Positions 1 through 64,000 of a stretch of 64,000 bases of DNA are shown here, in pieces. The number at the start of each line of letters is the position of its first letter. Within the stretch, counting starts at the first letter, position 1. Both the position numbers and the translations under genes were made by a program. The notes beneath the pieces were generated by a model that saw only the letters and a program-made list of their open reading frames with translations, did not search any database and was not told where the DNA came from. This stretch comes from Rubrivivax gelatinosus IL144 (GTDB taxonomy: Bacteria; Pseudomonadota; Gammaproteobacteria; Burkholderiales; Burkholderiaceae_C): NCBI RefSeq assembly GCF_000284255.1, contig NC_017075.1:620001-684000 (forward strand). The letters run 5' to 3'.

Positions 1-2
1 GC

Positions 3-1679
3 GTGCTGCTGGGCATGGCGGCGCTGGCGGCGCTGGCGCTGGCCGTGCAGGCGCTGCTGCACGCGCCCGGCCACTGGCCCGCCGGCCCGCTGCTGGCGGC
101 TGCCGTCTGCACCGTCGGTGCCTACGTGCTGCGGTTGCACGCCTTCAACCGCTCGCACTACGCCGCGTTCCGCCTGGAGACGCTGCTGCGCACGCGGCTG
201 GCCGAGCACGTCGCGCGGCTGCCGCTGGGCGAGGTGCAGCGCCTGGGCCCGAGCGCGCTGGCCAAGGTGGTGCAGGACGACGTCAAGGCGCTGCACGTTT
301 TCGTCGCCGACAGCACGCCGCTGTATGCGCGTGCCTACGTCGCGCCGGTGGCGACGCTGCTGGCGCTGCTGCTGCTGGACTGGCGCCTGGCGCTGGGCGC
401 GCTGGCGGTGCTGGCCTTCGGCGTCGCGGTGATGTCGCTGGCGATGCGCGGGCGCGGCGAGATGTCGCGCCGCTATCACGCCGCGCGCGAGCAGGTCGGC
501 GCCGCGGTCGTCGAGTTCGTGCAGGCGATGCCGGTGGTGCGCAGCTTCGACACCGGGCGCAGCACCTTCGGCCGCTACGAGCGGGCGCTGGCCGCCTACC
601 TGGCGATGCTGACCGACTGGTACCGCGCCGCCGGCTTCAGCGCGCGTTTCGCGCTGGCCGTGCTGGGGCCGCTGCCGACGCTGCTGGCGCTGTTCGCGCT
701 CGGGCTGTGGCTGTGGCCGGACCTGGCCTTCGAGCGCTGGCTGGCGCTGCTGCTGCTGGGCACCGGCATGGCCGAGGCGCTGATGCCGCTGATGTCGCTG
801 ATGCACCTGGTCGACAAGGCCAGGCTCAGCGTCGACCGCATCCACCAGGTGCTGGCGCTGGCGCCGCTGCCGCTGCCGGCCACGGGCCGGGTGCCGCAGG
901 ACGCCAGCGTTGAGTTCGACGGCGTGTGCTTCGCGTACGACACGGCCTCGGCAGCGGCGCTGGAGGCGGTGAGCTTTCGTGTCGCGCCGGGCAGCGTGAC
1001 GGCGCTCGTCGGCCCGTCGGGAGCCGGCAAGACGACGGTGGCGCGGCTGATCCCGCGCTTCTGGGACGTGCAGCGCGGCGCGGTGTGTGTCGGCGGCGTC
1101 GACGTGCGCGAGATGACGCCGCAGGCGCTGATGGCCCAGGTGGCCTTCGTCTTCCAGGACGCCTTCCTGTTCGCCGGCAGCGTCGCCGACAACATCCGCC
1201 TGGGCCGGCCCGAGGCCACGCTCGACCAGGTGCAGGCGGCCGCGCGCGCGGCGCAGGCGCACGACTTCGTCGCCGCGCTGCCGCAGGGCTACGACACGCC
1301 GGTCGGCGAACGCGGCGTCTTCCTGTCCGGCGGCCAGCGCCAGCGGCTGACGATCGCGCGCGCCATCCTGCAGGACCGGCCGATCCTGGTGCTCGACGAG
1401 GCCACGGCCTTCGCCGACCCGGAGAACGAGGCGGCGATCGTGCAGGCGCTGTCGGCGCTGATGCGCGGGCGCACGGTCATCATGGTCGCGCACCGGCTGG
1501 CGACGATCCGCGATGCCGACCAGATCCTGGTCTTCGAGCGCGGCCGCCTCGTCGAGGCCGGCCGTCACGACGAACTGCTGCCGCGCGCCGGGCTCTACGC
1601 CCGGCTGTGGCAGCACCACGAGCGCGCCCAGCACTGGGCGCTGCGCGCCGGCCACGCAGCCGGGGAGGGCGCACGATGA
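3..1679 (+). CDS. ABC transporter, fused permease/ATPase (YbtP/IrtA-like), 5'-truncated by window edge
   Basis: An inner-membrane ABC half-transporter with an N-terminal transmembrane domain (about residues 1-280 of the visible 558) and a C-terminal ATPase. The Walker A GPSGAGKTT is near residue 337, the signature LSGGQRQR near 441, Walker B ILVLDEA near 461 and the H-loop AHRL near 495. The DEATAFADPENE form of the D-loop is common in siderophore-linked exporter-fold importers such as YbtPQ and IrtAB (family knowledge). The reading frame is open to the left edge, so the true start lies upstream. It overlaps the next ABC gene by ATGA, so the two probably form a heterodimer. A TonB siderophore receptor follows, which argues for ferric-siderophore import; export cannot be excluded. 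Confidence 0.85.
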   Translation: MLLGMAALAALALAVQALLHAPGHWPAGPLLAAAVCTVGAYVLRLHAFNRSHYAAFRLETLLRTRLAEHVARLPLGEVQRLGPSALAKVVQDDVKALHVFVADSTPLYARAYVAPVATLLALLLLDWRLALGALAVLAFGVAVMSLAMRGRGEMSRRYHAAREQVGAAVVEFVQAMPVVRSFDTGRSTFGRYERALAAYLAMLTDWYRAAGFSARFALAVLGPLPTLLALFALGLWLWPDLAFERWLALLLLGTGMAEALMPLMSLMHLVDKARLSVDRIHQVLALAPLPLPATGRVPQDASVEFDGVCFAYDTASAAALEAVSFRVAPGSVTALVGPSGAGKTTVARLIPRFWDVQRGAVCVGGVDVREMTPQALMAQVAFVFQDAFLFAGSVADNIRLGRPEATLDQVQAAARAAQAHDFVAALPQGYDTPVGERGVFLSGGQRQRLTIARAILQDRPILVLDEATAFADPENEAAIVQALSALMRGRTVIMVAHRLATIRDADQILVFERGRLVEAGRHDELLPRAGLYARLWQHHERAQHWALRAGHAAGEGAR

Positions 1680-3454
1680 GTTCCGCACACGCCGGGCTGC
1701 GGCCCACGCCCTGGATCGACACCTACCGCCAGCTGCTGCGCAGCGCCGGGGCGCAGGCGCCGGCGCTGCGCGCCAGCCTTGCCGGGCTGGTGGCCGCCGC
1801 TGCGCTGCAGGGGCTGGCGCTGGCCTGCGCCTACCCGCTGCTGCAGGCGCTGCTGACGCTGGGCGACGCGCGCGCCGCCTGGGGCTGGCTGGGTGCGATG
1901 GCGGCGCTGGGGCTGGCGTCGACGGCGCTGCGCTGGCGTGCCCAGGGTTTCGACTACGACGGCCGCATGGCGCTGACGACGCACGAGCTGCGCACCCGGC
2001 TGGGCGAGCAGCTGCGCCGCATGCCGCTGCTGCAGCTGCAGGACCGGCGCAGCGGCGAGGTCCACGCGATGCTGCTGGGCAACGTCGACGAGAACCTGAA
2101 CTACACGCTGACCATCGTCAACCTGGTCGCCGTCGCGCTGGTCACGCCGCTGGCCGCGGCGCTGGCGGTCTTCGCCTTCGACTGGCGGCTGGCGCTGGCG
2201 CTGCTGCTGGTGTTCCCGGCGATCGTGCCGCTGTACCGCTGGCGCCGGCCGGCCTTCGGCCGCGGCATGCGCGCGCTGGGCGCCGCGCACGCGCGCAGCG
2301 CCGCCGACACGCTGGAATACATGCAGGGTCTGCCCGCGCTGCGCGCCGCCTGCTGCGACGGCGAACGGGCGACGGCGCTGTGCGCCGGCTTCGCCGAGCT
2401 CGAACGGCTGCAGACCCTGGGCCAGCGCAAGGGCAGCAAGCCCAACGTGCTCATCGCCAGCGTCGTCGAGCTGGGCCTGCTGGCGATCGCCGCGGCGGGC
2501 GCCGCGTGGGTGGCTGCGGGCACGCTGGACCTGGCGCTGCTGGCCGCGACGCTGGTGCTGGTCGTGCGTTTCGCCGGGCCGTTGTCGGACTTCGTCGCCT
2601 ACACCGCGATCTTCGAGCTGATCGAGGCCGCGCTGGAGCGCATCGACGCGCTGATGGCGGTGCAGCCGCTGCCGCAGCAGCAGCCGGAGCGGCGGCCCGA
2701 GGGCCACGAGCTGCGGCTGGAGGGTGTGGGCTTCGCCTATCCGGACGGCACGCCGGTGCTGCGCCGCGTCGACGTCGTGCTGCCCGAGCGCAGCATGACG
2801 GCCGTCGTCGGCCCCTCGGGCTCGGGCAAGTCGACGCTGCTGCGGCTGCTGCTGCGCCACGCCGACCCGCAGCAGGGCCGCATCCTGATGGGCGGCGTGG
2901 ACCTGCGCGCCATTCCCGCCGAGACGCTGAACGCGCAGGTCTCGGTGGTGTTCCAGGACGTCTACCTGTTCGACGACACCGTGCTCGCCAACATCCGCAT
3001 GGCGCGGCCCGAGGCCGGCGACGAGGACGTGCGCGCCGCGGCGCGCGCGGCGCAGTGCCTGGACTTCATCGAGCGCCTGCCGCAGGGCTGGCAGACGCGG
3101 CTGGGCGAGATCGGCGCGCGCCTGTCCGGCGGCGAGCGCCAGCGCATCTCGATCGCGCGCGCGCTGCTGAAGGACGCGCCGATCGTCGTGCTCGACGAGC
3201 CGACCGCGGCGCTGGACACCGAGAGCGAGCTCGCGGTGCAGCGCGCCATCGACCATCTGGTGCGCGAGCGCAGCGTCATCGTCATCGCCCACCGGCTGTC
3301 GACCATCGCCGCGGCCGACCGCATCCTGGTGCTCGACGAAGGCCGGCTGGTGCAGCAGGGGCGGCACGAGGAACTGCTGGCGCAGCCCGGTCGTTACGCC
3401 GCGATGTGGCAGGCGCAGCAACAGGCCAAGGCCTGGCACGTCGGCGCGGTCTGA
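1676..3454 (+). CDS. ABC transporter, fused permease/ATPase (YbtQ/IrtB-like)
   Basis: Second half-transporter of the pair, 592 residues, usual length for the family. The first ~310 residues are membrane-spanning. The ATPase follows with Walker A GPSGSGKST near residue 379, signature LSGGERQR near 483, Walker B VVLDEPTA near 503 and AHRLST near 537. The start at ATG 1676 overlaps the stop of the upstream ABC gene (ATGA), which implies translational coupling; the frame is also open further upstream but that part only shadows the first gene. Likely forms a heterodimer with its neighbour and moves a ferric siderophore across the inner membrane after uptake by the receptor encoded downstream. Confidence 0.87.
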   Translation: MSSAHAGLRPTPWIDTYRQLLRSAGAQAPALRASLAGLVAAAALQGLALACAYPLLQALLTLGDARAAWGWLGAMAALGLASTALRWRAQGFDYDGRMALTTHELRTRLGEQLRRMPLLQLQDRRSGEVHAMLLGNVDENLNYTLTIVNLVAVALVTPLAAALAVFAFDWRLALALLLVFPAIVPLYRWRRPAFGRGMRALGAAHARSAADTLEYMQGLPALRAACCDGERATALCAGFAELERLQTLGQRKGSKPNVLIASVVELGLLAIAAAGAAWVAAGTLDLALLAATLVLVVRFAGPLSDFVAYTAIFELIEAALERIDALMAVQPLPQQQPERRPEGHELRLEGVGFAYPDGTPVLRRVDVVLPERSMTAVVGPSGSGKSTLLRLLLRHADPQQGRILMGGVDLRAIPAETLNAQVSVVFQDVYLFDDTVLANIRMARPEAGDEDVRAAARAAQCLDFIERLPQGWQTRLGEIGARLSGGERQRISIARALLKDAPIVVLDEPTAALDTESELAVQRAIDHLVRERSVIVIAHRLSTIAAADRILVLDEGRLVQQGRHEELLAQPGRYAAMWQAQQQAKAWHVGAV

Positions 3455-3512
3455 GCCCGGACGCTGTCGCGGCGGCGCGACAAGGTACACGCTGTCATGG
3501 CTCCAGATCGTA

Positions 3513-3531
3513 AATGCGACGCAGTCGCATT
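3513..3531. promoter_or_regulatory. Fur-box-like palindrome before siderophore receptor
   Basis: A perfect inverted repeat of 8 bp arms around 3 bp (AATGCGAC-gca-GTCGCATT), 19 bp in all, the size of a Fur box. It lies 43 bp before the receptor start. It is less close to the GATAATGATAATCATTATC consensus than the site at 9705. Binding by Fur is inferred from position and symmetry. Confidence 0.6.
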
Positions 3532-3573
3532 ACAGTTCGCGGCCGCCTGATCGAGGCGAGACCGTCCGAACCG

Positions 3574-5718
3574 ATGCCCACGACCTTCGCTTCCCGCTCC
3601 CCGCGCCTGGCCCTGCTCGCCGCAGCCGCCCTGCTGGCGCTGCAGGCCCAGGCCCAGACCGCCGAACCCGCGGCCGCCGCCGCCTCCGAGCCTGAATCGG
3701 CCACGCTGCCGGCGATCAAGGCCACCGGCCGCGCCGAGACCGCCACTTCGCCGGTCTCGGGCTACACCGCCCGCCGCAGCGCCACGGCGACACGCACCGA
3801 CACGCCGCTCAACGAGATTCCGCAGTCGATCAGCGTCATCAGCGCCGAGCAGATCCGCGACCAGAACGCGCAGACCATGCAGGCGGTGCTGCGCTACACG
3901 CCCGGCGTCAACGCCGACGTCTACGGCCTGGACAACCGCGGCGACTGGTTCTCGCTGCGCGGCGGCAGCCAGGGCTCGACGCTGCTCGACGGCCTGCGCC
4001 GCCCGCTGACCAACTGGTACGGCGTCGTGCGCGACGAGCCTTACGCCTTCGAGCGTGTCGAGGTGCTGCGCGGCCCGGCCTCGGTGATGGCCGGCCAGAA
4101 CGGCCCCGGCGGTGTCGTCAACCTGGTCAGCAAGCGTCCGCAGCCCGACGCCGGCAACGAGGTCTCGGTGCAGTTGGGCAACCACGACCACAAGCAGGTC
4201 GCCGCCGACCTCAACGGCGTGTTCGGCGACGACGGCCGCCTGGCCTGGCGCCTGCTCGCGCTGCACCGCGACAGCGGCACCCAGGTCGAGTACGCCGACG
4301 TCGAGCGCACGCTGTTCGCGCCGTCCATCGCCTGGAAGCTCACGCCCGACACCCGGCTGTGGGTCTACGCCCAGTACCAGAAGGACGAGAGCGGCAGCAC
4401 CGAAGGCTTCTTTCCGCTGGAAGGCACGCTCTACGACGGCCCGAACGGCAAGATCCCGGTCGAGCGTTTCGTCAGCGAACCCGGCTGGGACACTTACGGC
4501 GGCCACCGCTGGCGCTTCGGCTGGGAGCTTGAGCAGCGCCTGACCGACGACTGGACGTTGACCCAGCGCCTGCGCCGCGACGTCGTCGAAGGCCGCCACC
4601 GCAGCCTCTACGCCAACTACTGGGAAGGCTTTCTCGCCGACGGCCGCTCGCTGAACCGCACCTGGTACGCCAGCGACGACTCGGGCGGCATCACCAACGC
4701 CGACCTCTTCGTCACCGGCAAGTTCCAGACCGGCGGCGTGCAGCACACGCTGCTGGCCGGCATCGACGCGATGCGCCAGCGCGCCAGCCGGCTGTACTGG
4801 ACCGGCGCGGCCAGCGCGCTGGACGTCTACACGCCGACCTACGGCCAGTGGACGCCGCCGACGCTGACGCGGGCCAACACCGACCCCAGCTACACCGGCT
4901 CCAGCGGCACCGACCAGTGGGGCGTCGTGCTGCAGGACCAGATGAAGATCGGCGCACGCTGGGTGCTGACCGGCAGCCTGCGCCACGACCGCACGACGAC
5001 GCTGGCCGAAGGCAGCGAGGACCTGAAGGTCAACGCCACCAGCCGCAGCGTCGGCGCGGTCTACCTCGCCGACGGCGGCATCTCGCCCTATGTCAGCTAC
5101 TCCGAGTCCTTCGAACCGCAGGGCGCCAGCGAGACCGGCTCGGCCTTTCAGCCGCTGCGCGGCAAGCAGGTCGAGGCCGGGCTGAAGTGGCAGCCGGCGA
5201 CGCTGCCGCTGACCGCCAGCGCCGCGGTCTACCGGCTCAAGGAGAGCGGCCGCGTCGAGGACGGCGACACGCCGGGCACGACGCGCCAGCTCGGCGACGT
5301 CGAGGTGCGTGGTGCCGAGCTCGAGCTGCGTGCCGACCTCGCCGCCTGGCAGCTGATCGCCTCCTGGACGCGCACGCGCAGCGAAGACACCGAGACCGGC
5401 GCGCGCCTGGCCAACGTGCCGGAGAACACCGGCTCGCTGTGGGCGGTGCACCGGCTCGACGCCTACGGCCTGCCGCGTGTGCGCGCCGGCTTCGGCGTGC
5501 GCCACATCGGCCCGGCCTGGGACGGCTACGACACGCTGCGCACCGCGCCGGTGACGGTGATGGACGCGATGCTCGGCTGGGACATCCAGCGCTGGGCTTT
5601 CGCGCTGAACGTCACCAACCTCGCAGACAAGACCTACTTCGCCGCCTGCCTGAACCGCGGCGACTGCTGGTACGGCACCAAGCGCGAGTTCGTCATGACG
5701 GCCTCGTACCGCTGGTAG
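3574..5718 (+). CDS. TonB-dependent siderophore receptor
   Basis: Outer-membrane ferric-siderophore receptor of the FhuA/FpvA class, 714 residues. It begins with a signal peptide ending near LQAQAQ, followed by a plug domain (about 60-190) with the family stretch NEIPQSISVIS and the RGGSQ/LLDGL region, then a 22-stranded barrel ending in the aromatic YRW that is typical of outer-membrane proteins. I chose ATG 3574 because it gives a clean signal peptide; a start 60 bp upstream would add a charged leader before it. It follows the two siderophore-type ABC genes and has a Fur-box-like palindrome in front, so iron repression is likely. The siderophore ligand cannot be read from sequence. Confidence 0.9.
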   Translation: MPTTFASRSPRLALLAAAALLALQAQAQTAEPAAAAASEPESATLPAIKATGRAETATSPVSGYTARRSATATRTDTPLNEIPQSISVISAEQIRDQNAQTMQAVLRYTPGVNADVYGLDNRGDWFSLRGGSQGSTLLDGLRRPLTNWYGVVRDEPYAFERVEVLRGPASVMAGQNGPGGVVNLVSKRPQPDAGNEVSVQLGNHDHKQVAADLNGVFGDDGRLAWRLLALHRDSGTQVEYADVERTLFAPSIAWKLTPDTRLWVYAQYQKDESGSTEGFFPLEGTLYDGPNGKIPVERFVSEPGWDTYGGHRWRFGWELEQRLTDDWTLTQRLRRDVVEGRHRSLYANYWEGFLADGRSLNRTWYASDDSGGITNADLFVTGKFQTGGVQHTLLAGIDAMRQRASRLYWTGAASALDVYTPTYGQWTPPTLTRANTDPSYTGSSGTDQWGVVLQDQMKIGARWVLTGSLRHDRTTTLAEGSEDLKVNATSRSVGAVYLADGGISPYVSYSESFEPQGASETGSAFQPLRGKQVEAGLKWQPATLPLTASAAVYRLKESGRVEDGDTPGTTRQLGDVEVRGAELELRADLAAWQLIASWTRTRSEDTETGARLANVPENTGSLWAVHRLDAYGLPRVRAGFGVRHIGPAWDGYDTLRTAPVTVMDAMLGWDIQRWAFALNVTNLADKTYFAACLNRGDCWYGTKREFVMTASYRW

Positions 5719-5847
5719 CGGGCAAGGGCGGCCTGCCAGGAGTCTGCGCTGCAGAACCGATCCCCACGGCGATGGCGCTGAACTGGCGGCGCATGGCGCT
5801 GCTCGGCGCGGCCCGAGTGGCGGAGAACCGCTCGTCGGACTGACCGG

Positions 5848-5870
5848 AGCCTCCCTCGTGGAGGGAGGCT
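5848..5870. terminator. Stem-loop, 10-bp perfect stem, 3-nt loop
   Basis: AGCCTCCCTC-gtg-GAGGGAGGCT downstream of the siderophore receptor. No T-run follows, so it may be a transcript-end stabiliser or part of a local hairpin array rather than a classical intrinsic terminator. Confidence 0.5.
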
Positions 5871-5942
5871 GGAGGGAGCCGTCGAACGAGCGGGAGCACC
5901 CTCCTGGAGGGGGCTCGGGGGAGCCGTGCGTAAAGCCGCAGG

Positions 5943-5979
5943 CTAGGAGGCGGCGCGGCTTCTGCCGCGCGGCCTCCTA
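5943..5979. terminator. Long GC-rich hairpin between convergent genes
   Basis: Near-perfect inverted repeat of about 17 bp arms (left arm begins CTAGGAGGCGGCGCGG, right arm ends GCGGCCTCCTAG) around a short loop. It ends at the stop codon of slyX, which reads from the other side, and sits between the convergent receptor and slyX genes. Probably a bidirectional transcript end; no T-run. Confidence 0.5.
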
Positions 5980-6216
5980 GTAATGCGGCGGGAGTTCTTC
6001 CCGCAGGCTGCGCCAGGTCGCCGGCTCGGCCGACGCGCCCTGGCGCTTCAGTTCGACCAGTTCCTTGGTCAGCAGGTCGATCTGCTGCTGCTGGCGCACG
6101 ACGACGGCGTCGAGCTTCTCCAGCAGGTCCTCGGTGAAGGCGAGCTTGATCTCGAGGTCTTCCAGGCGGCGCTCGACACGCGCCTCCTCGGCCCGGGCCC
6201 GGCTCGTCGTGGCCAT
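5977..6216 (-). CDS. slyX: SlyX family protein
   Basis: Small 79-residue protein, almost wholly a coiled coil (LEIKLAFTEDLLEKLDAVVV, then RQQQQIDLLTKELVELKRQ), closing with the family hallmark PPHY. SlyX length is about 70-80 residues. Function is not established; it is named for its position next to slyD in E. coli. Start ATG 6216 gives MATTSRAR; the frame is open further upstream but that region is another gene. It lies 5 bp after the stop of the next small gene on the same strand, so the two are probably co-transcribed. Confidence 0.85.
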   Translation of the reverse strand: MATTSRARAEEARVERRLEDLEIKLAFTEDLLEKLDAVVVRQQQQIDLLTKELVELKRQGASAEPATWRSLREELPPHY

Positions 6217-6221
6217 GCGGC

Positions 6222-6521
6222 TCAGAGACCGCCGCCGCCTTCGCGGGCGATGGTCTCGTTCAGGTCTTCGGCGGTGGTGCCGGGCAGCGCCACCTGCAGG
6301 ATCTCGGGCGCCGCGGCGTCGGCGCGCTGCCACTCGAACTTCACCTGCGGCAGGCCGCCGTCGGTGTCGAGCGCGAAGCCGGCGAAGCGGATGTAGCGCG
6401 CCTGCGCGAGCGCGGCCTTCAGCGCCGGCTCGCAGTTGGCGATCAGCGGGCCGCTGATCAGCTCGTCCATCGGAATGTCGGCGAACTGCTCGGCGATGCC
6501 GTCCAGGAATTCTTGGTCCAT
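6222..6521 (-). CDS. Conserved hypothetical protein, 99 aa
   Basis: I do not recognise the family. The protein is acidic at the N-terminus (MDQEFLDGIAEQ) and contains KFEWQRADAAAPEIL and a glycine-rich tail. No signal peptide or membrane segment is visible. A GAGG ribosome site lies 8 nt before ATG 6521 but only 2 nt before ATG 6527, so 6521 is the better start. It sits between slyX and the HAD-like gene, all on the minus strand. Confidence 0.6.
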   Translation of the reverse strand: MDQEFLDGIAEQFADIPMDELISGPLIANCEPALKAALAQARYIRFAGFALDTDGGLPQVKFEWQRADAAAPEILQVALPGTTAEDLNETIAREGGGGL

Positions 6522-6586
6522 GCCCATGTCCTCGTGAAGGCGCGCATTGTCCGCGCGCCGCGGCGGCGACGCCACCGCCCGGGACA

Positions 6587-7069
6587 TCAGACGCCGAGCG
6601 GCATGCCCGGGCGCAGCGGCAGGATCGAACGCACGACGGCCTCGCGGCGCAGCGCGCGGCGGTGCAGCCGGCCGTGCAGCTCCGCGGCCTCGGCGGCGCC
6701 GAAGCGGCGGCAGGCCAGCAGCCGCTGGGCGTGGGTGTGGAACTCCTCGGCGCGGTCGTCGATGGCCAGCCAGTCGGCGTCCTCGGCGTCGGCCTGGCGC
6801 AGCCAGTCGAGGATCTCGTCCTCGCGCCCCGGGCGCGACTGCGCCAGCGCACCGTAGATCGGCGTCGTGCCGAGGATGCGGCCGTGCAGCGGCGCGCTGA
6901 ACGGCGCGCGCAGGCGGTCGATCGTCGTCCAGTGCCGGCGCTCGTCGGCCAGCACCACGCGCAGCTGCGGCCAGGCCTGCAGCACGGCTTCGAAGCCCGG
7001 CAGGCCGCCTTGGCCGTCGTCGGCGTCGGCCAGGCTCGTCAGGCATTCGGTGTTCACGAAGATCAGCAT
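6587..7069 (-). CDS. HAD-like domain protein (SAK-type), degenerate nucleophile
   Basis: 160 residues. The start MLIFVNTECL aligns by eye with the first motif of the small HAD domains found in 'Swiss Army Knife' RNA repair proteins (normally IFLDIDGVL), and the later RILGTTP matches their GxTP stretch. The two aspartates of the first HAD motif are absent here (V-N-T-E-C), so phosphatase activity is doubtful. Family placement is from memory of the fold and is only moderately secure. No signal peptide. It lies 65 bp upstream of the 99-residue gene on the same strand. Confidence 0.5.
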   Translation of the reverse strand: MLIFVNTECLTSLADADDGQGGLPGFEAVLQAWPQLRVVLADERRHWTTIDRLRAPFSAPLHGRILGTTPIYGALAQSRPGREDEILDWLRQADAEDADWLAIDDRAEEFHTHAQRLLACRRFGAAEAAELHGRLHRRALRREAVVRSILPLRPGMPLGV

Positions 7070-7235
7070 CGGGCGCGCCTCCAGGACCCTCGATGCTGGG
7101 CCTGCCAGATGGCAGTGCCGTGAACGCAGCATGACAGGGGATGCCCCGATGCGGTGCGGCGTTTTGACTTCGGTCAGGAGCCGGCGACGCCGCCCGCGCC
7201 ACGCGCGCACGCGCTGTGAGACCATCGCCGGCCTC

Positions 7236-8927
7236 ATGTTCAAGCCCTGGCTCGCCCACTATCCCGACGGCATCCCGTCGGAGATCGACGTCGACTGCCA
7301 TGCGTCGCTGGTCGACGCGATGGCCGACGCCTGCTCCCGTTTCGCCGACCTGCCCGCGCTGTGGTCGATGGGGCGGTCGATGACCTACCGCCAGCTCGAC
7401 GAGGCGAGCCTCGCGTTCGCCGCCTGGCTGCAGCACGACGCCGGCCTGGCGCGCGGCGAACGTGTCGCGCTGATGATGCCCAACCTGATGCAGTACCCGG
7501 TGGCGCTGCTGGGCGTGCTGCGTGCGGGGCTGGTGGTCGTCAACGTCAACCCGCTGTACACGCCGCGCGAGCTGGAGCACCAGCTGCAGGACTCGGGCGC
7601 CGCGGCCATCGTCGTGCTGGAGAACTTCGCCGCCAAGCTGGAGCAGGTGGTCGCGGCGACGCGGCTGCGCGCCATCGTCACCACCGGCGTCGGCGACCTG
7701 CTCGGCTTCAAGGGCCCTCTCGTCAACGCCGTCGTGCGCCACGTGAAGAAGCTGGTGCCGGCCTGGCATCTGCCGGGCGCGGTGAGCTTCAACCAGGCGC
7801 TGGCCGCCGGCCGCCGCCGGCCGCTGTCGCCGGTGACGCTGGGCCACGACGACCTCGCCTTCCTGCAGTACACCGGCGGCACCACCGGCGTCGCCAAGGG
7901 CGCGATGCTGACCCAGGGCAACGTGCTGGCCAACGTGCTGCAGGTCTCGGCCTGGCTCGCGCGCGACCTGCAGGACGGCCGCGAGACCGTCGTGCTGCCG
8001 CTGCCGATGTACCACGTGTTCGCGCTGATGGCGTCCTTCGTCTTCCTGCGCAAGGGCGCGAAGCTGGTGCTGATCGCCAACCCGCGCGACATGGGCGACA
8101 TGCTGAAGACGCTGCAGGCGGTGCCGTTCTCCGGCATCGTCGGCGTCAACACGCTGTACCGCGCGCTGCTCGACGCACCGGGCTTCGCCAAGGTCGACCT
8201 GAGCGGGCTGAAGCTCGCGGTGGCCGGCGGCATGGCGGTGCAGCACATCGTCGCCCAGCGCTGGCGCGAGCGCGCCAAGGTGCCGCTGGTCGAAGGCTAC
8301 GGCCTGACCGAGGCCTCGCCGGTGGCGATCGCCAACCCGGTCGACGTGCACGAGTGGAGCGGCACGATCGGCGTGCCGATCCCCAGCACCGAGGTCGTCA
8401 TCGCCGACGACGAAGGCCGCGTGCAGCCGACCGGCAGCGTCGGCGAGATCCGCTTGCGCGGCCCGCAGATCATGCGCGGCTACTGGCAGCGCCCCGAGGA
8501 GACGGCCGAGGTGCTGACCGCCGACGGCTGGCTGCGCACCGGCGACATGGGCACGATGGATGAGGAAGGCAACATCCGCATCACCGACCGCAAGAAGGAC
8601 ATGATCGTCGTCTCGGGCTTCAAGGTCTTCCCGAACGAGGTCGAGGACGTGCTGGCGATGCACCCCGGGGTGCAGGAAGCCGGCGCGGTGGGCGTGCCCG
8701 ACGACCGTTCGGGCGAGGCCGTCAAGGTGGTCGTCGTGCGTCACGACCCCGAGCTGACCGAACGCGAGCTGCTGGCGCACTGCCGCCAGCACCTGACCGG
8801 CTACAAGATGCCGCGCCACATCGAGTTCCGCGACCAGCCGCTGCCGCGCACCAACATCGGCAAGATCCTGCGCCGCGAACTGCGCGACACGCCCAAGCCG
8901 GCGCCGAAGGCCGAAGAGTCCGCCTGA
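7236..8927 (+). CDS. fadD: Long-chain fatty-acid-CoA ligase
   Basis: 563-residue adenylate-forming enzyme that activates fatty acids to acyl-CoA through an acyl-AMP. The P-loop YTGGTTGVAKGA lies near residue 212, GYGLTEASP near 355, TGD near 435, and the hinge/C-terminal DRKKDMIVVSG follows, with the conserved lysine in NIGKILRREL near the end. Length matches FadD (about 560). Start ATG 7236 gives MFKPWLAHYPDGIP, typical of betaproteobacterial FadD. The stop is 1 bp from the stop of the convergent ExoD-family gene. Exact chain-length preference is unknown. Confidence 0.93.
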   Translation: MFKPWLAHYPDGIPSEIDVDCHASLVDAMADACSRFADLPALWSMGRSMTYRQLDEASLAFAAWLQHDAGLARGERVALMMPNLMQYPVALLGVLRAGLVVVNVNPLYTPRELEHQLQDSGAAAIVVLENFAAKLEQVVAATRLRAIVTTGVGDLLGFKGPLVNAVVRHVKKLVPAWHLPGAVSFNQALAAGRRRPLSPVTLGHDDLAFLQYTGGTTGVAKGAMLTQGNVLANVLQVSAWLARDLQDGRETVVLPLPMYHVFALMASFVFLRKGAKLVLIANPRDMGDMLKTLQAVPFSGIVGVNTLYRALLDAPGFAKVDLSGLKLAVAGGMAVQHIVAQRWRERAKVPLVEGYGLTEASPVAIANPVDVHEWSGTIGVPIPSTEVVIADDEGRVQPTGSVGEIRLRGPQIMRGYWQRPEETAEVLTADGWLRTGDMGTMDEEGNIRITDRKKDMIVVSGFKVFPNEVEDVLAMHPGVQEAGAVGVPDDRSGEAVKVVVVRHDPELTERELLAHCRQHLTGYKMPRHIEFRDQPLPRTNIGKILRRELRDTPKPAPKAEESA

Positions 8928-8928
8928 G

Positions 8929-9570
8929 TCAGCCGCCCAGGCCCAGCACCTGGGTCGCGAAGTAGACGGCGCCCTTGACCATCGCCCAGACGACGCCCGA
9001 GACGACGACGGCGGCGACGACCGAGACCGCGGCGCCGGCGATCACCCAGACGCCGTCGCGCTCGAGCACGCCGAGCGCGAACAGGCTGACCGCCAGCGCC
9101 GGCAGCATGTTGCCCAGCGGCACCGGCAGCAGCACGATCACCGACAGCAGCAGGCACAGCAGGCCGATCAGGTACTCCATCGGCGGCGCCGCCAGCGCGC
9201 TCCAGCGCGGCTTGAGCAGGCGCTCGGCGCGCGCCAGCCACGGCGCGACACGCACGATCAGCTGGGCGAAGTCGGCGCGCGCCATCGAGCGCGAGGCGAT
9301 GACTTTCGGCAGCCAGGGCTTCAGGCCGAAAGCCAGCTGAGCGGCGAGAAAGACCAGCGGCGCGCCCAGGATCGCCGAGGTGCCCGGCGGCATCGGCAGC
9401 ACGTTCGGGAAAGCGAAGACGAAGAGCAGCGCGGCCAGCGCGCGGTCGCCGAGCGCGGCCAGCAGGTCGCCGACGGCGATGCGCTCGCGCGATTCGTCGT
9501 GGGCGAGCTGCTCCAGCATCGCCGAGAGCGGCAGGCGGTGGGGAGCGTCGTCGGCGTTCGAACGGGGCAT
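8929..9570 (-). CDS. ExoD-family membrane protein
   Basis: 213 residues with the ExoD layout: a soluble N-terminal helix pair (LSAMLEQLAHDESRERIAVG, DLLAALGDRA), then membrane segments including FAFPNVLPMPPGTSAILG, which is the most conserved block of the family, and YLIGLLCLLLSVIVLLPVPL. ExoD affects exopolysaccharide production and alkaline tolerance in rhizobia, but the biochemical role is not known. Start ATG 9570 (MPRSNADDAP) is chosen because the upstream extension runs into the hemP promoter region. Confidence 0.8.
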   Translation of the reverse strand: MPRSNADDAPHRLPLSAMLEQLAHDESRERIAVGDLLAALGDRALAALLFVFAFPNVLPMPPGTSAILGAPLVFLAAQLAFGLKPWLPKVIASRSMARADFAQLIVRVAPWLARAERLLKPRWSALAAPPMEYLIGLLCLLLSVIVLLPVPLGNMLPALAVSLFALGVLERDGVWVIAGAAVSVVAAVVVSGVVWAMVKGAVYFATQVLGLGG

Positions 9571-9704
9571 CGGGGCAGGGCAGTCGGCGGGAGGCGTTGT
9601 TGTAACGGCTGACCGTGTCGACACCGCCCTGGCGCTCGCGCCGAAGGGACTTCCAGGCGCCGAGAACGTGGCGTGCACACCATTTCTGCGCTCGCGGGCT
9701 TGTG

Positions 9705-9723
9705 AATGAGAATGGTTCGCATT
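9705..9723 (+). promoter_or_regulatory. Fur box upstream of hemP
   Basis: AATGAGAATGGTTCGCATT is a 19-bp imperfect palindrome close to the Fur consensus, 34 bp before the hemP start and divergent from the ExoD gene. It probably represses the heme-uptake genes when iron is plentiful. Confidence 0.75.
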
Positions 9724-9757
9724 AGAGTGACATTCCTTCGCAACCGATGACACGACG

Positions 9758-9961
9758 ATGCTGCAACCCGATCCCCGCGAGCCGCAGCGCCCCGGCGCCG
9801 AGACACCGGCCCGGCGCGCGACGCCGGCCGCCGCGCCGCGCCGCCCGCGCTGGCGCAGCGCCGACCTTTTCGGCGCCGCCGAGGAGATCGAGATCGAACA
9901 CGGCGACGCGGTCTACCGCATGCGCATCACCTCGATGGGCAAGCTGATCCTGACCAAGTAG
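9758..9961 (+). CDS. hemP: Hemin uptake protein HemP
   Basis: 67-residue protein whose C-terminal half carries the HemP signature: a serine-leader (RSADLFG), then IEHGDAVYRMRITSMGKLILTK, in which YRLR.T..GKLILTK is the family core. HemP homologues (HmuP) act with Fur as activators of heme-receptor genes in Burkholderia and Bradyrhizobium (family knowledge). It is the first gene after the Fur box at 9705 and leads the heme locus. Start ATG 9758. Confidence 0.9.
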   Translation: MLQPDPREPQRPGAETPARRATPAAAPRRPRWRSADLFGAAEEIEIEHGDAVYRMRITSMGKLILTK

Positions 9962-10035
9962 TCCCCGTTCCCTCGTCCACAGCACCAGCCAGCCTCGTCC
10001 GCCAGCACGTGCGCCCCCTCCCGCAGGAGCGTTCC

Positions 10036-11100
10036 GTGCACCACCCGACCGCCGTCTCCCGTCTTCTCCAGGGCCTGAAGCTGCCGCCGCCCGGCGTGCG
10101 TGCGCCGGCGCTGCGCCAGTGGCTGCGTGTCTTCGGCGACGCGCCGGCGGCCGCCGCCGCGCTGCAGCGCAGCGACGCCGCCGCGGTGCTGGGCGTGCGC
10201 GAAGCCGAACTCGTCGCCGCGCACGCCGGCTGCTTCGACCGCGCCGAGTCACCGCTGGCGGCGCGCCGGTTGCGGCCGCGCCGGCGCCAGATCGCCGAGG
10301 CCTTGCAGCGCTTCGGCGCCACGCGTTCGGTGGCCGGCCACCGCGCCTGCCGCGTCGAGCGCCTGGGCCCGGCCCGGGCGCCCGAACACTGGGCGCACGC
10401 GTTCGCGCTCGAACAGCGCACGCCCGAGGGCGCGCTGGCGCGCAGCCTGCAGTTCTTCGACGCCGCCGGCGACGCGCTCGCCGAGCTGACGCCGCTGGAC
10501 GCCGCCGGCGTCGCCGCCTGGTTCGACCTCGTCGAGAGCTACGCCTGCTTCGAGCCGGCGCCGCGCCCGCTGGCCGCGCGCCGCGTGCGCGCCGCCCGTG
10601 CGCCGCTGGAGAGCGCCGACGCCGCGGCGCTGCGCCGCGCCTGGGCGACGATGCGCGGCGCCGACGGCTTCGACACGCTGCTCGCCCGTTTCGCGCTCGC
10701 GCCGGGCGCCGCCTGCCGGCTCGCCGGCCCCGACTTCGCGCGCCGTGTCGCGCCGACCAGCGCCCATGAACTGCTGGCCGCCGCGGCGCAGCAGGGCCTG
10801 CCGCTGTCGGTGCAGGTGCCGGGCGCCGGCGACTGCGGCGGCGACTGGCGCCAGGTGCGCCAGGCCCGCGGCTGGACCCAGGCCGACGGCGGCGGCGTGC
10901 GCCTGCATCTGCGCGAAGACGCGGTCGCCGAAGCCTGGCTGCTCGGCTGCCCGTCGCCCGGCGGCTGGCGCCAGACGCTGCTGCTGCTCGACGCCGCCGG
11001 CGCGCCGATCGCGCGCCTCGGCGAAGAAGCCACGGCCACGCGCGAGCGCTGCGGTTGGCGCCGCCTCGTCGCCCAGCTCGACGCGGAGGTGGACGCATGA
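10036..11100 (+). CDS. ChuS/HemS/HmuS-like heme-handling protein
   Basis: 354 residues, the two-repeat ChuS/HemS size. The block VLGVREAELVAAHAG matches the family's LGVSEAELLA motif and SLQFFDAAGDAL matches its SLQFFD..G.A motif. Family members bind cytosolic heme and some degrade it oxidatively. In the latter motif the usual AVHK heme-ligand histidine seems to be replaced (DALAEL), so heme binding may differ. GTG 10036 is preferred because AGGAG lies 6 nt upstream; an in-frame GTG at 10009 is the alternative. It follows hemP and overlaps the next small gene by ATGA. Confidence 0.72.
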   Translation: MHHPTAVSRLLQGLKLPPPGVRAPALRQWLRVFGDAPAAAAALQRSDAAAVLGVREAELVAAHAGCFDRAESPLAARRLRPRRRQIAEALQRFGATRSVAGHRACRVERLGPARAPEHWAHAFALEQRTPEGALARSLQFFDAAGDALAELTPLDAAGVAAWFDLVESYACFEPAPRPLAARRVRAARAPLESADAAALRRAWATMRGADGFDTLLARFALAPGAACRLAGPDFARRVAPTSAHELLAAAAQQGLPLSVQVPGAGDCGGDWRQVRQARGWTQADGGGVRLHLREDAVAEAWLLGCPSPGGWRQTLLLLDAAGAPIARLGEEATATRERCGWRRLVAQLDAEVDA

Positions 11101-11426
11101 GCGACGCCAAGCCCAAGGCCGCCGTCGTGCTGGCGCTGGCCCGCGCCGAAGCCGGCGCCGTCTTCCACGAACTGCAGCGCCGCGCCGACGCCGCCGAAGC
11201 CGACGCGATGCGGCTGCGTGCGCTGCTGATCCGCCGCGACACCGAGATCGCCCAGCTGCGCGACGAGCTGCGCCTGCTGCACGTCGAGACGCCCGATCTG
11301 CGCACCCGGCTCGAACTGGTGCGCGAGAACCGCCGCCAGGCCGAGCAGCTGGTCGCGCTGCGCCGCGCGCTGGGCGGCGGCGCCTGGCGCGCCGAGGCCC
11401 GCGTGCGGCCGGCCTTCGGCACCTGA
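11097..11426 (+). CDS. Small coiled-coil protein in heme operon
   Basis: 109 residues, mostly heptad-rich helix (about residues 15-95: AEAGAVFHELQRRADAAEAD, then RDTEIAQLRDELRLLHVE). It has no signal peptide or membrane segment. I do not recognise the family. It overlaps the ChuS-like gene by ATGA and is followed 88 bp later by the heme receptor, so it is very likely translated with the heme-handling gene and may be a partner or scaffold, which is inference. Confidence 0.65.
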   Translation: MSDAKPKAAVVLALARAEAGAVFHELQRRADAAEADAMRLRALLIRRDTEIAQLRDELRLLHVETPDLRTRLELVRENRRQAEQLVALRRALGGGAWRAEARVRPAFGT

Positions 11427-11514
11427 ACCGCTTTCCCGCTTCTCCCACCGACGCCAGCCACCGCGCCCTCCGGGGTGCGGGCGCCAGCCCTGCCATGACA
11501 ACAGAAAGACTCGA

Positions 11515-13779
11515 ATGTCACAGCCACAGGGCCCGCGCCGCGGGCAACGCCTCGTCCTGCATCCCCTGACCGCGGCCGTCGCCGCGCTCGCCGCCGGCCT
11601 GGTGCAGGCGCAGACCACCGGCGCCCCGACCGTCGTCGCCCAGGCGCCGCTGCCCAAGGTCGTCGTCTCGGCGACGCGCGTCGAAGCCAATGAAGACGAG
11701 GTCGCGGCCACGGTCAGCGCGGTCACCGCCGAGGAGATCGAGCAGCGCGGCGCGGCCGATGCCCAGGACCTCGTGCGCTACGAAGCCGGCATCTCGGTGC
11801 GGGCGCTGCCCAACCGCAGTTCGGCGGCCTTCTACAGCACCGGCCGCGGCGGCAACGAAGGCATCAACATCCGCGGCCTGGAAGGCAACCAGGTCATGCT
11901 GCAGGTCGACGGCGTGCGCCTGCCGATGCTCTACGCCAGCGGCCCGGTCTTCGCCGGCCGCGCCGACTACATCGACGTCGAGGCCTTCAAGCGCGTGGAA
12001 CTGCTGCGCGGGCCTTCGTCCACCTCCTACGGCAGCGACGGCCTGGCCGGCGCCGTCAGCTTCGTCACCAAGGACCCGTCGGACCTGCTGCGCGAGGGCG
12101 AGAAGACCGGCGGCGCCGTCAAGCTCGGCTACCGCAGCATCGACCGCGCCTGGAGCCTCGTGCCCTCGGTCGCGCTGCGCACCGACACCGGCTGGGAAGC
12201 GATGCTGCTGGCCAGCCTGCGCCGCGGCCACGAGGTCGACAACAAGGGCGACAACGATGCCCGCGACATGACGCGCACGACGCCCAATCCGCAGGACACC
12301 GACGCCGACTACGTGCTGGCCAAGCTGCTCTACCGCTTCAACGACCGCCACCGCGTCAAGTTCAGCGCCGAACGTGTCGACCGCCAGTACGACACCCAGG
12401 TCTACACGCTGTTCGGCGACCCGATGTACCTGACGACCACCGACGTCGCCTCGAGCGAACACATCAAGCGCTCGCTGCTGAAGGCCGACTACCAGTACAC
12501 CGACCCGCGCAACCCGTGGTTCCAGCGTGTCGACGCCAGCCTGTACTGGCAGGACTCGGAGAACCGCCAGAAGGGCTGGGAGACGCGCAGCAACACCAGC
12601 GCCTGGAACTCGCGTTCGCGCGACAACCTGTACGCCGAGAAGGCGCTGGGCAGCAGCCTGCAGTTCGAGTCCAACTTCGGCACCCAGGTCACGCAGCGCC
12701 TGATCTGGGGTCTGGACGCCTCGACGACCGAGGTCAGCTCGCTGAAGGACGGCGCCAACTATCTCAACGGCGTGCTCGTGACCACCGGCTCCAGCGCCTT
12801 CGTCGTCAACAAGAGCTTCCCCGACACCGACTACCGGCTGCTCGGCGCCTTCGTGCAGGACGAGATCAGCTTCGGCCGTTGGTCGCTGATCCCCGGCCTG
12901 CGCTACGACCGGTTCGAGCTCGATCCGGACAAGAACGACCCGCTGTACGCGCGCAACAACACGCAGCCGCCGACCGAACTGAGCGACGGCGAGCTGTCGC
13001 CCAAGCTGGGCTTCGTCTTCAACGTCGCGCCCAACCTGCGCTTCGTCGCCCAGTACGCCCACGGCTTTCGCGCGCCGACGCCGTCGCAGGTCAACGGCGG
13101 CGTCAGCAACCTGCTCGCGTCGCAGCCCTACATCTCGCTGGGCAACCCCGACCTGAAGCCCGAGACCAGCGACAGCGTCGAGCTCGGCCTGCGCGGCAGC
13201 CAGGGCGGCCTGCGCTGGAGCGCGACCGTCTTCAAGGCGCGCTACGACGACTTCATCGCGTCCAACGTCAAGATCGGCGGCAGCGGCACGGCTTCCGATC
13301 CGACGATCTTCAGTTCGATCAACCTGAACGACGTCGAGATCCAGGGCTGGGAAGCGACGCTGGACTGGAACTTCCTGCCGAGCTGGACGCTGACCGGCCG
13401 CTACGCGCACGCCAGCGGCGACAGCAAGCAGGCCGGCGTCAAGACGCCGCTGGAGACCATCGACCCCGACAAGCTCGTCGTCGGGCTGCGCAAGCAGGCC
13501 GAGACCTGGGGCGGCGAGCTGATGCTCACCGCGGTCGAACGCAAGTCGCGTGTCGACGAGAGCCAGTACTACGTGCCCGGCGGCTTCGTCGTCGCCGACC
13601 TGTCGATGTGGTTCCAGCTCGGCCGCGACGCGCAGCTCAACCTGGCGCTGAACAACCTGTTCGACAAGAAGTTCGTGCAGTGGGCCGACGCCCGCGGCCT
13701 GGCGGCGACCACGGCGATCGCCGACGCCTTCAGCCAGCCCGGCCGCGGCATCAGCGCCAGCCTGCGCTACCGCTTCTGA
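11515..13779 (+). CDS. TonB-dependent heme/hemoglobin receptor (HmuR-like)
   Basis: Outer-membrane receptor, 754 residues. Signal peptide ends near GLVQAQ, then a TonB-box/plug region (KVVVSATRVEANEDEVAATV, later GGNEGINIRGLEGNQVMLQV), and a barrel ending LRYRF. The heme-receptor FRAP and NP-L boxes are present (YAHGFRAPTPSQ and SLGNPDLKPETS). In HemR-type receptors a histidine usually lies between the boxes; none is seen here between FRAP and NPDL. The stop codon overlaps the CobN-like gene (TGATG), so the receptor and that protein are translationally coupled, as in hmuR-hmuS of Bacteroidetes. Confidence 0.88.
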   Translation: MSQPQGPRRGQRLVLHPLTAAVAALAAGLVQAQTTGAPTVVAQAPLPKVVVSATRVEANEDEVAATVSAVTAEEIEQRGAADAQDLVRYEAGISVRALPNRSSAAFYSTGRGGNEGINIRGLEGNQVMLQVDGVRLPMLYASGPVFAGRADYIDVEAFKRVELLRGPSSTSYGSDGLAGAVSFVTKDPSDLLREGEKTGGAVKLGYRSIDRAWSLVPSVALRTDTGWEAMLLASLRRGHEVDNKGDNDARDMTRTTPNPQDTDADYVLAKLLYRFNDRHRVKFSAERVDRQYDTQVYTLFGDPMYLTTTDVASSEHIKRSLLKADYQYTDPRNPWFQRVDASLYWQDSENRQKGWETRSNTSAWNSRSRDNLYAEKALGSSLQFESNFGTQVTQRLIWGLDASTTEVSSLKDGANYLNGVLVTTGSSAFVVNKSFPDTDYRLLGAFVQDEISFGRWSLIPGLRYDRFELDPDKNDPLYARNNTQPPTELSDGELSPKLGFVFNVAPNLRFVAQYAHGFRAPTPSQVNGGVSNLLASQPYISLGNPDLKPETSDSVELGLRGSQGGLRWSATVFKARYDDFIASNVKIGGSGTASDPTIFSSINLNDVEIQGWEATLDWNFLPSWTLTGRYAHASGDSKQAGVKTPLETIDPDKLVVGLRKQAETWGGELMLTAVERKSRVDESQYYVPGGFVVADLSMWFQLGRDAQLNLALNNLFDKKFVQWADARGLAATTAIADAFSQPGRGISASLRYRF

Positions 13780-16700
13780 TGCGCCCCGCCGCCAGCCTGC
13801 CGGGCGAGGCCCGGCACTGCCAGCTCGCCGCCGCCCGCCGCCGCCTCGTGGCGGCGGCCGTCGCGCTCGCCGCGCTGCTGATGCTGCTCGCGCTGCCGGC
13901 GCAAGCCGCACGCGTGCTCGTCGTCACCACCTCGCCGGTGCCGCCGGCCAAGCTCGCGGCGCTGGCACGTGTGGGCGGCCCGCTGGGGCTGGACGTTCAG
14001 GCCCGCTACGTCGAGAAGCTCGGCACCATCGACGCCACGCTCTGGGACGGCGCCGATCTCGTGCTGCTGGACGCGCCGCGCGCCCACATCGAAGCCTGGA
14101 TGCGCGAGAAGCTGGCGCCCGCGCTGCCGGCGCTGGAGCGCCGCCGGCATGTCTGGCTGTCCACCGCCGAGGCGCGCCCGCACGAGGTGCCGGCCGACCT
14201 CGCCCAACGCCTGCACGCCTATTACGTCAACGGCGCCGGGCCCAACCTGCGCCACTTCGTCCAGACGCTGGACGACTGGCTGGACGGCCGGCCCTGGGGC
14301 GGCCACCCCGACCCGGTGGTCTTCCCGGCCACCGGGATCTACCACCCGAAATACCCCGGCCTGGTCACCGCGGCGACGCGCGACTACCTGGCTTGGAAGG
14401 GCGTGGCCGCCGACGGCAAACGAGCGCCGGTCGTCGGCATCGTCTTCCACCCGCAGAGCGTCGCCGCCGAAGAGACCGAGCTGCTGGACGCGCTGATCGC
14501 CCGCCTGGAAGCGCAGGGCGCGGTGCCGCTGGCCTTCTACACGCCGGTGCTCGACGCCGACGCGGTGCGCCGCGTCGCGCTCGTCGACGGCCGGCCGGTG
14601 GTCGACGTGCTGATCAACACCCAGATCACGCTGAGCCCCGACGCCCGCCGCGCCGAGTTCGAGGCCCTGGGCGTGCCGGTCATCCAGGCCATGGCCTATC
14701 GCCGCGGCGACACCGCCGCCTGGCGTGCCGACCCGCAGGGCGTGCGCATCGACGACGTGCCGTTCTACCTGTCGCAGGCCGAGACCGCCGGCATCACCGA
14801 CATCCTGATCGCCTCGGCCACCGGCGGCGCCGACGAACGTGTGGAGCCGATCGCGCCGCAGGTCCACGCCGTCGTCGCCAAGGCGATGAAACTCGTCGCG
14901 CTGCAGCGTAAGCCAGCGGCCGACAAACACGTCGCGCTGTTCTTCTGGAACTACCCGCCGGGCGAGAAGAACCTGTCGGCCTCGTTCATGAACTTGCCGC
15001 GCAGCCTGGTGGCGACGCTTGCGGCGCTGCGCCAGGCCGGCTACACGACCGAGACCCAGGACGAGGCGGTGCTGACGGCCTCGCTGCAGCGATTGCTGGA
15101 GCCCGCCTACCGCCCGGCCGCCGACCGCGAGGTGCTGGAGCGGCTGCTGCGCGACGGCCTGGCCGACTGGCTGCCGGTCGCGCGCTACCGCGCTTGGCTG
15201 GCGGGCCTGCCGCCGGAGGTCGGCGCGCGGCTGGACGAACGCTGGGGCGCGCCCGAACGTTCGACCTGGATCGTGCGCCGCGGCGGCCAGGACGGGTTCG
15301 TCGTGCCGCGGCTGCGCCTGGGCGGCATCAGCCTGCTGCCGCAGCCGCCACGCGGCGAACGCGGCGAAGACCGCGAGAAGGCCATCTACCACTCGACCAG
15401 CGCCGTGCCTTCGCACCACTACTTCGCCGTCTACCTCTGGGCGCGCGAGCAGTTCGCCGCCGACGCGCTGGTGCACTTCGGCACCCACGGCACGCAGGAA
15501 TGGCTGCCGGGCAAGGAGCGCGGGCTCTCGGTCTTCGACGACGCGCTGCTGGCCGTCGGCGACGTGCCGGTGGTCTACCCGTACATCGTCGACAACATCG
15601 GCGAGGCGCTGCAGACCAAACGCCGCGGCCGTGCGGTCGTCGTCTCGCACCAGACGCCGGCGCTGGCGCCGGCCGGGCTGCACGACGCGCTGACCGCGCT
15701 GCACGACGCGCTGCACCAGTGGCTGGCGCAAGGCGAGGGCCAGGTGCGCGACGCGCTGCGGCGGCAGATCACCGACGGCGTCAAGCGCGAGCGCATCGCC
15801 GCCGACATGGGCTGGAGCGAGGCGCGTGTCGAGGCCGACTTCCCGGCCTTCATCAGCGCGCTGCACGACCATCTGCACGAGCTCGCGCTGACCGTGCAGC
15901 CGGTCGGCCTGCACAGCTTCGGCCGCGCGCCCGAGGAACGCTGGCGCCTGGCGACGGTGATGGAGATGCTGGGCCGCGAGACCATCGTCGCGCTGGCCGC
16001 ACCGGGCGAAGAGGCCGACGAGGTGCTGGTCGGCGACTGGAAGAAGCTCACCGAGACCGCCACCTACCGCCGCCTGCACGAGTACATCGTCGAAGGCGCC
16101 GACACCGCGGCGCTGCCGACGCCGGCGCGCGAAGCGGTCGAACGTGGCCGGCGCTGGTACGCCGACCTGGGCGCCGAAGGCGAGCTCGCCGGGCTGCTGG
16201 ACGCGCTGGCCGGGCGTTACCGGCCGACGAGCTACGGCGGCGACCCGATCAAGAACCCCGACTCGCTGCCGACCGGGCGCAATCTCTACGGCTTCGACCC
16301 CTCGCGGGTGCCGACCAAGGCCGCCTGGGAAGCCGGCAAGCAGGCGCTGGAGCAGCTCGCCGCCGCGCACCGCGCCAAGACCGGCCGAGCGCCGGCCAAG
16401 CTGGCGTTCACGCTGTGGTCGGTGGAGACGATGCGCCACCAGGGCCTGCTCGAAGCGCAGGCGCTGTGGGCGCTGGGCGTCGAGCCGGTCTGGGACGCCG
16501 GCGGGCGCGTCGCCGACGTCAAGCTGGTGCCGCGCGCTGCGCTGGGCCGGCCGCGCATCGACGTTGTGCTCTCGGCCACCGGGCTGTACCGCGACCACTT
16601 CCCCAACGTGATGCGCCAGCTCGCCAAGGCGGCGCGGCTGGCGTCGCAGGCCGACGAAGCCGACAACCCGGTGGCGGCCAACGCGCGCCGCATCGCCGCC

Positions 16701-17783
16701 GGGCTGCGTGAACGCGGCCTGGACGCGGCCGCCGCCGAACGCGCCGGGCAGACGCGCATCTTCTCGTCCGAGTCGGGCCGTTACGGCAGCGGCCTGGACG
16801 ACGCGGCGCTGGCCACCGACACCTGGAAGACCCAGGCCGAAGGCGACCGCAAGCTGGCGACGCTGTACCTGTCGCGCATGCAGTACGCCTACGGCCCCGA
16901 CGAGGCCGAGTGGGGCCAGGCCGGCACCACGGCCAACCTCTACGCCGAGCACCTGAAAGGCACCGAAGGCGCGGTGCTGGCGCGCAGCTCCAACCTCTAC
17001 GGCATGCTGACCACCGACGACCCGTTCCAGTACCTGGGCGGGCTGTCGCTGGCCGTGCGCCACCTCGACGGCAAGGCGCCCGAGCTCTACATCAGCAACC
17101 TGCGCGGGCCGGGCGCGGGGCGGGTCGAAGGTGCCGCCGAGTTCCTGGCCAAGGAGCTGGCGACCCGCAACTTCCACCCCGGCCACATCAGCGGCTTGAT
17201 GGCCGAGGGCTACGCCGGCACGCTGCAGGTGCTCGACGGCATCAACAACTTCGCCGGCTGGCAGAGCGTGGCACGCGAGATCGTGCGCGACGACCAGTGG
17301 CAGGAGTTCATGGACGTCTACGTGCGCGACAAGCATCAGCTCGGCATCCGCCGCTGGTTCGAGAGCCGCAACCCGCACGCGATGGCGCAAGTCATCGAAC
17401 GTTTGCTCGAAGCCGCGCGCCTGGGCCAGTGGAAGGCGGCGCCGGAAAGCGTCGCCGAGCTGAAGGCGCGCTGGCGCGAGCTGGCGCAGCGCCACGACGT
17501 GCGGCCCGACAGCGCCGCGTTCGCCGCCTTCGTCGGCTACGGCCTCGCGCCGCAGCCGGCCGCGCCGGCGCCCGCACCCGCGGCGCCCGCCGACGCGGCC
17601 CCCGTTCCCCCCGAGCCCGCCGCGGCACGGCCCCCGGTCGAGGGCCTGCTGCTCGAACGTGTCGCCCCGCCGCCGGCCGAGGCCTCGCGCGCCGCGCTGG
17701 CGCTGGCCGCCATCGCGCTGGCGCTGGCCGGCGGCGCGCTGCGCGGCCGGCGCTCCCGTTCCTCTCTTTCGTTCGCCACCTGA
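13779..17783 (+). CDS. Membrane-anchored CobN-like chelatase (HmuS-type heme dechelatase candidate)
   Basis: 1334-residue member of the CobN/magnesium-chelatase H-subunit family. The core motif HFGTHGTQEWLPGKE is near residue 567 and the C-terminal NLRGPGAGRVEGAAEFLA and NNFAGWQSVAREIVRDDQW regions are intact. Unlike cytosolic CobN it has an N-terminal signal or anchor (LVAAAVALAALLMLLALPAQ, about residues 23-44), a Pro/Ala-rich linker near 1255-1290, and a final hydrophobic segment with basic tail. It overlaps the heme receptor and precedes ExbB-like and DUF2149 genes, exactly the Bacteroidetes hmuR-S-T/U-V context in which HmuS removes iron from heme anaerobically. No CobS/CobT or cobalamin genes are nearby, which argues against cobaltochelatase. 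The function here is inferred from context. Confidence 0.82.
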   Translation: MRPAASLPGEARHCQLAAARRRLVAAAVALAALLMLLALPAQAARVLVVTTSPVPPAKLAALARVGGPLGLDVQARYVEKLGTIDATLWDGADLVLLDAPRAHIEAWMREKLAPALPALERRRHVWLSTAEARPHEVPADLAQRLHAYYVNGAGPNLRHFVQTLDDWLDGRPWGGHPDPVVFPATGIYHPKYPGLVTAATRDYLAWKGVAADGKRAPVVGIVFHPQSVAAEETELLDALIARLEAQGAVPLAFYTPVLDADAVRRVALVDGRPVVDVLINTQITLSPDARRAEFEALGVPVIQAMAYRRGDTAAWRADPQGVRIDDVPFYLSQAETAGITDILIASATGGADERVEPIAPQVHAVVAKAMKLVALQRKPAADKHVALFFWNYPPGEKNLSASFMNLPRSLVATLAALRQAGYTTETQDEAVLTASLQRLLEPAYRPAADREVLERLLRDGLADWLPVARYRAWLAGLPPEVGARLDERWGAPERSTWIVRRGGQDGFVVPRLRLGGISLLPQPPRGERGEDREKAIYHSTSAVPSHHYFAVYLWAREQFAADALVHFGTHGTQEWLPGKERGLSVFDDALLAVGDVPVVYPYIVDNIGEALQTKRRGRAVVVSHQTPALAPAGLHDALTALHDALHQWLAQGEGQVRDALRRQITDGVKRERIAADMGWSEARVEADFPAFISALHDHLHELALTVQPVGLHSFGRAPEERWRLATVMEMLGRETIVALAAPGEEADEVLVGDWKKLTETATYRRLHEYIVEGADTAALPTPAREAVERGRRWYADLGAEGELAGLLDALAGRYRPTSYGGDPIKNPDSLPTGRNLYGFDPSRVPTKAAWEAGKQALEQLAAAHRAKTGRAPAKLAFTLWSVETMRHQGLLEAQALWALGVEPVWDAGGRVADVKLVPRAALGRPRIDVVLSATGLYRDHFPNVMRQLAKAARLASQADEADNPVAANARRIAAGLRERGLDAAAAERAGQTRIFSSESGRYGSGLDDAALATDTWKTQAEGDRKLATLYLSRMQYAYGPDEAEWGQAGTTANLYAEHLKGTEGAVLARSSNLYGMLTTDDPFQYLGGLSLAVRHLDGKAPELYISNLRGPGAGRVEGAAEFLAKELATRNFHPGHISGLMAEGYAGTLQVLDGINNFAGWQSVAREIVRDDQWQEFMDVYVRDKHQLGIRRWFESRNPHAMAQVIERLLEAARLGQWKAAPESVAELKARWRELAQRHDVRPDSAAFAAFVGYGLAPQPAAPAPAPAAPADAAPVPPEPAAARPPVEGLLLERVAPPPAEASRAALALAAIALALAGGALRGRRSRSSLSFAT

Positions 17784-17799
17784 AGGCAGCCCACACGCC

Positions 17800-18285
17800 A
17801 TGAACCACGCACTCGAATCGACCATGTACGACGTCGCGCAGCTCTTCCTGCTGCCGACGCTGGCGCTGATCGCGCTGCTCTTCCTCTACGCCTTCTGGGC
17901 GCTGGGCGAGTTCCTGACGCTCGCCTGGCAGCGCCGGCGCGGCGGCGGCCGGCCGCTGCTGGCCGCCGACCGCGCCGCCGGCGGCCTGAGCGACGACGCG
18001 CTCGACCTGCACGCGCACCGGATGCTGGAAACGCAGCGCATCGCCAGCCGCGTGACGCCGATGCTGGGGCTGGTCGCGACGATGATCCCGATGGGCCCGG
18101 CGCTGAAGTCGCTGTCCGACGGCAACCTGGCGCAGGTGTCGCAGAACCTGACCGTCGCGTTCTCGGCGGTGATCCTGGCGCTGATCGCCGCGTCGATCAC
18201 CTTCTGGGTCGTCAACGTGCGCCGGCGCTGGCTGGCCGAGGAGCTGGTCGAGATCGCCGCCGCCCGCGGCAAGGCGGCGGCATGA
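17800..18285 (+). CDS. MotA/TolQ/ExbB-like proton-channel protein of hmu-type operon
   Basis: 161 residues. A first membrane segment (LFLLPTLALIALLFLYAFWAL) is followed by a cytoplasmic loop and two further segments (TPMLGLVATMIPMGPALKSL and LTVAFSAVILALIAASITFW), which carry the MotA/TolQ/ExbB signature. It is shorter than ExbB (about 240), matching the HmuU-type small members. Start ATG 17800 lies 16 bp after the CobN-like stop, and the stop overlaps the DUF2149 gene by ATGA. Probably forms a proton-motive-force unit with the DUF2149 protein. Confidence 0.83.
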   Translation: MNHALESTMYDVAQLFLLPTLALIALLFLYAFWALGEFLTLAWQRRRGGGRPLLAADRAAGGLSDDALDLHAHRMLETQRIASRVTPMLGLVATMIPMGPALKSLSDGNLAQVSQNLTVAFSAVILALIAASITFWVVNVRRRWLAEELVEIAAARGKAAA

Positions 18286-18599
18286 AGCTGCTGCACGAAG
18301 CGCAGGACGACGACCCCATCCTATCGGTCGTCAACCTGATCGACATCTTCCTCGTCGTCATCGCCGCGCTGCTGATCACGGTGGCGCAGAACCCGCTGAT
18401 GAACCCGTTCTCCAAGCGCGACGTCACGGTCATCACCGACCCCGGCAAGCCGAGCATGGAGATGGTCGTCAAGAAGGGCGAGAAGATCGAACGCTACAAG
18501 GCCAGCGGCGCCATCGGCAGCGGCGACGGTGAGAAAGCCGGCGTCGCCTACCGCATGAAGGACGGCGCCATCGTCTACGTGCCCGAAGGCGGCTCCTGA
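18282..18599 (+). CDS. DUF2149 family protein (HmuV-type), ExbD-like topology
   Basis: 105 residues with one membrane segment near the N-terminus (NLIDIFLVVIAALLITVA, residues 18-35) and a soluble C-terminal part (KKGEKIERYKASGAIGSGDG). DUF2149 proteins sit next to CobN-like and ExbB-like genes in hmu operons. The aspartate at residue 21 just at the start of the membrane helix resembles the essential aspartate of ExbD/TolR (LIDI), so this could be the ExbD counterpart of the preceding gene. Its last 25 bp overlap the tail of a convergent gene. Confidence 0.82.
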   Translation: MKLLHEAQDDDPILSVVNLIDIFLVVIAALLITVAQNPLMNPFSKRDVTVITDPGKPSMEMVVKKGEKIERYKASGAIGSGDGEKAGVAYRMKDGAIVYVPEGGS

Positions 18600-19087
18600 G
18601 CGGCGCGGCGCCAGACGGCGCCGGCGCCCGAACAGAGCAGCAGCGCCAGCAAGAGCGCGAACACCAGCACCGCGCCGCCGCGCCCGGCCGGCGCGACGCA
18701 GCCGACCAGCTGCACGAGCCAGAAGACGAAGGCCGCGACGTAGGGCAGGAACAGCGTCCAGCGGGCCGCCGTCAGCGCGCCGGGTGCGCGGTGCGCCCGC
18801 ACCATTCGCCAGTGCGGCGCGCCGGCGAAGTGCCGGTCCAGCGCACGCCACCAGGCGATCAGGTTGCGCGAAAGCACGACCTCGATCGTGCCCGCGACGA
18901 CGCTGAGCCCCAGCCCGGTGGTGGCGACCAGCGTCTTCGACGGCGGCACGCCGACGTCGTAATAGACCTTGGCCAGCGCCGCGATCGCGCCCAGGAAAAA
19001 CGGCAGCGCGATGAATCGGATCGAGCTGTGCGCGCGGATGAAGGCCAGCGTCTCGCGCACGGCGTCGTCGGCCGGATCGGGCGGCAT
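18575..19087 (-). CDS. Predicted four-helix membrane protein
   Basis: 170 residues with four hydrophobic segments (FIALPFFLGAIAALAKVYY, TLVATTGLGLSVVAGTIEVV, TLFLPYVAAFVFWLVQLVGC, AVLVFALLLALLLCSGAGAV). The second and third are separated by a basic loop (WWRALDRHFAGAPHWRMVRA). Related proteins are annotated only as hypothetical membrane proteins as far as I know. It is convergent with the heme operon and overlaps it by 25 bp. Start ATG 19087. Confidence 0.6.
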   Translation of the reverse strand: MPPDPADDAVRETLAFIRAHSSIRFIALPFFLGAIAALAKVYYDVGVPPSKTLVATTGLGLSVVAGTIEVVLSRNLIAWWRALDRHFAGAPHWRMVRAHRAPGALTAARWTLFLPYVAAFVFWLVQLVGCVAPAGRGGAVLVFALLLALLLCSGAGAVWRRAAQEPPSGT

Positions 19088-19243
19088 CGGGACCTCGCGA
19101 TGGCGGCGGACGGTGGTCCGGGAGCCCAGTGTCGCGCGCCGGCGCGGCCACCGCGTCGCGGCGAACCCGCAAACCTGTCACGAGCAAAGACCGCGTCGCC
19201 AGCGTACGATTTGCGCGAATTTGCCCCCCGACAGGAGAAGCCG

Positions 19244-19714
19244 ATGCAAGGCCACCCCGCCATCCTCGACGCGCTGAATGCGCTGCTGGTCGACGAGCTC
19301 GCCGCACGCGACCAGTACTTCATCCATTCGCGCATGCTGTCGGAGTGGGGCCTGACCAAGCTGGCCGACCGCATCGGCCACGAGATGGAAGACGAGACCG
19401 GGCACGCCGACGCGCTGATCCGCCGCATCCTGATGCTGGGCGGCACGCCGCGCATGACCCCGAACGCGCTGGACGTCGGCCACGACGTGCCGTCGATCCT
19501 GCAGAGCGACTTGGCCGTCGAGCTGCGCGTCGTGCAGCACCTGCGCGAGGTGATGGCGCTGTGCGAGGCCGAACGCGACTACGTCACGCGCGACATCCTG
19601 CTGCCGATGCTCGACGACACCGAGCAGGACCACGCCCACTGGCTGGAGCAGCAGCTGCGCCTGATCGGCCTGGTGACGCTGCCGAACTACCTGCAGAGCC
19701 AGATGGCGTCCTGA
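19244..19714 (+). CDS. bfr: Bacterioferritin-like ferritin lacking the heme-ligand methionine
   Basis: 156 residues, bacterioferritin length. Ferroxidase ligands are visible: Glu in VDELAARDQYFIH, the ETGH pair (E and H three apart) and EQDH near the C-terminus, followed by the NYLQSQ ending typical of Bfr. In Bfr the first pair reads EMKH, with Met52 binding heme; here it reads ETGH, so heme binding in the usual way is unlikely. A clear ACAGGAG ribosome site precedes ATG 19244. Iron storage near the heme-uptake locus fits with detoxifying released iron. Confidence 0.88.
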   Translation: MQGHPAILDALNALLVDELAARDQYFIHSRMLSEWGLTKLADRIGHEMEDETGHADALIRRILMLGGTPRMTPNALDVGHDVPSILQSDLAVELRVVQHLREVMALCEAERDYVTRDILLPMLDDTEQDHAHWLEQQLRLIGLVTLPNYLQSQMAS

Positions 19715-19768
19715 GGCCGGCGGAACGCGGGTTGCCGGCTCCGCGGCATCTCGACCGCGGGAGCCGGC

Positions 19769-20254
19769 ATGGACGACAAGACGATCTGGGTGCTGGTGGC
19801 CGACGAGGCCATCGCACGTTTTCTGCGCCGCCCTGACGGCGGTGGTGCGCTCGAACCGATCGAGGAGCTCACCGACCCGGCTGCGCACGCACGCGGGCGC
19901 GACCTGCGCGACGACGCCGTGGGCCGCCGTACCGGCGGCGTGCCGGCCGGTGCGCCGGAGAGCGCGCGCGGCGGCACGGCCACCGCGTCGGCCGGCGAGG
20001 ACGAGCGCCACCACGAAGCCGAGAGCTTCGCGCGCCGCGTCGCCGCGCGGCTGCACGAGGCGGCGCTGGCGCACCGCTTCGACGAACTGCACCTGGCCGC
20101 CGCGCCGCGTTTTCTCGGCCTGCTGCGCAAGGCGTTTTCGCCGCAGGTGCAGCAGCGCCTGGGGCGGCAGTTCGACAAGGACCTGGTGCAGGTCGACAAC
20201 GCCGAGCTGGCCGAACGTTTCTTCCCGCGGCCCAGGCGGGCCGGGACCGGTTGA
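19769..20254 (+). CDS. Host attachment family protein (PF10116-like)
   Basis: 161 residues. The N-terminal WVLVADEAIARFLRR and the C-terminal LHLAAAPRFLGLLRKAF and QRLGRQFDKDLVQVDNAELAE are the conserved blocks of the family named for a protein needed for plant attachment in Agrobacterium. The fold resembles release-factor/Pelota domains. There is a variable, low-complexity middle (GGVPAGAPESARGGTATA). Function in this organism is unknown. Single gene between bacterioferritin and a convergent putative defence pair. Confidence 0.82.
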   Translation: MDDKTIWVLVADEAIARFLRRPDGGGALEPIEELTDPAAHARGRDLRDDAVGRRTGGVPAGAPESARGGTATASAGEDERHHEAESFARRVAARLHEAALAHRFDELHLAAAPRFLGLLRKAFSPQVQQRLGRQFDKDLVQVDNAELAERFFPRPRRAGTG

Positions 20255-20269
20255 AGCCGGAGCAGTTGC

Positions 20270-20860
20270 TCAGTTCGCTGACGCGGCCGCTCGGTCCCAC
20301 TCCGAGCAGAGTTTGCGGAAAGACCGGCTGTTCGTGAACGCCTGTTCGAGGTCCATCCTGGCCGAGAAGGCTGGCTGGTCGGTCGTCTCGCCGTAGCTTG
20401 CGCTACCCATCCTGAGACGCATCCAGCCTTTCGCGTCACGCGGCGATTCCGCTGCGATGGTTTCATTCGGGTCGAAACGAAACCCTCGGTGCCCGTCCAG
20501 CGAGGCCGCAGCGGCAATGAACCAAGCCTCATACTCTCGGTTGGCAAACACCACCGAGACGCTGCGGTGCGGAACGATTCGAACGGCATCTGCCAGCACG
20601 GCGGCCGCCCTTTGTGCAGGGCAGTCATCGTCGGCGTCGAAGAGCACGAGGATCCAGTCGCCTTGGCCGGACTTGGCTGCTGCGAGCTGCAGGTGGCGTT
20701 CGAACTCCTCCGGGCGGTTCAGAAAGCGGTCCCGCCTGACGCGGATCGGCTGCGCGATCTCCGCGTAGAGCTCCGGTGAGCGCCATTGCGCGATCCGACG
20801 CAGTAGCACGGGCAGCGCGGCGACTTCGCCGTCGCCTTCTACGATAGCCACGACCTTCAT
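20270..20860 (-). CDS. DUF4276 family protein, Toprim-like (putative defence effector)
   Basis: 196 residues. The start VVAIVEGDGEVAALPVLLRR carries the acidic EGxxE pattern, and DWILVLFDADDDCP carries a DxD pattern, the two acidic motifs of Toprim-type nucleases. FANREYEAWFIAAAASL is the block I associate with DUF4276. It overlaps the upstream ATPase gene by ATGA on the same strand. ATPase plus Toprim pairs (OLD, PARIS AriA/AriB, AbiL-type) are phage-defence systems, so an effector role is plausible but unproven. Codon use is less G+C-rich than the neighbours, which suggests acquisition by transfer. Confidence 0.75.
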   Translation of the reverse strand: MKVVAIVEGDGEVAALPVLLRRIAQWRSPELYAEIAQPIRVRRDRFLNRPEEFERHLQLAAAKSGQGDWILVLFDADDDCPAQRAAAVLADAVRIVPHRSVSVVFANREYEAWFIAAAASLDGHRGFRFDPNETIAAESPRDAKGWMRLRMGSASYGETTDQPAFSARMDLEQAFTNSRSFRKLCSEWDRAAASAN

Positions 20861-22068
20861 CGTGCAAGGTTGCCGAAGAGTTCCGTCTGGCGCGCCTGCT
20901 GTTCCGCCAGCATCTTGCGATCGGGCGCCAACTGGTTCAGTCTCAGCAACTCCCCCGGAGAAAACAGCTGCCGGCGCAGGACGTCTCGTGAAGCTTCATC
21001 CAGCGGAGCGATCCGAGTTTCTCCACCTTCTGAAGCGACGGCAAGGAACGAGTCCGCCGGAATGTTCCGATCGTCCAGCAGGTCCGGGCTATGGCTGGTG
21101 ACGATGATCTGCGTGTTTTGGGACGCGCGGGACAGCGCTTCGCGCAGTGCAGAACTGGCGGCCGGATGCAACGCCGTTTCAGGTTCCTCGATGCCGACGA
21201 GGCTAGGTGCGTAATCCCGGTTGGCCTGGAACAGCGCGACGAGTACGCCGAGTGCTCGAAGAGTGCCGTCCGACATGTTCTGAGCCAGGAATCGCCAAGG
21301 GTGGTTGGAGCCGGCCATATCTTGGCGGAACTCCAGTGTTTCCATCGGACCGACCTGCTTGCGCTCTATGCCCTCCACCATCGGTACGACGGTCCGCAGG
21401 TACTCCTGGATGATGGCGGTCTGGCCAGCTGCGACTCGCTCCAAGTGGCCGATGACGCTGGCGATGTTCTCCCCTGCAGGCTTGAGAAGACGACCTTCCT
21501 GTGGCTTTTGCAACTCGCGCATCAGCTTTGGGTTCAGGTTGTAGAAACCCATAGACGACAGGGCGTCGAAAACTGGCCGGAATACCGCTAGACCTGATGC
21601 CGCTACCAAGGCTAGGCGGTCCGAGGTCACGGCCGGGAAGCTGCTTTCGCTGCTGTCGCGCAGTTGGCCGCGGTCGATCCGGAAGAATGGGCCGCGGCCG
21701 ATGCCGCCGATGACGCATTCCTCGGTGAAGACCTCATAGCCACGGTCTTTCAGCGCGCCAATATTGAACGCATAGTGTCCGCACTGGCCCCCTGGAAGTT
21801 CGAACTCCAGCCGGATGCCGAAGTGCTTCGGATGGCCGTTCGAACGCCGCCTAACCTCGTTGAGCCCTCCACGCTCGTTGATGGCGTTGTCCAGCGAACC
21901 GTTCAGTGCGTCGCGCACCAGATGCAGGGCGTCGAGGAAGTTGCTCTTGCCTGAGCCGTTGACCCCAACGAGATAGGTCAGCGCGTGCAGCTCAACGTCA
22001 CAGCTGCCGATGCTCTTGTAGTTGCGCAGGATGACGCGCTTCAGGAAGGTCCTGGGGGTCGGTGTCAT
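20857..22068 (-). CDS. AAA_21/OLD-like SMC-type ATPase (putative defence sensor)
   Basis: 403 residues from ATG 22068. N-terminal VILRNYKSIGSCDVEL and Walker A VGVNGSGKSNFLDAL define the SMC/RecF-like ABC ATPase class. The signature region is MSDGTLRALGVLVALFQ, Walker B is SLVGIEEPETALHPA, and the D/H-loop is TQIIVTSHSPDLLDD. This is the layout of AAA_21 partners of DUF4276, RloB and DUF4435 proteins. A start 33 bp upstream is possible but adds only MPRPPGTSTTT. It overlaps the DUF4276 gene by ATGA. Likely senses or remodels DNA and controls the partner; specificity unknown. Confidence 0.82.
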   Translation of the reverse strand: MTPTPRTFLKRVILRNYKSIGSCDVELHALTYLVGVNGSGKSNFLDALHLVRDALNGSLDNAINERGGLNEVRRRSNGHPKHFGIRLEFELPGGQCGHYAFNIGALKDRGYEVFTEECVIGGIGRGPFFRIDRGQLRDSSESSFPAVTSDRLALVAASGLAVFRPVFDALSSMGFYNLNPKLMRELQKPQEGRLLKPAGENIASVIGHLERVAAGQTAIIQEYLRTVVPMVEGIERKQVGPMETLEFRQDMAGSNHPWRFLAQNMSDGTLRALGVLVALFQANRDYAPSLVGIEEPETALHPAASSALREALSRASQNTQIIVTSHSPDLLDDRNIPADSFLAVASEGGETRIAPLDEASRDVLRRQLFSPGELLRLNQLAPDRKMLAEQQARQTELFGNLAR

Positions 22069-22282
22069 GGTTGTCGTCGATGTGCCCGGCGGACGTGGCA
22101 ATTCTGTGGCATCCCGTTAGTTGCGGGGCTTGAGGCAAGGGCGTGGGCTGTCCAGCCGGCGCCTTTATGCCCTTGGCGCATCTTAGGGTCAGCAAGCCTG
22201 GGGTCCACCGCCGAGTGTCGCGCTCGTCCCGACCATTCTCATGGTCTGCCGATGTAACGGTCTGCCGCAGCGCTCAACCGCC

Positions 22283-22327
22283 GCGTCTCCCGGCCGAAGA
22301 GCCGGGATCGGCGACGGCGGGAGACGC
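22283..22327 (+). promoter_or_regulatory. Strong hairpin directly before metallopeptidase start
   Basis: GCGTCTCCCG (22283-22292) pairs perfectly with CGGGAGACGC (22318-22327), and an inner CCGGC/GCCGG pair extends the fold. The downstream arm ends 2 bp before GTG 22330 and 11 bp before ATG 22339, so in RNA it could mask the ribosome site. It could equally be the terminator of an upstream transcript. Confidence 0.45.
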
Positions 22328-22329
22328 AG

Positions 22330-22962
22330 GTGCGGCAGATGATGTTGATGGGCTGGATGCTCGCCACGGCGCTGCCCGCGGCCGCCGGTGGGCTGACGGC
22401 CACCGAGACCCGCTGGCTGCGTGGTGCCGCGCCGGTGCTGGCCGATGCCGAGGCGCGCGGCCTGCCGCTGGACATCGTCGTGCAGCCGCAGCCCACCACC
22501 GGGCTGGCGCCGCTGGCGCTGGGTTTCGTCGACGGGCGCTGCAAGTTCGTGCTGTCGATGCGCGCCAATCCCGAGTCTGAAGCGACGCTGGAACGCCTGC
22601 CACCCGGCCGCGAAGACGCGGCTCTGGAGCTGATGGCCGCGCACGAGGTCGCGCACTGCGAACGCCACGTGCAGGGCGCCTGGCACGGCCGCCCGCCGGG
22701 CGCCGACGCAGCCACCGACCCCGAGCGCCGCGAAGAAGCCTGGGCCGATCTCGCCGGCCTGGCCTGGATCCAGGCCCGCCGCCCGGCCGACTACGCCGCG
22801 CTGCACGCCTGGCTGGTGGCCGAACGCCAGCGCGACCGCCTGCCCGGCGGCGCGCACGACACGCTGGACTGGGTGGACGCCGCCGCCAGCGGGCTGGACG
22901 CCGCGTCCCCGCTGGCCGCCGCGGCGGCCTTGTGGGCGCGTGTCGCGGCCGCGGCACGCTGA
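22330..22962 (+). CDS. Secreted putative zinc metallopeptidase (HExxH)
   Basis: 210 residues. A short signal peptide (MLMGWMLATALPAAAGG) precedes a domain with AAHEVAHCERH, a HExxH zinc motif, near residue 113 and a later EEAWADLAGLAW that could supply the third ligand (E or D), as in gluzincin-like folds. I cannot place it in a named family. The frame opens at GTG 22330 and also has ATG 22339 and ATG 22348; the start is uncertain because a hairpin lies immediately upstream. No obvious operon partner. Confidence 0.6.
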   Translation: MRQMMLMGWMLATALPAAAGGLTATETRWLRGAAPVLADAEARGLPLDIVVQPQPTTGLAPLALGFVDGRCKFVLSMRANPESEATLERLPPGREDAALELMAAHEVAHCERHVQGAWHGRPPGADAATDPERREEAWADLAGLAWIQARRPADYAALHAWLVAERQRDRLPGGAHDTLDWVDAAASGLDAASPLAAAAALWARVAAAAR

Positions 22963-23076
22963 GATTCAACGTCGGCGCTCCCGGCGCCGATAACGGGGCA
23001 TGACTCCCCGCGACAGCCTGCGCGTGGCATGCTGCGGCGCGCCGATGCCGCCTCGAACCCGCTCCCGCCCCGGCCG

Positions 23077-24099
23077 ATGATCCGCCACCTGATGCGCATG
23101 CGCCGCGCCGCGCGTATTGCCACCGCGCTGCCGTCCAAGGAGCTGCTGCTGGCCGAGATCGGCCGCCACGCCGGCCCCGACGGCCGCATCGTGCGTGCCG
23201 ACCCGCTGCCGGCGATCGTCGTCGCGGTGCTGGCGGTGCTCGTCGCGGCCTGGCGCCACCAGGCCGGCGAAGACGGCCAGGCGCTGGCCGCGCTGCTCGT
23301 CGCGCTGCTGGCCGGCGGCCTGCCGGTGGCCGCCTTCGCGGCGCGGCGGCGCTTCATCGATACCGTGCTCGGCCAGGCGGCGATGCTCGACCGCGGCCTG
23401 AGCGCGGTGCAGCGTGACGGCCGCGCGCTGTGGCGCGACTGGCGCGAGCGTTTCCCCGACTTCGAGCGCGGCGACGAAGGCCAGAGCATCGACCGCCTCG
23501 TCGAAGGCGAGTGGACCGACGAAGCCGGCCGGCCGCACACGATGGCCTGCTACCGCTTCAGCTGGGTCGAGGTCCAGCACAGCAGCCGGACCGACGCCGA
23601 CGGCAAGCAGCACGACGAGACGCAGCGCACGACGCACTACCGCCACGGCGTCGTCGTCTCGCTGGCGCCGCCGCTGACGCTGGCGGTGTCCGAAGTGCGC
23701 AAGCCGAAGATGCCGGTGGCCTGGAGCACCGCATCGATCGAGTTCGGCGAGCGCTGGCGTGTCGGCGCGGCCAGCGAGATGCAGGCCGCGCGCCTGCTGA
23801 CGCCGTCCGTCGTGCAGACCTTCGTCGAGACCGGGCGCCACTTCCGCGCGCTGGACCTGCACTTCGCCGGCGAGCAGGGCTGCATCTCGTTCTCCGACGA
23901 CGACCTGCTCGTGCGCGCCGACGCCCGCCAGCGCACCGACCGCCTCGACGATCTGCGCTGGCGCGTGCGTTCGACGGCGACGATGCCCAAGCTCGAGGCG
24001 CTGACGACGCTGCTGCGCACGCTGTGCGATGCCGCCGACGGGCTGCAGCCGCGCGCCGAGCCCGCGCCCCCGATCCCGAACCGAAAGGCCTTCCCGTGA
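23077..24099 (+). CDS. DUF3137-like membrane protein, partner of LemA
   Basis: 340 residues from ATG 23077. Two close membrane segments (LPAIVVAVLAVLVAAW and ALAALLVALLAGGLPVAAF, about residues 45-88) precede a long soluble domain with FRALDLHFAGEQGCISFSDD. Such proteins often sit next to lemA (family knowledge); the reaction is unknown. The stop overlaps the lemA-like GTG start (GTGA), so the two are translationally coupled. A start at 23029 is possible but would put an Arg/Pro-rich leader in front. Confidence 0.65.
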   Translation: MIRHLMRMRRAARIATALPSKELLLAEIGRHAGPDGRIVRADPLPAIVVAVLAVLVAAWRHQAGEDGQALAALLVALLAGGLPVAAFAARRRFIDTVLGQAAMLDRGLSAVQRDGRALWRDWRERFPDFERGDEGQSIDRLVEGEWTDEAGRPHTMACYRFSWVEVQHSSRTDADGKQHDETQRTTHYRHGVVVSLAPPLTLAVSEVRKPKMPVAWSTASIEFGERWRVGAASEMQAARLLTPSVVQTFVETGRHFRALDLHFAGEQGCISFSDDDLLVRADARQRTDRLDDLRWRVRSTATMPKLEALTTLLRTLCDAADGLQPRAEPAPPIPNRKAFP

Positions 24100-24662
24100 A
24101 CACCACCCTGATCGTCGTGCTGGCCGCCATCGCCGTCGCTGCCGGCGTCGTCGTCATCCACAACGGCATCGTCTCGCGCCGCAACGCGGTGCGCCGCGCC
24201 TGGGCCGACGTGCTGGCCTACGAACGCCAGAAGCAGCAGACTCTGCCCAAGCTGGAGGAGCTGGTCGGCTCCTACCAGGAGTACGAACGCGGCCTGCTGA
24301 CCAGCGTGACGCAGCTGCGCGAGAGCCTGGGCCGCCTGGGCGCGCAGCCCGACGGCATCGCGCTGGCCCAGGCCGAACGCGCCAGCGCCGAGCTGCTGAA
24401 GAGCCTGCGCATCGCCGTCGAGGCCTACCCCGAGCTGCAGGCCGCCGGCGCCTTGCGCGATCTGATGGCCCAGCTCGTGGACCTGCAGAAGGAAGTGACG
24501 GCGGCGCTGACGATCTTCAGCCGCAACGTCGAGCTCTACAACACCGGGCTGGAAGTGTTCCCGGCCTCGCTGGTCAACGCGGCGGTCACGCGCGCGCAGC
24601 CGGTCGAGCCTTTCACCGACCCGCGCGCGGCCTCGGCCTTCGACTACCGCCCGCGGCTCTGA
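24096..24662 (+). CDS. LemA family protein
   Basis: 188 residues starting at GTG 24096, which overlaps the preceding stop. One N-terminal membrane segment (TLIVVLAAIAVAAGVVVIHNG) is followed by the helical LemA domain: NAVRRAWADVLAYERQKQQT, LPKLEELVGSYQEYERGLLT and VELYNTGLEVFPASLVN. Members are cell-envelope proteins of unknown biochemical role; the loss of the usual NxY..R..FP motif is only slight here (YNTGLEVFPASL). Coupled to the DUF3137-like gene. Confidence 0.85.
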   Translation: MNTTLIVVLAAIAVAAGVVVIHNGIVSRRNAVRRAWADVLAYERQKQQTLPKLEELVGSYQEYERGLLTSVTQLRESLGRLGAQPDGIALAQAERASAELLKSLRIAVEAYPELQAAGALRDLMAQLVDLQKEVTAALTIFSRNVELYNTGLEVFPASLVNAAVTRAQPVEPFTDPRAASAFDYRPRL

Positions 24663-24669
24663 GCCGGAT

Positions 24670-25098
24670 TCAGCGCGTGCGCCAGGCGTGGTGACAGGCG
24701 ACGCAGGTCGTCGTCAGCTCGCCCAGTCGGCGCAGCGCCAGTGCCTGGTCGCCGGCTTTCGCCGCTTCGGCGAAACGGCTGGCGGCCTGATGGCCGTCGA
24801 TGCCCATGCGGTGCATCGCCTGCGGCATCTGCGGCCCGGGGCGGGCGTCCATCGGCAGCGAGCGGTTGCGGCCCATCGCGCCGAAGCCGAGCTCGGTGTC
24901 GGCCACCACCGCGGCCTCGGCCAGCTTGCCGTCGGCCACCAGCGTGATCAGCTCGTTGAGCGCACGCAGGTTGCCCAGCATCTCGTCGCGCAGCGTGGCC
25001 TGCGCTGCCGGCGTCAGCGGCGCGAGCGTGCGGCCGTCCTCGGCGGCGAAGACGGTGGGGGCGCAGACGAGACAGGCGAGGGCGAAGGCACGGCGCAT
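24670..25098 (-). CDS. Periplasmic class II (c'-like) cytochrome c
   Basis: 142 residues: a signal peptide ending at VFAAED, an all-helical body, and the heme-binding motif CVACH only about ten residues from the C-terminus (TTTCVACHHAWRTR). A C-terminal CxxCH in a four-helix protein is the cytochrome c' / c-556 layout. Such proteins carry electrons or bind NO. An axial methionine near the N-terminus (LRDEMLGNL) would favour a low-spin c-556 type. Start ATG 25098. Convergent with the LemA gene. Confidence 0.75.
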   Translation of the reverse strand: MRRAFALACLVCAPTVFAAEDGRTLAPLTPAAQATLRDEMLGNLRALNELITLVADGKLAEAAVVADTELGFGAMGRNRSLPMDARPGPQMPQAMHRMGIDGHQAASRFAEAAKAGDQALALRRLGELTTTCVACHHAWRTR

Positions 25099-25189
25099 GA
25101 CGGGCTCCGGGAAAGCTGACGCCGCGATGCTACCCCCGGGGGTTTCGGGGCCGGCTGCGGGGCCTCCCGGGACGTGGCCCAATCGGCGC

Positions 25190-25828
25190 ATGAGCAGAGA
25201 CAACACCCCCGTCTTCGACGACCCCGCCGGCGGCTGGAACCAGCGTTACCGCGCCGAGGGCTACCTGTTCGGCACGGCGCCCAACGCCTATCTCGAGAGC
25301 CTGGCGGCGCGGCTGCCGGCCGGCGGCCGTGCGCTGTGTGTCGCCGATGGCGAAGGCCGCAACAGCGTCTGGCTGGCGCGGCGCGGTTTCGAGGTCGACG
25401 CCTTCGACATCTCGGACGTCGCGGTGGCCAAGGCGCGGCGCCTGGCGGCCGAGGCCGGCGTCAGCGTGCACTACGAGGTCGCCGGCTGCGACGACTGGGC
25501 CTGGCCCGAAGCGGCCTACGACCTGGTGGCCGCGGTCTTCGTGCAGTTCGCCGACCCGCCCGCCCGCGCGCGCCTGTTCGAGCGCATGGCGCGCGCGCTG
25601 CGCCCGGGCGGCTGCCTGGTGCTGCAGGGCTACACGCCGGCGCAGCTGGCCTACCGCAGCGGCGGGCCGGGGCGCGTGGACCATCTCTACACGCCCGAAC
25701 TGCTGCGCGAAGCCTTCGCCGGGCTGGAGATCCTGGACCTCGCCGAGTACGAAGCCGAACTCGCCGAAGGCACGCAGCACGTCGGCCGGGCGGCGCTGAT
25801 CGGCCTGCTGGCGCGCCGCCCCGGCTGA
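25190..25828 (+). CDS. Class I SAM-dependent methyltransferase (tellurite-resistance-like)
   Basis: 212 residues. WNQRYRAEGYLFGTAPNAYL at the N-terminus is the typical start of TehB-like/small-molecule methyltransferases. The SAM site is ALCVADGEGRNSVWLARRG, where motif I usually reads D.G.G.N, followed by VDAFDISDVAVAKA (acidic loop) and YDLVAAVFVQF. Substrate cannot be read. Start ATG 25190 and stop one base from the stop of the convergent metal ATPase. No operon partner. Confidence 0.82.
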   Translation: MSRDNTPVFDDPAGGWNQRYRAEGYLFGTAPNAYLESLAARLPAGGRALCVADGEGRNSVWLARRGFEVDAFDISDVAVAKARRLAAEAGVSVHYEVAGCDDWAWPEAAYDLVAAVFVQFADPPARARLFERMARALRPGGCLVLQGYTPAQLAYRSGGPGRVDHLYTPELLREAFAGLEILDLAEYEAELAEGTQHVGRAALIGLLARRPG

Positions 25829-28183
25829 TCAGCCTTTCGCGCGGCGCAGCAGCCGCAGGCCGTTGAAGACGACGATCAGGCTGGCGCCCATGTCGGCGAA
25901 GACGGCCATCCACATCGTCGCGTCGTCGAACACCGCCAGCGCCAGGAACACCGCCTTGATGCCCAGCGCCAGCACGATGTTCTGCACCAGCACCGCGTGC
26001 GTCGCGCGCGACAGGCGCACGGTCTCGGCGACGCGGCGCGGGTCGTCGTTCATCACGACGACGTCGGCGGCCTCGATCGCGACGTCGGTGCCGGCGGCAC
26101 CCATCGCGATGCCGAGGTCGCTGCGCGCCAGCGCCGGAGCGTCGTTCAGGCCGTCGCCGGCCATCGCCGTCGGGCCGTGGCGGCGCTGCAGCTCCTCGAT
26201 CGCGGCCAGCTTGTCTTCGGGCAGCAGGTCGGCGCGCACTTCATCGATGCCGGCTTCGGCGGCCACCGCCTGCGCCGCCGCGCCGTGGTCGCCGCTCAGC
26301 ATCACCGGCACCACGCCCAGTGCCTTCAGCGCCGAGACGGTTTCGCGCGCGCCGGGTTTCAGCGTGTCGGCGACGGCGAACAGCGCCAGCGCCTGCGCGC
26401 CGCGGCCCAGCAGCGTGAGGCCGCGGCCCTGGCGTTCGTGCTCGGCCAGCGCGGCTTCGAGCTCGGGCGTCAGCGCGCCGCGTTCGGCGGCCAGGCGGCG
26501 GCTGCCCAGCCAGACGGCGGCGCCCTCGGCCTGGGCGACGACACCACGCCCGTGCAGCGCCTGGACCGCGCTGACGGCGGCCGCTGCGGCAGGCGCCAGG
26601 CCGGCGGCGATGGCGCGTGACACCGGGTGGTCGGTCTGCGCCGCCAACGCCGCGCCCAGCGCACGCGCCGCCGCCTCGTCGCCGGCCAGCGCCTGCCAGT
26701 GCACCAGCCGCGGCCGGCCTTCGGTCAGCGTGCCGGTCTTGTCGAACGCCACGGCGCGGATGCGGCGCGCGGCTTCGAGGTGGGCGCCACCCTTGAGCAG
26801 CACGCCGCGGCGCGCCGCCGCCGCCAGGCCGCTGGACAGCGCCACCGGCGTCGAGATCACCAGCGCGCAGGGGCAGGCGATGACCAGCAGCACCAGCGCC
26901 TTGTAGATCGCCGCGGTCCAGGCCCAGCCGGCGACGAGCGGCCCGCCCAGCGCCACCGCCAGCGCGATGGCGAACACCGCCGGCGTGTAGACGGCGGCGA
27001 AACGGTCGACGAAACGCTGCGTCGGCGCGCGCGAGGCCTGGGCGTGTTCGACCGCTTCGACGATGCGCGCCAGCGTCGAACGCGAGGCCGGCGCGGTGAT
27101 GCGCGCCTCGACCGCGCCCGACAGGTTCAGCGTGCCGGCGAACAGCGCGTCGCCGGGCTGCTTGTCCACCGGCAGGCTCTCGCCGGTGACGGCGGCCTGG
27201 TCGACGCTGGTCGTGCCTTCGCTCAGCACGGCGTCGACCGGGAAACGTTCGCCCGGCCGCACGCGCAGCGTCTCGCCGACGGCGGCTTGGGCCACCGGCA
27301 CCGTGACCCAGGCGCCGGCACGGCGCAGCGTCGCGACCTCGGGCGCCATCGCCATCAGCGCGGCGATCGCGCCGCGTGCGCGGTCCACCGCGCGGGCCTC
27401 GATCAGCTCGGCGATCGTGTAGAGCGCCATCACCATCGCCGCCTCGGGCCACTGGCCGATCGCGAAGGCTCCGACGACGGCCACCGACATCAGCGCGTTG
27501 ATGTCCAGCCGGCGGCGCGCCAGCGCGGCGAAACCCTTCGTCAACACGCCCAGGCCGGCCAGCGCGATGGCCGCTGCGGCGAGCGCCATGCCGGCCCATT
27601 CGGCGGTCTGGGAGGCCGGCAGCAGGGCGTGCAGCAGCTCGGCCGCGGCGGCCAGCGCCAGCGCCGCGCCCAGGCGCGGCAGGCCGGCGGCGCGCCACCA
27701 GGGCAGCGGCGCGGCGTCGTCGGCCAGCGGCTCGGCGGCGAAGCCGGCGCGGCGGATCGCGGCCAGCGCGGCGTCGCGCGCCGCCGGTTCGGCGTCCAGG
27801 CGCAGCGTGCGTTCGGCGAGCGCGAAGCGCAGCGTCCGGATGCCGTCTATGCCTTCGAGCGCGCGGCGGATCTGCCCTTCCTCGACGGCGCAGTCCATCG
27901 CCGGGATGCGCAGCTTCAGGCCGGGGCCGCCGGGATCGGGCGTGGTGTCGGTCGGCGCCGCGCAGGCGCCGCCGCAGCAGTCGTGTTCGTGGGCGTGTCC
28001 GTCGCCGTGCGTATGGGCATGGCCGTGGTCGTGCCCATGCTCATGCCCGTGATCGTGCGAATGTTCGTGGGCGGGTTCCGCCGCCTGCCGCCGCCGCGTC
28101 GGCATCGGCAAGGCCACCGTGGCCACCGGCGTGCAGCCACAGCCTTCGCCGCAGCCGTCGGATTCGGTCTTTCTCGTGTCCAT
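25829..28183 (-). CDS. zntA: Heavy-metal P1B-type ATPase (Zn/Cd/Pb exporter)
   Basis: 784-residue inner-membrane pump. Residues about 39-69 are a histidine-rich metal-binding stretch (HEHSHDHGHEHGHDHGHAHT), followed by CCGGAC and one heavy-metal-associated domain with MDCAVEE. The CPC transmembrane metal site lies in IACPCALVIS near residue 436, the phosphorylation site DKTGTLTEG near 481, and GDGLNDAPAL near 674. This pattern fits Zn/Cd/Pb pumps rather than Cu pumps. It is divergent from a CadR/PbrR-like MerR regulator. The MerR-type promoter puts the likely transcript start at or next to the ATG, and no ribosome site is visible. Confidence 0.9.
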   Translation of the reverse strand: MDTRKTESDGCGEGCGCTPVATVALPMPTRRRQAAEPAHEHSHDHGHEHGHDHGHAHTHGDGHAHEHDCCGGACAAPTDTTPDPGGPGLKLRIPAMDCAVEEGQIRRALEGIDGIRTLRFALAERTLRLDAEPAARDAALAAIRRAGFAAEPLADDAAPLPWWRAAGLPRLGAALALAAAAELLHALLPASQTAEWAGMALAAAAIALAGLGVLTKGFAALARRRLDINALMSVAVVGAFAIGQWPEAAMVMALYTIAELIEARAVDRARGAIAALMAMAPEVATLRRAGAWVTVPVAQAAVGETLRVRPGERFPVDAVLSEGTTSVDQAAVTGESLPVDKQPGDALFAGTLNLSGAVEARITAPASRSTLARIVEAVEHAQASRAPTQRFVDRFAAVYTPAVFAIALAVALGGPLVAGWAWTAAIYKALVLLVIACPCALVISTPVALSSGLAAAARRGVLLKGGAHLEAARRIRAVAFDKTGTLTEGRPRLVHWQALAGDEAAARALGAALAAQTDHPVSRAIAAGLAPAAAAAVSAVQALHGRGVVAQAEGAAVWLGSRRLAAERGALTPELEAALAEHERQGRGLTLLGRGAQALALFAVADTLKPGARETVSALKALGVVPVMLSGDHGAAAQAVAAEAGIDEVRADLLPEDKLAAIEELQRRHGPTAMAGDGLNDAPALARSDLGIAMGAAGTDVAIEAADVVVMNDDPRRVAETVRLSRATHAVLVQNIVLALGIKAVFLALAVFDDATMWMAVFADMGASLIVVFNGLRLLRRAKG

Positions 28184-28189
28184 GCCGCC

Positions 28190-28220
28190 ATTGCAGACCC
28201 TGTAGCGGGTTTAGAGTCAA
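28190..28220 (-). promoter_or_regulatory. MerR-type promoter of metal ATPase
   Basis: On the minus strand TTGACT (28220-28215), then a 19-bp spacer, then TGCAAT (28195-28190). The overlong spacer holds an imperfect dyad (GACTCTAAA / GACCCTGTA half-sites), the hallmark of MerR-activated promoters. The -10 ends 6 nt before the ATPase ATG. Confidence 0.7.
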
Positions 28221-28243
28221 GCGTCGGACACGAAAGGATGGTG

Positions 28244-28708
28244 ATGCGCATCGGCGAACTCGCGGCGGCCTGCGGCACGCCGGTCGAAACGATCCGCTAC
28301 TACGAACGTGAAGGCCTGCTGCCGGCGGCGCCGCGTTCGGGCGGCAACTACCGCGTCTACGGCGAAGCCGAGCTGGAGCGCCTGGCCTTCATCCGCCAGT
28401 GCCGCGCGCTGGACATGTCGCTCGACGAGGTGCGTGCGCTGCTCGCCTTCCGCGACTCGCCGCCGGCCGACTGCAGCGGCGTCAATACGCTGCTGGACGA
28501 ACACATCGGCCACGTCGTGCACCGCATCGAGGAACTGCGTGCGCTGGAAGCCTCGCTGCGGGCGCTGCGCGCGCGCTGCGACACGCCGGGCGACGGTGCT
28601 GCCTGCGGCATCCTCAGCGGCCTGGGCCAGGTGGCGCTGCCCGAGGCCGCGCCGCACACCGGCGGCGTGCACGAGCACGCGGCGACACACGCGCCGCGGC
28701 GGCGCTGA
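28244..28708 (+). CDS. MerR-family metal sensor (CadR/PbrR/ZntR-like)
   Basis: About 154 residues. The N-terminal winged helix reads IGELAAACGTPVETIRYYER, then the dimer helix, with metal-site cysteines in PPADCSGVNTLLDEHIGHV and the C-terminal pair RCDTPGDGAACGIL, the arrangement of CadR/PbrR. A histidine-rich tail (HTGGVHEHAATH) resembles CadR. GAAAGGA before ATG 28244 favours that start over ATG 28238. It is divergent from the metal ATPase it should control, binding the dyad between them. Confidence 0.87.
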   Translation: MRIGELAAACGTPVETIRYYEREGLLPAAPRSGGNYRVYGEAELERLAFIRQCRALDMSLDEVRALLAFRDSPPADCSGVNTLLDEHIGHVVHRIEELRALEASLRALRARCDTPGDGAACGILSGLGQVALPEAAPHTGGVHEHAATHAPRRR

Positions 28709-28720
28709 AGGCGCGCGGGC

Positions 28721-29113
28721 TCAGCGCGGCATCGTCTCCGACAGGTAGTAGCGCGCGCTCTCCTCGGGCGGGCAGCGGCCGTAGCGCAGCACCGACTCGT
28801 GCACCAGCCAGCGCCCGTCGCGCAGCCGCCAGGCGGTGGTGCATTCGGTGACCGAGGTCGTTTCGACGAACTCCTCGTCGTCGTCGGAGGCCGGCGCGGC
28901 CAGGCGGTGGCGGCTGGCGCAGAAGCTGGGCGCGCCGTCTGCGGCGTAGCCCAGCGTGCGTTCGGCCGGCAGCTCGTCGTCGGCGTGGCGTTCGCAGCGC
29001 TGCGGCGGCACCACCAGATGGCGCAGCGTGTCGGGCAGCAGCAGGCTCCAGTCCTGCGGCGGCTGCGGGGCGCAGCAGGGCGGCGGCGGTGGGTCGACGC
29101 GGGTGCGGGCCAT
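28721..29113 (-). CDS. Hypothetical protein, 130 aa, before modD
   Basis: No family recognised. The protein has a proline-rich start with a CC pair (PPPPPCCAPQPPQDW), several more cysteines (QRCERH, SFCASR, RCPPEE) and a C-terminal WRLRDGRWLVHESVLRYGRC. No signal peptide or membrane helix. AGGAG lies 7 nt before ATG 29113 and 1 nt before ATG 29119, so 29113 is preferred. It is 18 bp downstream of modD on the same strand, so probably the last gene of the mod operon. Confidence 0.55.
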   Translation of the reverse strand: MARTRVDPPPPPCCAPQPPQDWSLLLPDTLRHLVVPPQRCERHADDELPAERTLGYAADGAPSFCASRHRLAAPASDDDEEFVETTSVTECTTAWRLRDGRWLVHESVLRYGRCPPEESARYYLSETMPR

Positions 29114-29131
29114 CGGCATGCTCCTTCGGAG

Positions 29132-29989
29132 TCAGGCGACTTCGGCGTCGCCGGGATGGAACTCGACACGCACGTCGCAAGGCGGCGCGCTGTAGGGGGC
29201 GGAGCTGACCAGCAGGTCGGCGCCGGCGGCGGCGTAGGCCGCGGCGTTGGCGGCGTTGACGCCGCCGGCCGCCGCCAGCCGCGGGCGCCGCGGCAGCGAC
29301 TGCAGGCGCGTGTGGCACTCGGCCAGCTGCGCCGGGCTGAACTTCTCCAGCTGCAGCAGGTCGGCGCCGGCTTCGGCCCAGGCCAGGGCTTCGTCGACGC
29401 CGCGTACCTCGACGACCACCGTCTTCTCGGGTTCGGCGGCGCGCAGCCGCGCCACCGTGGCCGCCGGCGCCTCGCGCAGGTAGAGCCGGTGTTCGGGGAA
29501 GACGAGCAGCGTTTCCGACAGCCCCAGCCGGTGCATCGTCGCGCCGCCGGCGCGCACCGCCTTGGCCGACAGCCACTTGGTGCCGGGCACGTTCTTGCGC
29601 GTGCAGGCCACCGGCAGCTCGCGGCCGCTGTCGCGCGCCGCAGCCACCAGCGCGGCGCTGGCGGTGGCGATGCCGGAGGCCCATTCGACCAGCGTCTGCG
29701 CCGTCTTCCAGGCCGCGTGCAGCGCCGGCACCGGGCCTTGCGCGGCCAGCAGACGTTCGCCGGCGGCGACCGTGCGCCCGCTGGGCACCAGGCGGCGTGC
29801 CGTGGCGCCGGCCAACTGGAACAGGCGCTCGGCCTCCTCGGTGGCGCAGACCGTCATCGCGCCGCGCGCGCGAAACTCCAGCCGCGCCAGTGCCGCCGCG
29901 GCCAGGCCCAGCGCCGCGGTCGTCAGGTCGCCACAGGGAACGTCGTCGTGCAGCAGGGCCAGCAGTTCGGGGTCGGGCAGGCGGTCCAT
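29132..29989 (-). CDS. modD: ModD, quinolinate phosphoribosyltransferase-like molybdate-operon protein
   Basis: 285 residues, homologous to nicotinate-nucleotide pyrophosphorylase (NadC): DDVPCGDLTT at the start, VEWASGIATASA, ACTRKNVPGTKWLSAKAVRAGG and VVVEVRGVDEALAWAEAGADLLQLEKFSP. ModD replaces NadC features in molybdate operons of alphaproteobacteria (e.g. Rhodobacter modABCD); its reaction is unknown. A true NadC would be expected beside nadA/nadB, which are absent. Start ATG 29989, 8 bp after the modC stop. Confidence 0.85.
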   Translation of the reverse strand: MDRLPDPELLALLHDDVPCGDLTTAALGLAAAALARLEFRARGAMTVCATEEAERLFQLAGATARRLVPSGRTVAAGERLLAAQGPVPALHAAWKTAQTLVEWASGIATASAALVAAARDSGRELPVACTRKNVPGTKWLSAKAVRAGGATMHRLGLSETLLVFPEHRLYLREAPAATVARLRAAEPEKTVVVEVRGVDEALAWAEAGADLLQLEKFSPAQLAECHTRLQSLPRRPRLAAAGGVNAANAAAYAAAGADLLVSSAPYSAPPCDVRVEFHPGDAEVA

Positions 29990-29997
29990 CGAAGTCC

Positions 29998-31125
29998 TCA
30001 GGCGAGCAGCGCGACGGCCTTGATCTGCGCCCACACGGGGCAGCCCGGCACCAGCCCGAGCTGGTCGCGCGACAGCCGGGTGATGCGCGCCACCAGCGGC
30101 GTGCCGCCGGCGTCCAGGCGCAGCAGCACGTGCGCCGGCGTGTCGGCCGGCGCCTCGGCGACGACGGTGGCGGCGACGCGGTTGAGGATCGAGCTGTCGC
30201 CCGAGGGCGAGAGCGCGACGCTGACGTCGCGCGCCCGCACCTGCAGCCGCAGCCGCCGGCCGGCGGGCTCGGGCCCGTGCGCCACCTGCACACGCCCGCC
30301 GGGGAAGGCGATCGTCACCAGGCCGTAGTGCGCGTCGTGCTCGACGACGCGGCCGTCGATGACGACGCCGGCGTCTTCGCCCTGCGCGGTGGGCAGGTCC
30401 AGCCGGGCCATCAGCTCGGCCAGCGGGCCGTGGGCGACGACGCGGCCGGTGTCTAGCAGCACCAGGTGGTCGGCCAGCCGCGCCACCTCGTCGGGGGCGT
30501 GGCTGACGTAGAGGATGGGCAGGTCGAGTTCGGCGTGCAGCTTCTCGAGGAAGGGCAGGATCTCGCGTTTGCGCGCCTGGTCCAGCGCGGCCAGCGGCTC
30601 GTCCATCAGAAGCAGGCGCGGGCTGGTCAGCAAGGCGCGCGCGACGGCGACACGCTGGCGCTCGCCGCCGGACAGGTGCGCCGGCTTGCGTTCCAGCAGG
30701 TGGCCGATGCCCATCAGCTCGACGGCGGCGTCGAAGTCGACACGGCGATCGGCCGCCGCGATGCGCTTGCGGCCGAAGTCGAGGTTGGCGCGCACCGTCA
30801 GGTGCTCGAACAGGCCGGCGTCCTGGAAGACGACGCCGACCGGGCGTTTGTGCGTCGGCACGAAGACGCCGCGTGCGTCGTCCTGCCAGCACTCGCCGCC
30901 GACGACGAGCCGGCCGCGGTGGCGTTCCAGCCCGGCGATGGCACGCAGCAGCGTCGTCTTGCCCGAGCCCGAAGGCCCGAACAGCGCGGTGACGCCGCGG
31001 CCCGGCAGCTGCAGATCGGCCTGCAGGCGAAAGCCCGGGTAATCGACGTCGAAACGCGCTTCGATCGGCGCACGCGGCTCGGCCGCACGTTCGACGGCCT
31101 GCGCCTCGGGGCGGCCGGCGTTCAT
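29998..31125 (-). CDS. modC: Molybdate ABC transporter ATP-binding protein
   Basis: 375 residues. ATPase with Walker [18 protein letters not shown] near residue 51, signature [16 protein letters not shown], Walker [13 protein letters not shown] and H-loop [13 protein letters not shown], then a C-terminal Mop/TOBE domain (residues about 300-375, [20 protein letters not shown]). Couples ATP hydrolysis to molybdate import with ModB and ModA. Start ATG 31125 overlaps the modB stop by 4 bp. Confidence 0.93.
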
Positions 31126-31799
31126 GCCCGCCTCCGCGACGGGTTCAGCGTGTACAGCCCGAGCAGCACGACGAAGCTGAAGATCACCATGCCGGCGGCC
31201 AGCACGTGGGCCTGGGCGTACTCCATCGCCTCGACGTGGTCGTAGATCTGAACCGAGACGACACGCGTCTGCTCGGGGATGTTGCCGCCGATCATCAGCA
31301 CGACGCCGAACTCGCCGACGGTGTGCGCGAAGCCGAGGATGGAGGCGGTGAGGAACCCCGGCCGCGCCAGCGGCACGACGACGCTGAAGAAGGTATCCAG
31401 CGGCCCGGCGCGCAGCGTCGCCGCGGCTTCCAGCGGCCGGTCGCCCAGCGCCTCGAAGGCGTTCTGCAGCGGCTGCACGACGAAAGGCATCGAATAGAAC
31501 ACCGAGGCCACGACCAGCCCGGCAAAGGTGAAGGGCAGGCGGCCGATGCCGAGCCATTCAGTGAACGCGCCGACGGGGCCGTGCGGCCCCATCGCCAGCA
31601 GCAGGTAGAAGCCCAGCACCGTCGGCGGCAGCACCAGCGGCAGCGCGACAACGGCGCCGACCGGGCCCTTCCACCAAGACCGCGTGCGCGCCAGCCACCA
31701 CGCGATCGGCGTGCCGATGACGAGCAGCAGCGCGGTGACCACCGCCGCCAGCTCCAGCGTCAGCCGGATCGCGCCCCAGTCTTCGCTGCTGAACGGCAT
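31122..31799 (-). CDS. modB: Molybdate ABC transporter permease
   Basis: 225-residue membrane protein, usual ModB length, with five or six membrane segments ([73 protein letters not shown]). The ATPase-coupling EAA loop reads [20 protein letters not shown]. Overlaps modC by 4 bp and follows modA by 21 bp, so one operon. Confidence 0.93.
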
Positions 31800-31820
31800 C
31801 GGCGGGCTCCGTGCGTCGCG

Positions 31821-33557
<1,737 letters not shown>

Positions 33558-33604
33558 TTAGAGTGGGTCACGCCGGGCCACGCTGTCGGGTGCCCGACAT
33601 TCTA

Positions 33605-33620
33605 TGTAGGCAAGACTACA
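33605..33620. promoter_or_regulatory. Second dyad in the modE-mop gap
   Basis: TGTAG-gcaaga-CTACA, a perfect 5-bp inverted repeat preceded by TA, 40 bp before the mop gene. It shares TATGTA with the other site and may be a second ModE operator controlling mop. Weaker match. Confidence 0.4.
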
Positions 33621-33659
33621 AAAAACCCGTCAGAGCCTCCCACACGAAAAGGAAGCACG

Positions 33660-34091
33660 ATGAAGATCAGCGCTCGCAACGTTCTCCGCGGCACCGTCTC
33701 GGCGGTCAAGGCCGGTGCCGTCAACGCCGAAGTCCATGTCGATCTGGGGGCGGGCGACCAGCTGACGGCCATCGTCACGCTGGCCAGCTGCACCGAACTG
33801 GAGCTGGCCCCGGGCAAGCCGGTGGTGGCGCTGGTCAAGGCGCCCTGGGTCATCGTGATGACCGGCGACAGCGAGCTGAAGCTGTCGGCGCGCAACCAGC
33901 TGGCCGGCACCGTCAGCGCCGTCGAGACCGGCGCCGTGAACGCCGAGGTCGTCATCACGCTGCCCGGCGGTGCGCAGATCGCCGCCATCGTCACCAAGGA
34001 AGCCGTGAAGGACCTGGGCCTGGCGCCGGGTGTGGCGGCCACCGCCGTCATCAAGGCTTCGCACGTCGTCCTGGGCGTACCCAAGGCCTGA
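33660..34091 (+). CDS. mop: Molbindin with two Mop domains
   Basis: 143 residues made of two tandem Mop domains, MKISARNVLRGTVSAVKAGA (residues 1-20) and LKLSARNQLAGTVSAVETGA (about 75-94). Mop proteins form hexamer-type cages that store molybdate in the cytoplasm; a two-domain chain would trimerise. A GGAAG ribosome site precedes ATG 33660. Divergent from modE across a 226-bp regulatory gap with two ModE-like sites. It lacks the DNA-binding domain of ModE. Confidence 0.92.
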   Translation: MKISARNVLRGTVSAVKAGAVNAEVHVDLGAGDQLTAIVTLASCTELELAPGKPVVALVKAPWVIVMTGDSELKLSARNQLAGTVSAVETGAVNAEVVITLPGGAQIAAIVTKEAVKDLGLAPGVAATAVIKASHVVLGVPKA

Positions 34092-34406
34092 GCGCCGCCC
34101 CGGCGTTTATCCCGAGGCCGGCGCCCCCGGCCCGGGCTTAGGCTGGCATCCGGCAGGCAAGGCGGCGCGCCGGTGGCGCGCGCCGCGGTCACCCTGCCGC
34201 CGCACGATGCCCGCCACCCGCTCCCCCGCCTGTCTCCGTCGCTGCGCGCCCCTGGCGCGCCGGGGTGGCCGTGCGCACGAGCGGGCCGCCGCGCTGGCGA
34301 TGACCTTCGGCGGCCATCTGGCCGTCTCCGTGCGCGGGATCGCGTGCGCGCCGCCGGGCTGCTGAGCCCCGCCGCACGCTTTCAACCGTTCCCCACGGAG
34401 ACATCC
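34092..34406. other. Intergenic region, no gene seen
   Basis: 315 bp of GC-rich sequence between mop and hpd. It contains several GC-rich inverted stretches but no T-run terminator, recognisable operator or RNA gene. Short open frames in it have no ribosome site or recognisable product. The hpd promoter is presumably here. Confidence 0.5.
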
Positions 34407-35501
34407 ATGCCCGACCTGTTCCCCAACCCGATGGGGCTGCAGGGCTTCGAGTTCGTCGAGTTCGCCTCGCCGACGCCGAACGTCCTGGAGCCGCTGTTCG
34501 AGAAGATGGGCTTCGCGCTCGTCGCCCGCCACCGCAGCAAAGACGTCGTCCTGTACCGCCAGGGCGACATCAACTTCATCGTCAACCGCGAGCCCAAGAG
34601 CCTGGCCGGCTACTTCGCCGCCGAGCACGGGCCCTGCGCCTGCGCGCTGGCCTTCCGCGTGCGCGACTCGCACCATGCCTACGCGCGTGCGCTGGAGCTG
34701 GGAGCGCAGCCCATCGACGTGCCCACCGGACCGATGGAACTGCGCCTGCCGGCCATCCGCGGCATCGGCGGCGCGGCGCTGTACCTGATCGACCGCTTCG
34801 AGGACGGCAAGAGCATCTACGACATCGATTTCGAGTTCCTGCCCGGCTATGCCGATCCGGCGGCGCGCCACCCGCAGGGCCACGGCCTGCGCGTCATCGA
34901 CCACCTGACGCACAACGTCTACCGCGGGCGCATGGCGTTTTGGGGCGGCTTCTACGAGCGGCTGTTCAACTTCCGCGAGATCCGCTACTTCGACATCCAA
35001 GGCGAGTACACCGGCCTGACGAGCCGCGCGATGACCGCGCCCGACGGGCTGATCCGCATTCCGCTGAACGAGGAGTCGGGCAAGGGCGGCAGCGGCCAGA
35101 TCGAAGAGTTCCTGATGAAGTTCAGCGGCGAGGGCATCCAGCACATCGCGCTGCTGACCGACGATCTGGTGGCCACCGTCGACGCGCTGCAGATGGCCGG
35201 CGTGCCGCTGATGACGGCGCCCAACGACATCTACTACCAGATGCTCGACGAACGCCTGCCCGGCCACGGCCTGCAGGTGCCGCCGCTGCAGGCGCGCGGC
35301 ATCCTGGTCGACGGCTCGACAACGGGCGGCGACAAGCGGCTGCTGCTGCAGATCTTCTCCGAGACGCTGCTCGGGCCGGTGTTCTTCGAGTTCATCGAGC
35401 GCCGGCGCGAGGAGGGGTTTGGCGAAGGCAACTTCAAGGCGCTGTTCGAGAGCCTGGAGCGGGATCAGATTCGGCGGGGGGCGTTGAAGGTGGGGGCGTA
35501 G
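34407..35501 (+). CDS. hpd: 4-hydroxyphenylpyruvate dioxygenase
   Basis: 364-residue Fe(II) dioxygenase that turns 4-hydroxyphenylpyruvate into homogentisate in tyrosine breakdown. It has the two-domain VOC fold: start [15 protein letters not shown], metal His in [15 protein letters not shown] near residue 165, second His in [13 protein letters not shown] near 246, and the Glu ligand in [19 protein letters not shown] near the end. Length and the C-terminal [13 protein letters not shown] are typical of bacterial HPPD. CGGAGACATCC precedes ATG 34407. No homogentisate genes follow in this window. Confidence 0.95.
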
Positions 35502-36014
35502 GCGCTTCTGGTTTCTTGCGTGTGAGGGCGGCGCTGTTACTGGCGCTGCCTAGTTGCCTTCTCTTTCTTCGCGTGCGTCCCGGGTTTGTTCCTGGCGTCT
35601 CGTCCGCGAACGGCTGTGGCGTGCCACGGCCACCGGGTGGCCGGTTCCGTTCATGTCCCCCGGCCCAGCTGCGCCGGGCCTCCTCCTAATACTTCACTCC
35701 ACCGGCCACCCGGCGTCCGCGGCAGGGCGGGGCTGGGCTGTGCGCGTCTTCGTGCCGGCGTCCCCCCGAAAGTGGGTGACGGGCTTGGAGGGGGCGGTGG
35801 GGCGGCTCAGAATCATCTGTAACCGACGCCGCTTTCGGCGTCTTTTTTACGTCTGTGCCGCGGGTCGCTTTGCGACGGAAATCTCAAGCGCGAAAAGAAC
35901 TTGTGCCTCCGTCTTGGGAGCCTGTTACGCGAGCGCTGGATGTGTTATGTGGCGTTCAAACGCTGCGTATAACTAGTTTGCCCTCACAGAACGCGCCCTT
36001 GCGCATACCCACGC
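35502..36014. other. Intergenic region between hpd and low-G+C islet
   Basis: 513 bp. The left part is GC-rich with several inverted stretches (around 35620-35780), the right part after about 35850 drops sharply in G+C. An intrinsic terminator lies at 35825-35848 and a possible promoter -10 (TATAAC, 35968-35973) lies 41 bp before the NTPase gene. No gene or tRNA recognised. The composition change near 35850 marks the likely left edge of the islet. Confidence 0.5.
35825..35848 (+). terminator. Intrinsic terminator
   Basis: GACGCCG-cttt-CGGCGTC followed by six T. The strongest rho-independent terminator in the window; it reads rightward, 324 bp after hpd, so it may end the hpd transcript or an unrecognised small RNA encoded in this gap. 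Confidence 0.8.
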
Positions 36015-37634
36015 ATGGAATATAACCGCATCATCTATCCTGAGCGCGCTGAATACCTGTCGGAGCAGAAGTTCCGGTCGTACAAGGTGTTCTTGTCTCA
36101 CTGGGACGCCCTTTCAGCAAAAATCAAGAGCAACTTCGAGGAGACTCATCTCCGTCGTGTTAGCAAGACGCTAATCGTCTACGGAGCACAGAGCACAGGA
36201 AAGACACTTCTCGCCAACAAGCTCAGCCAGGACTTCGCTGCAACCACCGCGGTTCTTCAGAGTGGGGCATCGCTGACGTACGAAGACACAAACGTTTGGC
36301 ACAGGACAGTAACTGGGTTCGGCAAGAATCCAGAGCTGGTTGCTGAGAACACGCGCGCGACAGCCCTTCTGCACATCGAAGATGACACCGCGTGGGTCGA
36401 GAAGACAAAGCAGTTCTGTGGCAGCCATACAGGGAGGACCGCTCTTGTTATCGCTGACAACTGCGAACGTGACTACTTTGTCCAGGGCTTGCTCGGAATC
36501 AGTGACATTGACTTCCTTCGCATTGGGCGAACGCCGGAGCTAGTCAGATCTGCCGCTCAAAGGTTTGTTGCTCTGTGCAGGGGAGACCTCAGAGGTGCAA
36601 TGCTCCTGATGTTCACCAACGACGATTTGTTCGCGCAAGCCTTTGAAGCTGCGGTAAACACTCAACACCAAGGGCTCGTCGAGGCGGCTGCAATGCCGAT
36701 GCCATCGCCCCGAGACAAAGAAACAGTCATTCGCGTAAACACAAATCGATTGAACTCATTCTCCTATTGGTACTGTCTGGATCGCGCGGGTATCGATGAG
36801 AAGAAGAACACCTACCGCACCCTCACGGCAGCGCCGAGTCCGAAAGCCCCCGGCGGCTATAAGGCCGCCTTTGAAGCGGTAGACAGAGCCATCCAGCGAG
36901 CAACGCCGTCGCGAATCGGTCGGCCATCGAAGAAATGCCTTCTCACTTTCTTCGTTCTTACCGATCGTGACGATATCCGGGGCGCGGTCGACTTGTTCGC
37001 TCTCGGCAACTACACCAGAAACGTGAACGACAACGGAATCCTGGATGTTGCCACGTACTCGGACGACTGGACGTCGACACTTCGGTTTGGAGACGAGCGA
37101 TCGAGGAAGCTTCTCCAGTCCGAGTGGAACCTCCGGGTCGTTGTTGTCGGAAACCAGTTCGTTTCCGCGCTTCTTCCGGGTACTCGGCGTCCACTCATAC
37201 GACGCCTCATTGATGCCTCTCTCGTGTATCACGGGCCAGGTACCCAAACCCAGACGTTAATTAGTCACAGGCGCGCAATCGATGTCGATATTGCGGCGCT
37301 GGCAGCCCTTCCCTGTAGTAACAATGCGCCTTTCTGGGCGCTTGGACAAGTACGATCCGGCCAGTATGAGGGCGAACTACGGGCCATCCTCCCGCAATAC
37401 AGCACTGCAAGGCCGGGCTTCATGCACTACATGCCCGACTACTCGCCCGAGCCCTATCGTCCTTGTGAACTCTCATCGAGTACATCCGACTCAGATTCGG
37501 AGATTAATGAGGCGATTCGGCGCAGCGCTGTCGCGTGCGAGTTCACTTCGATCAAAGACATCACAGCACAGCAGTTGCAAACGTACTTGGACAGAAAGCT
37601 GCCCAACTACGTCGACATCATGCAGGAGCAGTGA
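36015..37634 (+). CDS. Orphan P-loop NTPase, low G+C, function unknown
   Basis: 539 residues. A P-loop GAQSTGKTLLANKL lies near residue 57, preceded by TLIVY, so this is a P-loop NTPase. A possible Walker B is ALVIADNCERD near 142, and AMLLMFTNDD near 200 could be a sensor strand. The middle and C-terminal parts (TFFVLTDRDDIRGAVDLFAL, then PFWALGQVRSGQYEGELRAI) match no family I know. There is no signal peptide or membrane helix, and a serine/acid-rich linker lies near 490 (SSSTSDSDSE). G+C is about 50 % and codon use differs greatly from the flanks, a sign of transfer. A defence role is possible but only a guess. Confidence 0.7.
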   Translation: MEYNRIIYPERAEYLSEQKFRSYKVFLSHWDALSAKIKSNFEETHLRRVSKTLIVYGAQSTGKTLLANKLSQDFAATTAVLQSGASLTYEDTNVWHRTVTGFGKNPELVAENTRATALLHIEDDTAWVEKTKQFCGSHTGRTALVIADNCERDYFVQGLLGISDIDFLRIGRTPELVRSAAQRFVALCRGDLRGAMLLMFTNDDLFAQAFEAAVNTQHQGLVEAAAMPMPSPRDKETVIRVNTNRLNSFSYWYCLDRAGIDEKKNTYRTLTAAPSPKAPGGYKAAFEAVDRAIQRATPSRIGRPSKKCLLTFFVLTDRDDIRGAVDLFALGNYTRNVNDNGILDVATYSDDWTSTLRFGDERSRKLLQSEWNLRVVVVGNQFVSALLPGTRRPLIRRLIDASLVYHGPGTQTQTLISHRRAIDVDIAALAALPCSNNAPFWALGQVRSGQYEGELRAILPQYSTARPGFMHYMPDYSPEPYRPCELSSSTSDSDSEINEAIRRSAVACEFTSIKDITAQQLQTYLDRKLPNYVDIMQEQ

Positions 37635-37645
37635 GAGCTCTCAAG

Positions 37646-37682
37646 AAACTCCTCCCACGCGATTGATACAGGCGGAGTTTTT
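37646..37682 (+). terminator. Possible weak terminator after NTPase gene
   Basis: AAACTCC and GGAGTTT pair across a 21-nt loop, with a run of five T at the 3' side. The loop is long, so it is a weak call. It lies 12 bp after the NTPase stop. Confidence 0.3.
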
Positions 37683-37812
37683 CTGGGCGGTGGCTGAGTC
37701 AGGCGTGACTGGAGCGAGAGACATGCCTCCAGCGGCCGAAGTGTCGTGCAAAAGGCAAGACCTGGCCCGACCTTCTTGCCCAATCTTCATCATTTATTAT
37801 TCGGAAACGATA

Positions 37813-38226
37813 ATGCCTAATGCGGTCCAATCCCAGCATTTTCACAGTGCCTCGGATCTCCGGGTGCGAGGCGAGGCACTTGCACAGAAAAATGCGTCTG
37901 CCCGTGCTGTGCCGGTTGGCTATCGGTTCGATGAACTCAAGTGCCTCGAGCGCTGGGAGCGTCCGATCTTGGTTGATGAGGCAAGGAAGTATGCTGTTCG
38001 GCAGCCGAAGGTTCTGGCTCTGGGGGCGTTGCTCGGCGCGGCCGCCTTCTGTTTTGCCTACGTTTGCCTGCGTGACCGGATATTGATTCCCGTGGTTGCG
38101 GCTTGGGTGGGTTCGATCGTCTTGATGTCGCCAGTCTACTTTTATCGGCGCAGCGTCATGAGGGACTACATCCGCCGGAAGGTATTGTCCATGCGGCGCA
38201 GTTCCGAAATTGGGTCTCCACTCTGA
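37813..38226 (+). CDS. Hypothetical two-helix membrane protein
   Basis: 137 residues with a soluble N-terminus (RFDELKCLERWERPILVDEA) and two membrane segments (VLALGALLGAAAFCFAYVCL and ILIPVVAAWVGSIVLMSPVY), ending in a basic tail. No family recognised. It shares the lower G+C of the NTPase islet. The start is unsure: ATG 37813 lacks a strong ribosome site, and ATG 37723 in the same frame would add 30 residues. It could be a partner of the NTPase upstream, 178 bp away. Confidence 0.5.
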   Translation: MPNAVQSQHFHSASDLRVRGEALAQKNASARAVPVGYRFDELKCLERWERPILVDEARKYAVRQPKVLALGALLGAAAFCFAYVCLRDRILIPVVAAWVGSIVLMSPVYFYRRSVMRDYIRRKVLSMRRSSEIGSPL

Positions 38227-38390
38227 CTGCTGGCTGCACAGTCGATTTGCGGCGGAACGTGGAACACGGGCTGGCCTGAACCTGTGCGCCCGGCCTCGTC
38301 GGGTCGATCGCTGCGCCAACCCGGACAAACGACGGCCTCCCTGTGCAACGCGGCGGCTGTGCCGCCTCCCTTCATCGAGGCCTTGATCCG

Positions 38391-38861
38391 ATGCCCTTCC
38401 TGCCGCCCGATTTCACCGTCCCGGCCGCCGTCCGGACCGAGCGTTTCCTGATGCGCTCCATCACGATCCACGACGCCTTCCGCGACTACGACGCGGTCAT
38501 GTCCAGCCGTGAGCATCTCTGGAGCCGCTTCGGCGCGATCTGGGGCTGGCCCGCGCACGACCTGTCGCTCGAGCAGAACATCATCGACCTGGCTTGGCAC
38601 CAGAAGGAGTTCCAGCTTCGCTCCTCGTTCGACTACGCCGTGATGTCGCCGGACGAAACACGGCTGCTCGGCTGCGTCTACATCGACCCGCCATGCCAGC
38701 CCGCCACGGACGCCGACGTCTGGTTCTGGGCTCGGCAAAGCGAGCTGGCGCTGGGGCTGGAGGACGAACTCGGCCGCTTCGTCGTGTCGTGGCTGGCCGC
38801 CGCCTGGCCTTTCGCAAACATCACGCTGAACGGTCAGGTCCGTGCGCTGGGGCCTGGCTGA
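38391..38861 (+). CDS. GNAT-like N-acetyltransferase domain protein
   Basis: 156 residues. The fold cues are weak but consistent: FTVPAAVRTERFLMRSITIH at the start, AVMSPDETRLLGCVYIDPPC as the central strands, then DVWFWARQSELALGLEDELG where a typical GNAT would have the acetyl-CoA loop RxxGxG/A; this loop is not clear. Acetylation may therefore be absent or the family divergent. Normal high G+C marks the return to the core genome. Confidence 0.55.
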   Translation: MPFLPPDFTVPAAVRTERFLMRSITIHDAFRDYDAVMSSREHLWSRFGAIWGWPAHDLSLEQNIIDLAWHQKEFQLRSSFDYAVMSPDETRLLGCVYIDPPCQPATDADVWFWARQSELALGLEDELGRFVVSWLAAAWPFANITLNGQVRALGPG

Positions 38862-38911
38862 TCTTTGCTACCCGGTGGCCCGCAGCGCCCCTCAGCCGAC
38901 GCGCGGGGTCG

Positions 38912-39676
38912 CTACGTCCGGTTGATCGAAACCCCGCCGTCGACCAGCATCGCCGCCCCGGTCATGAACGACGACGCGTCGGAAGCCAGGAACAGCGCGC
39001 TCTGCGCCAGTTCCTCTGGGCTGGCCAGTCGTTTCAGCGCATGGAGGTCGGCGACCCAGCGCAGTTGCTCGGGTGTCGAACTCATCTGCCGCCCCATCGC
39101 GGTGTCGGTGCCGCCCGGGAGCAGAGCGTTGACGCGGATGCCGACCGGGCCGAGTTCAGCGGCCAGCGCCTGGGTCAACCCGACGATGCCCGCCTTGCTG
39201 GCGGCATAAGCGGCGACGCCCGGGAAACCGACGGTGTGGCCGACGAAGGTCGACGTGAAGACGATGCTGCCGGCGCCACGCCGCTTCATCGCGCGGATCT
39301 GGTGCTTGGCGCCGAAGAACGCGCCCGTCAGGTTGGTGTCGACGGTTTGGCGCCAGCCGTCTGCCGAGATGGTGTCGCTCGGCCCCATCTCGCCCAGCGT
39401 GCCGGCGTTGTTGAAGGCGATGTCCAGGCCGCCGAAACGCTCCTCTGCCAGGGCGACCAGGCTTGCCGCGAAGCTCTCGTCGCTGGCGTCGCCGGCGAGA
39501 TACTCGGCGCGCCCGCCGCGGCTTTGGATTTCTCGTGCCAACGCGTCCAGTTCGTGGTTTCTTCGTGCGCCCAGGACGACGGCCGCCCCGGAGGACGCGA
39601 ACAACAGCGCCGTCGCGCGCCCGATTCCCGAACTGGCGCCCACGACGATCGCCACTTTGCCGCTCAAGTCATGCAT
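38912..39676 (-). CDS. Short-chain dehydrogenase/reductase
   Basis: 254 residues, classical SDR length. NAD(P)-binding GASSGIGRAT near residue 14, NNAG near 90, the catalytic YAASK near 157 and a terminal MLVDGGVSIN. Arginines after the second strand (GARRNHELDAL) suggest NADPH preference. Substrate unknown. No operon partner; MerR/CMD and GNAT genes surround it. Confidence 0.87.
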   Translation of the reverse strand: MHDLSGKVAIVVGASSGIGRATALLFASSGAAVVLGARRNHELDALAREIQSRGGRAEYLAGDASDESFAASLVALAEERFGGLDIAFNNAGTLGEMGPSDTISADGWRQTVDTNLTGAFFGAKHQIRAMKRRGAGSIVFTSTFVGHTVGFPGVAAYAASKAGIVGLTQALAAELGPVGIRVNALLPGGTDTAMGRQMSSTPEQLRWVADLHALKRLASPEELAQSALFLASDASSFMTGAAMLVDGGVSINRT

Positions 39677-39823
39677 CGGTCTGCTCCTGCAAAAAGTGGC
39701 TTGCAGTTTGGGCGTGGGCAGACGGCGCGTCGCGCCGGAATCGGACATGCAATTCGTAGAACGGATAGACCGCGCCGTTTCGCTTCGACTCCCCACCCGG
39801 TCGCCTTCATAAAAGACCTCGCC

Positions 39824-40327
39824 ATGGCTTACATGCACCGCCTCCTGCTCGCCGGCCTCGCCTCACTGGCGGCTGCGCACGCAGGCGCCCAGGTTCAGCC
39901 GTCTTCCACGGCGCAGCCGAGTTGCGAACAGCGCGAACTCGCGCAGCGCCTGGCCGCCAGCGCGGCCGGCTACCTGCGTGCCGTGCAAGCCGGCGACGAA
40001 CTGCCCTGGCCGCTGGCCGAACGTCCACCCGCTGGCGACCTCGTCGTCCAGTCGTCCGAACCCGACCCGCTGGTTCACGACGGCTTCACGTATCACGTCG
40101 CGGCGAATAGCCGCACTGGCGAGGTCTGGGTCATCCGGACCGGCGGCTATGCGGGCGTGCGGGAGTTCTACGGGCCGGTGGGGCGCCTGGCGGTCTCCGG
40201 TGTCTGTGCCGTCTCGACGCCCGCCGCGAACGTGGCGGCGAAGCCGGGGGGGCGTTCGGTCACCTATGAACGCGAGCCGCACCGCGCCCGCGCTGCCGGT
40301 GCCGTGGTCGGCGTCGACTGCGACTAG
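39824..40327 (+). CDS. Hypothetical secreted protein
   Basis: 167 residues with a signal peptide (LLLAGLASLAAAHAGA). The mature part holds PSCEQRELAQRLAASAAGYL and FTYHVAANSRTGEVWVIRTG, then YGPVGRLAVSGVCAV. Three cysteines could form disulfides. No family recognised. Start ATG 39824 gives MAYMHRL; ATG 39833 is an alternative. Confidence 0.5.
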   Translation: MAYMHRLLLAGLASLAAAHAGAQVQPSSTAQPSCEQRELAQRLAASAAGYLRAVQAGDELPWPLAERPPAGDLVVQSSEPDPLVHDGFTYHVAANSRTGEVWVIRTGGYAGVREFYGPVGRLAVSGVCAVSTPAANVAAKPGGRSVTYEREPHRARAAGAVVGVDCD

Positions 40328-40422
40328 GAGGTGCTGGGCCCGGGGCAACGGCATGCTGATGGTCTCGGCCAGCGGCACGGCGGTGGTGCTGGAGTAGCGA
40401 GCACGGCCCCGCCGCACAGGGC

Positions 40423-40453
40423 TTGACTTCGAGTGCACTCGAAGCCCCACGAT
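40423..40453 (+). promoter_or_regulatory. MerR-type promoter with 18-bp palindrome
   Basis: TTGACT (40423-40428), 19-bp spacer, then CACGAT (40448-40453). A perfect palindrome CTTCGAGTGCACTCGAAG (40427-40444) sits between the elements, as in NmlR/AdhR-type MerR promoters. The -10 ends 6 nt before the regulator's ATG. Confidence 0.65.
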
Positions 40454-40459
40454 GCGGGC

Positions 40460-40846
40460 ATGAACCTCGAACCGCTATCCATCGGCGAGATCGCCCGCCG
40501 CAGCGGCGTGTCGGCGCACACGCTGCGTTTCTACGAAGCCGAAGGCATCCTCCAACCCGCTGGCCGCGCCGGCAACGGCCACCGCCGCTACCGCGACGAA
40601 GACCTGGCCTGGCTGGCCTTCGTGCTGCGCCTCAAGCACACCGGCATGCCGCTGGCGGAGATCCGCCGCTACGCCGTGCTGCGCGCGCAAGGCGAGGCGA
40701 CGACCGGCGAGCGCCTGGCGATGCTGGAGCGCCACCGCGAGCGCCTGGCCGCGCAGATCGACGAGCTGCAGGCCAGCGCACGCGCGCTGGACGACAAGAT
40801 CGGCATCTACCGCGGCTTGCTGGCCGCCACCGGGGAGCGCGCATGA
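40460..40846 (+). CDS. MerR-family regulator (NmlR/AdhR-like)
   Basis: 128 residues. Winged helix ATG 40460: [20 protein letters not shown], then a dimer helix ([20 protein letters not shown]). No C-terminal metal-site cysteines are visible, which fits the stress-sensing branch (NmlR/AdhR, aldehyde or electrophile response). No ribosome site is seen. It overlaps the carboxymuconolactone decarboxylase-like gene by ATGA, so the pair is one autoregulated unit. Confidence 0.82.
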
Positions 40847-41274
40847 CGACGAGCAACACACCCGCGCCCGAAGCCTCGCGCTACGCCCGCGGCTGGGACA
40901 AGCTGCGCGAGATCGACGGCCAGGCCGGCGAGCGGGTCGTGCAGGCGCTGGCCGACATCGCGCCCGACTTCGCGCGGCTGTTGATCGAGTTCCCGTTCGG
41001 CGACGTCTACACCCGCCCGCAGCTGGACCTGAAGTCGCGCGAGATCGCCACCGTGGCCGCGCTCACCGCGATGGGCCACGCGCTGCCGCAGCTCAAGGTG
41101 CACGTGCACGGGGCGCTCAACGTCGGCTGCACGCGCGAGGAAGTCGTCGAGGTCATCATGCAGATGGCGGTCTACGCCGGCTTCCCGGCGGCGCTGAACG
41201 GCCTGTTCGCGGCCAAGGAGGTGTTCGCCGAGCGGGACCGGGAGGAGGCTGGGGCGGCCGGCGAGGTCGTGTAA
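40843..41274 (+). CDS. Carboxymuconolactone decarboxylase family protein
   Basis: 143 residues. The family core is [20 protein letters not shown], then [20 protein letters not shown] and [15 protein letters not shown]. Family members include gamma-carboxymuconolactone decarboxylases and AhpD-like peroxidatic proteins. The CxxC of AhpD is absent here (only GCTR). Linked by ATGA to the MerR regulator, like the CMD proteins in NmlR/AdhR regulons, so a role in aldehyde or peroxide stress is likely. Confidence 0.85.
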
Positions 41275-41317
41275 AACGCAGCGGGTCGGCCGCCCGCCGG
41301 TCGCTCCGCTCGTTCCG

Positions 41318-41842
41318 ATGCCCCTCATCCGCCCGTTGGCCGCAGCCGACTCGCTGGCCGACCTGACTTCGCTGCTGCACCGCGCCTACGCCCGCCTGGC
41401 CGCGATGGGCCTGAACTACACCGCTGCCGACCAGACGCCCGAGGTGACAGCGCAGCGCATCGCCGGAGGCCAGTGTTTCGTCGCCGAGCTGGACGGCCGC
41501 CTCGTCGGCACGGTGCTCGTGCATCCGACCTATGCGCGCAACGTCTGCGCCTGGTTCACGCGCCCCGGGGTCGCGGCGGTACACCAGTTCGCCGTCGAGC
41601 CGGCGCTGCAGGGCCGCGGCGTCGGCCGCGCGCTGCTGGCCGCCTGCGAAGCCTGGGCGCGGCGCGAGGGCTTCGCCGAGCTGGCGATGGACACTGCCGA
41701 GCCTGCCACGCATCTGGTGGCGCTCTACACCCGCCTCGGCTGGCAGCCGGTCGGCCACGTGCAGTGGCCCGGCAAGGTCTATCGCAGCGTCGTGCTCAGC
41801 AAGGCCTTGAATGCAGTGCTGCCCGCGGAGCCCGCACGATGA
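41318..41842 (+). CDS. GNAT acetyltransferase
   Basis: 174 residues. GNAT motifs: VGTVLVHPTYARN as beta strands, AVHQFAVEPALQGRGVGRAL as the acetyl-CoA loop (Q-G-R-G-V-G), and HLVALYTRLGWQPVGHVQW as the terminal signature. Substrate unknown. Overlaps the next methyltransferase gene by ATGA. Confidence 0.85.
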   Translation: MPLIRPLAAADSLADLTSLLHRAYARLAAMGLNYTAADQTPEVTAQRIAGGQCFVAELDGRLVGTVLVHPTYARNVCAWFTRPGVAAVHQFAVEPALQGRGVGRALLAACEAWARREGFAELAMDTAEPATHLVALYTRLGWQPVGHVQWPGKVYRSVVLSKALNAVLPAEPAR

Positions 41843-42663
41843 GCGTGCTGGAGCGCTTCCTCGCCGACACGCACGACCGCCACCCCGGCGTGACGAGCGA
41901 CGCGATGGCCTGCCTGCCGGTGCGCATGGCCGGCGCCTCGCACGCCTCGACCTACGCGTTGCTGGCGGGTGCCGTGCCCGGCGGCCCCGCGCCGCTGGCG
42001 GTGCTGGATCTGGCCTGCGGCGACGGTGCGCTGTTGTCGCTGCTGGCTGCGCGCGATCAGCCGGGCCTGACGCTGCACGGCCTGGACTTCAGCGCCGGCG
42101 AGCTGGCCGCCGCGGCCCGCCGGCTGGGTGGCCGTGCGCGCCTGGTGCGCTCGCGTGCGCAGCGCCTGCCCTATGCCGAGGCGTCGTTCGACCTCGTGCT
42201 CTCGCACATGGCGCTGATGCTGATGGAAGACGTCGACCAGGTGCTGGCCGAGCTGCGCCGGGTGCTGCGGCCGGGCGGGGTCGTCGCCGCGCTGGTGGCG
42301 GCGCCTGCGCCCGCGTCGGCGGTGCAGCAGGTGTTCATCGACACGCTGCGCAGCAGCGAAGCCGGGGCCTCTTGGCCGGGCCTGCGGTTCCCGGGCCGTG
42401 CGTGGCGCGACGAGGACGGCATCCGGCGTCTGTGGGGTGGCTTTGCCGACCTGTGCATCGACGAGGTCGTCGCCGAACTGCCCTGTGACCCCGAGACGGC
42501 GTGGGCCTGGTACGGCGGCGTCTACGAGCTGCTGATGATGTCGCCGCCCGAACGCGCTCGCTTCGAGCGCCGCTTCCGCGCCGCGGTCGCGAGCCTGGCG
42601 GCCGACGGGCGGGCGGCTGCGTTGCCGCTGCACTTCCGGCGGGTGACGGCGCGGCGCGCCTGA
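41839..42663 (+). CDS. Class I SAM-dependent methyltransferase
   Basis: 274 residues. SAM-binding VLDLACGDGALLSLLAARD near residue 57, acidic loop LHGLDFSAGEL and motif FDLVLSHMALMLMEDVDQVL, then LRRVLRPGG. A UbiE/Coq5-like fold with an unknown substrate. Translationally coupled to the GNAT gene (ATGA overlap). Confidence 0.85.
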   Translation: MSVLERFLADTHDRHPGVTSDAMACLPVRMAGASHASTYALLAGAVPGGPAPLAVLDLACGDGALLSLLAARDQPGLTLHGLDFSAGELAAAARRLGGRARLVRSRAQRLPYAEASFDLVLSHMALMLMEDVDQVLAELRRVLRPGGVVAALVAAPAPASAVQQVFIDTLRSSEAGASWPGLRFPGRAWRDEDGIRRLWGGFADLCIDEVVAELPCDPETAWAWYGGVYELLMMSPPERARFERRFRAAVASLAADGRAAALPLHFRRVTARRA

Positions 42664-42741
42664 ACGGTGGTGGCCGTGCGCCAGGGCATCGCCGCGGCGA
42701 CAATGAACCGCCGTTCACGCGTCCTCTGAAGGAGGCCCACG

Positions 42742-43128
42742 ATGCAACGCTACGACCCCGACTTCGCCCCCGACCCCGCGCAGTGGCTCGATCTGGACGA
42801 AGGGCTGCGCATCGAGCTGGCCGAGCAGTACCACCGTAAGGCCGGCATCCCGCTGCCCAGCGCCCGGGCGCATGCCGTCTTCCACGCCATCGTCGAGAAC
42901 CAGATCGCGCAAGGCGTGCCCACCGTCGTCGCCGCCGTCTCGCGCCTCGTCGGCCAGGGGCTGGACCGGCACGAGGCCCTGCACGCCGTCTGCTCGGCGC
43001 TGGCCGAGCACTTCTTCGAGCTGATGCAAAGCCGCGGCGGCACGCTGGCCGCGGCCTCCCAGGCGCGCTACGACGCCGCGCTGGCGCAGCTCGACGCCGA
43101 GGAGTGGCGGCGCCGGCAGGCGCTGTAG
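42742..43128 (+). CDS. Conserved hypothetical protein, 128 aa
   Basis: All-helical protein with AHAVFHAIVENQIAQGVPTV and GLDRHEALHAVCSALAEHFF blocks, the second carrying a possible HxxxH-like pair. No signal peptide. I recall similar uncharacterised proteins in Burkholderiales but cannot name the family. GAAGGAGG lies 5 nt before ATG 42742, a strong ribosome site. Confidence 0.6.
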   Translation: MQRYDPDFAPDPAQWLDLDEGLRIELAEQYHRKAGIPLPSARAHAVFHAIVENQIAQGVPTVVAAVSRLVGQGLDRHEALHAVCSALAEHFFELMQSRGGTLAAASQARYDAALAQLDAEEWRRRQAL

Positions 43129-43168
43129 GGCGGCTGGCGCTTTCGTCGCGCGCCGCCAAAATGCCCCG

Positions 43169-43444
43169 ATGGCCATCGAACTGAACAAGCAGGATCGCCA
43201 GCAGGCGATCGCCTCGATCGAGCGCTGGTGCCGCGAGAACCTCGACGAGCCGGTCGGCAACGTCACCGCCGCCGGGCTGCTGGGCTTCTTCCTCGACGAG
43301 ATCGCGCCCTCGGTCTACAACCAGGCGGTCGCCGACGTCCAGGAGCGGCTGCAGGCGCGTGTCGCCGAACTGGACTTCGAGGTGCACGAGGCCGAGTTCG
43401 GCTACTGGAAGAAGTACGACAAGCCGCGCAAGAGCCGGCCCTGA
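43169..43444 (+). CDS. DUF2164 family protein
   Basis: 91 residues. AIASIERWCRENLDEPVGNV, GLLGFFLDEIAPSVYNQAVA and VQERLQARVAELDFEVHEAE with the ending GYWKKYDK match DUF2164. Function unknown. Lies 40 bp after the preceding gene and 16 bp before the AAC-HAD fusion. Confidence 0.85.
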   Translation: MAIELNKQDRQQAIASIERWCRENLDEPVGNVTAAGLLGFFLDEIAPSVYNQAVADVQERLQARVAELDFEVHEAEFGYWKKYDKPRKSRP

Positions 43445-43460
43445 GACGGCGCGCCGCACG

Positions 43461-44450
43461 ATGAAGATCGAAGCCCTGGTCACGCTGCCCAACGCCGACT
43501 GGCTGCACCTGCGCCAGGCCTTGTGGCCCGACGCCGACGCGGCCGAGCACCTGCACGAGATGCAGTCGCAGCTGGCAGAACCGGAGCGCTACGCGCAGTT
43601 CCTGGCCCGTGACGACGACGGCGCCGCGCTCGGCCTGGCCGAGGCCTCGATCCGGCAGGACTACGTCAACGGCACCGACGGCAGCCCGGTCGGTTTTCTC
43701 GAAGGCCTGTACGTCGTGCCCGCGGCGCGCCGGCAAGGTGTGTCGCGTGCGCTGGTCGACGCCGTCGCCGCCTGGGCGCGCAGCCGCGGCTGCGCCGAGC
43801 TGGCGTCGGACACCGCGCTCGACAACCTCGCCGGCCAGGCGCTGCACGAGCGCCTGGGTTTCGAGGAGACCGAGCGTGTGGTCTTCTACCGGCGCTCGCT
43901 GGCCGGGCTGCCGGCGTCGGCGGCGCTGGCCGGCGAGCCGGCGCCCAACCCGCTGCACGAGGTGCAGGCCGTGTGTTTCGACTGGGGCGGCACGCTGATG
44001 TCGGAGCAGGGCCCCGCAGACACGCCGATGGGGCTGTGGCCGCAGGTGCAGGCGCTGCCCGGCGCCGCCGAGGCGCTGGCGCTGCTGGCCGGGCGGCTGC
44101 CGCTGGCCATCGCCACCAACGCCACGGTCTCGCGCCGGCCGATGATCGAGCTGGCGCTGCGCCGCGTCGGCCTCGGGCGCCACTTCGCCGACGTCTTCTG
44201 CTTCACCGAGCTCGGCCACCGCAAGAACGAGCCCGAGTTCTGGGACGCCGTCGAACGCCGCCTGGGCGTGCCACGCGAGCGCATCGCGATGGTCGGCGAC
44301 TCGCTGGAGCACGACGTGCGGGCGCCACGGCGCTTCGGCGTGCAGGCGGTGTGGCTGAACCCGGCCGGTGCAGCGGCGACCGACGGCGACGAGGTGCCGG
44401 CCGTCGCCGACCTGCCGGCGTTTGCGCGCTGGGTGATCCTGGCGTCCTGA
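43461..44450 (+). CDS. Fusion of AAC(6')-like GNAT acetyltransferase and HAD hydrolase
   Basis: 329 residues. Residues 1-148 look like aminoglycoside 6'-N-acetyltransferase: WLHLRQALWPDA, EASIRQDYVNGTDGSPVGFL, EGLYVVPAARRQGVSRALVD, CAELASDTALDN and LGFEETERVVFYRR. A linker follows, then a HAD-superfamily domain (about 170-329): CFDWGGTLMS (first Asp kept, second replaced by Gly), AIATNATVS, HRKNEPEFWDAVERRLG and MVGDSLEHDV. I know of no described fusion of these two. The reading frame is continuous. The AAC half may acetylate aminoglycosides or other amines. Confidence 0.82.
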   Translation: MKIEALVTLPNADWLHLRQALWPDADAAEHLHEMQSQLAEPERYAQFLARDDDGAALGLAEASIRQDYVNGTDGSPVGFLEGLYVVPAARRQGVSRALVDAVAAWARSRGCAELASDTALDNLAGQALHERLGFEETERVVFYRRSLAGLPASAALAGEPAPNPLHEVQAVCFDWGGTLMSEQGPADTPMGLWPQVQALPGAAEALALLAGRLPLAIATNATVSRRPMIELALRRVGLGRHFADVFCFTELGHRKNEPEFWDAVERRLGVPRERIAMVGDSLEHDVRAPRRFGVQAVWLNPAGAAATDGDEVPAVADLPAFARWVILAS

Positions 44451-44467
44451 ACGCGGGGACCGATCGG

Positions 44468-44686
44468 ATGGGCATCGGCTTCTGGTTACGGCGTTTCGGG
44501 TTCGCGTTCGTCGTTGCCGGGCTGATGCTGTTTCTGGTGCGGCTCGCCAGGGGCGAGGCCGCGGCGCAGGCGGCGGTTTACGCGCTGGCCTGGGGCGCCG
44601 TCGCCGCGGCGGTCTACGCCGGCGTCATCTGGCTGCGCTGGCGGCGCAACCCGGCCTGCTTCCGGCACCCCGAGGGGCGCGGATGA
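44468..44686 (+). CDS. Small two-helix membrane protein
   Basis: 72 residues, two membrane segments (FGFAFVVAGLMLFLVRLAR and AAVYALAWGAVAAAVYAGVI) and a basic C-terminal tail. Its stop overlaps the next GNAT gene by ATGA. No family recognised. Confidence 0.55.
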   Translation: MGIGFWLRRFGFAFVVAGLMLFLVRLARGEAAAQAAVYALAWGAVAAAVYAGVIWLRWRRNPACFRHPEGRG

Positions 44687-45141
44687 CGCAGCACACGCCC
44701 CCCGCGCTCGAGGTCCGCCCCGCGCGGCCCGAAGACCGCGCGCTGGTCGAGGCGATGATGGTCCCGTACCTGCGCGGCTTCGGCGCCGAGGCGCCGTATC
44801 CGGGGTTGGAGCGCTACGGGTCCGATGCGCGCTGCACGGCCTTGCTGCTCTGGCTGGACGGCGCCGCGGGCGGCTTCGCGCTGCTGGAGCAGGTGGACGC
44901 CGGGACCACCGAGCTGGTGGAGTTCTACGTCGCCGCCCAGCACCGTCACCAGGGCTGCGGGCGCCGTGCGGCCGAGGCGGTCTTCGCGCTGCGGCCGGGC
45001 CGCTGGCGTGTCGGCGTGCGGCAGGACAACGGCCCGGCGCTCGTCTTCTGGCGCGCGGTGCTGGCCGGCAAGCCGGGGCTCACAGTACGCGAACATGCGC
45101 GGCCGCCGGCGTGGATCTACGAGTTCGACGCCTCGTTCTAG
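44683..45141 (+). CDS. GNAT acetyltransferase
   Basis: 152 residues. RPARPEDRALVEAMMVPYLR at the start, ELVEFYVAAQHRHQGCGRRA as acetyl-CoA loop (Q-G-C-G) and VGVRQDNGPALVFWRAVL as the terminal signature. Substrate unknown. Coupled to the small membrane protein upstream by ATGA. Confidence 0.78.
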   Translation: MTQHTPPALEVRPARPEDRALVEAMMVPYLRGFGAEAPYPGLERYGSDARCTALLLWLDGAAGGFALLEQVDAGTTELVEFYVAAQHRHQGCGRRAAEAVFALRPGRWRVGVRQDNGPALVFWRAVLAGKPGLTVREHARPPAWIYEFDASF

Positions 45142-45154
45142 CCGGACTGCCACG

Positions 45155-45520
45155 ATGGAACTCCTCACCTCCGACCACTTCGTCCGGCTTGCCAACCCCG
45201 GCGTCGAGTCCTGGCAGCTGCTGTCCCCGCACAACTCCGCGTCGACGCGGCTGACGATCACGCGCGTCGTGCTCGCGCCCGGCGCCGAGCAGCCGCGCCA
45301 TGTCCACGCGGCGTCGGAGCAGGTCTGGGTGGCCGTCGCCGGCCAGGGCACGCTGCTGCTGGCCGACGGCGCCCTGGCGGGGTTCGCGGCGGGCCAGGTC
45401 GCACGCTTTGCCGATGGCGAGGTGCATGGCCTGCGCAACACGTGCGCCGAACCGTTCGTCTACCTGTCGGTCACCTCGCCGCCGCTCGATTTTTCCGATG
45501 CCTATCGCGAACGCGCCTGA
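45155..45520 (+). CDS. Cupin-domain protein
   Basis: 121 residues, one cupin fold. The first metal-ligand region is RHVHAASEQVWVAVAGQGTL (the usual HxHxxxExxxVxxG), and the second is VARFADGEVHGLRNTCAEPF. Metal-binding small cupin of unknown substrate. Lies 13 bp after the GNAT gene and 1 bp before the double-GNAT gene, so probably one transcript. Confidence 0.8.
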   Translation: MELLTSDHFVRLANPGVESWQLLSPHNSASTRLTITRVVLAPGAEQPRHVHAASEQVWVAVAGQGTLLLADGALAGFAAGQVARFADGEVHGLRNTCAEPFVYLSVTSPPLDFSDAYRERA

Positions 45521-45521
45521 G

Positions 45522-46487
45522 ATGAAGACGCTGCCCGAACCCTTGGCTCTCGACACCATCACGCTGCGCCCCGCCGTGCTCGCCGACGCCCCGGCCGTCT
45601 TCGACGCCCACCGCGACTCCGTGCTGCATCTCTGTGCCCGCGCCTACACGCCGGCGCAGATGGCCATCTGGTTCGACGGCCGCACGGCCGGCATCCACCA
45701 CCCGGCGATCGAGGCCGGCCAGATGACGCTGGCCGAGCGCGACGGCCGTGTGCTCGGCTTCTGCGCCGCGGTGCCCGGCGAGGTGACGCTGCTCTTCGTG
45801 CGCCCCGAGGCCGCCGGCAGCGGCCTGGGCAGCCGCCTGCTGCACGTCGCCGTGGCGCATGCGCGGCGCGGCCACGACGGGCCGGTGACGGTGGTCGCGA
45901 CGCGCAACTCGCAGCGCTTCTACGAGCGCCACGGTTTCGCGGCCGTCGAGCACAGCTTCTTCGTGCGCGGCGCCTCCGACACACGCTTCGAGGTCGTCGT
46001 CATGCGCGGCGCGCCGCCGGCCGCGCAGATCGTGCCGCTGGCCGAACGGCCCGATCTGGTGCCGCTGATCCGCGGCTGGTTCGAGGCCGAGTGGCCCGCC
46101 TGGTACGGCCCCGGCGGCCCCGGCAACGCGCTGCACGACCTGCAGGCTTACGCGCAGCACGACGCGCTGCCGCTGGGCCTGGTGGCACGGCTGGACAACC
46201 ATCCCTGCGGCTTCATGGCGCTCAAGCGCGAGGGGCTCGCATCGCTGCCGCATCTCGGCCCCTGGGTCGGCGCCGCGCTCGTGCTGCCGGGGCTGCGCCG
46301 CCTGGGCATCGGCCGCGCGCTGCTGCTCGAGCTGGAGCGCCGCGCCGCGGCGCTGGGCGAGACGCGTCTGTACTGCGCTACCGCCACGGCCGCCTCGCTG
46401 CTGGAGCGCTGCGGCTGGCGCCGGCTGGAGCGCGTCGAGCATGGTGGCCAGACGCTGGCGCTGTACGACAAGCCGCTCGGCGGCTGA
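45522..46487 (+). CDS. Tandem GNAT acetyltransferase (two domains)
   Basis: 321 residues with two complete GNAT domains. The first (about 10-160) carries VTLLFVRPEAAGSGLGSRLL and ATRNSQRFYERHGFAAVEHS; the second (about 165-321) carries AALVLPGLRRLGIGRALLLE and YCATATAASLLERCGWRRLE. Fused GNATs occur in mycothiol and other acetyltransferases but the substrate is unknown here. Start ATG 45522 is 1 bp after the cupin stop. Confidence 0.83.
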   Translation: MKTLPEPLALDTITLRPAVLADAPAVFDAHRDSVLHLCARAYTPAQMAIWFDGRTAGIHHPAIEAGQMTLAERDGRVLGFCAAVPGEVTLLFVRPEAAGSGLGSRLLHVAVAHARRGHDGPVTVVATRNSQRFYERHGFAAVEHSFFVRGASDTRFEVVVMRGAPPAAQIVPLAERPDLVPLIRGWFEAEWPAWYGPGGPGNALHDLQAYAQHDALPLGLVARLDNHPCGFMALKREGLASLPHLGPWVGAALVLPGLRRLGIGRALLLELERRAAALGETRLYCATATAASLLERCGWRRLERVEHGGQTLALYDKPLGG

Positions 46488-46566
46488 TCCCCCGGTCGCG
46501 CGCCCGGCGCTTCCGCGGCGCCGGCCGTCCCGCTAGGCTGCAGGCCGACTCCGCCGGAGCGCCACG

Positions 46567-47121
46567 ATGCCGTGCAACCGACTGCCCGAACAGCTCGAGA
46601 CCGAGCGCCTGCTGATCCGCGTGCCCCGCCGGGGCGACGGGCCGGTGTTCAACGAAGCCGTGCTCGAGTCGCTGCCGCTGCTCGCGCCCTGGCTGGGCTG
46701 GGTGACGCCGCCGCCGACGCTGGAGCAGTCCGAGGCCAGTTGCCGTCGCTTCCACGCGCGCTGGCTGCTCGACGAGAGCCTGGTGGTCTTCTTCTTCCTG
46801 AAGGACTCGGGCCGCCTGGTCGGCGGCAGCGGCCTGCACGACGCCGACTGGACGCTGCGCCGCTTCGAGATCGGCTATTGGTGCCGCGCGGGCCACGAGG
46901 GCCAGGGCCTGATGACCGAAGGCGTGCGCGCGCTGGCCGAACACGCGCTCGGCGAGCTCGGCGCCAACCGCGTCTTCATCACCTGCGACGAACGCAACGT
47001 GCGCAGCTGGAAGCTGGCCGAGCGCGCCGGCTTCCGCCACGAAGGCACGCTGGTCAACGAACGGCTGGACCTGCAGGGGCGCTTGCGCACGACGAGGGTC
47101 TACGCGCGCACGCCGGCCTAG
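46567..47121 (+). CDS. GNAT acetyltransferase, RimJ/RimL type
   Basis: 184 residues. LETERLLIRVPRRGDGPVFN at the start is the RimJ/RimL opening, followed by FEIGYWCRAGHEGQGLMTEG as acetyl-CoA loop and VRSWKLAERAGFRHEGTLVN. It may acetylate a ribosomal protein or a small amine. Single gene 79 bp after the double-GNAT gene. Confidence 0.85.
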   Translation: MPCNRLPEQLETERLLIRVPRRGDGPVFNEAVLESLPLLAPWLGWVTPPPTLEQSEASCRRFHARWLLDESLVVFFFLKDSGRLVGGSGLHDADWTLRRFEIGYWCRAGHEGQGLMTEGVRALAEHALGELGANRVFITCDERNVRSWKLAERAGFRHEGTLVNERLDLQGRLRTTRVYARTPA

Positions 47122-47297
47122 CATCGGCAGGCTCACCCGCGCAGGGGAGGCTCGGCGGCGCCGGCGGACGGTGGGGGGGCGGCGGCGCCTAAGCTGCGGG
47201 CCCATGCCGGCCGCCGTCGCCGGCCGGAGTGCGAGGGCCCGGACGCGGCCCCGCCAGCAAGAACTCGAACGGCCGCCGTGTCGGCCAGGGGGAATGA

Positions 47298-47738
47298 ATG
47301 CTGTCGAAGAAGATCCTGCCGTGGCTGGGGGCCGCGGCCGTGGCCGGTTGTGCGTCGACCGGGGAGCCGCCGTACGCGGAGATCACCGTGGACCGCGTGC
47401 AGCGTGCCGATCCGCAGGAGGAGGCCGTCACGTTCGTCCTCCTCGACGGCGAGCGCGTCCTCTTGAACAAGGACACGCTGACGACGCCGCCGGGCGTGCA
47501 CATCCTGCTCGTGGAGTCGAAGCGGCGCGGGGGGCCGGCGAACCGCAAGCCGATGAGCCTGTACCTGAACACGCTGCCCTGCCGGCGCTACGTGGTGGCG
47601 GCTCGGCACGAGAGCATGACGGCGGTCCTGCCCTGGCAGCCGGAGGTCAAGCGCATCGAGACGATCCCGGAATGCCAGACTGCGCCGTCGCCCGGCGCGC
47701 CGCCGGCCGCGCCCGCCGCATCCGCAGCCGGCGGGTGA
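47298..47738 (+). CDS. Putative lipoprotein
   Basis: 146 residues with a lipobox (AAAVAGC, Cys18), so exported and lipid-anchored. The mature part has VTFVLLDGERVLLNKDTLTT and PPGVHILLVESKRRGGPANR; it ends in an Ala/Pro-rich tail. No family recognised. Start ATG 47298. Confidence 0.6.
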   Translation: MLSKKILPWLGAAAVAGCASTGEPPYAEITVDRVQRADPQEEAVTFVLLDGERVLLNKDTLTTPPGVHILLVESKRRGGPANRKPMSLYLNTLPCRRYVVAARHESMTAVLPWQPEVKRIETIPECQTAPSPGAPPAAPAASAAGG

Positions 47739-47771
47739 GCTGCCGCCCCGTCATCTTGAGCGAGGCATGAC

Positions 47772-48170
47772 ATGTTCTCCCACGTCTTCCTCGGCACCGC
47801 CGACTTCGAACGGGCGCTCGCCTTCTACGAGCCGCTGATGGCCGTGCTCGGTCTGGAGCGGCGCTTCGTCGAACACGAACGCCCCTGGGCCGGGTGGCAG
47901 GCGCCGGGTGTCGCGCGGCCGCTGTTCCTGCTCGGCCGGCCCTACGACGGCCAGCCGCACGCGCCGGGCAACGGGCAGATGGTGGCTTTCCTCGCCGCCG
48001 ACCGGGCGACGGTGGACCGGGCGCACGCCGTCGCGCTGGCGCACGGCGGGAGCTGCGAAGGGCCGCCGGGGCTGCGGCCCGAGTACCACGCGCACTACTG
48101 GGGCGCCTACTTCCGCGACCCCGACGGCAACAAGCTCTGCGTGGCCTGCCACGCGCCGCCGGCGCCCTGA
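47772..48170 (+). CDS. Glyoxalase/VOC family protein
   Basis: 132 residues, one VOC module. MFSHVFLGTADFERALAFYE at the start (His4 a likely metal ligand), VAFLAADRATVDRAHAVALA in the middle, and the terminal YFRDPDGNKLCV motif. Substrate unknown; such proteins include fosfomycin-resistance-like and lactoylglutathione lyase-like enzymes. Convergent with the enoyl-CoA hydratase gene. Confidence 0.82.
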   Translation: MFSHVFLGTADFERALAFYEPLMAVLGLERRFVEHERPWAGWQAPGVARPLFLLGRPYDGQPHAPGNGQMVAFLAADRATVDRAHAVALAHGGSCEGPPGLRPEYHAHYWGAYFRDPDGNKLCVACHAPPAP

Positions 48171-48177
48171 GGCTGCC

Positions 48178-48960
48178 TCAGGCGCCGCGTTTGCGCGTCT
48201 TGAAGCGTTCCACCGCGTCCCAGTGGTCCGGGTGCACCCAGGCGTGCACGAAGTGGCGCTGCTCGATCTCGCGCCGCTCGCGGTAGGACTCGCCGCGGCG
48301 CAGCGCACGCGTCTGCTCGACGGCGCCGACCAGCGCGGCGCGCGTCTGGCGCAGGATCGGGGCGATGAACTCGTCGACCGCCGCCGGCATCGCCGCGGCG
48401 TCGGGCACGACGAGGTCGGCCAGGCCCCAGGCCAGCGCGGTCTGCGCCGGCACCAGCTCGCAGCGCGCCATCATGCGCAGCGCGCGTGCCGGGCCGACCA
48501 GCGAGGCCAGGTCGGGGCCGCCGCCCCAGGCCGAGGTGATGGCCAGCTTGCCGTGGATGAAACCGATGTGCGTGCCTTCGCGCATCAGGCGGAAGTCGCA
48601 GGCCACGGCCAGCTCGCTGCCGCCGCCGATGGCGTCGCCGTTGAGCACCGCGACCACCGGCACCGGGCAGTCGCGCACCGTGTCCAGCACCGTGCGGCCG
48701 CGGTCGGACATCAGCCGCGCTTCGTCGTCGCTGCGCACCGACTCGAGTTCGTGCACGTCGCCGCCGGCGGCGAAATAACGTTCACCGGCACCGGTGACGA
48801 GCACGCAGCGCAGCGCGGGGTCGTGGGCGTGGCGCAGCAGCGCTTCGCGCAGCGCGGTGAGCACCGCCATCGACAAGGGGTTGTGGCGCTCCGGCCGGTC
48901 GACGGTCAGGCGCAGGATCGCGCCGTCGCGCTCGACACGCAGCGGGGAGGGTTCGGCCAT
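48178..48960 (-). CDS. Enoyl-CoA hydratase/isomerase
   Basis: 260-residue crotonase. The oxyanion-hole stretches are GAGERYFAAGGDVHELESV and AVLNGDAIGGGSELAVACDF, with FIHGKLAITSAWGGGPDLAS. Typical crotonase length. Glutamate residues of the true hydratase are not all clear, so it may be an isomerase or another crotonase. Start ATG 48960. Nearest relative in the window is fadD, far away. Confidence 0.83.
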   Translation of the reverse strand: MAEPSPLRVERDGAILRLTVDRPERHNPLSMAVLTALREALLRHAHDPALRCVLVTGAGERYFAAGGDVHELESVRSDDEARLMSDRGRTVLDTVRDCPVPVVAVLNGDAIGGGSELAVACDFRLMREGTHIGFIHGKLAITSAWGGGPDLASLVGPARALRMMARCELVPAQTALAWGLADLVVPDAAAMPAAVDEFIAPILRQTRAALVGAVEQTRALRRGESYRERREIEQRHFVHAWVHPDHWDAVERFKTRKRGA

Positions 48961-49035
48961 CGTGAGGGTTCTCCGGGGTGACGGCCGTCCGCACGACGGC
49001 CGGGAGCCGGGATTGTCCTCCCGCGGCCGGCGGGC

Positions 49036-49323
49036 TCAGCCGGCGAACGTGATCGCCGCCTGGTAGGCGCCCAGCAGCACGGCGCTGACGGCCAGGTTGG
49101 CCAGCAGGTGGCGCTCGCCCTGGCCGACGTGGATGCCGACACGCGCGCTCAGCGCGCCCCACAGCGCGACGACCAGCAGCGCGCCGGCGTCGGCCCGCTC
49201 CATCGCCATGCCGGTGGCGTGGGCCAGGCCGACGAGCAGCAGCCACAGCCCGCTGCCCATCACGGCGGCGGCGGTCACTTCGTCGAAGCTGGGCTTGCGC
49301 AGGGGGATGCCGATGAACTTCAT
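49036..49323 (-). CDS. Small membrane protein behind FNR-like site
   Basis: 95 residues with about two or three hydrophobic segments (AVMGSGLWLLLVGLAHATGM, ALLVVALWGALSARVGIHVG, LANLAVSAVLLGAYQAAITF). No family recognised. The only TTGA-N6-TCAA box in this region is centred 68 bp upstream of its start, so oxygen-limited expression is plausible. Confidence 0.5.
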   Translation of the reverse strand: MKFIGIPLRKPSFDEVTAAAVMGSGLWLLLVGLAHATGMAMERADAGALLVVALWGALSARVGIHVGQGERHLLANLAVSAVLLGAYQAAITFAG

Positions 49324-49384
49324 GGGAACGCCGCGGCCGAATCGATGAAACCGTCAGCGTAGCGGCCCTGCAGCGCGGCGAGGC

Positions 49385-49398
49385 TTGAAATAGGTCAA
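49385..49398 (-). promoter_or_regulatory. FNR/Dnr-type box
   Basis: TTGAAATAGGTCAA, the TTGA-N6-TCAA arrangement, with the extended dyad CTTGA-N6-TCAAG. It lies between the MBL hydrolase stop and the start of the small membrane protein on the minus strand, in a position to activate the latter. Confidence 0.55.
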
Positions 49399-49421
49399 GC
49401 TCGGCCGCGCTGTTCTCCGGC

Positions 49422-50060
49422 TCAGGTGCCGCGCAGGTAGGGGTTGTGGCGGCGTTCGTCGCCGAACGTGCTCTCCGGCCCGTGGCCGGGCACGAAGACG
49501 GTGTCCTCGCCCATCGGCCACAGGCGCTGGACAATGCTGTCGATCAGCGTCTGGTGGTCGCCGCCGGGGAAGTCGGTGCGGCCGATGCTGCCGGCGAACA
49601 GCACGTCGCCGACGAAGGCACGTTTGGCTTCGGCGTTGTGGAAGACGACGTGCCCCGGCGTGTGGCCCGGGCAGTGGCGCACCGCCAGCGTCGTGCGGCC
49701 GACGGCGACGGTGTCGCCGTCCTTCAGCCAGCGCACCGGCATGAAGGGCTCGGCCTGCGGGAAGCCGAACATCGCCGCCTGCTGCACGAGGCCGTCGATC
49801 CAGAACTTGTCGCCTTCGTGCGGGCCGACGATGGGCAGCGCCAGTTCGCGCGCCAGGCGGCCGGCGCCGCCGGCATGGTCGATGTGGGCGTGCGTCAGCA
49901 GGATCAGCCGCGGCGCGACGTCGAGTTCCTCGATCGCCGCCAGGATGCGCGGCACGTCGCCGCCCGGGTCCAGCACCGCGGCTTCGCGCGTCTCGTCGCA
50001 CCAGAGGATGCTGCAGTTCTGCTGGAAGGGCGTGACGGGGACGGTTCGGTACTGGAGCAT
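49422..50060 (-). CDS. Metallo-beta-lactamase-fold hydrolase (glyoxalase II-like)
   Basis: 212 residues. The metal motif LLTHAHIDHAGG (HxHxDH) lies near residue 59, with later ligands in RHCPGHTPGHVVFH, FVGDVLFAGSIGRTDFPGGD and VFVPGHGPESTFG. Length fits YcbL-type or glyoxalase II-like thiol-ester hydrolases. Start ATG 50060 gives MLQYRTVPV; a longer start 45 bp upstream is less likely. Hydrolyses S-acyl glutathione-like or related substrates, by family inference. Confidence 0.87.
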   Translation of the reverse strand: MLQYRTVPVTPFQQNCSILWCDETREAAVLDPGGDVPRILAAIEELDVAPRLILLTHAHIDHAGGAGRLARELALPIVGPHEGDKFWIDGLVQQAAMFGFPQAEPFMPVRWLKDGDTVAVGRTTLAVRHCPGHTPGHVVFHNAEAKRAFVGDVLFAGSIGRTDFPGGDHQTLIDSIVQRLWPMGEDTVFVPGHGPESTFGDERRHNPYLRGT

Positions 50061-50170
50061 CGTGACGAGAGATCGGTTCGAGGCGGCATCTTGCCATCGG
50101 TGCACCGCCGCCAGACCCTGCGGTCTCTCGCCCCGGCCCCTCCTGCGACGTACATTCCGCCTCTGCGTTG

Positions 50171-50189
50171 ATACCGTGGCCGGTATATT
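50171..50189 (+). promoter_or_regulatory. Dyad overlapping possible -10 before rhodanese gene
   Basis: ATACCG-tggc-CGGTAT, a perfect 6-bp inverted repeat, followed directly by TATATT that could be the -10. It is about 35-50 bp before ATG 50223. An operator role is only suggested by position. Confidence 0.35.
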
Positions 50190-50222
50190 CGGCGGCTATC
50201 CCCCGTTGCCGGAGACGCCCCG

Positions 50223-50603
50223 ATGAAGACCGCCCACGACCTCGTCGTCGCCGCCAAGGCGCGCATCCGCGAGGTCTCGCCGGATGAAGCCGAAGCCGCG
50301 ATCGCGAAGGCCGACGTGCTGCTCGACGTGCGCGAGGCCGAGGAGTTCGCGGCCGGCCATCTGCCCGGGGCGCTGCACGTCTCGCGCGGCCTGCTGGAGT
50401 TCAAGCTCGGCGGCACGCCGGCGCTGGCCGACCGTGGCCTGAAGGTGGTGCTGTACTGCAAGAGCAGCGGCCGCGCCGCGCTGGCCGCGGTGGCGATGCA
50501 GGAGATGGGCTATACCGACGTCGTCTCGATCGCCGGCGGCTACGACGCCTGGCTGGCCGCCGGCAAGCCGGTCGTGCGGCCCGAGGCGCCGGCCTTCGAC
50601 TGA
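50223..50603 (+). CDS. Rhodanese-like sulfurtransferase
   Basis: 126 residues, one rhodanese domain. LLDVREAEEFAAGHLPGALH is the substrate-side motif and VLYCKSSGRAA carries the active-site cysteine. It transfers sulfur, e.g. from thiosulfate or persulfide to cyanide or thiols. No signal peptide. One base separates its stop from the convergent YeiH gene. Confidence 0.88.
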   Translation: MKTAHDLVVAAKARIREVSPDEAEAAIAKADVLLDVREAEEFAAGHLPGALHVSRGLLEFKLGGTPALADRGLKVVLYCKSSGRAALAAVAMQEMGYTDVVSIAGGYDAWLAAGKPVVRPEAPAFD

Positions 50604-51644
50604 TCAGCCGGCCAGCGCCGGCACGCCGACGTTGATCGCCAGCCCGCCGACGGCCAGCCAGACCAGCAGCAGCGCCGCCAGCGCCAGCGGCCGCGCGCCG
50701 GCTCGGCGCAGCGCCGAGACGTGCGTCGTCAGCCCCAGCGCGGCCATCGCCATCGCCAGCAGCGCGCCGTCGATCGCCAGCAGCGTGTCGACCAGCGCCG
50801 GCGGCAGCGCCAGCCACGGGTGCAGCAGCACGACGGCGACGAAACCCAGCGCGAACCACGGCACGGTGATGCGGCGCGCGCCGCCGGCGTCGTCGGCATC
50901 GCCGCGTGCGTCCCAGGCCGAGAGCAGCAGCAGGAAGGGCGCGAGCAGCATCACACGCGCCAGCTTGGCCACCACCGCAGCGTCGGCCGCGCTCTCGCCC
51001 AGCGGGCGCGCCGCGGCGACGACCTGCGCCACCTCGTGCAGCGTCGAGCCGACATAAAGCCCGAAACGCGAAGCCTCCAGCCCGAGCAGCGGATAGGCCA
51101 GCGGGTAGGCGAACATCGCCAGCGTGCCGAAGACGACGACGGTGGAGACCGCCACCGCCACCTCGTCGGCGCGGCCGCGCACCACCGGCGCGCAGGCCAT
51201 CACCGCGGCAGCGCCGCAGATCGAGCTGCCGGCGCCGATCAGCACCGTCGTGCGGTGGTCCAGGCCGAAGACGCGCCGGCCCAGCGCATAGGCCAGCGCG
51301 AAGGTCGTGCCGACCATCAGCAGGTCGATGACGAGGCCGGTGGCGCCCAGCGCACCCAGGTCCGCCAGCCCCAGCCGCAGCCCGTAGAGCACGATGCCAA
51401 GGCGCAGCAGGCGCTGCTTGGCGAACTCGATGCCCGGCCCGGCGGCCGCCCTGCGTGCCGCCGGCGCGTGGCCGACGGCGATGCCGAGCATGATGGCCAG
51501 CGTCAACGCACCCAGGCCGTGGGCCGCGAAGCCCGGCAGGCCGGCCGCCGCCGTGGCCGCCGCGGCGATGGCGCCGGCCAGCGCCAGCCCGGGCAGCAGC
51601 CGGCGCATCGAAGCCAGGAGGAGGGAAGGGGACACGGCGCGCAT
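50604..51644 (-). CDS. YeiH family (UPF0324) membrane protein, putative sulfate/sulfite exporter
   Basis: 346 residues, about 10 hydrophobic segments (LGALTLAIMLGIAVGHAPAA, DLLMVGTTFALAYALGRRVF, VLIGAGSSICGAAAVMACAP, LYVGSTLHEVAQVVAA). The GSSICGAAAV and GSTLHEVAQV blocks are the family signature. Transport of sulfur oxyanions is suggested for the family but poorly proven. Divergent from a LysR gene, matching the YeiH-YeiE arrangement of E. coli. Confidence 0.85.
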   Translation of the reverse strand: MRAVSPSLLLASMRRLLPGLALAGAIAAAATAAAGLPGFAAHGLGALTLAIMLGIAVGHAPAARRAAAGPGIEFAKQRLLRLGIVLYGLRLGLADLGALGATGLVIDLLMVGTTFALAYALGRRVFGLDHRTTVLIGAGSSICGAAAVMACAPVVRGRADEVAVAVSTVVVFGTLAMFAYPLAYPLLGLEASRFGLYVGSTLHEVAQVVAAARPLGESAADAAVVAKLARVMLLAPFLLLLSAWDARGDADDAGGARRITVPWFALGFVAVVLLHPWLALPPALVDTLLAIDGALLAMAMAALGLTTHVSALRRAGARPLALAALLLVWLAVGGLAINVGVPALAG

Positions 51645-51688
51645 CGTGCGCTGCGCCGCGTTATTAGAAAAACGAGTTATATGCGTAT

Positions 51689-51717
51689 GATCGATCGACC
51701 CAGTAACTCGATCGATC
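51689..51717. promoter_or_regulatory. 10-bp inverted repeat in yeiH-lysR gap
   Basis: GATCGATCGA (51689-51698) and TCGATCGATC (51708-51717), perfect arms around 9 bp, immediately before the LysR start. Likely a LysR operator for autoregulation and yeiH control, or a 5' hairpin in the lysR transcript. It sits in the only AT-rich stretch of this area. Confidence 0.5.
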
Positions 51718-51718
51718 C

Positions 51719-52600
51719 ATGCGTTTCACGCTGCGCCAGCTGGAAGTGCTGCTCGCGGTGGCCGATTGCGGCAGCACCGCGGCGGCCGGCGAGCGTGTGG
51801 CCTTGTCGCAGTCGGCCACCAGCGCCGCGCTGGGCGAGCTGGAGTCGCTGCTCGGCGCCCGGCTCTTCGACCGTGTCGGCCGCCGGCTGCTGCTCAACGA
51901 ACGCGGCCGCGCCGTGCTGCCCGAGCTGCGCGAGGCGCTGGACCGTCTGCGCCGGCTGGAACGCCAGTTCACCGGCGGCGAGGCCGAGCCGCCGCTGGCG
52001 CTGCGCCTGGGCGCCAGCCGCACCGTCGGCAACTACCTCGTGCCGCCGCTCTTGGCGCGGCTGCTGCGCCAGCGGCCCGACGCGCAGATCGAGCTGCACA
52101 TCGACAACACACGCGCCATCGCCGCCGCCGCGGCGCGGCTGGAACTCGACGTCGCGCTGGTCGAAGGCCATTGCAGCGAACCCGAGCTCGCCGTCGAGCG
52201 CTGGTCCGAGGACCGGCTGCTGCTCGTCGCCGCCGCCGACGACCAGCTGGCCGCCCCCGGCCGGCGGCTGGACTGTGCCGAGCTGCGCGACGCACGCTGG
52301 CTGCTGCGCGAGCCGGGCTCGGGCACGCGCGAAGCCGTCGAGCAGGCGCTGCTGCCGCGGCTGGACCACTTCTCGCGCACGCTGCAGTTCGACAGCAACG
52401 AAGCGCTGCTGCAGGGCGTGGCCGCCGGTCTCGGCGTCAGCTGCCTGAGCGCCTGGGTCGTCGCCGACGCGCTGGCGCTGGGTCGCATCCGGCTGCTGGA
52501 CTGCGGGCTGCCGGCCATCGTGCGGCCGCTGTACCTGGTGCACCACCGGGCGCGCACGCTGTCGCCGGGGCTGCGCGAACAGCTCGCGCCGCCGGCCTGA
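51719..52600 (+). CDS. LysR-family regulator (YeiE-like)
   Basis: 293 residues. Helix-turn-helix LEVLLAVADCGSTAAAGERV, then SQSATSAALGELESLLGARL and FDRVGRRLLLNERG; effector domain follows (LALRLGASRTVGNYLVPPLL). Divergent from the YeiH gene, so it probably controls that gene. In E. coli YeiE responds to sulfite. Start ATG 51719. Confidence 0.88.
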   Translation: MRFTLRQLEVLLAVADCGSTAAAGERVALSQSATSAALGELESLLGARLFDRVGRRLLLNERGRAVLPELREALDRLRRLERQFTGGEAEPPLALRLGASRTVGNYLVPPLLARLLRQRPDAQIELHIDNTRAIAAAAARLELDVALVEGHCSEPELAVERWSEDRLLLVAAADDQLAAPGRRLDCAELRDARWLLREPGSGTREAVEQALLPRLDHFSRTLQFDSNEALLQGVAAGLGVSCLSAWVVADALALGRIRLLDCGLPAIVRPLYLVHHRARTLSPGLREQLAPPA

Positions 52601-53779
52601 TCAGTGCGGCGCGTCGCCGCGGCGCGCGCGGGCGGCGGCCAGCGCCGCGGCCAGGCGCGCTTCGGCGTCGGCCGCGTCCGCCGGCTTGGGCGGCGGCGCC
52701 TGGCGCGCGGCGTGCCGTGCGGCGACGATCGCGCTGACGACGATGACGGCGAACAGCGCCACCGACGCCGCGTTCAGCGCCGCACCCAGCGCGCGCAGGC
52801 CGGCGTCCTCGACGCCGCCGAAGAGCCGCAGCAGCAGCGACGCGTGCAGCGCGACGATCGGCGCATAGAAACGCGCGCCGAAACGCAGCTTGACCTTGGC
52901 GACTGCCGGCAGGATCACCGGCGCGTGGCCCATCACCATGCTGAAGACGAAACCCAGGCCCAGCGCGTGCAGCGCCATGTCGCGCCCGGGGCAGCCGAGT
53001 GCGGTGCCCATCCAGGCCAGGCCGCCGATCACCAGCCAGGCGTAGCCCGACAGCAGGCACAGCGCCATGTAGCGCGGCAGCCCGGGCGCGCGCACCGTGC
53101 GCCGCGCGACGTCGTAGAGCGCGAACCAGACGCCCAGCGCCATCAGCGCCAGGCCGTAGAGCACGCCGCCGGCCGCCGGCTGCCAGGCCGACAGCAGCGC
53201 GCCCGCCAGCAGCGCCGCGACGATGCCCAGCAGCGCCGGTTCGGCGGCCGGTTTGCGCGGCGCGAAACGCGTCATCTCCAGCCGCTCGGCCCCGACCGTC
53301 AGCACGAGGAAGACGAACCACCAGACGGGCGCGTCGGCGCCGCGGCCGGCGGCGAAGAGCGCGTTGCCGGCCAGCCAGGCCAGCGCGGCGAGCGCCAGCA
53401 GCCGTGTGTGCGTCATCGCCTGGCGCTGGAGCAGCAGCGCGTGCACGGCGACGAACACCGCCGCGCCGGCCAGCGACAGCGCCGCCGCCAGCCCGGTGGC
53501 TCCGCCCAGCAGCGCCAGCGCCCCGGCGCCCGACAAGGCCGGTGCCGCGAAAGCCCAGCGCACCCGCGCCGCGACCGCACGTTCGACGGCGATCACGGTG
53601 CCGAAGAAGCCCGACAGCATCAGCGCCGCGTGGAACACCGCCGCGCGGCCGAAGACCGCCGCACCGGCGTCGCTGCCCAGCAGCGCCTCGCCGACACCCA
53701 CCCGCAGCAGCCCGCCGATCACCGCCGAGACGAGCACGGTGACGACGGCGGTGGCGACCAGCGGGCGCGCGTATTTCAT
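52601..53779 (-). CDS. Multi-pass membrane protein, NnrS-like, at denitrification island
   Basis: 392 residues with about 12 hydrophobic segments, including ALHALGLGFVFSMVMGHAPV near residue 270. This stretch is reminiscent of NnrS-type heme/copper membrane proteins of nitrosative-stress loci, but the match is loose. The C-terminus is an Ala/Arg-rich soluble tail. It lies 7 bp after the stop of the DUF59 gene on the same strand, placing it in a nirE operon. Family assignment tentative. Confidence 0.55.
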   Translation of the reverse strand: MKYARPLVATAVVTVLVSAVIGGLLRVGVGEALLGSDAGAAVFGRAAVFHAALMLSGFFGTVIAVERAVAARVRWAFAAPALSGAGALALLGGATGLAAALSLAGAAVFVAVHALLLQRQAMTHTRLLALAALAWLAGNALFAAGRGADAPVWWFVFLVLTVGAERLEMTRFAPRKPAAEPALLGIVAALLAGALLSAWQPAAGGVLYGLALMALGVWFALYDVARRTVRAPGLPRYMALCLLSGYAWLVIGGLAWMGTALGCPGRDMALHALGLGFVFSMVMGHAPVILPAVAKVKLRFGARFYAPIVALHASLLLRLFGGVEDAGLRALGAALNAASVALFAVIVVSAIVAARHAARQAPPPKPADAADAEARLAAALAAARARRGDAPH

Positions 53780-53786
53780 CGCGGCC

Positions 53787-54137
53787 TCACCAACCCATGA
53801 ATTTGCGGGCGGCCGGACTCATGCGCTCCGGCGTCCACTCCGGCGTCCAGGTCAGCTCCAGGTCCACCGCCCAGCCGGCCGGCAGCACCTGCATCAGCTC
53901 GCTCTCGACGTCGTCGGCGATCGAGTCGGCCAGCGGGCAGGCGGCCGAGGTCGTGGTCAGCAGGATCGCGGCGATGCGATCCTGCAGCCGCACACCGTAG
54001 ACCAGGCCGACGTCGACGATGGTCAGCGCGATCTCCGGGTCGACGACCCGGGCCAGCGCGTTCAGCACCGGCTCGCGCCACTCGGGCGGGCCTTCGTAGG
54101 GAATGCGGGCGAAGGCCGCGGCACGGCTCTCGTTCAT
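53787..54137 (-). CDS. DUF59 (MIP18-like) metal-sulfur cluster protein
   Basis: 116 residues. EPVLNALARVVDPEIALTIV matches the DPE of the DUF59/MIP18 family, and LTTTSAACPLADSIADDVES its (T/S)xxxCP block. Members help assemble or repair Fe-S clusters (SufT, PaaD). The nearby nirJ radical-SAM enzyme needs a cluster, so support for it is a reasonable guess. Overlaps nirE by 4 bp. Confidence 0.75.
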   Translation of the reverse strand: MNESRAAAFARIPYEGPPEWREPVLNALARVVDPEIALTIVDVGLVYGVRLQDRIAAILLTTTSAACPLADSIADDVESELMQVLPAGWAVDLELTWTPEWTPERMSPAARKFMGW

Positions 54138-54952
54138 GCGCAGGCCTCCAGTTCGTTCGTCTCGCGCCGGCGCTGCGCCAGCAGCGGGCGCAGGCCGACG
54201 ACGCTGCCGATGACGATCAGCGCCGGCGTGCGCACCTTCTGCTGCGCCGCCAGCATCGGCAGCGTCGTCACCGTGCCGGTGAGGCAGCGTTCGTCGGGCA
54301 TCGTCGCGCGCTCGACGATCGCCGCCGGCGTGTCGGCCGCCAGCCCGTGCGCGACGAGCTCGCGGCAGATGACCGGCAGCGTGCCGACGCCCATGTAGAT
54401 CACCAGCGTCTGCCGCGGCCGCGCCAGCGCCTCCCAGTCCAGGTCGACGGCCTGGCGGTCGCTGCGCAGATGGCCGGTGGCGAAGACCAGCGCGCCGGCA
54501 TGGTCGCGGTGCGTCAGCGGAATGCCGGCGCTGGCGCCCGCGCCCTGCGCCGCGCTCAGGCCCGGGATGACGCTGAAAGGAACGCCGGCTTCGGCCAGCG
54601 CGATCGCCTCTTCGCCGCCGCGGCCGAAGATGTAGCCGTCGCCGCCCTTGAGCCGCACCAGCGATCGGCCGCTGCGCGCCAGGCGCAGCATCAGCTCGAT
54701 GATCTGCTCCTGCGGCAGCGCGTGCCGCGAAGCCTGCTTGCCGACGTACAGCCGTTCGGCCGTGGCCGGCGCCAGCGCCAGGATCTCCTCGCTCACGAGG
54801 TGATCGTAGAGAACCAGCGATGAGCGCTGCAGCGCTTTCGCGGCCTTGATCGTCAGGAGTTCGGGGTCTCCGGGGCCTGCGCCCAGCAGCGTCACATGCC
54901 CGTAGCGCGACGGGTCGGCCAAGAGGTACGGCGTCTCAGGGAAAGCGTTCAT
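54134..54952 (-). CDS. nirE: Uroporphyrinogen-III C-methyltransferase for heme d1
   Basis: 272 residues of the SUMT/CobA family. VTLLGAGPGDPELLTIKAAK at the start, LVRLKGGDGYIFGRGGEEAI, VIPGLSAAQGAGASAGIPLT and MGVGTLPVICRELVAHGL are conserved. It makes precorrin-2, the first step to siroheme, cobalamin and heme d1. Divergent from nirS, so a NirE role is likely. AAGGAG 6 nt before ATG 54952 supports that start over ATG 54991. Confidence 0.88.
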   Translation of the reverse strand: MNAFPETPYLLADPSRYGHVTLLGAGPGDPELLTIKAAKALQRSSLVLYDHLVSEEILALAPATAERLYVGKQASRHALPQEQIIELMLRLARSGRSLVRLKGGDGYIFGRGGEEAIALAEAGVPFSVIPGLSAAQGAGASAGIPLTHRDHAGALVFATGHLRSDRQAVDLDWEALARPRQTLVIYMGVGTLPVICRELVAHGLAADTPAAIVERATMPDERCLTGTVTTLPMLAAQQKVRTPALIVIGSVVGLRPLLAQRRRETNELEACA

Positions 54953-55012
54953 GCCGAGCTCCTTGCCGGGTGCTGTGTCGTGTGATGCCATTGTCGAAAT
55001 GCGGCGGCGGGA

Positions 55013-56898
<1,886 letters not shown>

Positions 56899-56959
56899 TG
56901 TCGCGCACCGGGAGCGGCACCGGCGCCGCTCCCGGCTCCCCCGCCCCGAAAGGACTCCC

Positions 56960-57271
56960 ATGAAGAAGACCCTGCTGGTCGCGCTCGGCCTCGCGTTCGC
57001 CTGCGCCGGTGCCCTGGCCGCACCCGAGGACGCGATCACCAAGGCCGGCTGCAACGCCTGCCACACCAAGGACAAGAAGCTCGTCGGCCCCTCGTTCAAG
57101 GAGATCGCGACCAAGTACAAGGGCCAGGACGTCAGCGCCAAGCTCTTCGACAAGGTGCGCAAGGGTGGCTCGGGCAGCTTCGGCCCGATCCCGATGTCGC
57201 CGAACCCGCCCGAGAAGATCTCCGACGGCGACCTCAAGGACGTCATCGCGTGGATCCTCAAGCAGTCCTGA
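56960..57271 (+). CDS. nirM: Cytochrome c551/c8-type electron donor
   Basis: 103 residues: signal peptide (LLVALGLAFACAGALAA), CNACH heme motif at Cys31 and the axial-Met region GPIPMSPNPPEKISD. Class I small cytochrome c of the c551 type that donates electrons to NirS. Its sequence is very close to the cytochrome gene at 63689. The NirM name is by position after nirS. It overlaps the nirC frame at the 3' end. Confidence 0.85.
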   Translation: MKKTLLVALGLAFACAGALAAPEDAITKAGCNACHTKDKKLVGPSFKEIATKYKGQDVSAKLFDKVRKGGSGSFGPIPMSPNPPEKISDGDLKDVIAWILKQS

Positions 57272-57615
57272 GGCTGCGCCGGTTGGCGGCCGTCGTGCTG
57301 ACGACGGCTGCCGCCACGGCCGCGGCTGCCGAACCTGCGTCCGAGCCAGATGCCCCACGGCAGCAGCAGCTCGTGCGTTTGGTCCGGCAGGACTGCGGCT
57401 CGTGCCACGGCATGCGGCTCGGCGGCGGCCTCGGCCCCGCGCTGACGCCGCAGGCCCTGGCCGACAAACCCGTCGACGGCCTGGCCGCGACGATCTTCCA
57501 CGGACGCCCCGGCACGCCGATGCCGCCCTGGCGCGCGATGCTCGACGAGGGCGAGGCGCGCTGGATCGCCGAACGGCTGCTCGCAGGCTTCCCCGAACTG
57601 CCCGCCTCCCGATGA
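57250..57615 (+). CDS. nirC: NirC-type c-type cytochrome
   Basis: Up to 121 residues, with a signal peptide-like stretch (LAAVVLTTAAATAAAAEP) and CGSCH at Cys49, then PMPPWRAMLDEGEARWIAER with the axial Met. NirC cytochromes reduce or feed NirS or heme d1 maturation. The frame opens at GTG 57250 inside the cytochrome gene; TTG 57283 just after that gene's stop is an alternative. Overlaps nirF by 4 bp. Confidence 0.8.
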   Translation: MDPQAVLRLRRLAAVVLTTAAATAAAAEPASEPDAPRQQQLVRLVRQDCGSCHGMRLGGGLGPALTPQALADKPVDGLAATIFHGRPGTPMPPWRAMLDEGEARWIAERLLAGFPELPASR

Positions 57616-58799
57616 AACGCCGCGACCTGCTCGCCGCGCTCGCGCTGCCGCCGCTGGCCGCGCTCGTGCCCGGCTGCGCCCAGACGCCCGCCCTGCGCGG
57701 CACCGGCGACCTCGGCCTCGTCGTCGAACGTGCCGCCGGTTCCGTCGTCGTCGTCGACACCAGCGCCCGCGCCGTGCTCGGCCGCGTCGGCGGGCTCGGC
57801 GACCTGTCGCACGCCTCGGCGGTGTTCTCGCGCGACGGCCGCTACGCCTACGTCTTCGGCCGCGACGGCGGCCTCACCAAGGTCGACCTGCTCGAGCGCC
57901 GCATCGCCGGCCGCGTGATGCAGGCCGGCAACTCGATCGGCGGCGCGATCAGCGCCGACGGCACCCTGGTCGCGGCGCAGAACTACACGCCCGGCGGCAT
58001 CAAGGTCTTCGACGCCGCGACGCTGGCGCTGGTCGCCGACGTGCCGGCCGAAGTCGCGCCCGGCCAGCGCTCGCGTGTCGTCGGCCTCGTCGACCTGCCG
58101 GGCCGGCGTTTCGCCTACAGCCTGTTCGACGCCGACGCGATCTGGATCACCGACTGCAGCGACCCCGCGGCGCCGAAGACGACCAAGCTCGGCGGCATCG
58201 GCCGCCAGCCCTACGACGCGCTGGTCACGCCCGACGGCCGCCACTACGTCGCCGGCCTGTTCGGCGAGGACGGCCTCGCGCTCGTCGACCTCTGGGCCGA
58301 GCCGCTGCGCGCGCGCAAGGTGCTGTCGGGCTACGGCCGCGGCCAGGAGCCGCTACCGGTCTACAAGATGCCGCATCTGCGCGGCTGGGCCGTCGCCGGG
58401 CGCCGCGCCTACCTGCCGGCCATCGGCCGCCACGAGGTGCTGGTCGTCGACACCGAGAGCTGGCAGGAAGTCGGCCGCATCGCGGTCGCCGGCCAGCCGG
58501 TGTTCGTGATGGCACGGCCCGACGGCCGCCAGGTCTGGGTCAACTTCGCCGTGCCCGACTACGACCGCGTGCAGGTCATCGACACGCTGACGCAGCAGGT
58601 CGTGCAAACGTTCTCGCCGGGCAAGGCGGTGCTGCACCTGGAGTTCACGCCTCGCGGCGACGCGGTCTGGATCAGCAGCCGCGACGACCACCGCGTCAGC
58701 GTCGTCGACACCGCCAGCTTCACGACGCTGGCGACGCTGGCCGTCGATTCGCCGAGCGGCATCTTCTTCACCTCGCGCGCCAACCGGCTGGGGATGTAG
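57612..58799 (+). CDS. nirF: NirF heme d1 biosynthesis protein
   Basis: 395 residues, d1-type beta-propeller related to NirS/NirN but without a c domain. The N-terminus MKRRDLLAALALPPLAALVP with a following GC gives a lipobox at Cys22, so it is periplasmic and lipid-anchored, as known for NirF. Blade repeats such as HASAVFSRDGRYAYVFGRDG, GQPVFVMARPDGRQVWVNFA and HLEFTPRGDAVWISSRDDHR are seen. Acts in heme d1 assembly. Overlaps nirC. Confidence 0.9.
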   Translation: MKRRDLLAALALPPLAALVPGCAQTPALRGTGDLGLVVERAAGSVVVVDTSARAVLGRVGGLGDLSHASAVFSRDGRYAYVFGRDGGLTKVDLLERRIAGRVMQAGNSIGGAISADGTLVAAQNYTPGGIKVFDAATLALVADVPAEVAPGQRSRVVGLVDLPGRRFAYSLFDADAIWITDCSDPAAPKTTKLGGIGRQPYDALVTPDGRHYVAGLFGEDGLALVDLWAEPLRARKVLSGYGRGQEPLPVYKMPHLRGWAVAGRRAYLPAIGRHEVLVVDTESWQEVGRIAVAGQPVFVMARPDGRQVWVNFAVPDYDRVQVIDTLTQQVVQTFSPGKAVLHLEFTPRGDAVWISSRDDHRVSVVDTASFTTLATLAVDSPSGIFFTSRANRLGM

Positions 58800-58802
58800 G
58801 CG

Positions 58803-59792
58803 ATGGACAGCAGCGCCGAACTGCTCAACCCCTGGCAGCAGCGTTTCCCGCTCGAACGCACGCCCTTCGCCGCCATCGCCGCGGCCACCGGCCGCCCGGC
58901 GCCCGAGCTGCTGGCGGCCTTCCGCGAGGCGCAACGCAGCGGCGCGCTGTCGCGCATCGGCGGCATCTTCGGCGCCGGTGCCGGCGGTGCCGGGCTGCTG
59001 GTCGCGATGGCCGTGCCGCCGGCGCGGCTGGACACGGTGGCGGTGCGCGTCTCGGCCGAGCCGCAGGTCAACCACAACTACGAGCGCGAGCACACGCTGA
59101 ACCTGTGGTTCGTCGTCAACGCCGCCGACGCCGCGGCGGTGGAACTCGTCGTCACGCGCCTGGAACACGCCACCGGCCTCGCGGCGCTGCGCCTGCCGCT
59201 CTTGCGCCCGTACCGCATCGACCTCGGCTTCGACCTGCGCGCGCGCACCGCGCCCGAGGCGATGGCGCCGCAGCGCCGCGCGCCGGCGGTGCCCGCCGCC
59301 GACCGACCGCTGGCCGCGCTGGTCGAGCAAGGCCTGCCGCTGGTGGCGCGGCCTTACGACCTCTGGGCGCGTGAACTCGGCCGCGAGCCCGAGGCCGTGC
59401 TCGCCACGCTGGGCGGCTGGCTGATCGACGGCACCCTGAAGCGTTTCGGCGCCATCGTGCGCCACCACGAACTCGGTTTCGCCGCCAACGCGATGGCCGT
59501 GTTCGACGTGCCCGACGGCGAGGTCGACGCGCGCGGCGACACGCTGGCGCAGGTGCCCGGCGTCACGCTGGCCTACCGCCGCGCGCGCGGCGAAGGCTGG
59601 CCTTTCAACCTGTACTGCATGGTGCACGGCCGCGACCGCGACGCGGTGCATGCCGTGCTCGAGCGCGCCGCCGTGGCCGCCGGGCTGCAGCAGGTCCCGC
59701 GTTCGGTGCTGTTCTCGTGCCGGCGTTTCAAACAGACCGGTGCCTCGCGTTTCGGCGCCCCCGTCCTGGAGTCCGCGCATGCTCACGCCTGA
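58803..59792 (+). CDS. nirD: NirDL fusion (AsnC/Lrp-type siroheme decarboxylase)
   Basis: 329 residues with two AsnC/Lrp-like modules: residues about 1-165 (PFAAIAAATGRPAPELLAAF, NHNYEREHTLNLWFVVNA) and about 170-329 (DRPLAALVEQGLPLVARPYD, AYRRARGEGWPFNLYCMVHG). This is the NirD-NirL pair joined into one chain. The NirDLGH complex decarboxylates siroheme to didecarboxysiroheme. The separate NirG and NirH follow. The conserved H/Y and R residues (HNYxREH, YRRxR) are present. Confidence 0.9.
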   Translation: MDSSAELLNPWQQRFPLERTPFAAIAAATGRPAPELLAAFREAQRSGALSRIGGIFGAGAGGAGLLVAMAVPPARLDTVAVRVSAEPQVNHNYEREHTLNLWFVVNAADAAAVELVVTRLEHATGLAALRLPLLRPYRIDLGFDLRARTAPEAMAPQRRAPAVPAADRPLAALVEQGLPLVARPYDLWARELGREPEAVLATLGGWLIDGTLKRFGAIVRHHELGFAANAMAVFDVPDGEVDARGDTLAQVPGVTLAYRRARGEGWPFNLYCMVHGRDRDAVHAVLERAAVAAGLQQVPRSVLFSCRRFKQTGASRFGAPVLESAHAHA

Positions 59793-60273
59793 GGACCTGC
59801 GGCTGATCGACCGCTTGCACGGCGGCCTGCCGCTCAGCGACCGGCCCTTCGCCGAGCTCGCCGCCGAACTCGGCTGCAGCGAGTACACGCTGATCGAACG
59901 TGTGCACGGCTGGCTGACGGCCGGCGTGCTGACCCGTTTCGGCCCGCTGTTCCAGATCGAACGCGCCGGCGGGCGTTTCGTGCTCGCCGCGATCGCCGTG
60001 CCCGAGGAGCGTTTCGACGCCGTCGCTGCGATCGTCAACGCGCGGCCCGAGGTGGCGCACAACTACCGCCGCGAGCACGCGCTGAACATGTGGTTCGTCG
60101 TCGCCGCCGAGACACCGGCCGCGGCCGACGCGGCACTGGCGCGCATCGAAGCCGAGACCGGCCTGCCGGTGCTCGCCTTCCCGAAGGAGCGCGAGTTCTT
60201 CGTCGAGCTGCGCCTGCCGCTGGCCGACGCCGCCGCGGCGCTGGAGACCGAGGAGGCCGACGATGCCGCTTGA
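59779..60273 (+). CDS. nirG: NirG, AsnC/Lrp-type siroheme decarboxylase subunit
   Basis: 164 residues. LSDRPFAELAAELGCSEYTL gives the HTH-like part, and AHNYRREHALNMWFVVAAET the conserved HNYxREH block. Start ATG 59779 lies inside the end of the nirDL gene (14-bp overlap), and its end overlaps nirH by 11 bp. Confidence 0.88.
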   Translation: MLTPEDLRLIDRLHGGLPLSDRPFAELAAELGCSEYTLIERVHGWLTAGVLTRFGPLFQIERAGGRFVLAAIAVPEERFDAVAAIVNARPEVAHNYRREHALNMWFVVAAETPAAADAALARIEAETGLPVLAFPKEREFFVELRLPLADAAAALETEEADDAA

Positions 60274-60745
60274 CGCCTTCGACCGCGAGCTGATCGCCGC
60301 CACGCAGGGCGGGCTGCCGCTGGTGCCGCGGCCTTACGAAGCCGTCGGCGCGATGCTCGGCGTGCCGGGCGAACGTGTGCGCGAACGCCTGGCGCAGATG
60401 CTCGAGCAAGGCCTGGTGCGCCGCATCGGCGCCGTGCCCAACCACTACGCGCTGGGTTTCACCGCCAACGGCATGAGCGTCTGGGACGTCGCCGACGACC
60501 AGGTCGACGCGCTCGGCGAACGCATCGGCGCGCTGGCCGGCGTCAGCCACTGCTACCGCCGCCCGCGCCATCTGCCGGCCTGGCCCTACAACCTGTTCGC
60601 GATGCTTCACGGCCGCAGCCGCGCCGAAGTCGAGGCCCAGGCCCGCGAGGTCGAAACGCTGCTCGGCAGCGCCTGCCGCGGCCACGACATCCTCTATTCC
60701 ACCGCGATCCTCAAGAAGACAGGCTTGCGCTTGTCGGGAGCCTGA
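60263..60745 (+). CDS. nirH: NirH, AsnC/Lrp-type siroheme decarboxylase subunit
   Basis: 160 residues. LVPRPYEAVGAMLGVPGERV is the wing-helix part and CYRRPRHLPAWPYNLFAMLH the NirL/H-type ending motif, with NHYALGFTANGMSVWDV before it. Last of the Lrp-type decarboxylase subunits; overlaps nirG and is 2 bp before nirJ. Confidence 0.88.
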   Translation: MPLDAFDRELIAATQGGLPLVPRPYEAVGAMLGVPGERVRERLAQMLEQGLVRRIGAVPNHYALGFTANGMSVWDVADDQVDALGERIGALAGVSHCYRRPRHLPAWPYNLFAMLHGRSRAEVEAQAREVETLLGSACRGHDILYSTAILKKTGLRLSGA

Positions 60746-60747
60746 CC

Positions 60748-61968
60748 ATGTTCCGCATCAGCCAGTACCTGCGTGAACTCGACGCCGCGATCCGCTCCGG
60801 CGCCTGGCCGGCGGTGCGCACGCCGCGCCCCTCGGGCCCGGTCGTCATCTGGAACCTGATCCGGCGCTGCAACCTGACCTGCAAACACTGCTACGCGCTG
60901 TCGGCCGACCACGACTACGCCGGCGAGCTCTCCAAGGCCGAGGTCGACACGGTGATGGACGACCTGAAGGCCTATCAGGTGCCGGTGCTGATCCTCTCCG
61001 GCGGCGAGCCGCTGATGCGCCCGGACCTGTTCGAGATCGCCGAGCGCGCCAAGGCCATGCGCTTCTACACCGGCCTGTCGACCAACGGCACGCTGATCGA
61101 CGCCCACTGCGCCGACCGCATCGCCGCCACCGGCTTCGACTACGTCGGCATCAGCCTGGACGGGCTGAAGGCCACGCACGACAAGTTCCGCCGCCTGGAC
61201 GGCGCCTTCGACCGCAGCCTGGCCGCGGTGCGCCTGCTGCGTGCACGCGGCGTCAAGGTCGGCCTGCGCTTCACGATGACGGCGCTGAACCAGCAGGACC
61301 TGCCGGCGCTGCTGGCGCTGATGCGCGAGGAGCAGGTCGACAAGTTCTATTTCTCGCACCTGAACTACGCCGGCCGCGGCAACATCCACCGCGGCAAGGA
61401 CTCGCAGTTCGCCGCCACGCGCCAGGCGATGGAGCTGCTGTTCGAACGCGCCTGGCAGAGCGTGCAGGAAGGCCGCGAAGAGGACTACGTCACCGGCAAC
61501 AACGACGCCGACGGTCCCTTCCTGCTGCAGTGGGTGGCGGCGCGCTGGCCCGAGTGGGCCGAGGCGCTGCGCGAGCGGCTCGTCGCCTGGGGCGGCAACT
61601 CCAGCGGCGTCAACATCGCCAACATCGACAACCTCGGCAACGTGCACCCCGACACGATGTGGTGGCACCACTCGCTGGGCAACGTGCGCGAGCGGCCGTT
61701 CTCGGCGATCTGGAGCGACACCTCCGACCCGCTGATGGCCGGCCTGAAGGCGCACCCGCGCCCGGTCGGCGGCCGCTGCGCCGGCTGCCGACACTTCGCG
61801 ATCTGCGGCGGCAACACGCGCGTGCGCGCCCAGCAGCTCACCGGCGACGCCTGGGCCGAAGACCCCGGCTGCTACCTCGACGACGAGGAGATCGGCCTGG
61901 CCGCCGGTGCCGATGCGGCGCGTGTCGCGCTGGCACCCTTCGGCCGCCGGGAGAGCGAGCATGCGTAG
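60748..61968 (+). CDS. nirJ: NirJ radical SAM enzyme of heme d1 synthesis
   Basis: 406 residues. The radical-SAM cluster motif CNLTCKHCYALS gives Cys41, 45 and 48; LSGGEPL follows; the C-terminal SPASM-type cysteines are CAGCRHFAICGGNTRVR and DPGCYLDDEE. It converts didecarboxysiroheme toward heme d1 (propionate removal). Overlaps nirN by 8 bp. Needs an Fe-S cluster, in line with the DUF59 gene nearby. Confidence 0.93.
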   Translation: MFRISQYLRELDAAIRSGAWPAVRTPRPSGPVVIWNLIRRCNLTCKHCYALSADHDYAGELSKAEVDTVMDDLKAYQVPVLILSGGEPLMRPDLFEIAERAKAMRFYTGLSTNGTLIDAHCADRIAATGFDYVGISLDGLKATHDKFRRLDGAFDRSLAAVRLLRARGVKVGLRFTMTALNQQDLPALLALMREEQVDKFYFSHLNYAGRGNIHRGKDSQFAATRQAMELLFERAWQSVQEGREEDYVTGNNDADGPFLLQWVAARWPEWAEALRERLVAWGGNSSGVNIANIDNLGNVHPDTMWWHHSLGNVRERPFSAIWSDTSDPLMAGLKAHPRPVGGRCAGCRHFAICGGNTRVRAQQLTGDAWAEDPGCYLDDEEIGLAAGADAARVALAPFGRRESEHA

Positions 61969-63559
61969 ACGCGCGCTGAAGCTGCTGCTGGCCGCGGCCG
62001 TCGTCTGGATCGGCTGGGACGTCGCGCACGCCCAGGCCGCCAGCGAGCCCGCCGCCGCGCTGGCCGCCCCGGTGCTGTACACGACGCACTGCGCCGCCTG
62101 CCACGGCGCCCAGCGCACCGGCGCCATGGGCCCGGCGCTGCTGCCCGAGAGCCTGGAGCGCCTGCGCCCGGCCGAAGCGCGCAAGGTCATCGCCCAGGGC
62201 CGGCCGGCGACGCAGATGGCAGGGTTCGCCGACAAGCTGAGCGCCGCCGAGATCGACGCGCTGGCCGCCTGGGTCTACCAGCCGGTGAACCCGGCGCCGG
62301 CCTGGAGCGAGGCCGACATCCGCGCCTCGCGCGAAGAGACGCCGGGCGCGGCCAAGCTGCCGGCCAAACCGGTGTGGCGTGCCGACCCGATGAACCTCTT
62401 CGTCGTCGTCGAAGGCGGCGACCACCATGTCTCGCTGGTCGACGGCGACCGTTTCGAAGTCATCCACCGCTTCGCCAGCCGCTACGCGCTGCACGGCGGG
62501 CCCAAGTTCACGCCCGACGGGCGCTACGTCTTCTTCGGCAGCCGCGACGGCTGGATCACCAAGTACGACCTCTGGAACCTGACGGTGGTGGCCGAGGTGC
62601 GTGCCGGGCTCAACATGCGCAACATCGCCGTCAGCGGCGACGGCCGCTGGGTGATGGCGGCCAACTACCTGCCCAAGACCGTCGCGCTGTTCGACGCCGA
62701 GCTGAAGCTGGTGAAGACGATCCCCGCCCAGACGCTGGACGGCAAACAAGCCTCACGTGTCTCGGCCGTCTACGACGCCGCGCCGCGCCACAGCTTCGTC
62801 GTCGCGATGAAGGACATTCCCGAGGTCTGGGAGATCAGCTACGACCCCAAGGCCGAGCCGATCCACGACGGCTACGTGCACGACTACAAGATGGGCGAGG
62901 CGATCGCGACGCCGGGCTTCCTGAACCCGCGCCGCACCGTGCTCGACGAGCCGCTGGACGACTTCTTCTTCGACCAGGGCTACCGCCACCTGCTCGGCGC
63001 CACGCGGCCCAAGGCCGACGGGCAGGGCGCCAGCGCGCAGGTCGTCAACCTCGACATCCGGCGCAAGGTGGCCGACCTGCCGATCGCCGGCATGCCGCAC
63101 CTGGGCTCGGGCATCACCTTCGGATGGAACGGCACGACGGTGCTCGCCAGCCCCAACCTCAAGGGCGGCGCGATCGACGTCATCGACATGAAGACCTGGA
63201 AGCCGGTGAAGACGATTCCGACGCCGGGCCCGGGCTTCTTCATGCGCAGCCACGAGGCCACGCCCTACGCCTGGACCGACTCGATGATGAGCCCGACGGC
63301 CAAGGACACGCTGACGCTGATCGACAAGGCGACGCTCTCGCCGGTGGCGACGATCCGCGAGCCCGGCAAGACGCTGGCGCACGTCGAGTTCACCAAGGAC
63401 GGCCGCTACGCGCTGGCCAGCGTCTGGGAGCTGGACGGCGCGCTCGTCGTCTACGACGCCAGGACGCTGAAGGAAGTGAAGCGATTGCCGATGAGCAAGC
63501 CGGTCGGCAAGTACAACGTCTGGAACAAGATCACGCGCTCGGAGGGCACTTCGCACTAA
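61961..63559 (+). CDS. nirN: NirN, cytochrome cd1-like protein of heme d1 synthesis
   Basis: 532 residues, like NirS in design: signal peptide (LKLLLAAAVVWIGWDVAHAQ), c-heme motif CAACH at Cys44, then a d1-binding propeller (NLFVVVEGGDHHVSLVDGDR, KYDLWNLTVVAEVRAGLNMR, HVEFTKDGRYALASVWELDG). NirN makes the final double bond of heme d1. Start ATG 61961 gives MRRRALKLLL; the frame is open further upstream inside nirJ. Confidence 0.9.
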   Translation: MRRRALKLLLAAAVVWIGWDVAHAQAASEPAAALAAPVLYTTHCAACHGAQRTGAMGPALLPESLERLRPAEARKVIAQGRPATQMAGFADKLSAAEIDALAAWVYQPVNPAPAWSEADIRASREETPGAAKLPAKPVWRADPMNLFVVVEGGDHHVSLVDGDRFEVIHRFASRYALHGGPKFTPDGRYVFFGSRDGWITKYDLWNLTVVAEVRAGLNMRNIAVSGDGRWVMAANYLPKTVALFDAELKLVKTIPAQTLDGKQASRVSAVYDAAPRHSFVVAMKDIPEVWEISYDPKAEPIHDGYVHDYKMGEAIATPGFLNPRRTVLDEPLDDFFFDQGYRHLLGATRPKADGQGASAQVVNLDIRRKVADLPIAGMPHLGSGITFGWNGTTVLASPNLKGGAIDVIDMKTWKPVKTIPTPGPGFFMRSHEATPYAWTDSMMSPTAKDTLTLIDKATLSPVATIREPGKTLAHVEFTKDGRYALASVWELDGALVVYDARTLKEVKRLPMSKPVGKYNVWNKITRSEGTSH

Positions 63560-63601
63560 GCGCAAAGCCCGTCCGGCGGCCTGTTCTTGATCAAAGCCAA
63601 A

Positions 63602-63615
63602 TTGACCGGACTCAA
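63602..63615 (+). promoter_or_regulatory. FNR/Dnr-type box
   Basis: TTGACCGGACTCAA, a perfect TTGA-N6-TCAA box extended to ATTGA/TCAAT. Its centre is about 80 bp before ATG 63689, so a separate anaerobic promoter for the last cytochrome gene is likely. Confidence 0.7.
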
Positions 63616-63688
63616 TACGATAAGAGTTCCCATTTGCATCGAGCCCCGGCGACCGTCACGCCAGAGGGCCCGGAAAGGAACCGTCCAG

Positions 63689-63997
63689 ATGATCAAGCCC
63701 CTGCTGGCCGCGCTCGGCCTCGCCGTCGTGTCCGCCTCCGCGCTCGCCGCGCCCGAGGACATCGTCAAGAAGTCCGGCTGCCTGGCCTGCCACCAGGTCG
63801 ACAAGAAGGTCGTCGGCCCGTCCTACAAGGAAGTCGCGGCCAAGTACAAGGGCAAGAAGGCCGACGCCCAGCTCTTCGACAAGGTGCGCAAGGGCGGCGG
63901 CGGCGTCTGGGGCCCGATCCCGATGATTCCGCACACGCCGCAGCAGATCTCCGACGCCGACCTGAAGACCGTCATCACCTGGATCCTGGCCCAGTGA
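63689..63997 (+). CDS. Cytochrome c551/c552-type, near-copy of the nirS-linked cytochrome
   Basis: 102 residues: signal peptide (LLAALGLAVVSASALAA), CLACH at Cys31 and GPIPMIPHTPQQISD with the axial Met. Residue by residue it matches the cytochrome at 56960 in layout (APED..., YKGxxxxAxLFDKVRKGG, GPIPM), so the two are duplicates on the two ends of the nir gene cluster. Preceded by its own FNR/Dnr box. Confidence 0.9.
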   Translation: MIKPLLAALGLAVVSASALAAPEDIVKKSGCLACHQVDKKVVGPSYKEVAAKYKGKKADAQLFDKVRKGGGGVWGPIPMIPHTPQQISDADLKTVITWILAQ

Positions 63998-64000
63998 GGC

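Follow-up and report, generated by a model that had tools for sequence, protein, structure and literature searches.

The window, a 64,000-nucleotide stretch of the Rubrivivax gelatinosus IL144 genome, raises the question of what a CobN-like protein does in a heme operon of a purple photosynthetic bacterium. HmuS, a CobN-like enzyme of gut bacteria, converts heme into protoporphyrin IX and Fe(II) in an NADH-dependent reaction that proceeds without oxygen (PMC12583661), and a preliminary description of the locus had taken it for a Bacteroidetes-style hmu operon.

Gene content of the heme operon

ORF coordinates and profile matches (Table 1) confirmed the described order of receptor, CobN-like, ExbB-like and DUF2149 genes, with a TGATG overlap between the first two ORFs, a 16-bp gap between the second and third, and an ATGA overlap between the last two. 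The hemP gene and Fur box reported ahead of the receptor were also found; the score of the Fur-like site, obtained with what we take to be the Fur consensus, was reached in 1 of 200 mononucleotide (base) shuffles. As had been noted, the eight ORFs scanned in 9758-19087 include no cobalamin or bacteriochlorophyll partner, and a scan of the window for cobalamin riboswitches gave none at the gathering threshold. A HemS/ChuX-type gene of the same operon had been overlooked; by family, its product is expected to be cytoplasmic. The 109-aa product of the adjoining small ORF is similar to part of a DUF2325 protein in a related locus (L078), and the longer frame, 11055-11426, gave no Pfam or NCBIfam match.

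Table 1. Features of the heme operon (positions in the window)
Feature	Position	Strand	Remarks
Fur-box-like site	9708..9726	-	before hemP; Fur consensus match 13/19 bases
hemP	9758..9961	+	PF10636 61.7 bits, cut-off 25
HemS/ChuX-family heme protein	10009..11100	+	PF05171 79.1 bits, PF06228 48.4 bits
Small ORF of unknown kind, 109 aa	11097..11426	+	ATGA overlap with HemS-type gene
TonB-dependent heme-type outer-membrane receptor (HmuR/HemR type)	11515..13779	+	754 aa; TIGR01786, TIGR01785 above cut-off
CobN-like protein	13779..17783	+	1334 aa; PF02514 987 bits
MotA/TolQ/ExbB-like (HmuU-like) motor subunit	17800..18285	+	PF01618 29.1 bits, cut-off 22.9, E 9e-7
DUF2149 (HmuV-like) protein	18282..18599	+	PF09919 101 bits, E 5e-29

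The receptor exceeded the cut-offs of two heme receptor models, TIGR01786 (418.9 bits; cut-off, 323.75) and TIGR01785 (395.5 bits; cut-off, 316.85). Both the FRAP and NPDL boxes are present, with no His between them; a His between the FRAP and NPNL boxes is a heme-receptor feature known from work on HemR. The operon is one of heme acquisition and is probably under Fur control. Judged by their gene names, the proteobacterial hemPRSTUV/ChuPRSTUV systems have hemP, a HemS-type gene, a heme receptor and a Fur-like site in common with the operon, which differs in having CobN-like, ExbB and DUF2149 genes in place of HemTUV genes.

The ExbB-like and DUF2149 proteins matched the ORFs at the HmuU and HmuV positions of B. 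fragilis (31%, BLAST E 3e-16, and 40%, BLAST E 1e-19, respectively). A single membrane helix is predicted in the DUF2149 protein; it carries an Asp that is the same in all 15 aligned rows and is followed by a small beta domain. Its structure model was of low confidence (pLDDT 69.7), the best E value in the fold search was 0.73, and its profile found no usable match among PDB sequences; it is probably an ExbD-like partner of the ExbB-like subunit. DUF2149 was found in neither of two other genomes sampled from the same genus. HmuV (DUF2149) has been suggested as diagnostic of heme transport (PMC10100974), but ExbB-DUF2149 pairs are also found in B12 operons under riboswitch control and next to receptors of other kinds, which argues against this use.

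Elsewhere in the genome, FeoB is present, and the two FecCD permeases lie in a B12 cluster and, with unclear role, beside the cob cluster, so that there is no clear HemTUV importer. Canonical heme oxygenase-type routes had been assumed to operate in addition; a search of the genome turned up no PF01126 heme oxygenase, though the operon does have its HemS-type gene.

The CobN-like protein compared with CobN, BchH and HmuS

Two other PF02514 proteins are encoded far from the window: CobN in the cob cluster (TIGR02257, 1501), together with cobW, cobO and a ChlI-like gene, and BchH in the photosynthesis cluster, which passes the TIGR02025 cut-off and has bch neighbours. The 1334-aa protein fell short of both models (TIGR02257, 502 against a cut-off of 822; TIGR02025, 539 against 829). 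It does pass NF004644, an NCBIfam model named CobN (1422.7; cut-off, 1248), a database label that is misleading here. Membrane segments, called from hydropathy alone, were predicted at 23-41 and 1303-1321, as at both ends of Bacteroides HmuS, whereas none were predicted in the genome's own CobN and BchH; in the relatives L187 and L188 only the first segment was above threshold. In a tree of 38 chosen rows, 28 lay on one side, separate from CobN and BchH (SH-aLRT 99), and an AU test rejected a clade joining the window group with CobN (p 0.014, which is not strict because the groups were named after an earlier tree had been seen). On four counts (tree, cut-offs, predicted topology and a genome that encodes both enzymes elsewhere), the protein is neither a cobalamin CobN nor BchH.

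CobN (9uk9, 7c6o) and BchH/ChlH (4zhj) share their fold with the window protein, and also the second His of the HFGTHG or HVGKHG motif; they are soluble, metal-inserting enzymes, and in these respects probably differ from it. The core of the window protein was modelled with a class I chelatase fold. Its best PDB sequence matches were HmuS 9d26 (E 5e-111), ChlH (2e-103) and CobN (9e-103), and in the fold search of the core CobN 7c6o came slightly above HmuS 9d26, with ChlH close to both, so that the fold does not discriminate. BtuS, as described in PMC6460266, is a third CobN type (Rodionov 2003) for which metalloporphyrin salvage was proposed and, like the window protein, is CobN-related and apart from CobN and ChlH. 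The label is a loose one; PMC13227078 equates B. fragilis BtuS2 with that species' HmuS.

The hmuYRSTUV operon of Bacteroides and Porphyromonas (PMC12583661, PMC10100974, PMC10434189) has in common with the window operon the order receptor, CobN-like gene, ExbB, DUF2149, the iron and heme setting, and the catalytic His538. The window operon, with the order R-S-U-V, differs in having no HmuY or HmuT gene between or before these, in its hemP and HemS-type genes, and in the clade of its CobN-like protein. His538 of HmuS, located in HFG(T/A)HG, is essential for turnover (PMC12583661); it is kept as His570 in the window protein (HFGTHG) and is invariant in 19/19 aligned rows. The features that define HmuS, namely Met79 and His254 (ligands of the structural head/neck heme), a Met-rich insertion and His1209/Glu1212 (PMC12583661), are missing. 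At site 2 the window protein has Asp1081/Gln1084 in place of His1209/Glu1212, in the stretch LTTDDPFQYLGG, which departs from the HmuS motif LSLDHxxEFMGG; the genome's own CobN also has Asp/Gln there. Met79 and His254 were absent in 13/13 heme-type rows, window protein included, a test that depends on a poorly aligning head domain (two alignments give different residues at 254, neither of them His). All four residues occurred in 76/76 Bacteroidota HmuS rows, whose uniformity is partly selected because they were fetched by HmuS similarity. The aligned window stretch for the insertion (domain IV) contains 0 Met in 27 residues, but the Bacteroidota stretch is so variable (in 76 rows its length ranges from 8 to 158 residues and its Met count from 0 to 30) that absence of the insertion is a weak criterion.

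In the trees, the window protein was placed outside the HmuS clade, in a separate clade on a long stem. The first alignment comprised 66 proteins, with 16/80 Bacteroidota kept and fragments left out (L027, L062, L065, L081, L101, L114, L145, L173 and L185); six more Bacteroidota were dropped for the first tree, and the residue survey covered the 125 of 134 proteins with at least 1250 aa. The profile and tree comparison that had been suggested as a check put the protein outside CobN and BchH as expected, but the trees also put it outside HmuS. It is a distant relative of HmuS, not HmuS; the likeness to a Bacteroidetes hmu operon held for the gene order and the homologous ExbB/DUF2149 pair, and failed for the CobN-like member.

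Site-2 residues were considered as a metal marker and rejected. Five rows (L031, L064, L069, L070 and L188) have His/Glu but lack the other HmuS features, and the two receptors scanned among these loci (L064 and L069) pass no heme cut-off, whereas Asp/Gln is present in 13/13 heme-type rows, so that site 2 marks clade, not metal.

Receptors and neighbours of the related loci

The window protein lies within a starred five-row clade of heme-receptor loci. Its heme-type grade comprises 13 loci, and the cut-offs of both TIGR01785 and TIGR01786 were passed by all 12 receptors scanned, that of the window included and that of L091 left out of the count. A gene for the heme-binding protein ChaN was present in 8 of 14 heme-type related loci and in 0/10 CirA-type loci (Fisher p 0.006, treating related loci as independent); in this count L065, whose contig ends before the receptor, was taken as heme type by sequence only, and L071 as CirA type by tree position. 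The window operon has no ChaN gene, the only one in the genome being 1.6 Mb away. Fur-like sites at shuffle p <= 0.02 were found in 8/12 heme-type loci against 1/9 CirA-type loci; a Zur-box scan, run with what is presumably the Zur consensus, had no informative outcome. The subclade of the window is heme-linked through its receptors, Fur-like sites and ChaN.

The same CobN-like clade also includes loci with CirA-like receptors, and the CobN-like protein therefore need not be heme-specific; in the 4/10 CirA-type receptors scanned (L077, L080, L085 and L187) CirA was the best match only, none reaching the CirA cut-off. A Runella relative sits inside a hyp (hydrogenase-maturation, nickel) cluster and adjoins a weakly NicO-like protein. 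Neighbouring ExbB and DUF2149 genes are found in the relatives as in the window, and the family consists of CobN-like proteins accompanied by ExbB-DUF2149 and by varying receptors.

Relatives of HmuS, HmuU and HmuV in Proteobacteria, and the R-S-U-V pattern in 140 species, have been reported, with ~99% of operon-bearing genomes belonging to Bacteroidetes (PMC10100974). Pseudomonas aeruginosa PA1922-PA1925, described as zinc-regulated and Zur-linked in PMC4542158 and PMC9431628, has the same order of receptor, CobN-like gene, ExbD/proton-channel-labelled gene and DUF2149; it differs from the window in its zinc regulation and CirA-labelled receptor, and is likened to it by gene order, not by sequence or clade. 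Given these two precedents, hmu-type genes in Proteobacteria are not wholly new.

Proposed function and its alternatives

We see about an even chance that the operon encodes a periplasmic heme-demetallating module that works like HmuS from a separate clade and with a His/Asp site. The receptor would import heme, either as such or taken from a heme protein, through the outer membrane in a TonB-driven manner, and the ExbB/DUF2149 pair, judging from HmuU/HmuV homology, would probably also power it. The CobN-like protein, predicted to be anchored in the inner membrane with a periplasmic body, would take over the heme and, by analogy with HmuS, would most likely remove the iron, possibly without oxygen, with His570 and Asp1081 opposed in the central cleft; the freed ferrous iron would enter via FeoB. 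This reading is favoured by the heme receptor, hemP, HemS-type gene and Fur-like site of the operon, the heme link of its relatives, the predicted end segments shared with HmuS, the kept His538, the HmuU/HmuV homology of the ExbB/DUF2149 pair, and a genome with FeoB but no clear HemTUV importer and no PF01126 match. An Asp/Gln site 2 as in metal-inserting CobN fits insertion as well as removal. The HemS-type gene implies that heme enters the cytoplasm intact, which counts against demetallation, as do the absent Met79, His254 and His1209, the operon without ChaN, the receptor without the FRAP-NPDL His, the fold-search order of CobN 7c6o and HmuS 9d26, and the two genus genomes without DUF2149.

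Less probably, the CobN-like protein binds and hands over heme, as a periplasmic carrier or by gating the receptor and motor, and removes no iron; intact heme would then reach the cytoplasm, where the HemS-type protein would deliver it to heme proteins or to an enzyme that degrades it. The HemS-type gene, ChaN in 8/14 related operons and the missing HmuS-specific ligands and His1209 suit this reading, the second FecCD importer could be a heme importer, and heme dechelation persisted in a B. fragilis btuS1 btuS2 double mutant, according to PMC6460266. Against it stand the lack of a clear HemTUV or PF01126 heme oxygenase, and the invariant HFGTHG His with the modelled class I chelatase fold, which suggests a chelatase-type reaction.

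It is rather unlikely that the protein acts on a different metal complex (zinc, cobalt or other metal-porphyrin, or a metallophore), or that it inserts a metal into a porphyrin, the receptor being heme-like in fold only. The CirA-like receptors of the family, the Runella locus, the Zur-linked Pseudomonas genes, the site-2 Asp/Gln of the cobalt-inserting CobN and the receptor's missing His point that way; hemP, the HemS-type gene, the Fur-like site, the two heme receptor models and the restriction of ChaN to heme-receptor loci, among 24 scanned, point away from it. Transfer of HmuS proper from Bacteroidota, as the preliminary description proposed, is very improbable, since the best PDB match, the hmu gene order and the kept His538 are outweighed by the separate long-stem clade and the four missing residues and insertion, and the HmuS-like protein of L092, a different genome from the same family, illustrates how one looks. 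A second cobaltochelatase for cobalamin synthesis is hardly credible, for NF004644 is opposed by the TIGR02257 scores, the AU test, the predicted end segments, the separate CobN with its neighbours and the missing riboswitch.

Tentatively, and with considerable doubt, we suggest that the CobN-like, ExbB and DUF2149 proteins may work as a general demetallation machine of the periplasm, its metal depending on which outer-membrane receptor has been swapped in: heme iron in this operon, zinc in Pseudomonas and perhaps nickel in Runella. The proteobacterial heme form, with its His/Asp site, would then be a second kind of heme dechelation, unlike HmuS. Reliable annotation is out of reach for most CobN-like sequences of bacteria and archaea that lie away from the HmuS, CobN and ChlH anchors (PMC12583661). 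In this phototroph, by analogy, the CobN-like protein probably does an HmuS-related job. The clear heme context, an active site with named departures from that of HmuS, and a host that is phototrophic and probably tractable make a direct test of His/Asp iron removal possible, and the window clade is thus an opportunity to ask whether His/Asp chelatase-type sites take out iron.

Features and placement of the CobN-like protein

Open reading frames (ORFs) and Pfam/NCBIfam profile matches bear out the gene order and spacing of the preliminary description, which had proposed a Bacteroidetes-style hmu operon with a CobN-like dechelatase. A HemS/ChuX-family gene was absent from that description. In L078, a locus of a related genome, a DUF2325 protein is encoded upstream of the receptor. 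No cobalamin riboswitch, and no Rfam match of any kind, was found in the window at gathering thresholds.

Coordinates of features in the window and in loci of related genomes (L numbers)
Locus	Feature	Position	Strand	Remarks
Window	Fur-like site	9708		13/19 bases; 1/200 shuffles reaches 13
Window	hemP	9758-9961
Window	HemS/ChuX-family gene	10009-11100		Between hemP and receptor; PF05171, PF06228
Window	109-aa ORF	11097-11426		Between hemP and receptor; resembles part of L078 DUF2325 protein
Window	Heme-type receptor	11515-13779		TGATG overlap with CobN-like gene
Window	CobN-like	13779-17783		16-bp gap before ExbB-like gene
Window	ExbB-like	17800-18285		ATGA overlap with DUF2149 gene
Window	DUF2149	18282-18599
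L060	S4 paralog and 90-aa ORF	10540-11454
L061	S4 paralog and 90-aa ORF	12523-13560
L063	ChaN	3480-4307	-	Between CobN-like and ExbB genes
L083	ChaN	3126-3857	-	Between CobN-like and ExbB genes
L092	HmuS-like	2283-6806	-	With 637-2328 (-) and 7166-9424 (+)
L191	CobN-like set	1-12000

Hydropathy placed membrane segments at residues 23-41 and 1303-1321 of the window protein; HmuS of Bacteroides also has them at both ends (two rows), whereas the genome's own CobN and BchH have none. Of the features that PMC12583661 gives for HmuS (Met79, His254, His538, a Met-rich insertion, and the motif LSLDHxxEFMGG with His1209 and Glu1212), the window protein has only His538, as His570, while all five numbered residues are present in 76/76 Bacteroidota rows. 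Site 2 of the window protein reads LTTDDPFQYLGG, with Asp1081 and Gln1084, and the same Asp/Gln pair occurs in the genome's CobN and in all heme-type (13/13) and CirA-type (10/10) rows, that is, CobN-like loci with a heme-type or a CirA-like TonB receptor. The HmuS identity proposed earlier does not hold: the window protein is not a member of HmuS and is like it in working at most. Modelled with AlphaFold, residues 46-1240 (pLDDT 78, pTM 0.57) adopt the class I chelatase fold; a fold search with this model does not separate CobN from HmuS.

In a 38-row tree (mixture model, quick search), CobN (8 rows) and HmuS (5 rows) each lay on one side of a starred branch, and the window's group (20 rows) also lay on one side of a branch, with support of 93 and no star. 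Together with HmuS and a third group (3 rows), it stood apart from CobN and BchH (support 99), and its joining with CobN was rejected (p-AU 0.014, for groups named after a first tree had been seen). The window's group with HmuS alone had support of 65 and was neither shown nor rejected by the topology test.

Three PF02514 proteins were found in the genome (a single contig of 5,043,253 bases, the window being bases 620001-684000): CobN, alongside cobW, cobO and a ChlI-like gene (TIGR02257, 1501 bits vs a cut-off of 822); BchH, adjoining bchL and puhA; and the window protein, which fell below both curated cut-offs (502 vs 822 and 539 vs 829) and exceeded that of NF004644, a model likewise named CobN.

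Relatives and receptor exchange

DUF2149 was found in 18/274 genomes of the class, 22/300 of the order, 28/200 of the family and 0/2 other genomes of the genus. Eight of the 28 family genomes, including the window's, carry a heme-type CobN-like operon, eight a CirA-type one (types were assigned from receptor similarity and clade, with receptors profile-scanned in part of the loci), one a HmuS-like protein (L092), and 11 the ExbB-DUF2149 pair only, within fetched stretches of which some are cut off by contig ends and one (L101) terminates in a partial CobN-like match. Pairs without a CobN-like gene lie in B12 operons: a cobalamin riboswitch occurred in 9/10 such loci scanned (L094-L098, L100, L102, L104 and L105, each also with a TonB receptor in the stretch), as against 0/10 heme-type and 0/10 CirA-type loci, indicating that DUF2149 is not heme-specific. 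In the first tree the CirA-type loci formed one clade nested among heme-type loci, which implies at least one exchange of receptor, in one direction or the other.

The L092 protein keeps SLDHVYEFMGG and HGR but not Met79, and has 228 residues, only three of them Met, at the position of the HmuS insertion; its neighbours are ExbB, DUF2149, a membrane-like ORF at the HmuT position and a divergent receptor. A separate CobN-like group on a long branch, from the class and order of the window's genome (L033-L041, L074, L076), has an H-x-GRHS motif, Asn-Asp at site 2 and weak DUF2149. On a Runella slithyformis plasmid (L191), receptor, ExbB, DUF2149 and CobN-like genes lie within a hydrogenase-maturation cluster, between hypF and hypCDE, beside a gene only weakly NicO-like; this set is possibly a nickel version.

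Published accounts describe PA1922-1925, whose genes have this order too, as an operon that responds to zinc and is linked to Zur (PMC4542158, PMC9431628). The hmuYRSTUV genes have been annotated (PMC10434189), and a B. fragilis btuS1 btuS2 mutant still dechelates heme (PMC6460266), BtuS2 being the HmuS of that species (PMC13227078). The R-S-U-V pattern is reported from 140 species and Hmu relatives from Proteobacteria, while about 99% of the genomes that bear the operon belong to Bacteroidetes (PMC10100974). Among the matches listed in the open literature, outside which most subscription papers lie, no title or abstract start dealt with a heme operon of Proteobacteria that includes a CobN-like gene.

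Heme linkage and iron entry

The window's group is linked to heme. All 12 of its tested receptors passed both heme cut-offs; Fur-like sites at shuffle p <= 0.02 occurred in 8/12 heme-type vs 1/9 CirA-type loci (two further CirA-type loci at p 0.03); and ChaN was present in 8/14 heme-type vs 0/10 CirA-type loci (Fisher p 0.006), the window's own operon being without it. ChaN follows DUF2149 except in L063 and L083, and L066 has TonB and hemP upstream. Heme receptors usually carry a His between the FRAP and NPNL boxes. The pattern used located this segment in 11 heme-type receptors (it missed L060 and L068), and all of these but L067 lack the His, which counts against the linkage. In L060 and L061, from two genomes of one family, the heme-type operon contains or adjoins a ribosomal protein S4 paralog that has no cysteine, together with a 90-aa ORF; S4 paralogs of this kind are often zinc-starvation genes, a role that sits oddly with the Fur-like site of L061.

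The genome encodes FeoB (a 627-residue ORF) and a single ChaN, away from the window operon; a genome search found no heme oxygenase (PF01126). Of two FecCD permeases, one belongs to a B12 cluster that also holds CobQ, a CobU-like gene and a BtuB-like receptor; the other adjoins the cob cluster, and the receptor that accompanies it stays below the heme cut-offs. Because of these contexts, and because the ATPases of both systems scored 197 and 203 bits with the heme-importer model (cut-off 261), there is no clear HemTUV; the system beside the cob cluster may be a heme importer. The HemS-type gene in the operon suggests that some heme may enter intact. Gene content, clade placement and heme linkage are direct results of the analysis. 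The best supported mechanism built on them is periplasmic: receptor and motor would draw heme into the periplasm, where we infer that the membrane-held CobN-like protein is located, takes heme as its substrate and demetallates it, and the iron would then enter through FeoB.
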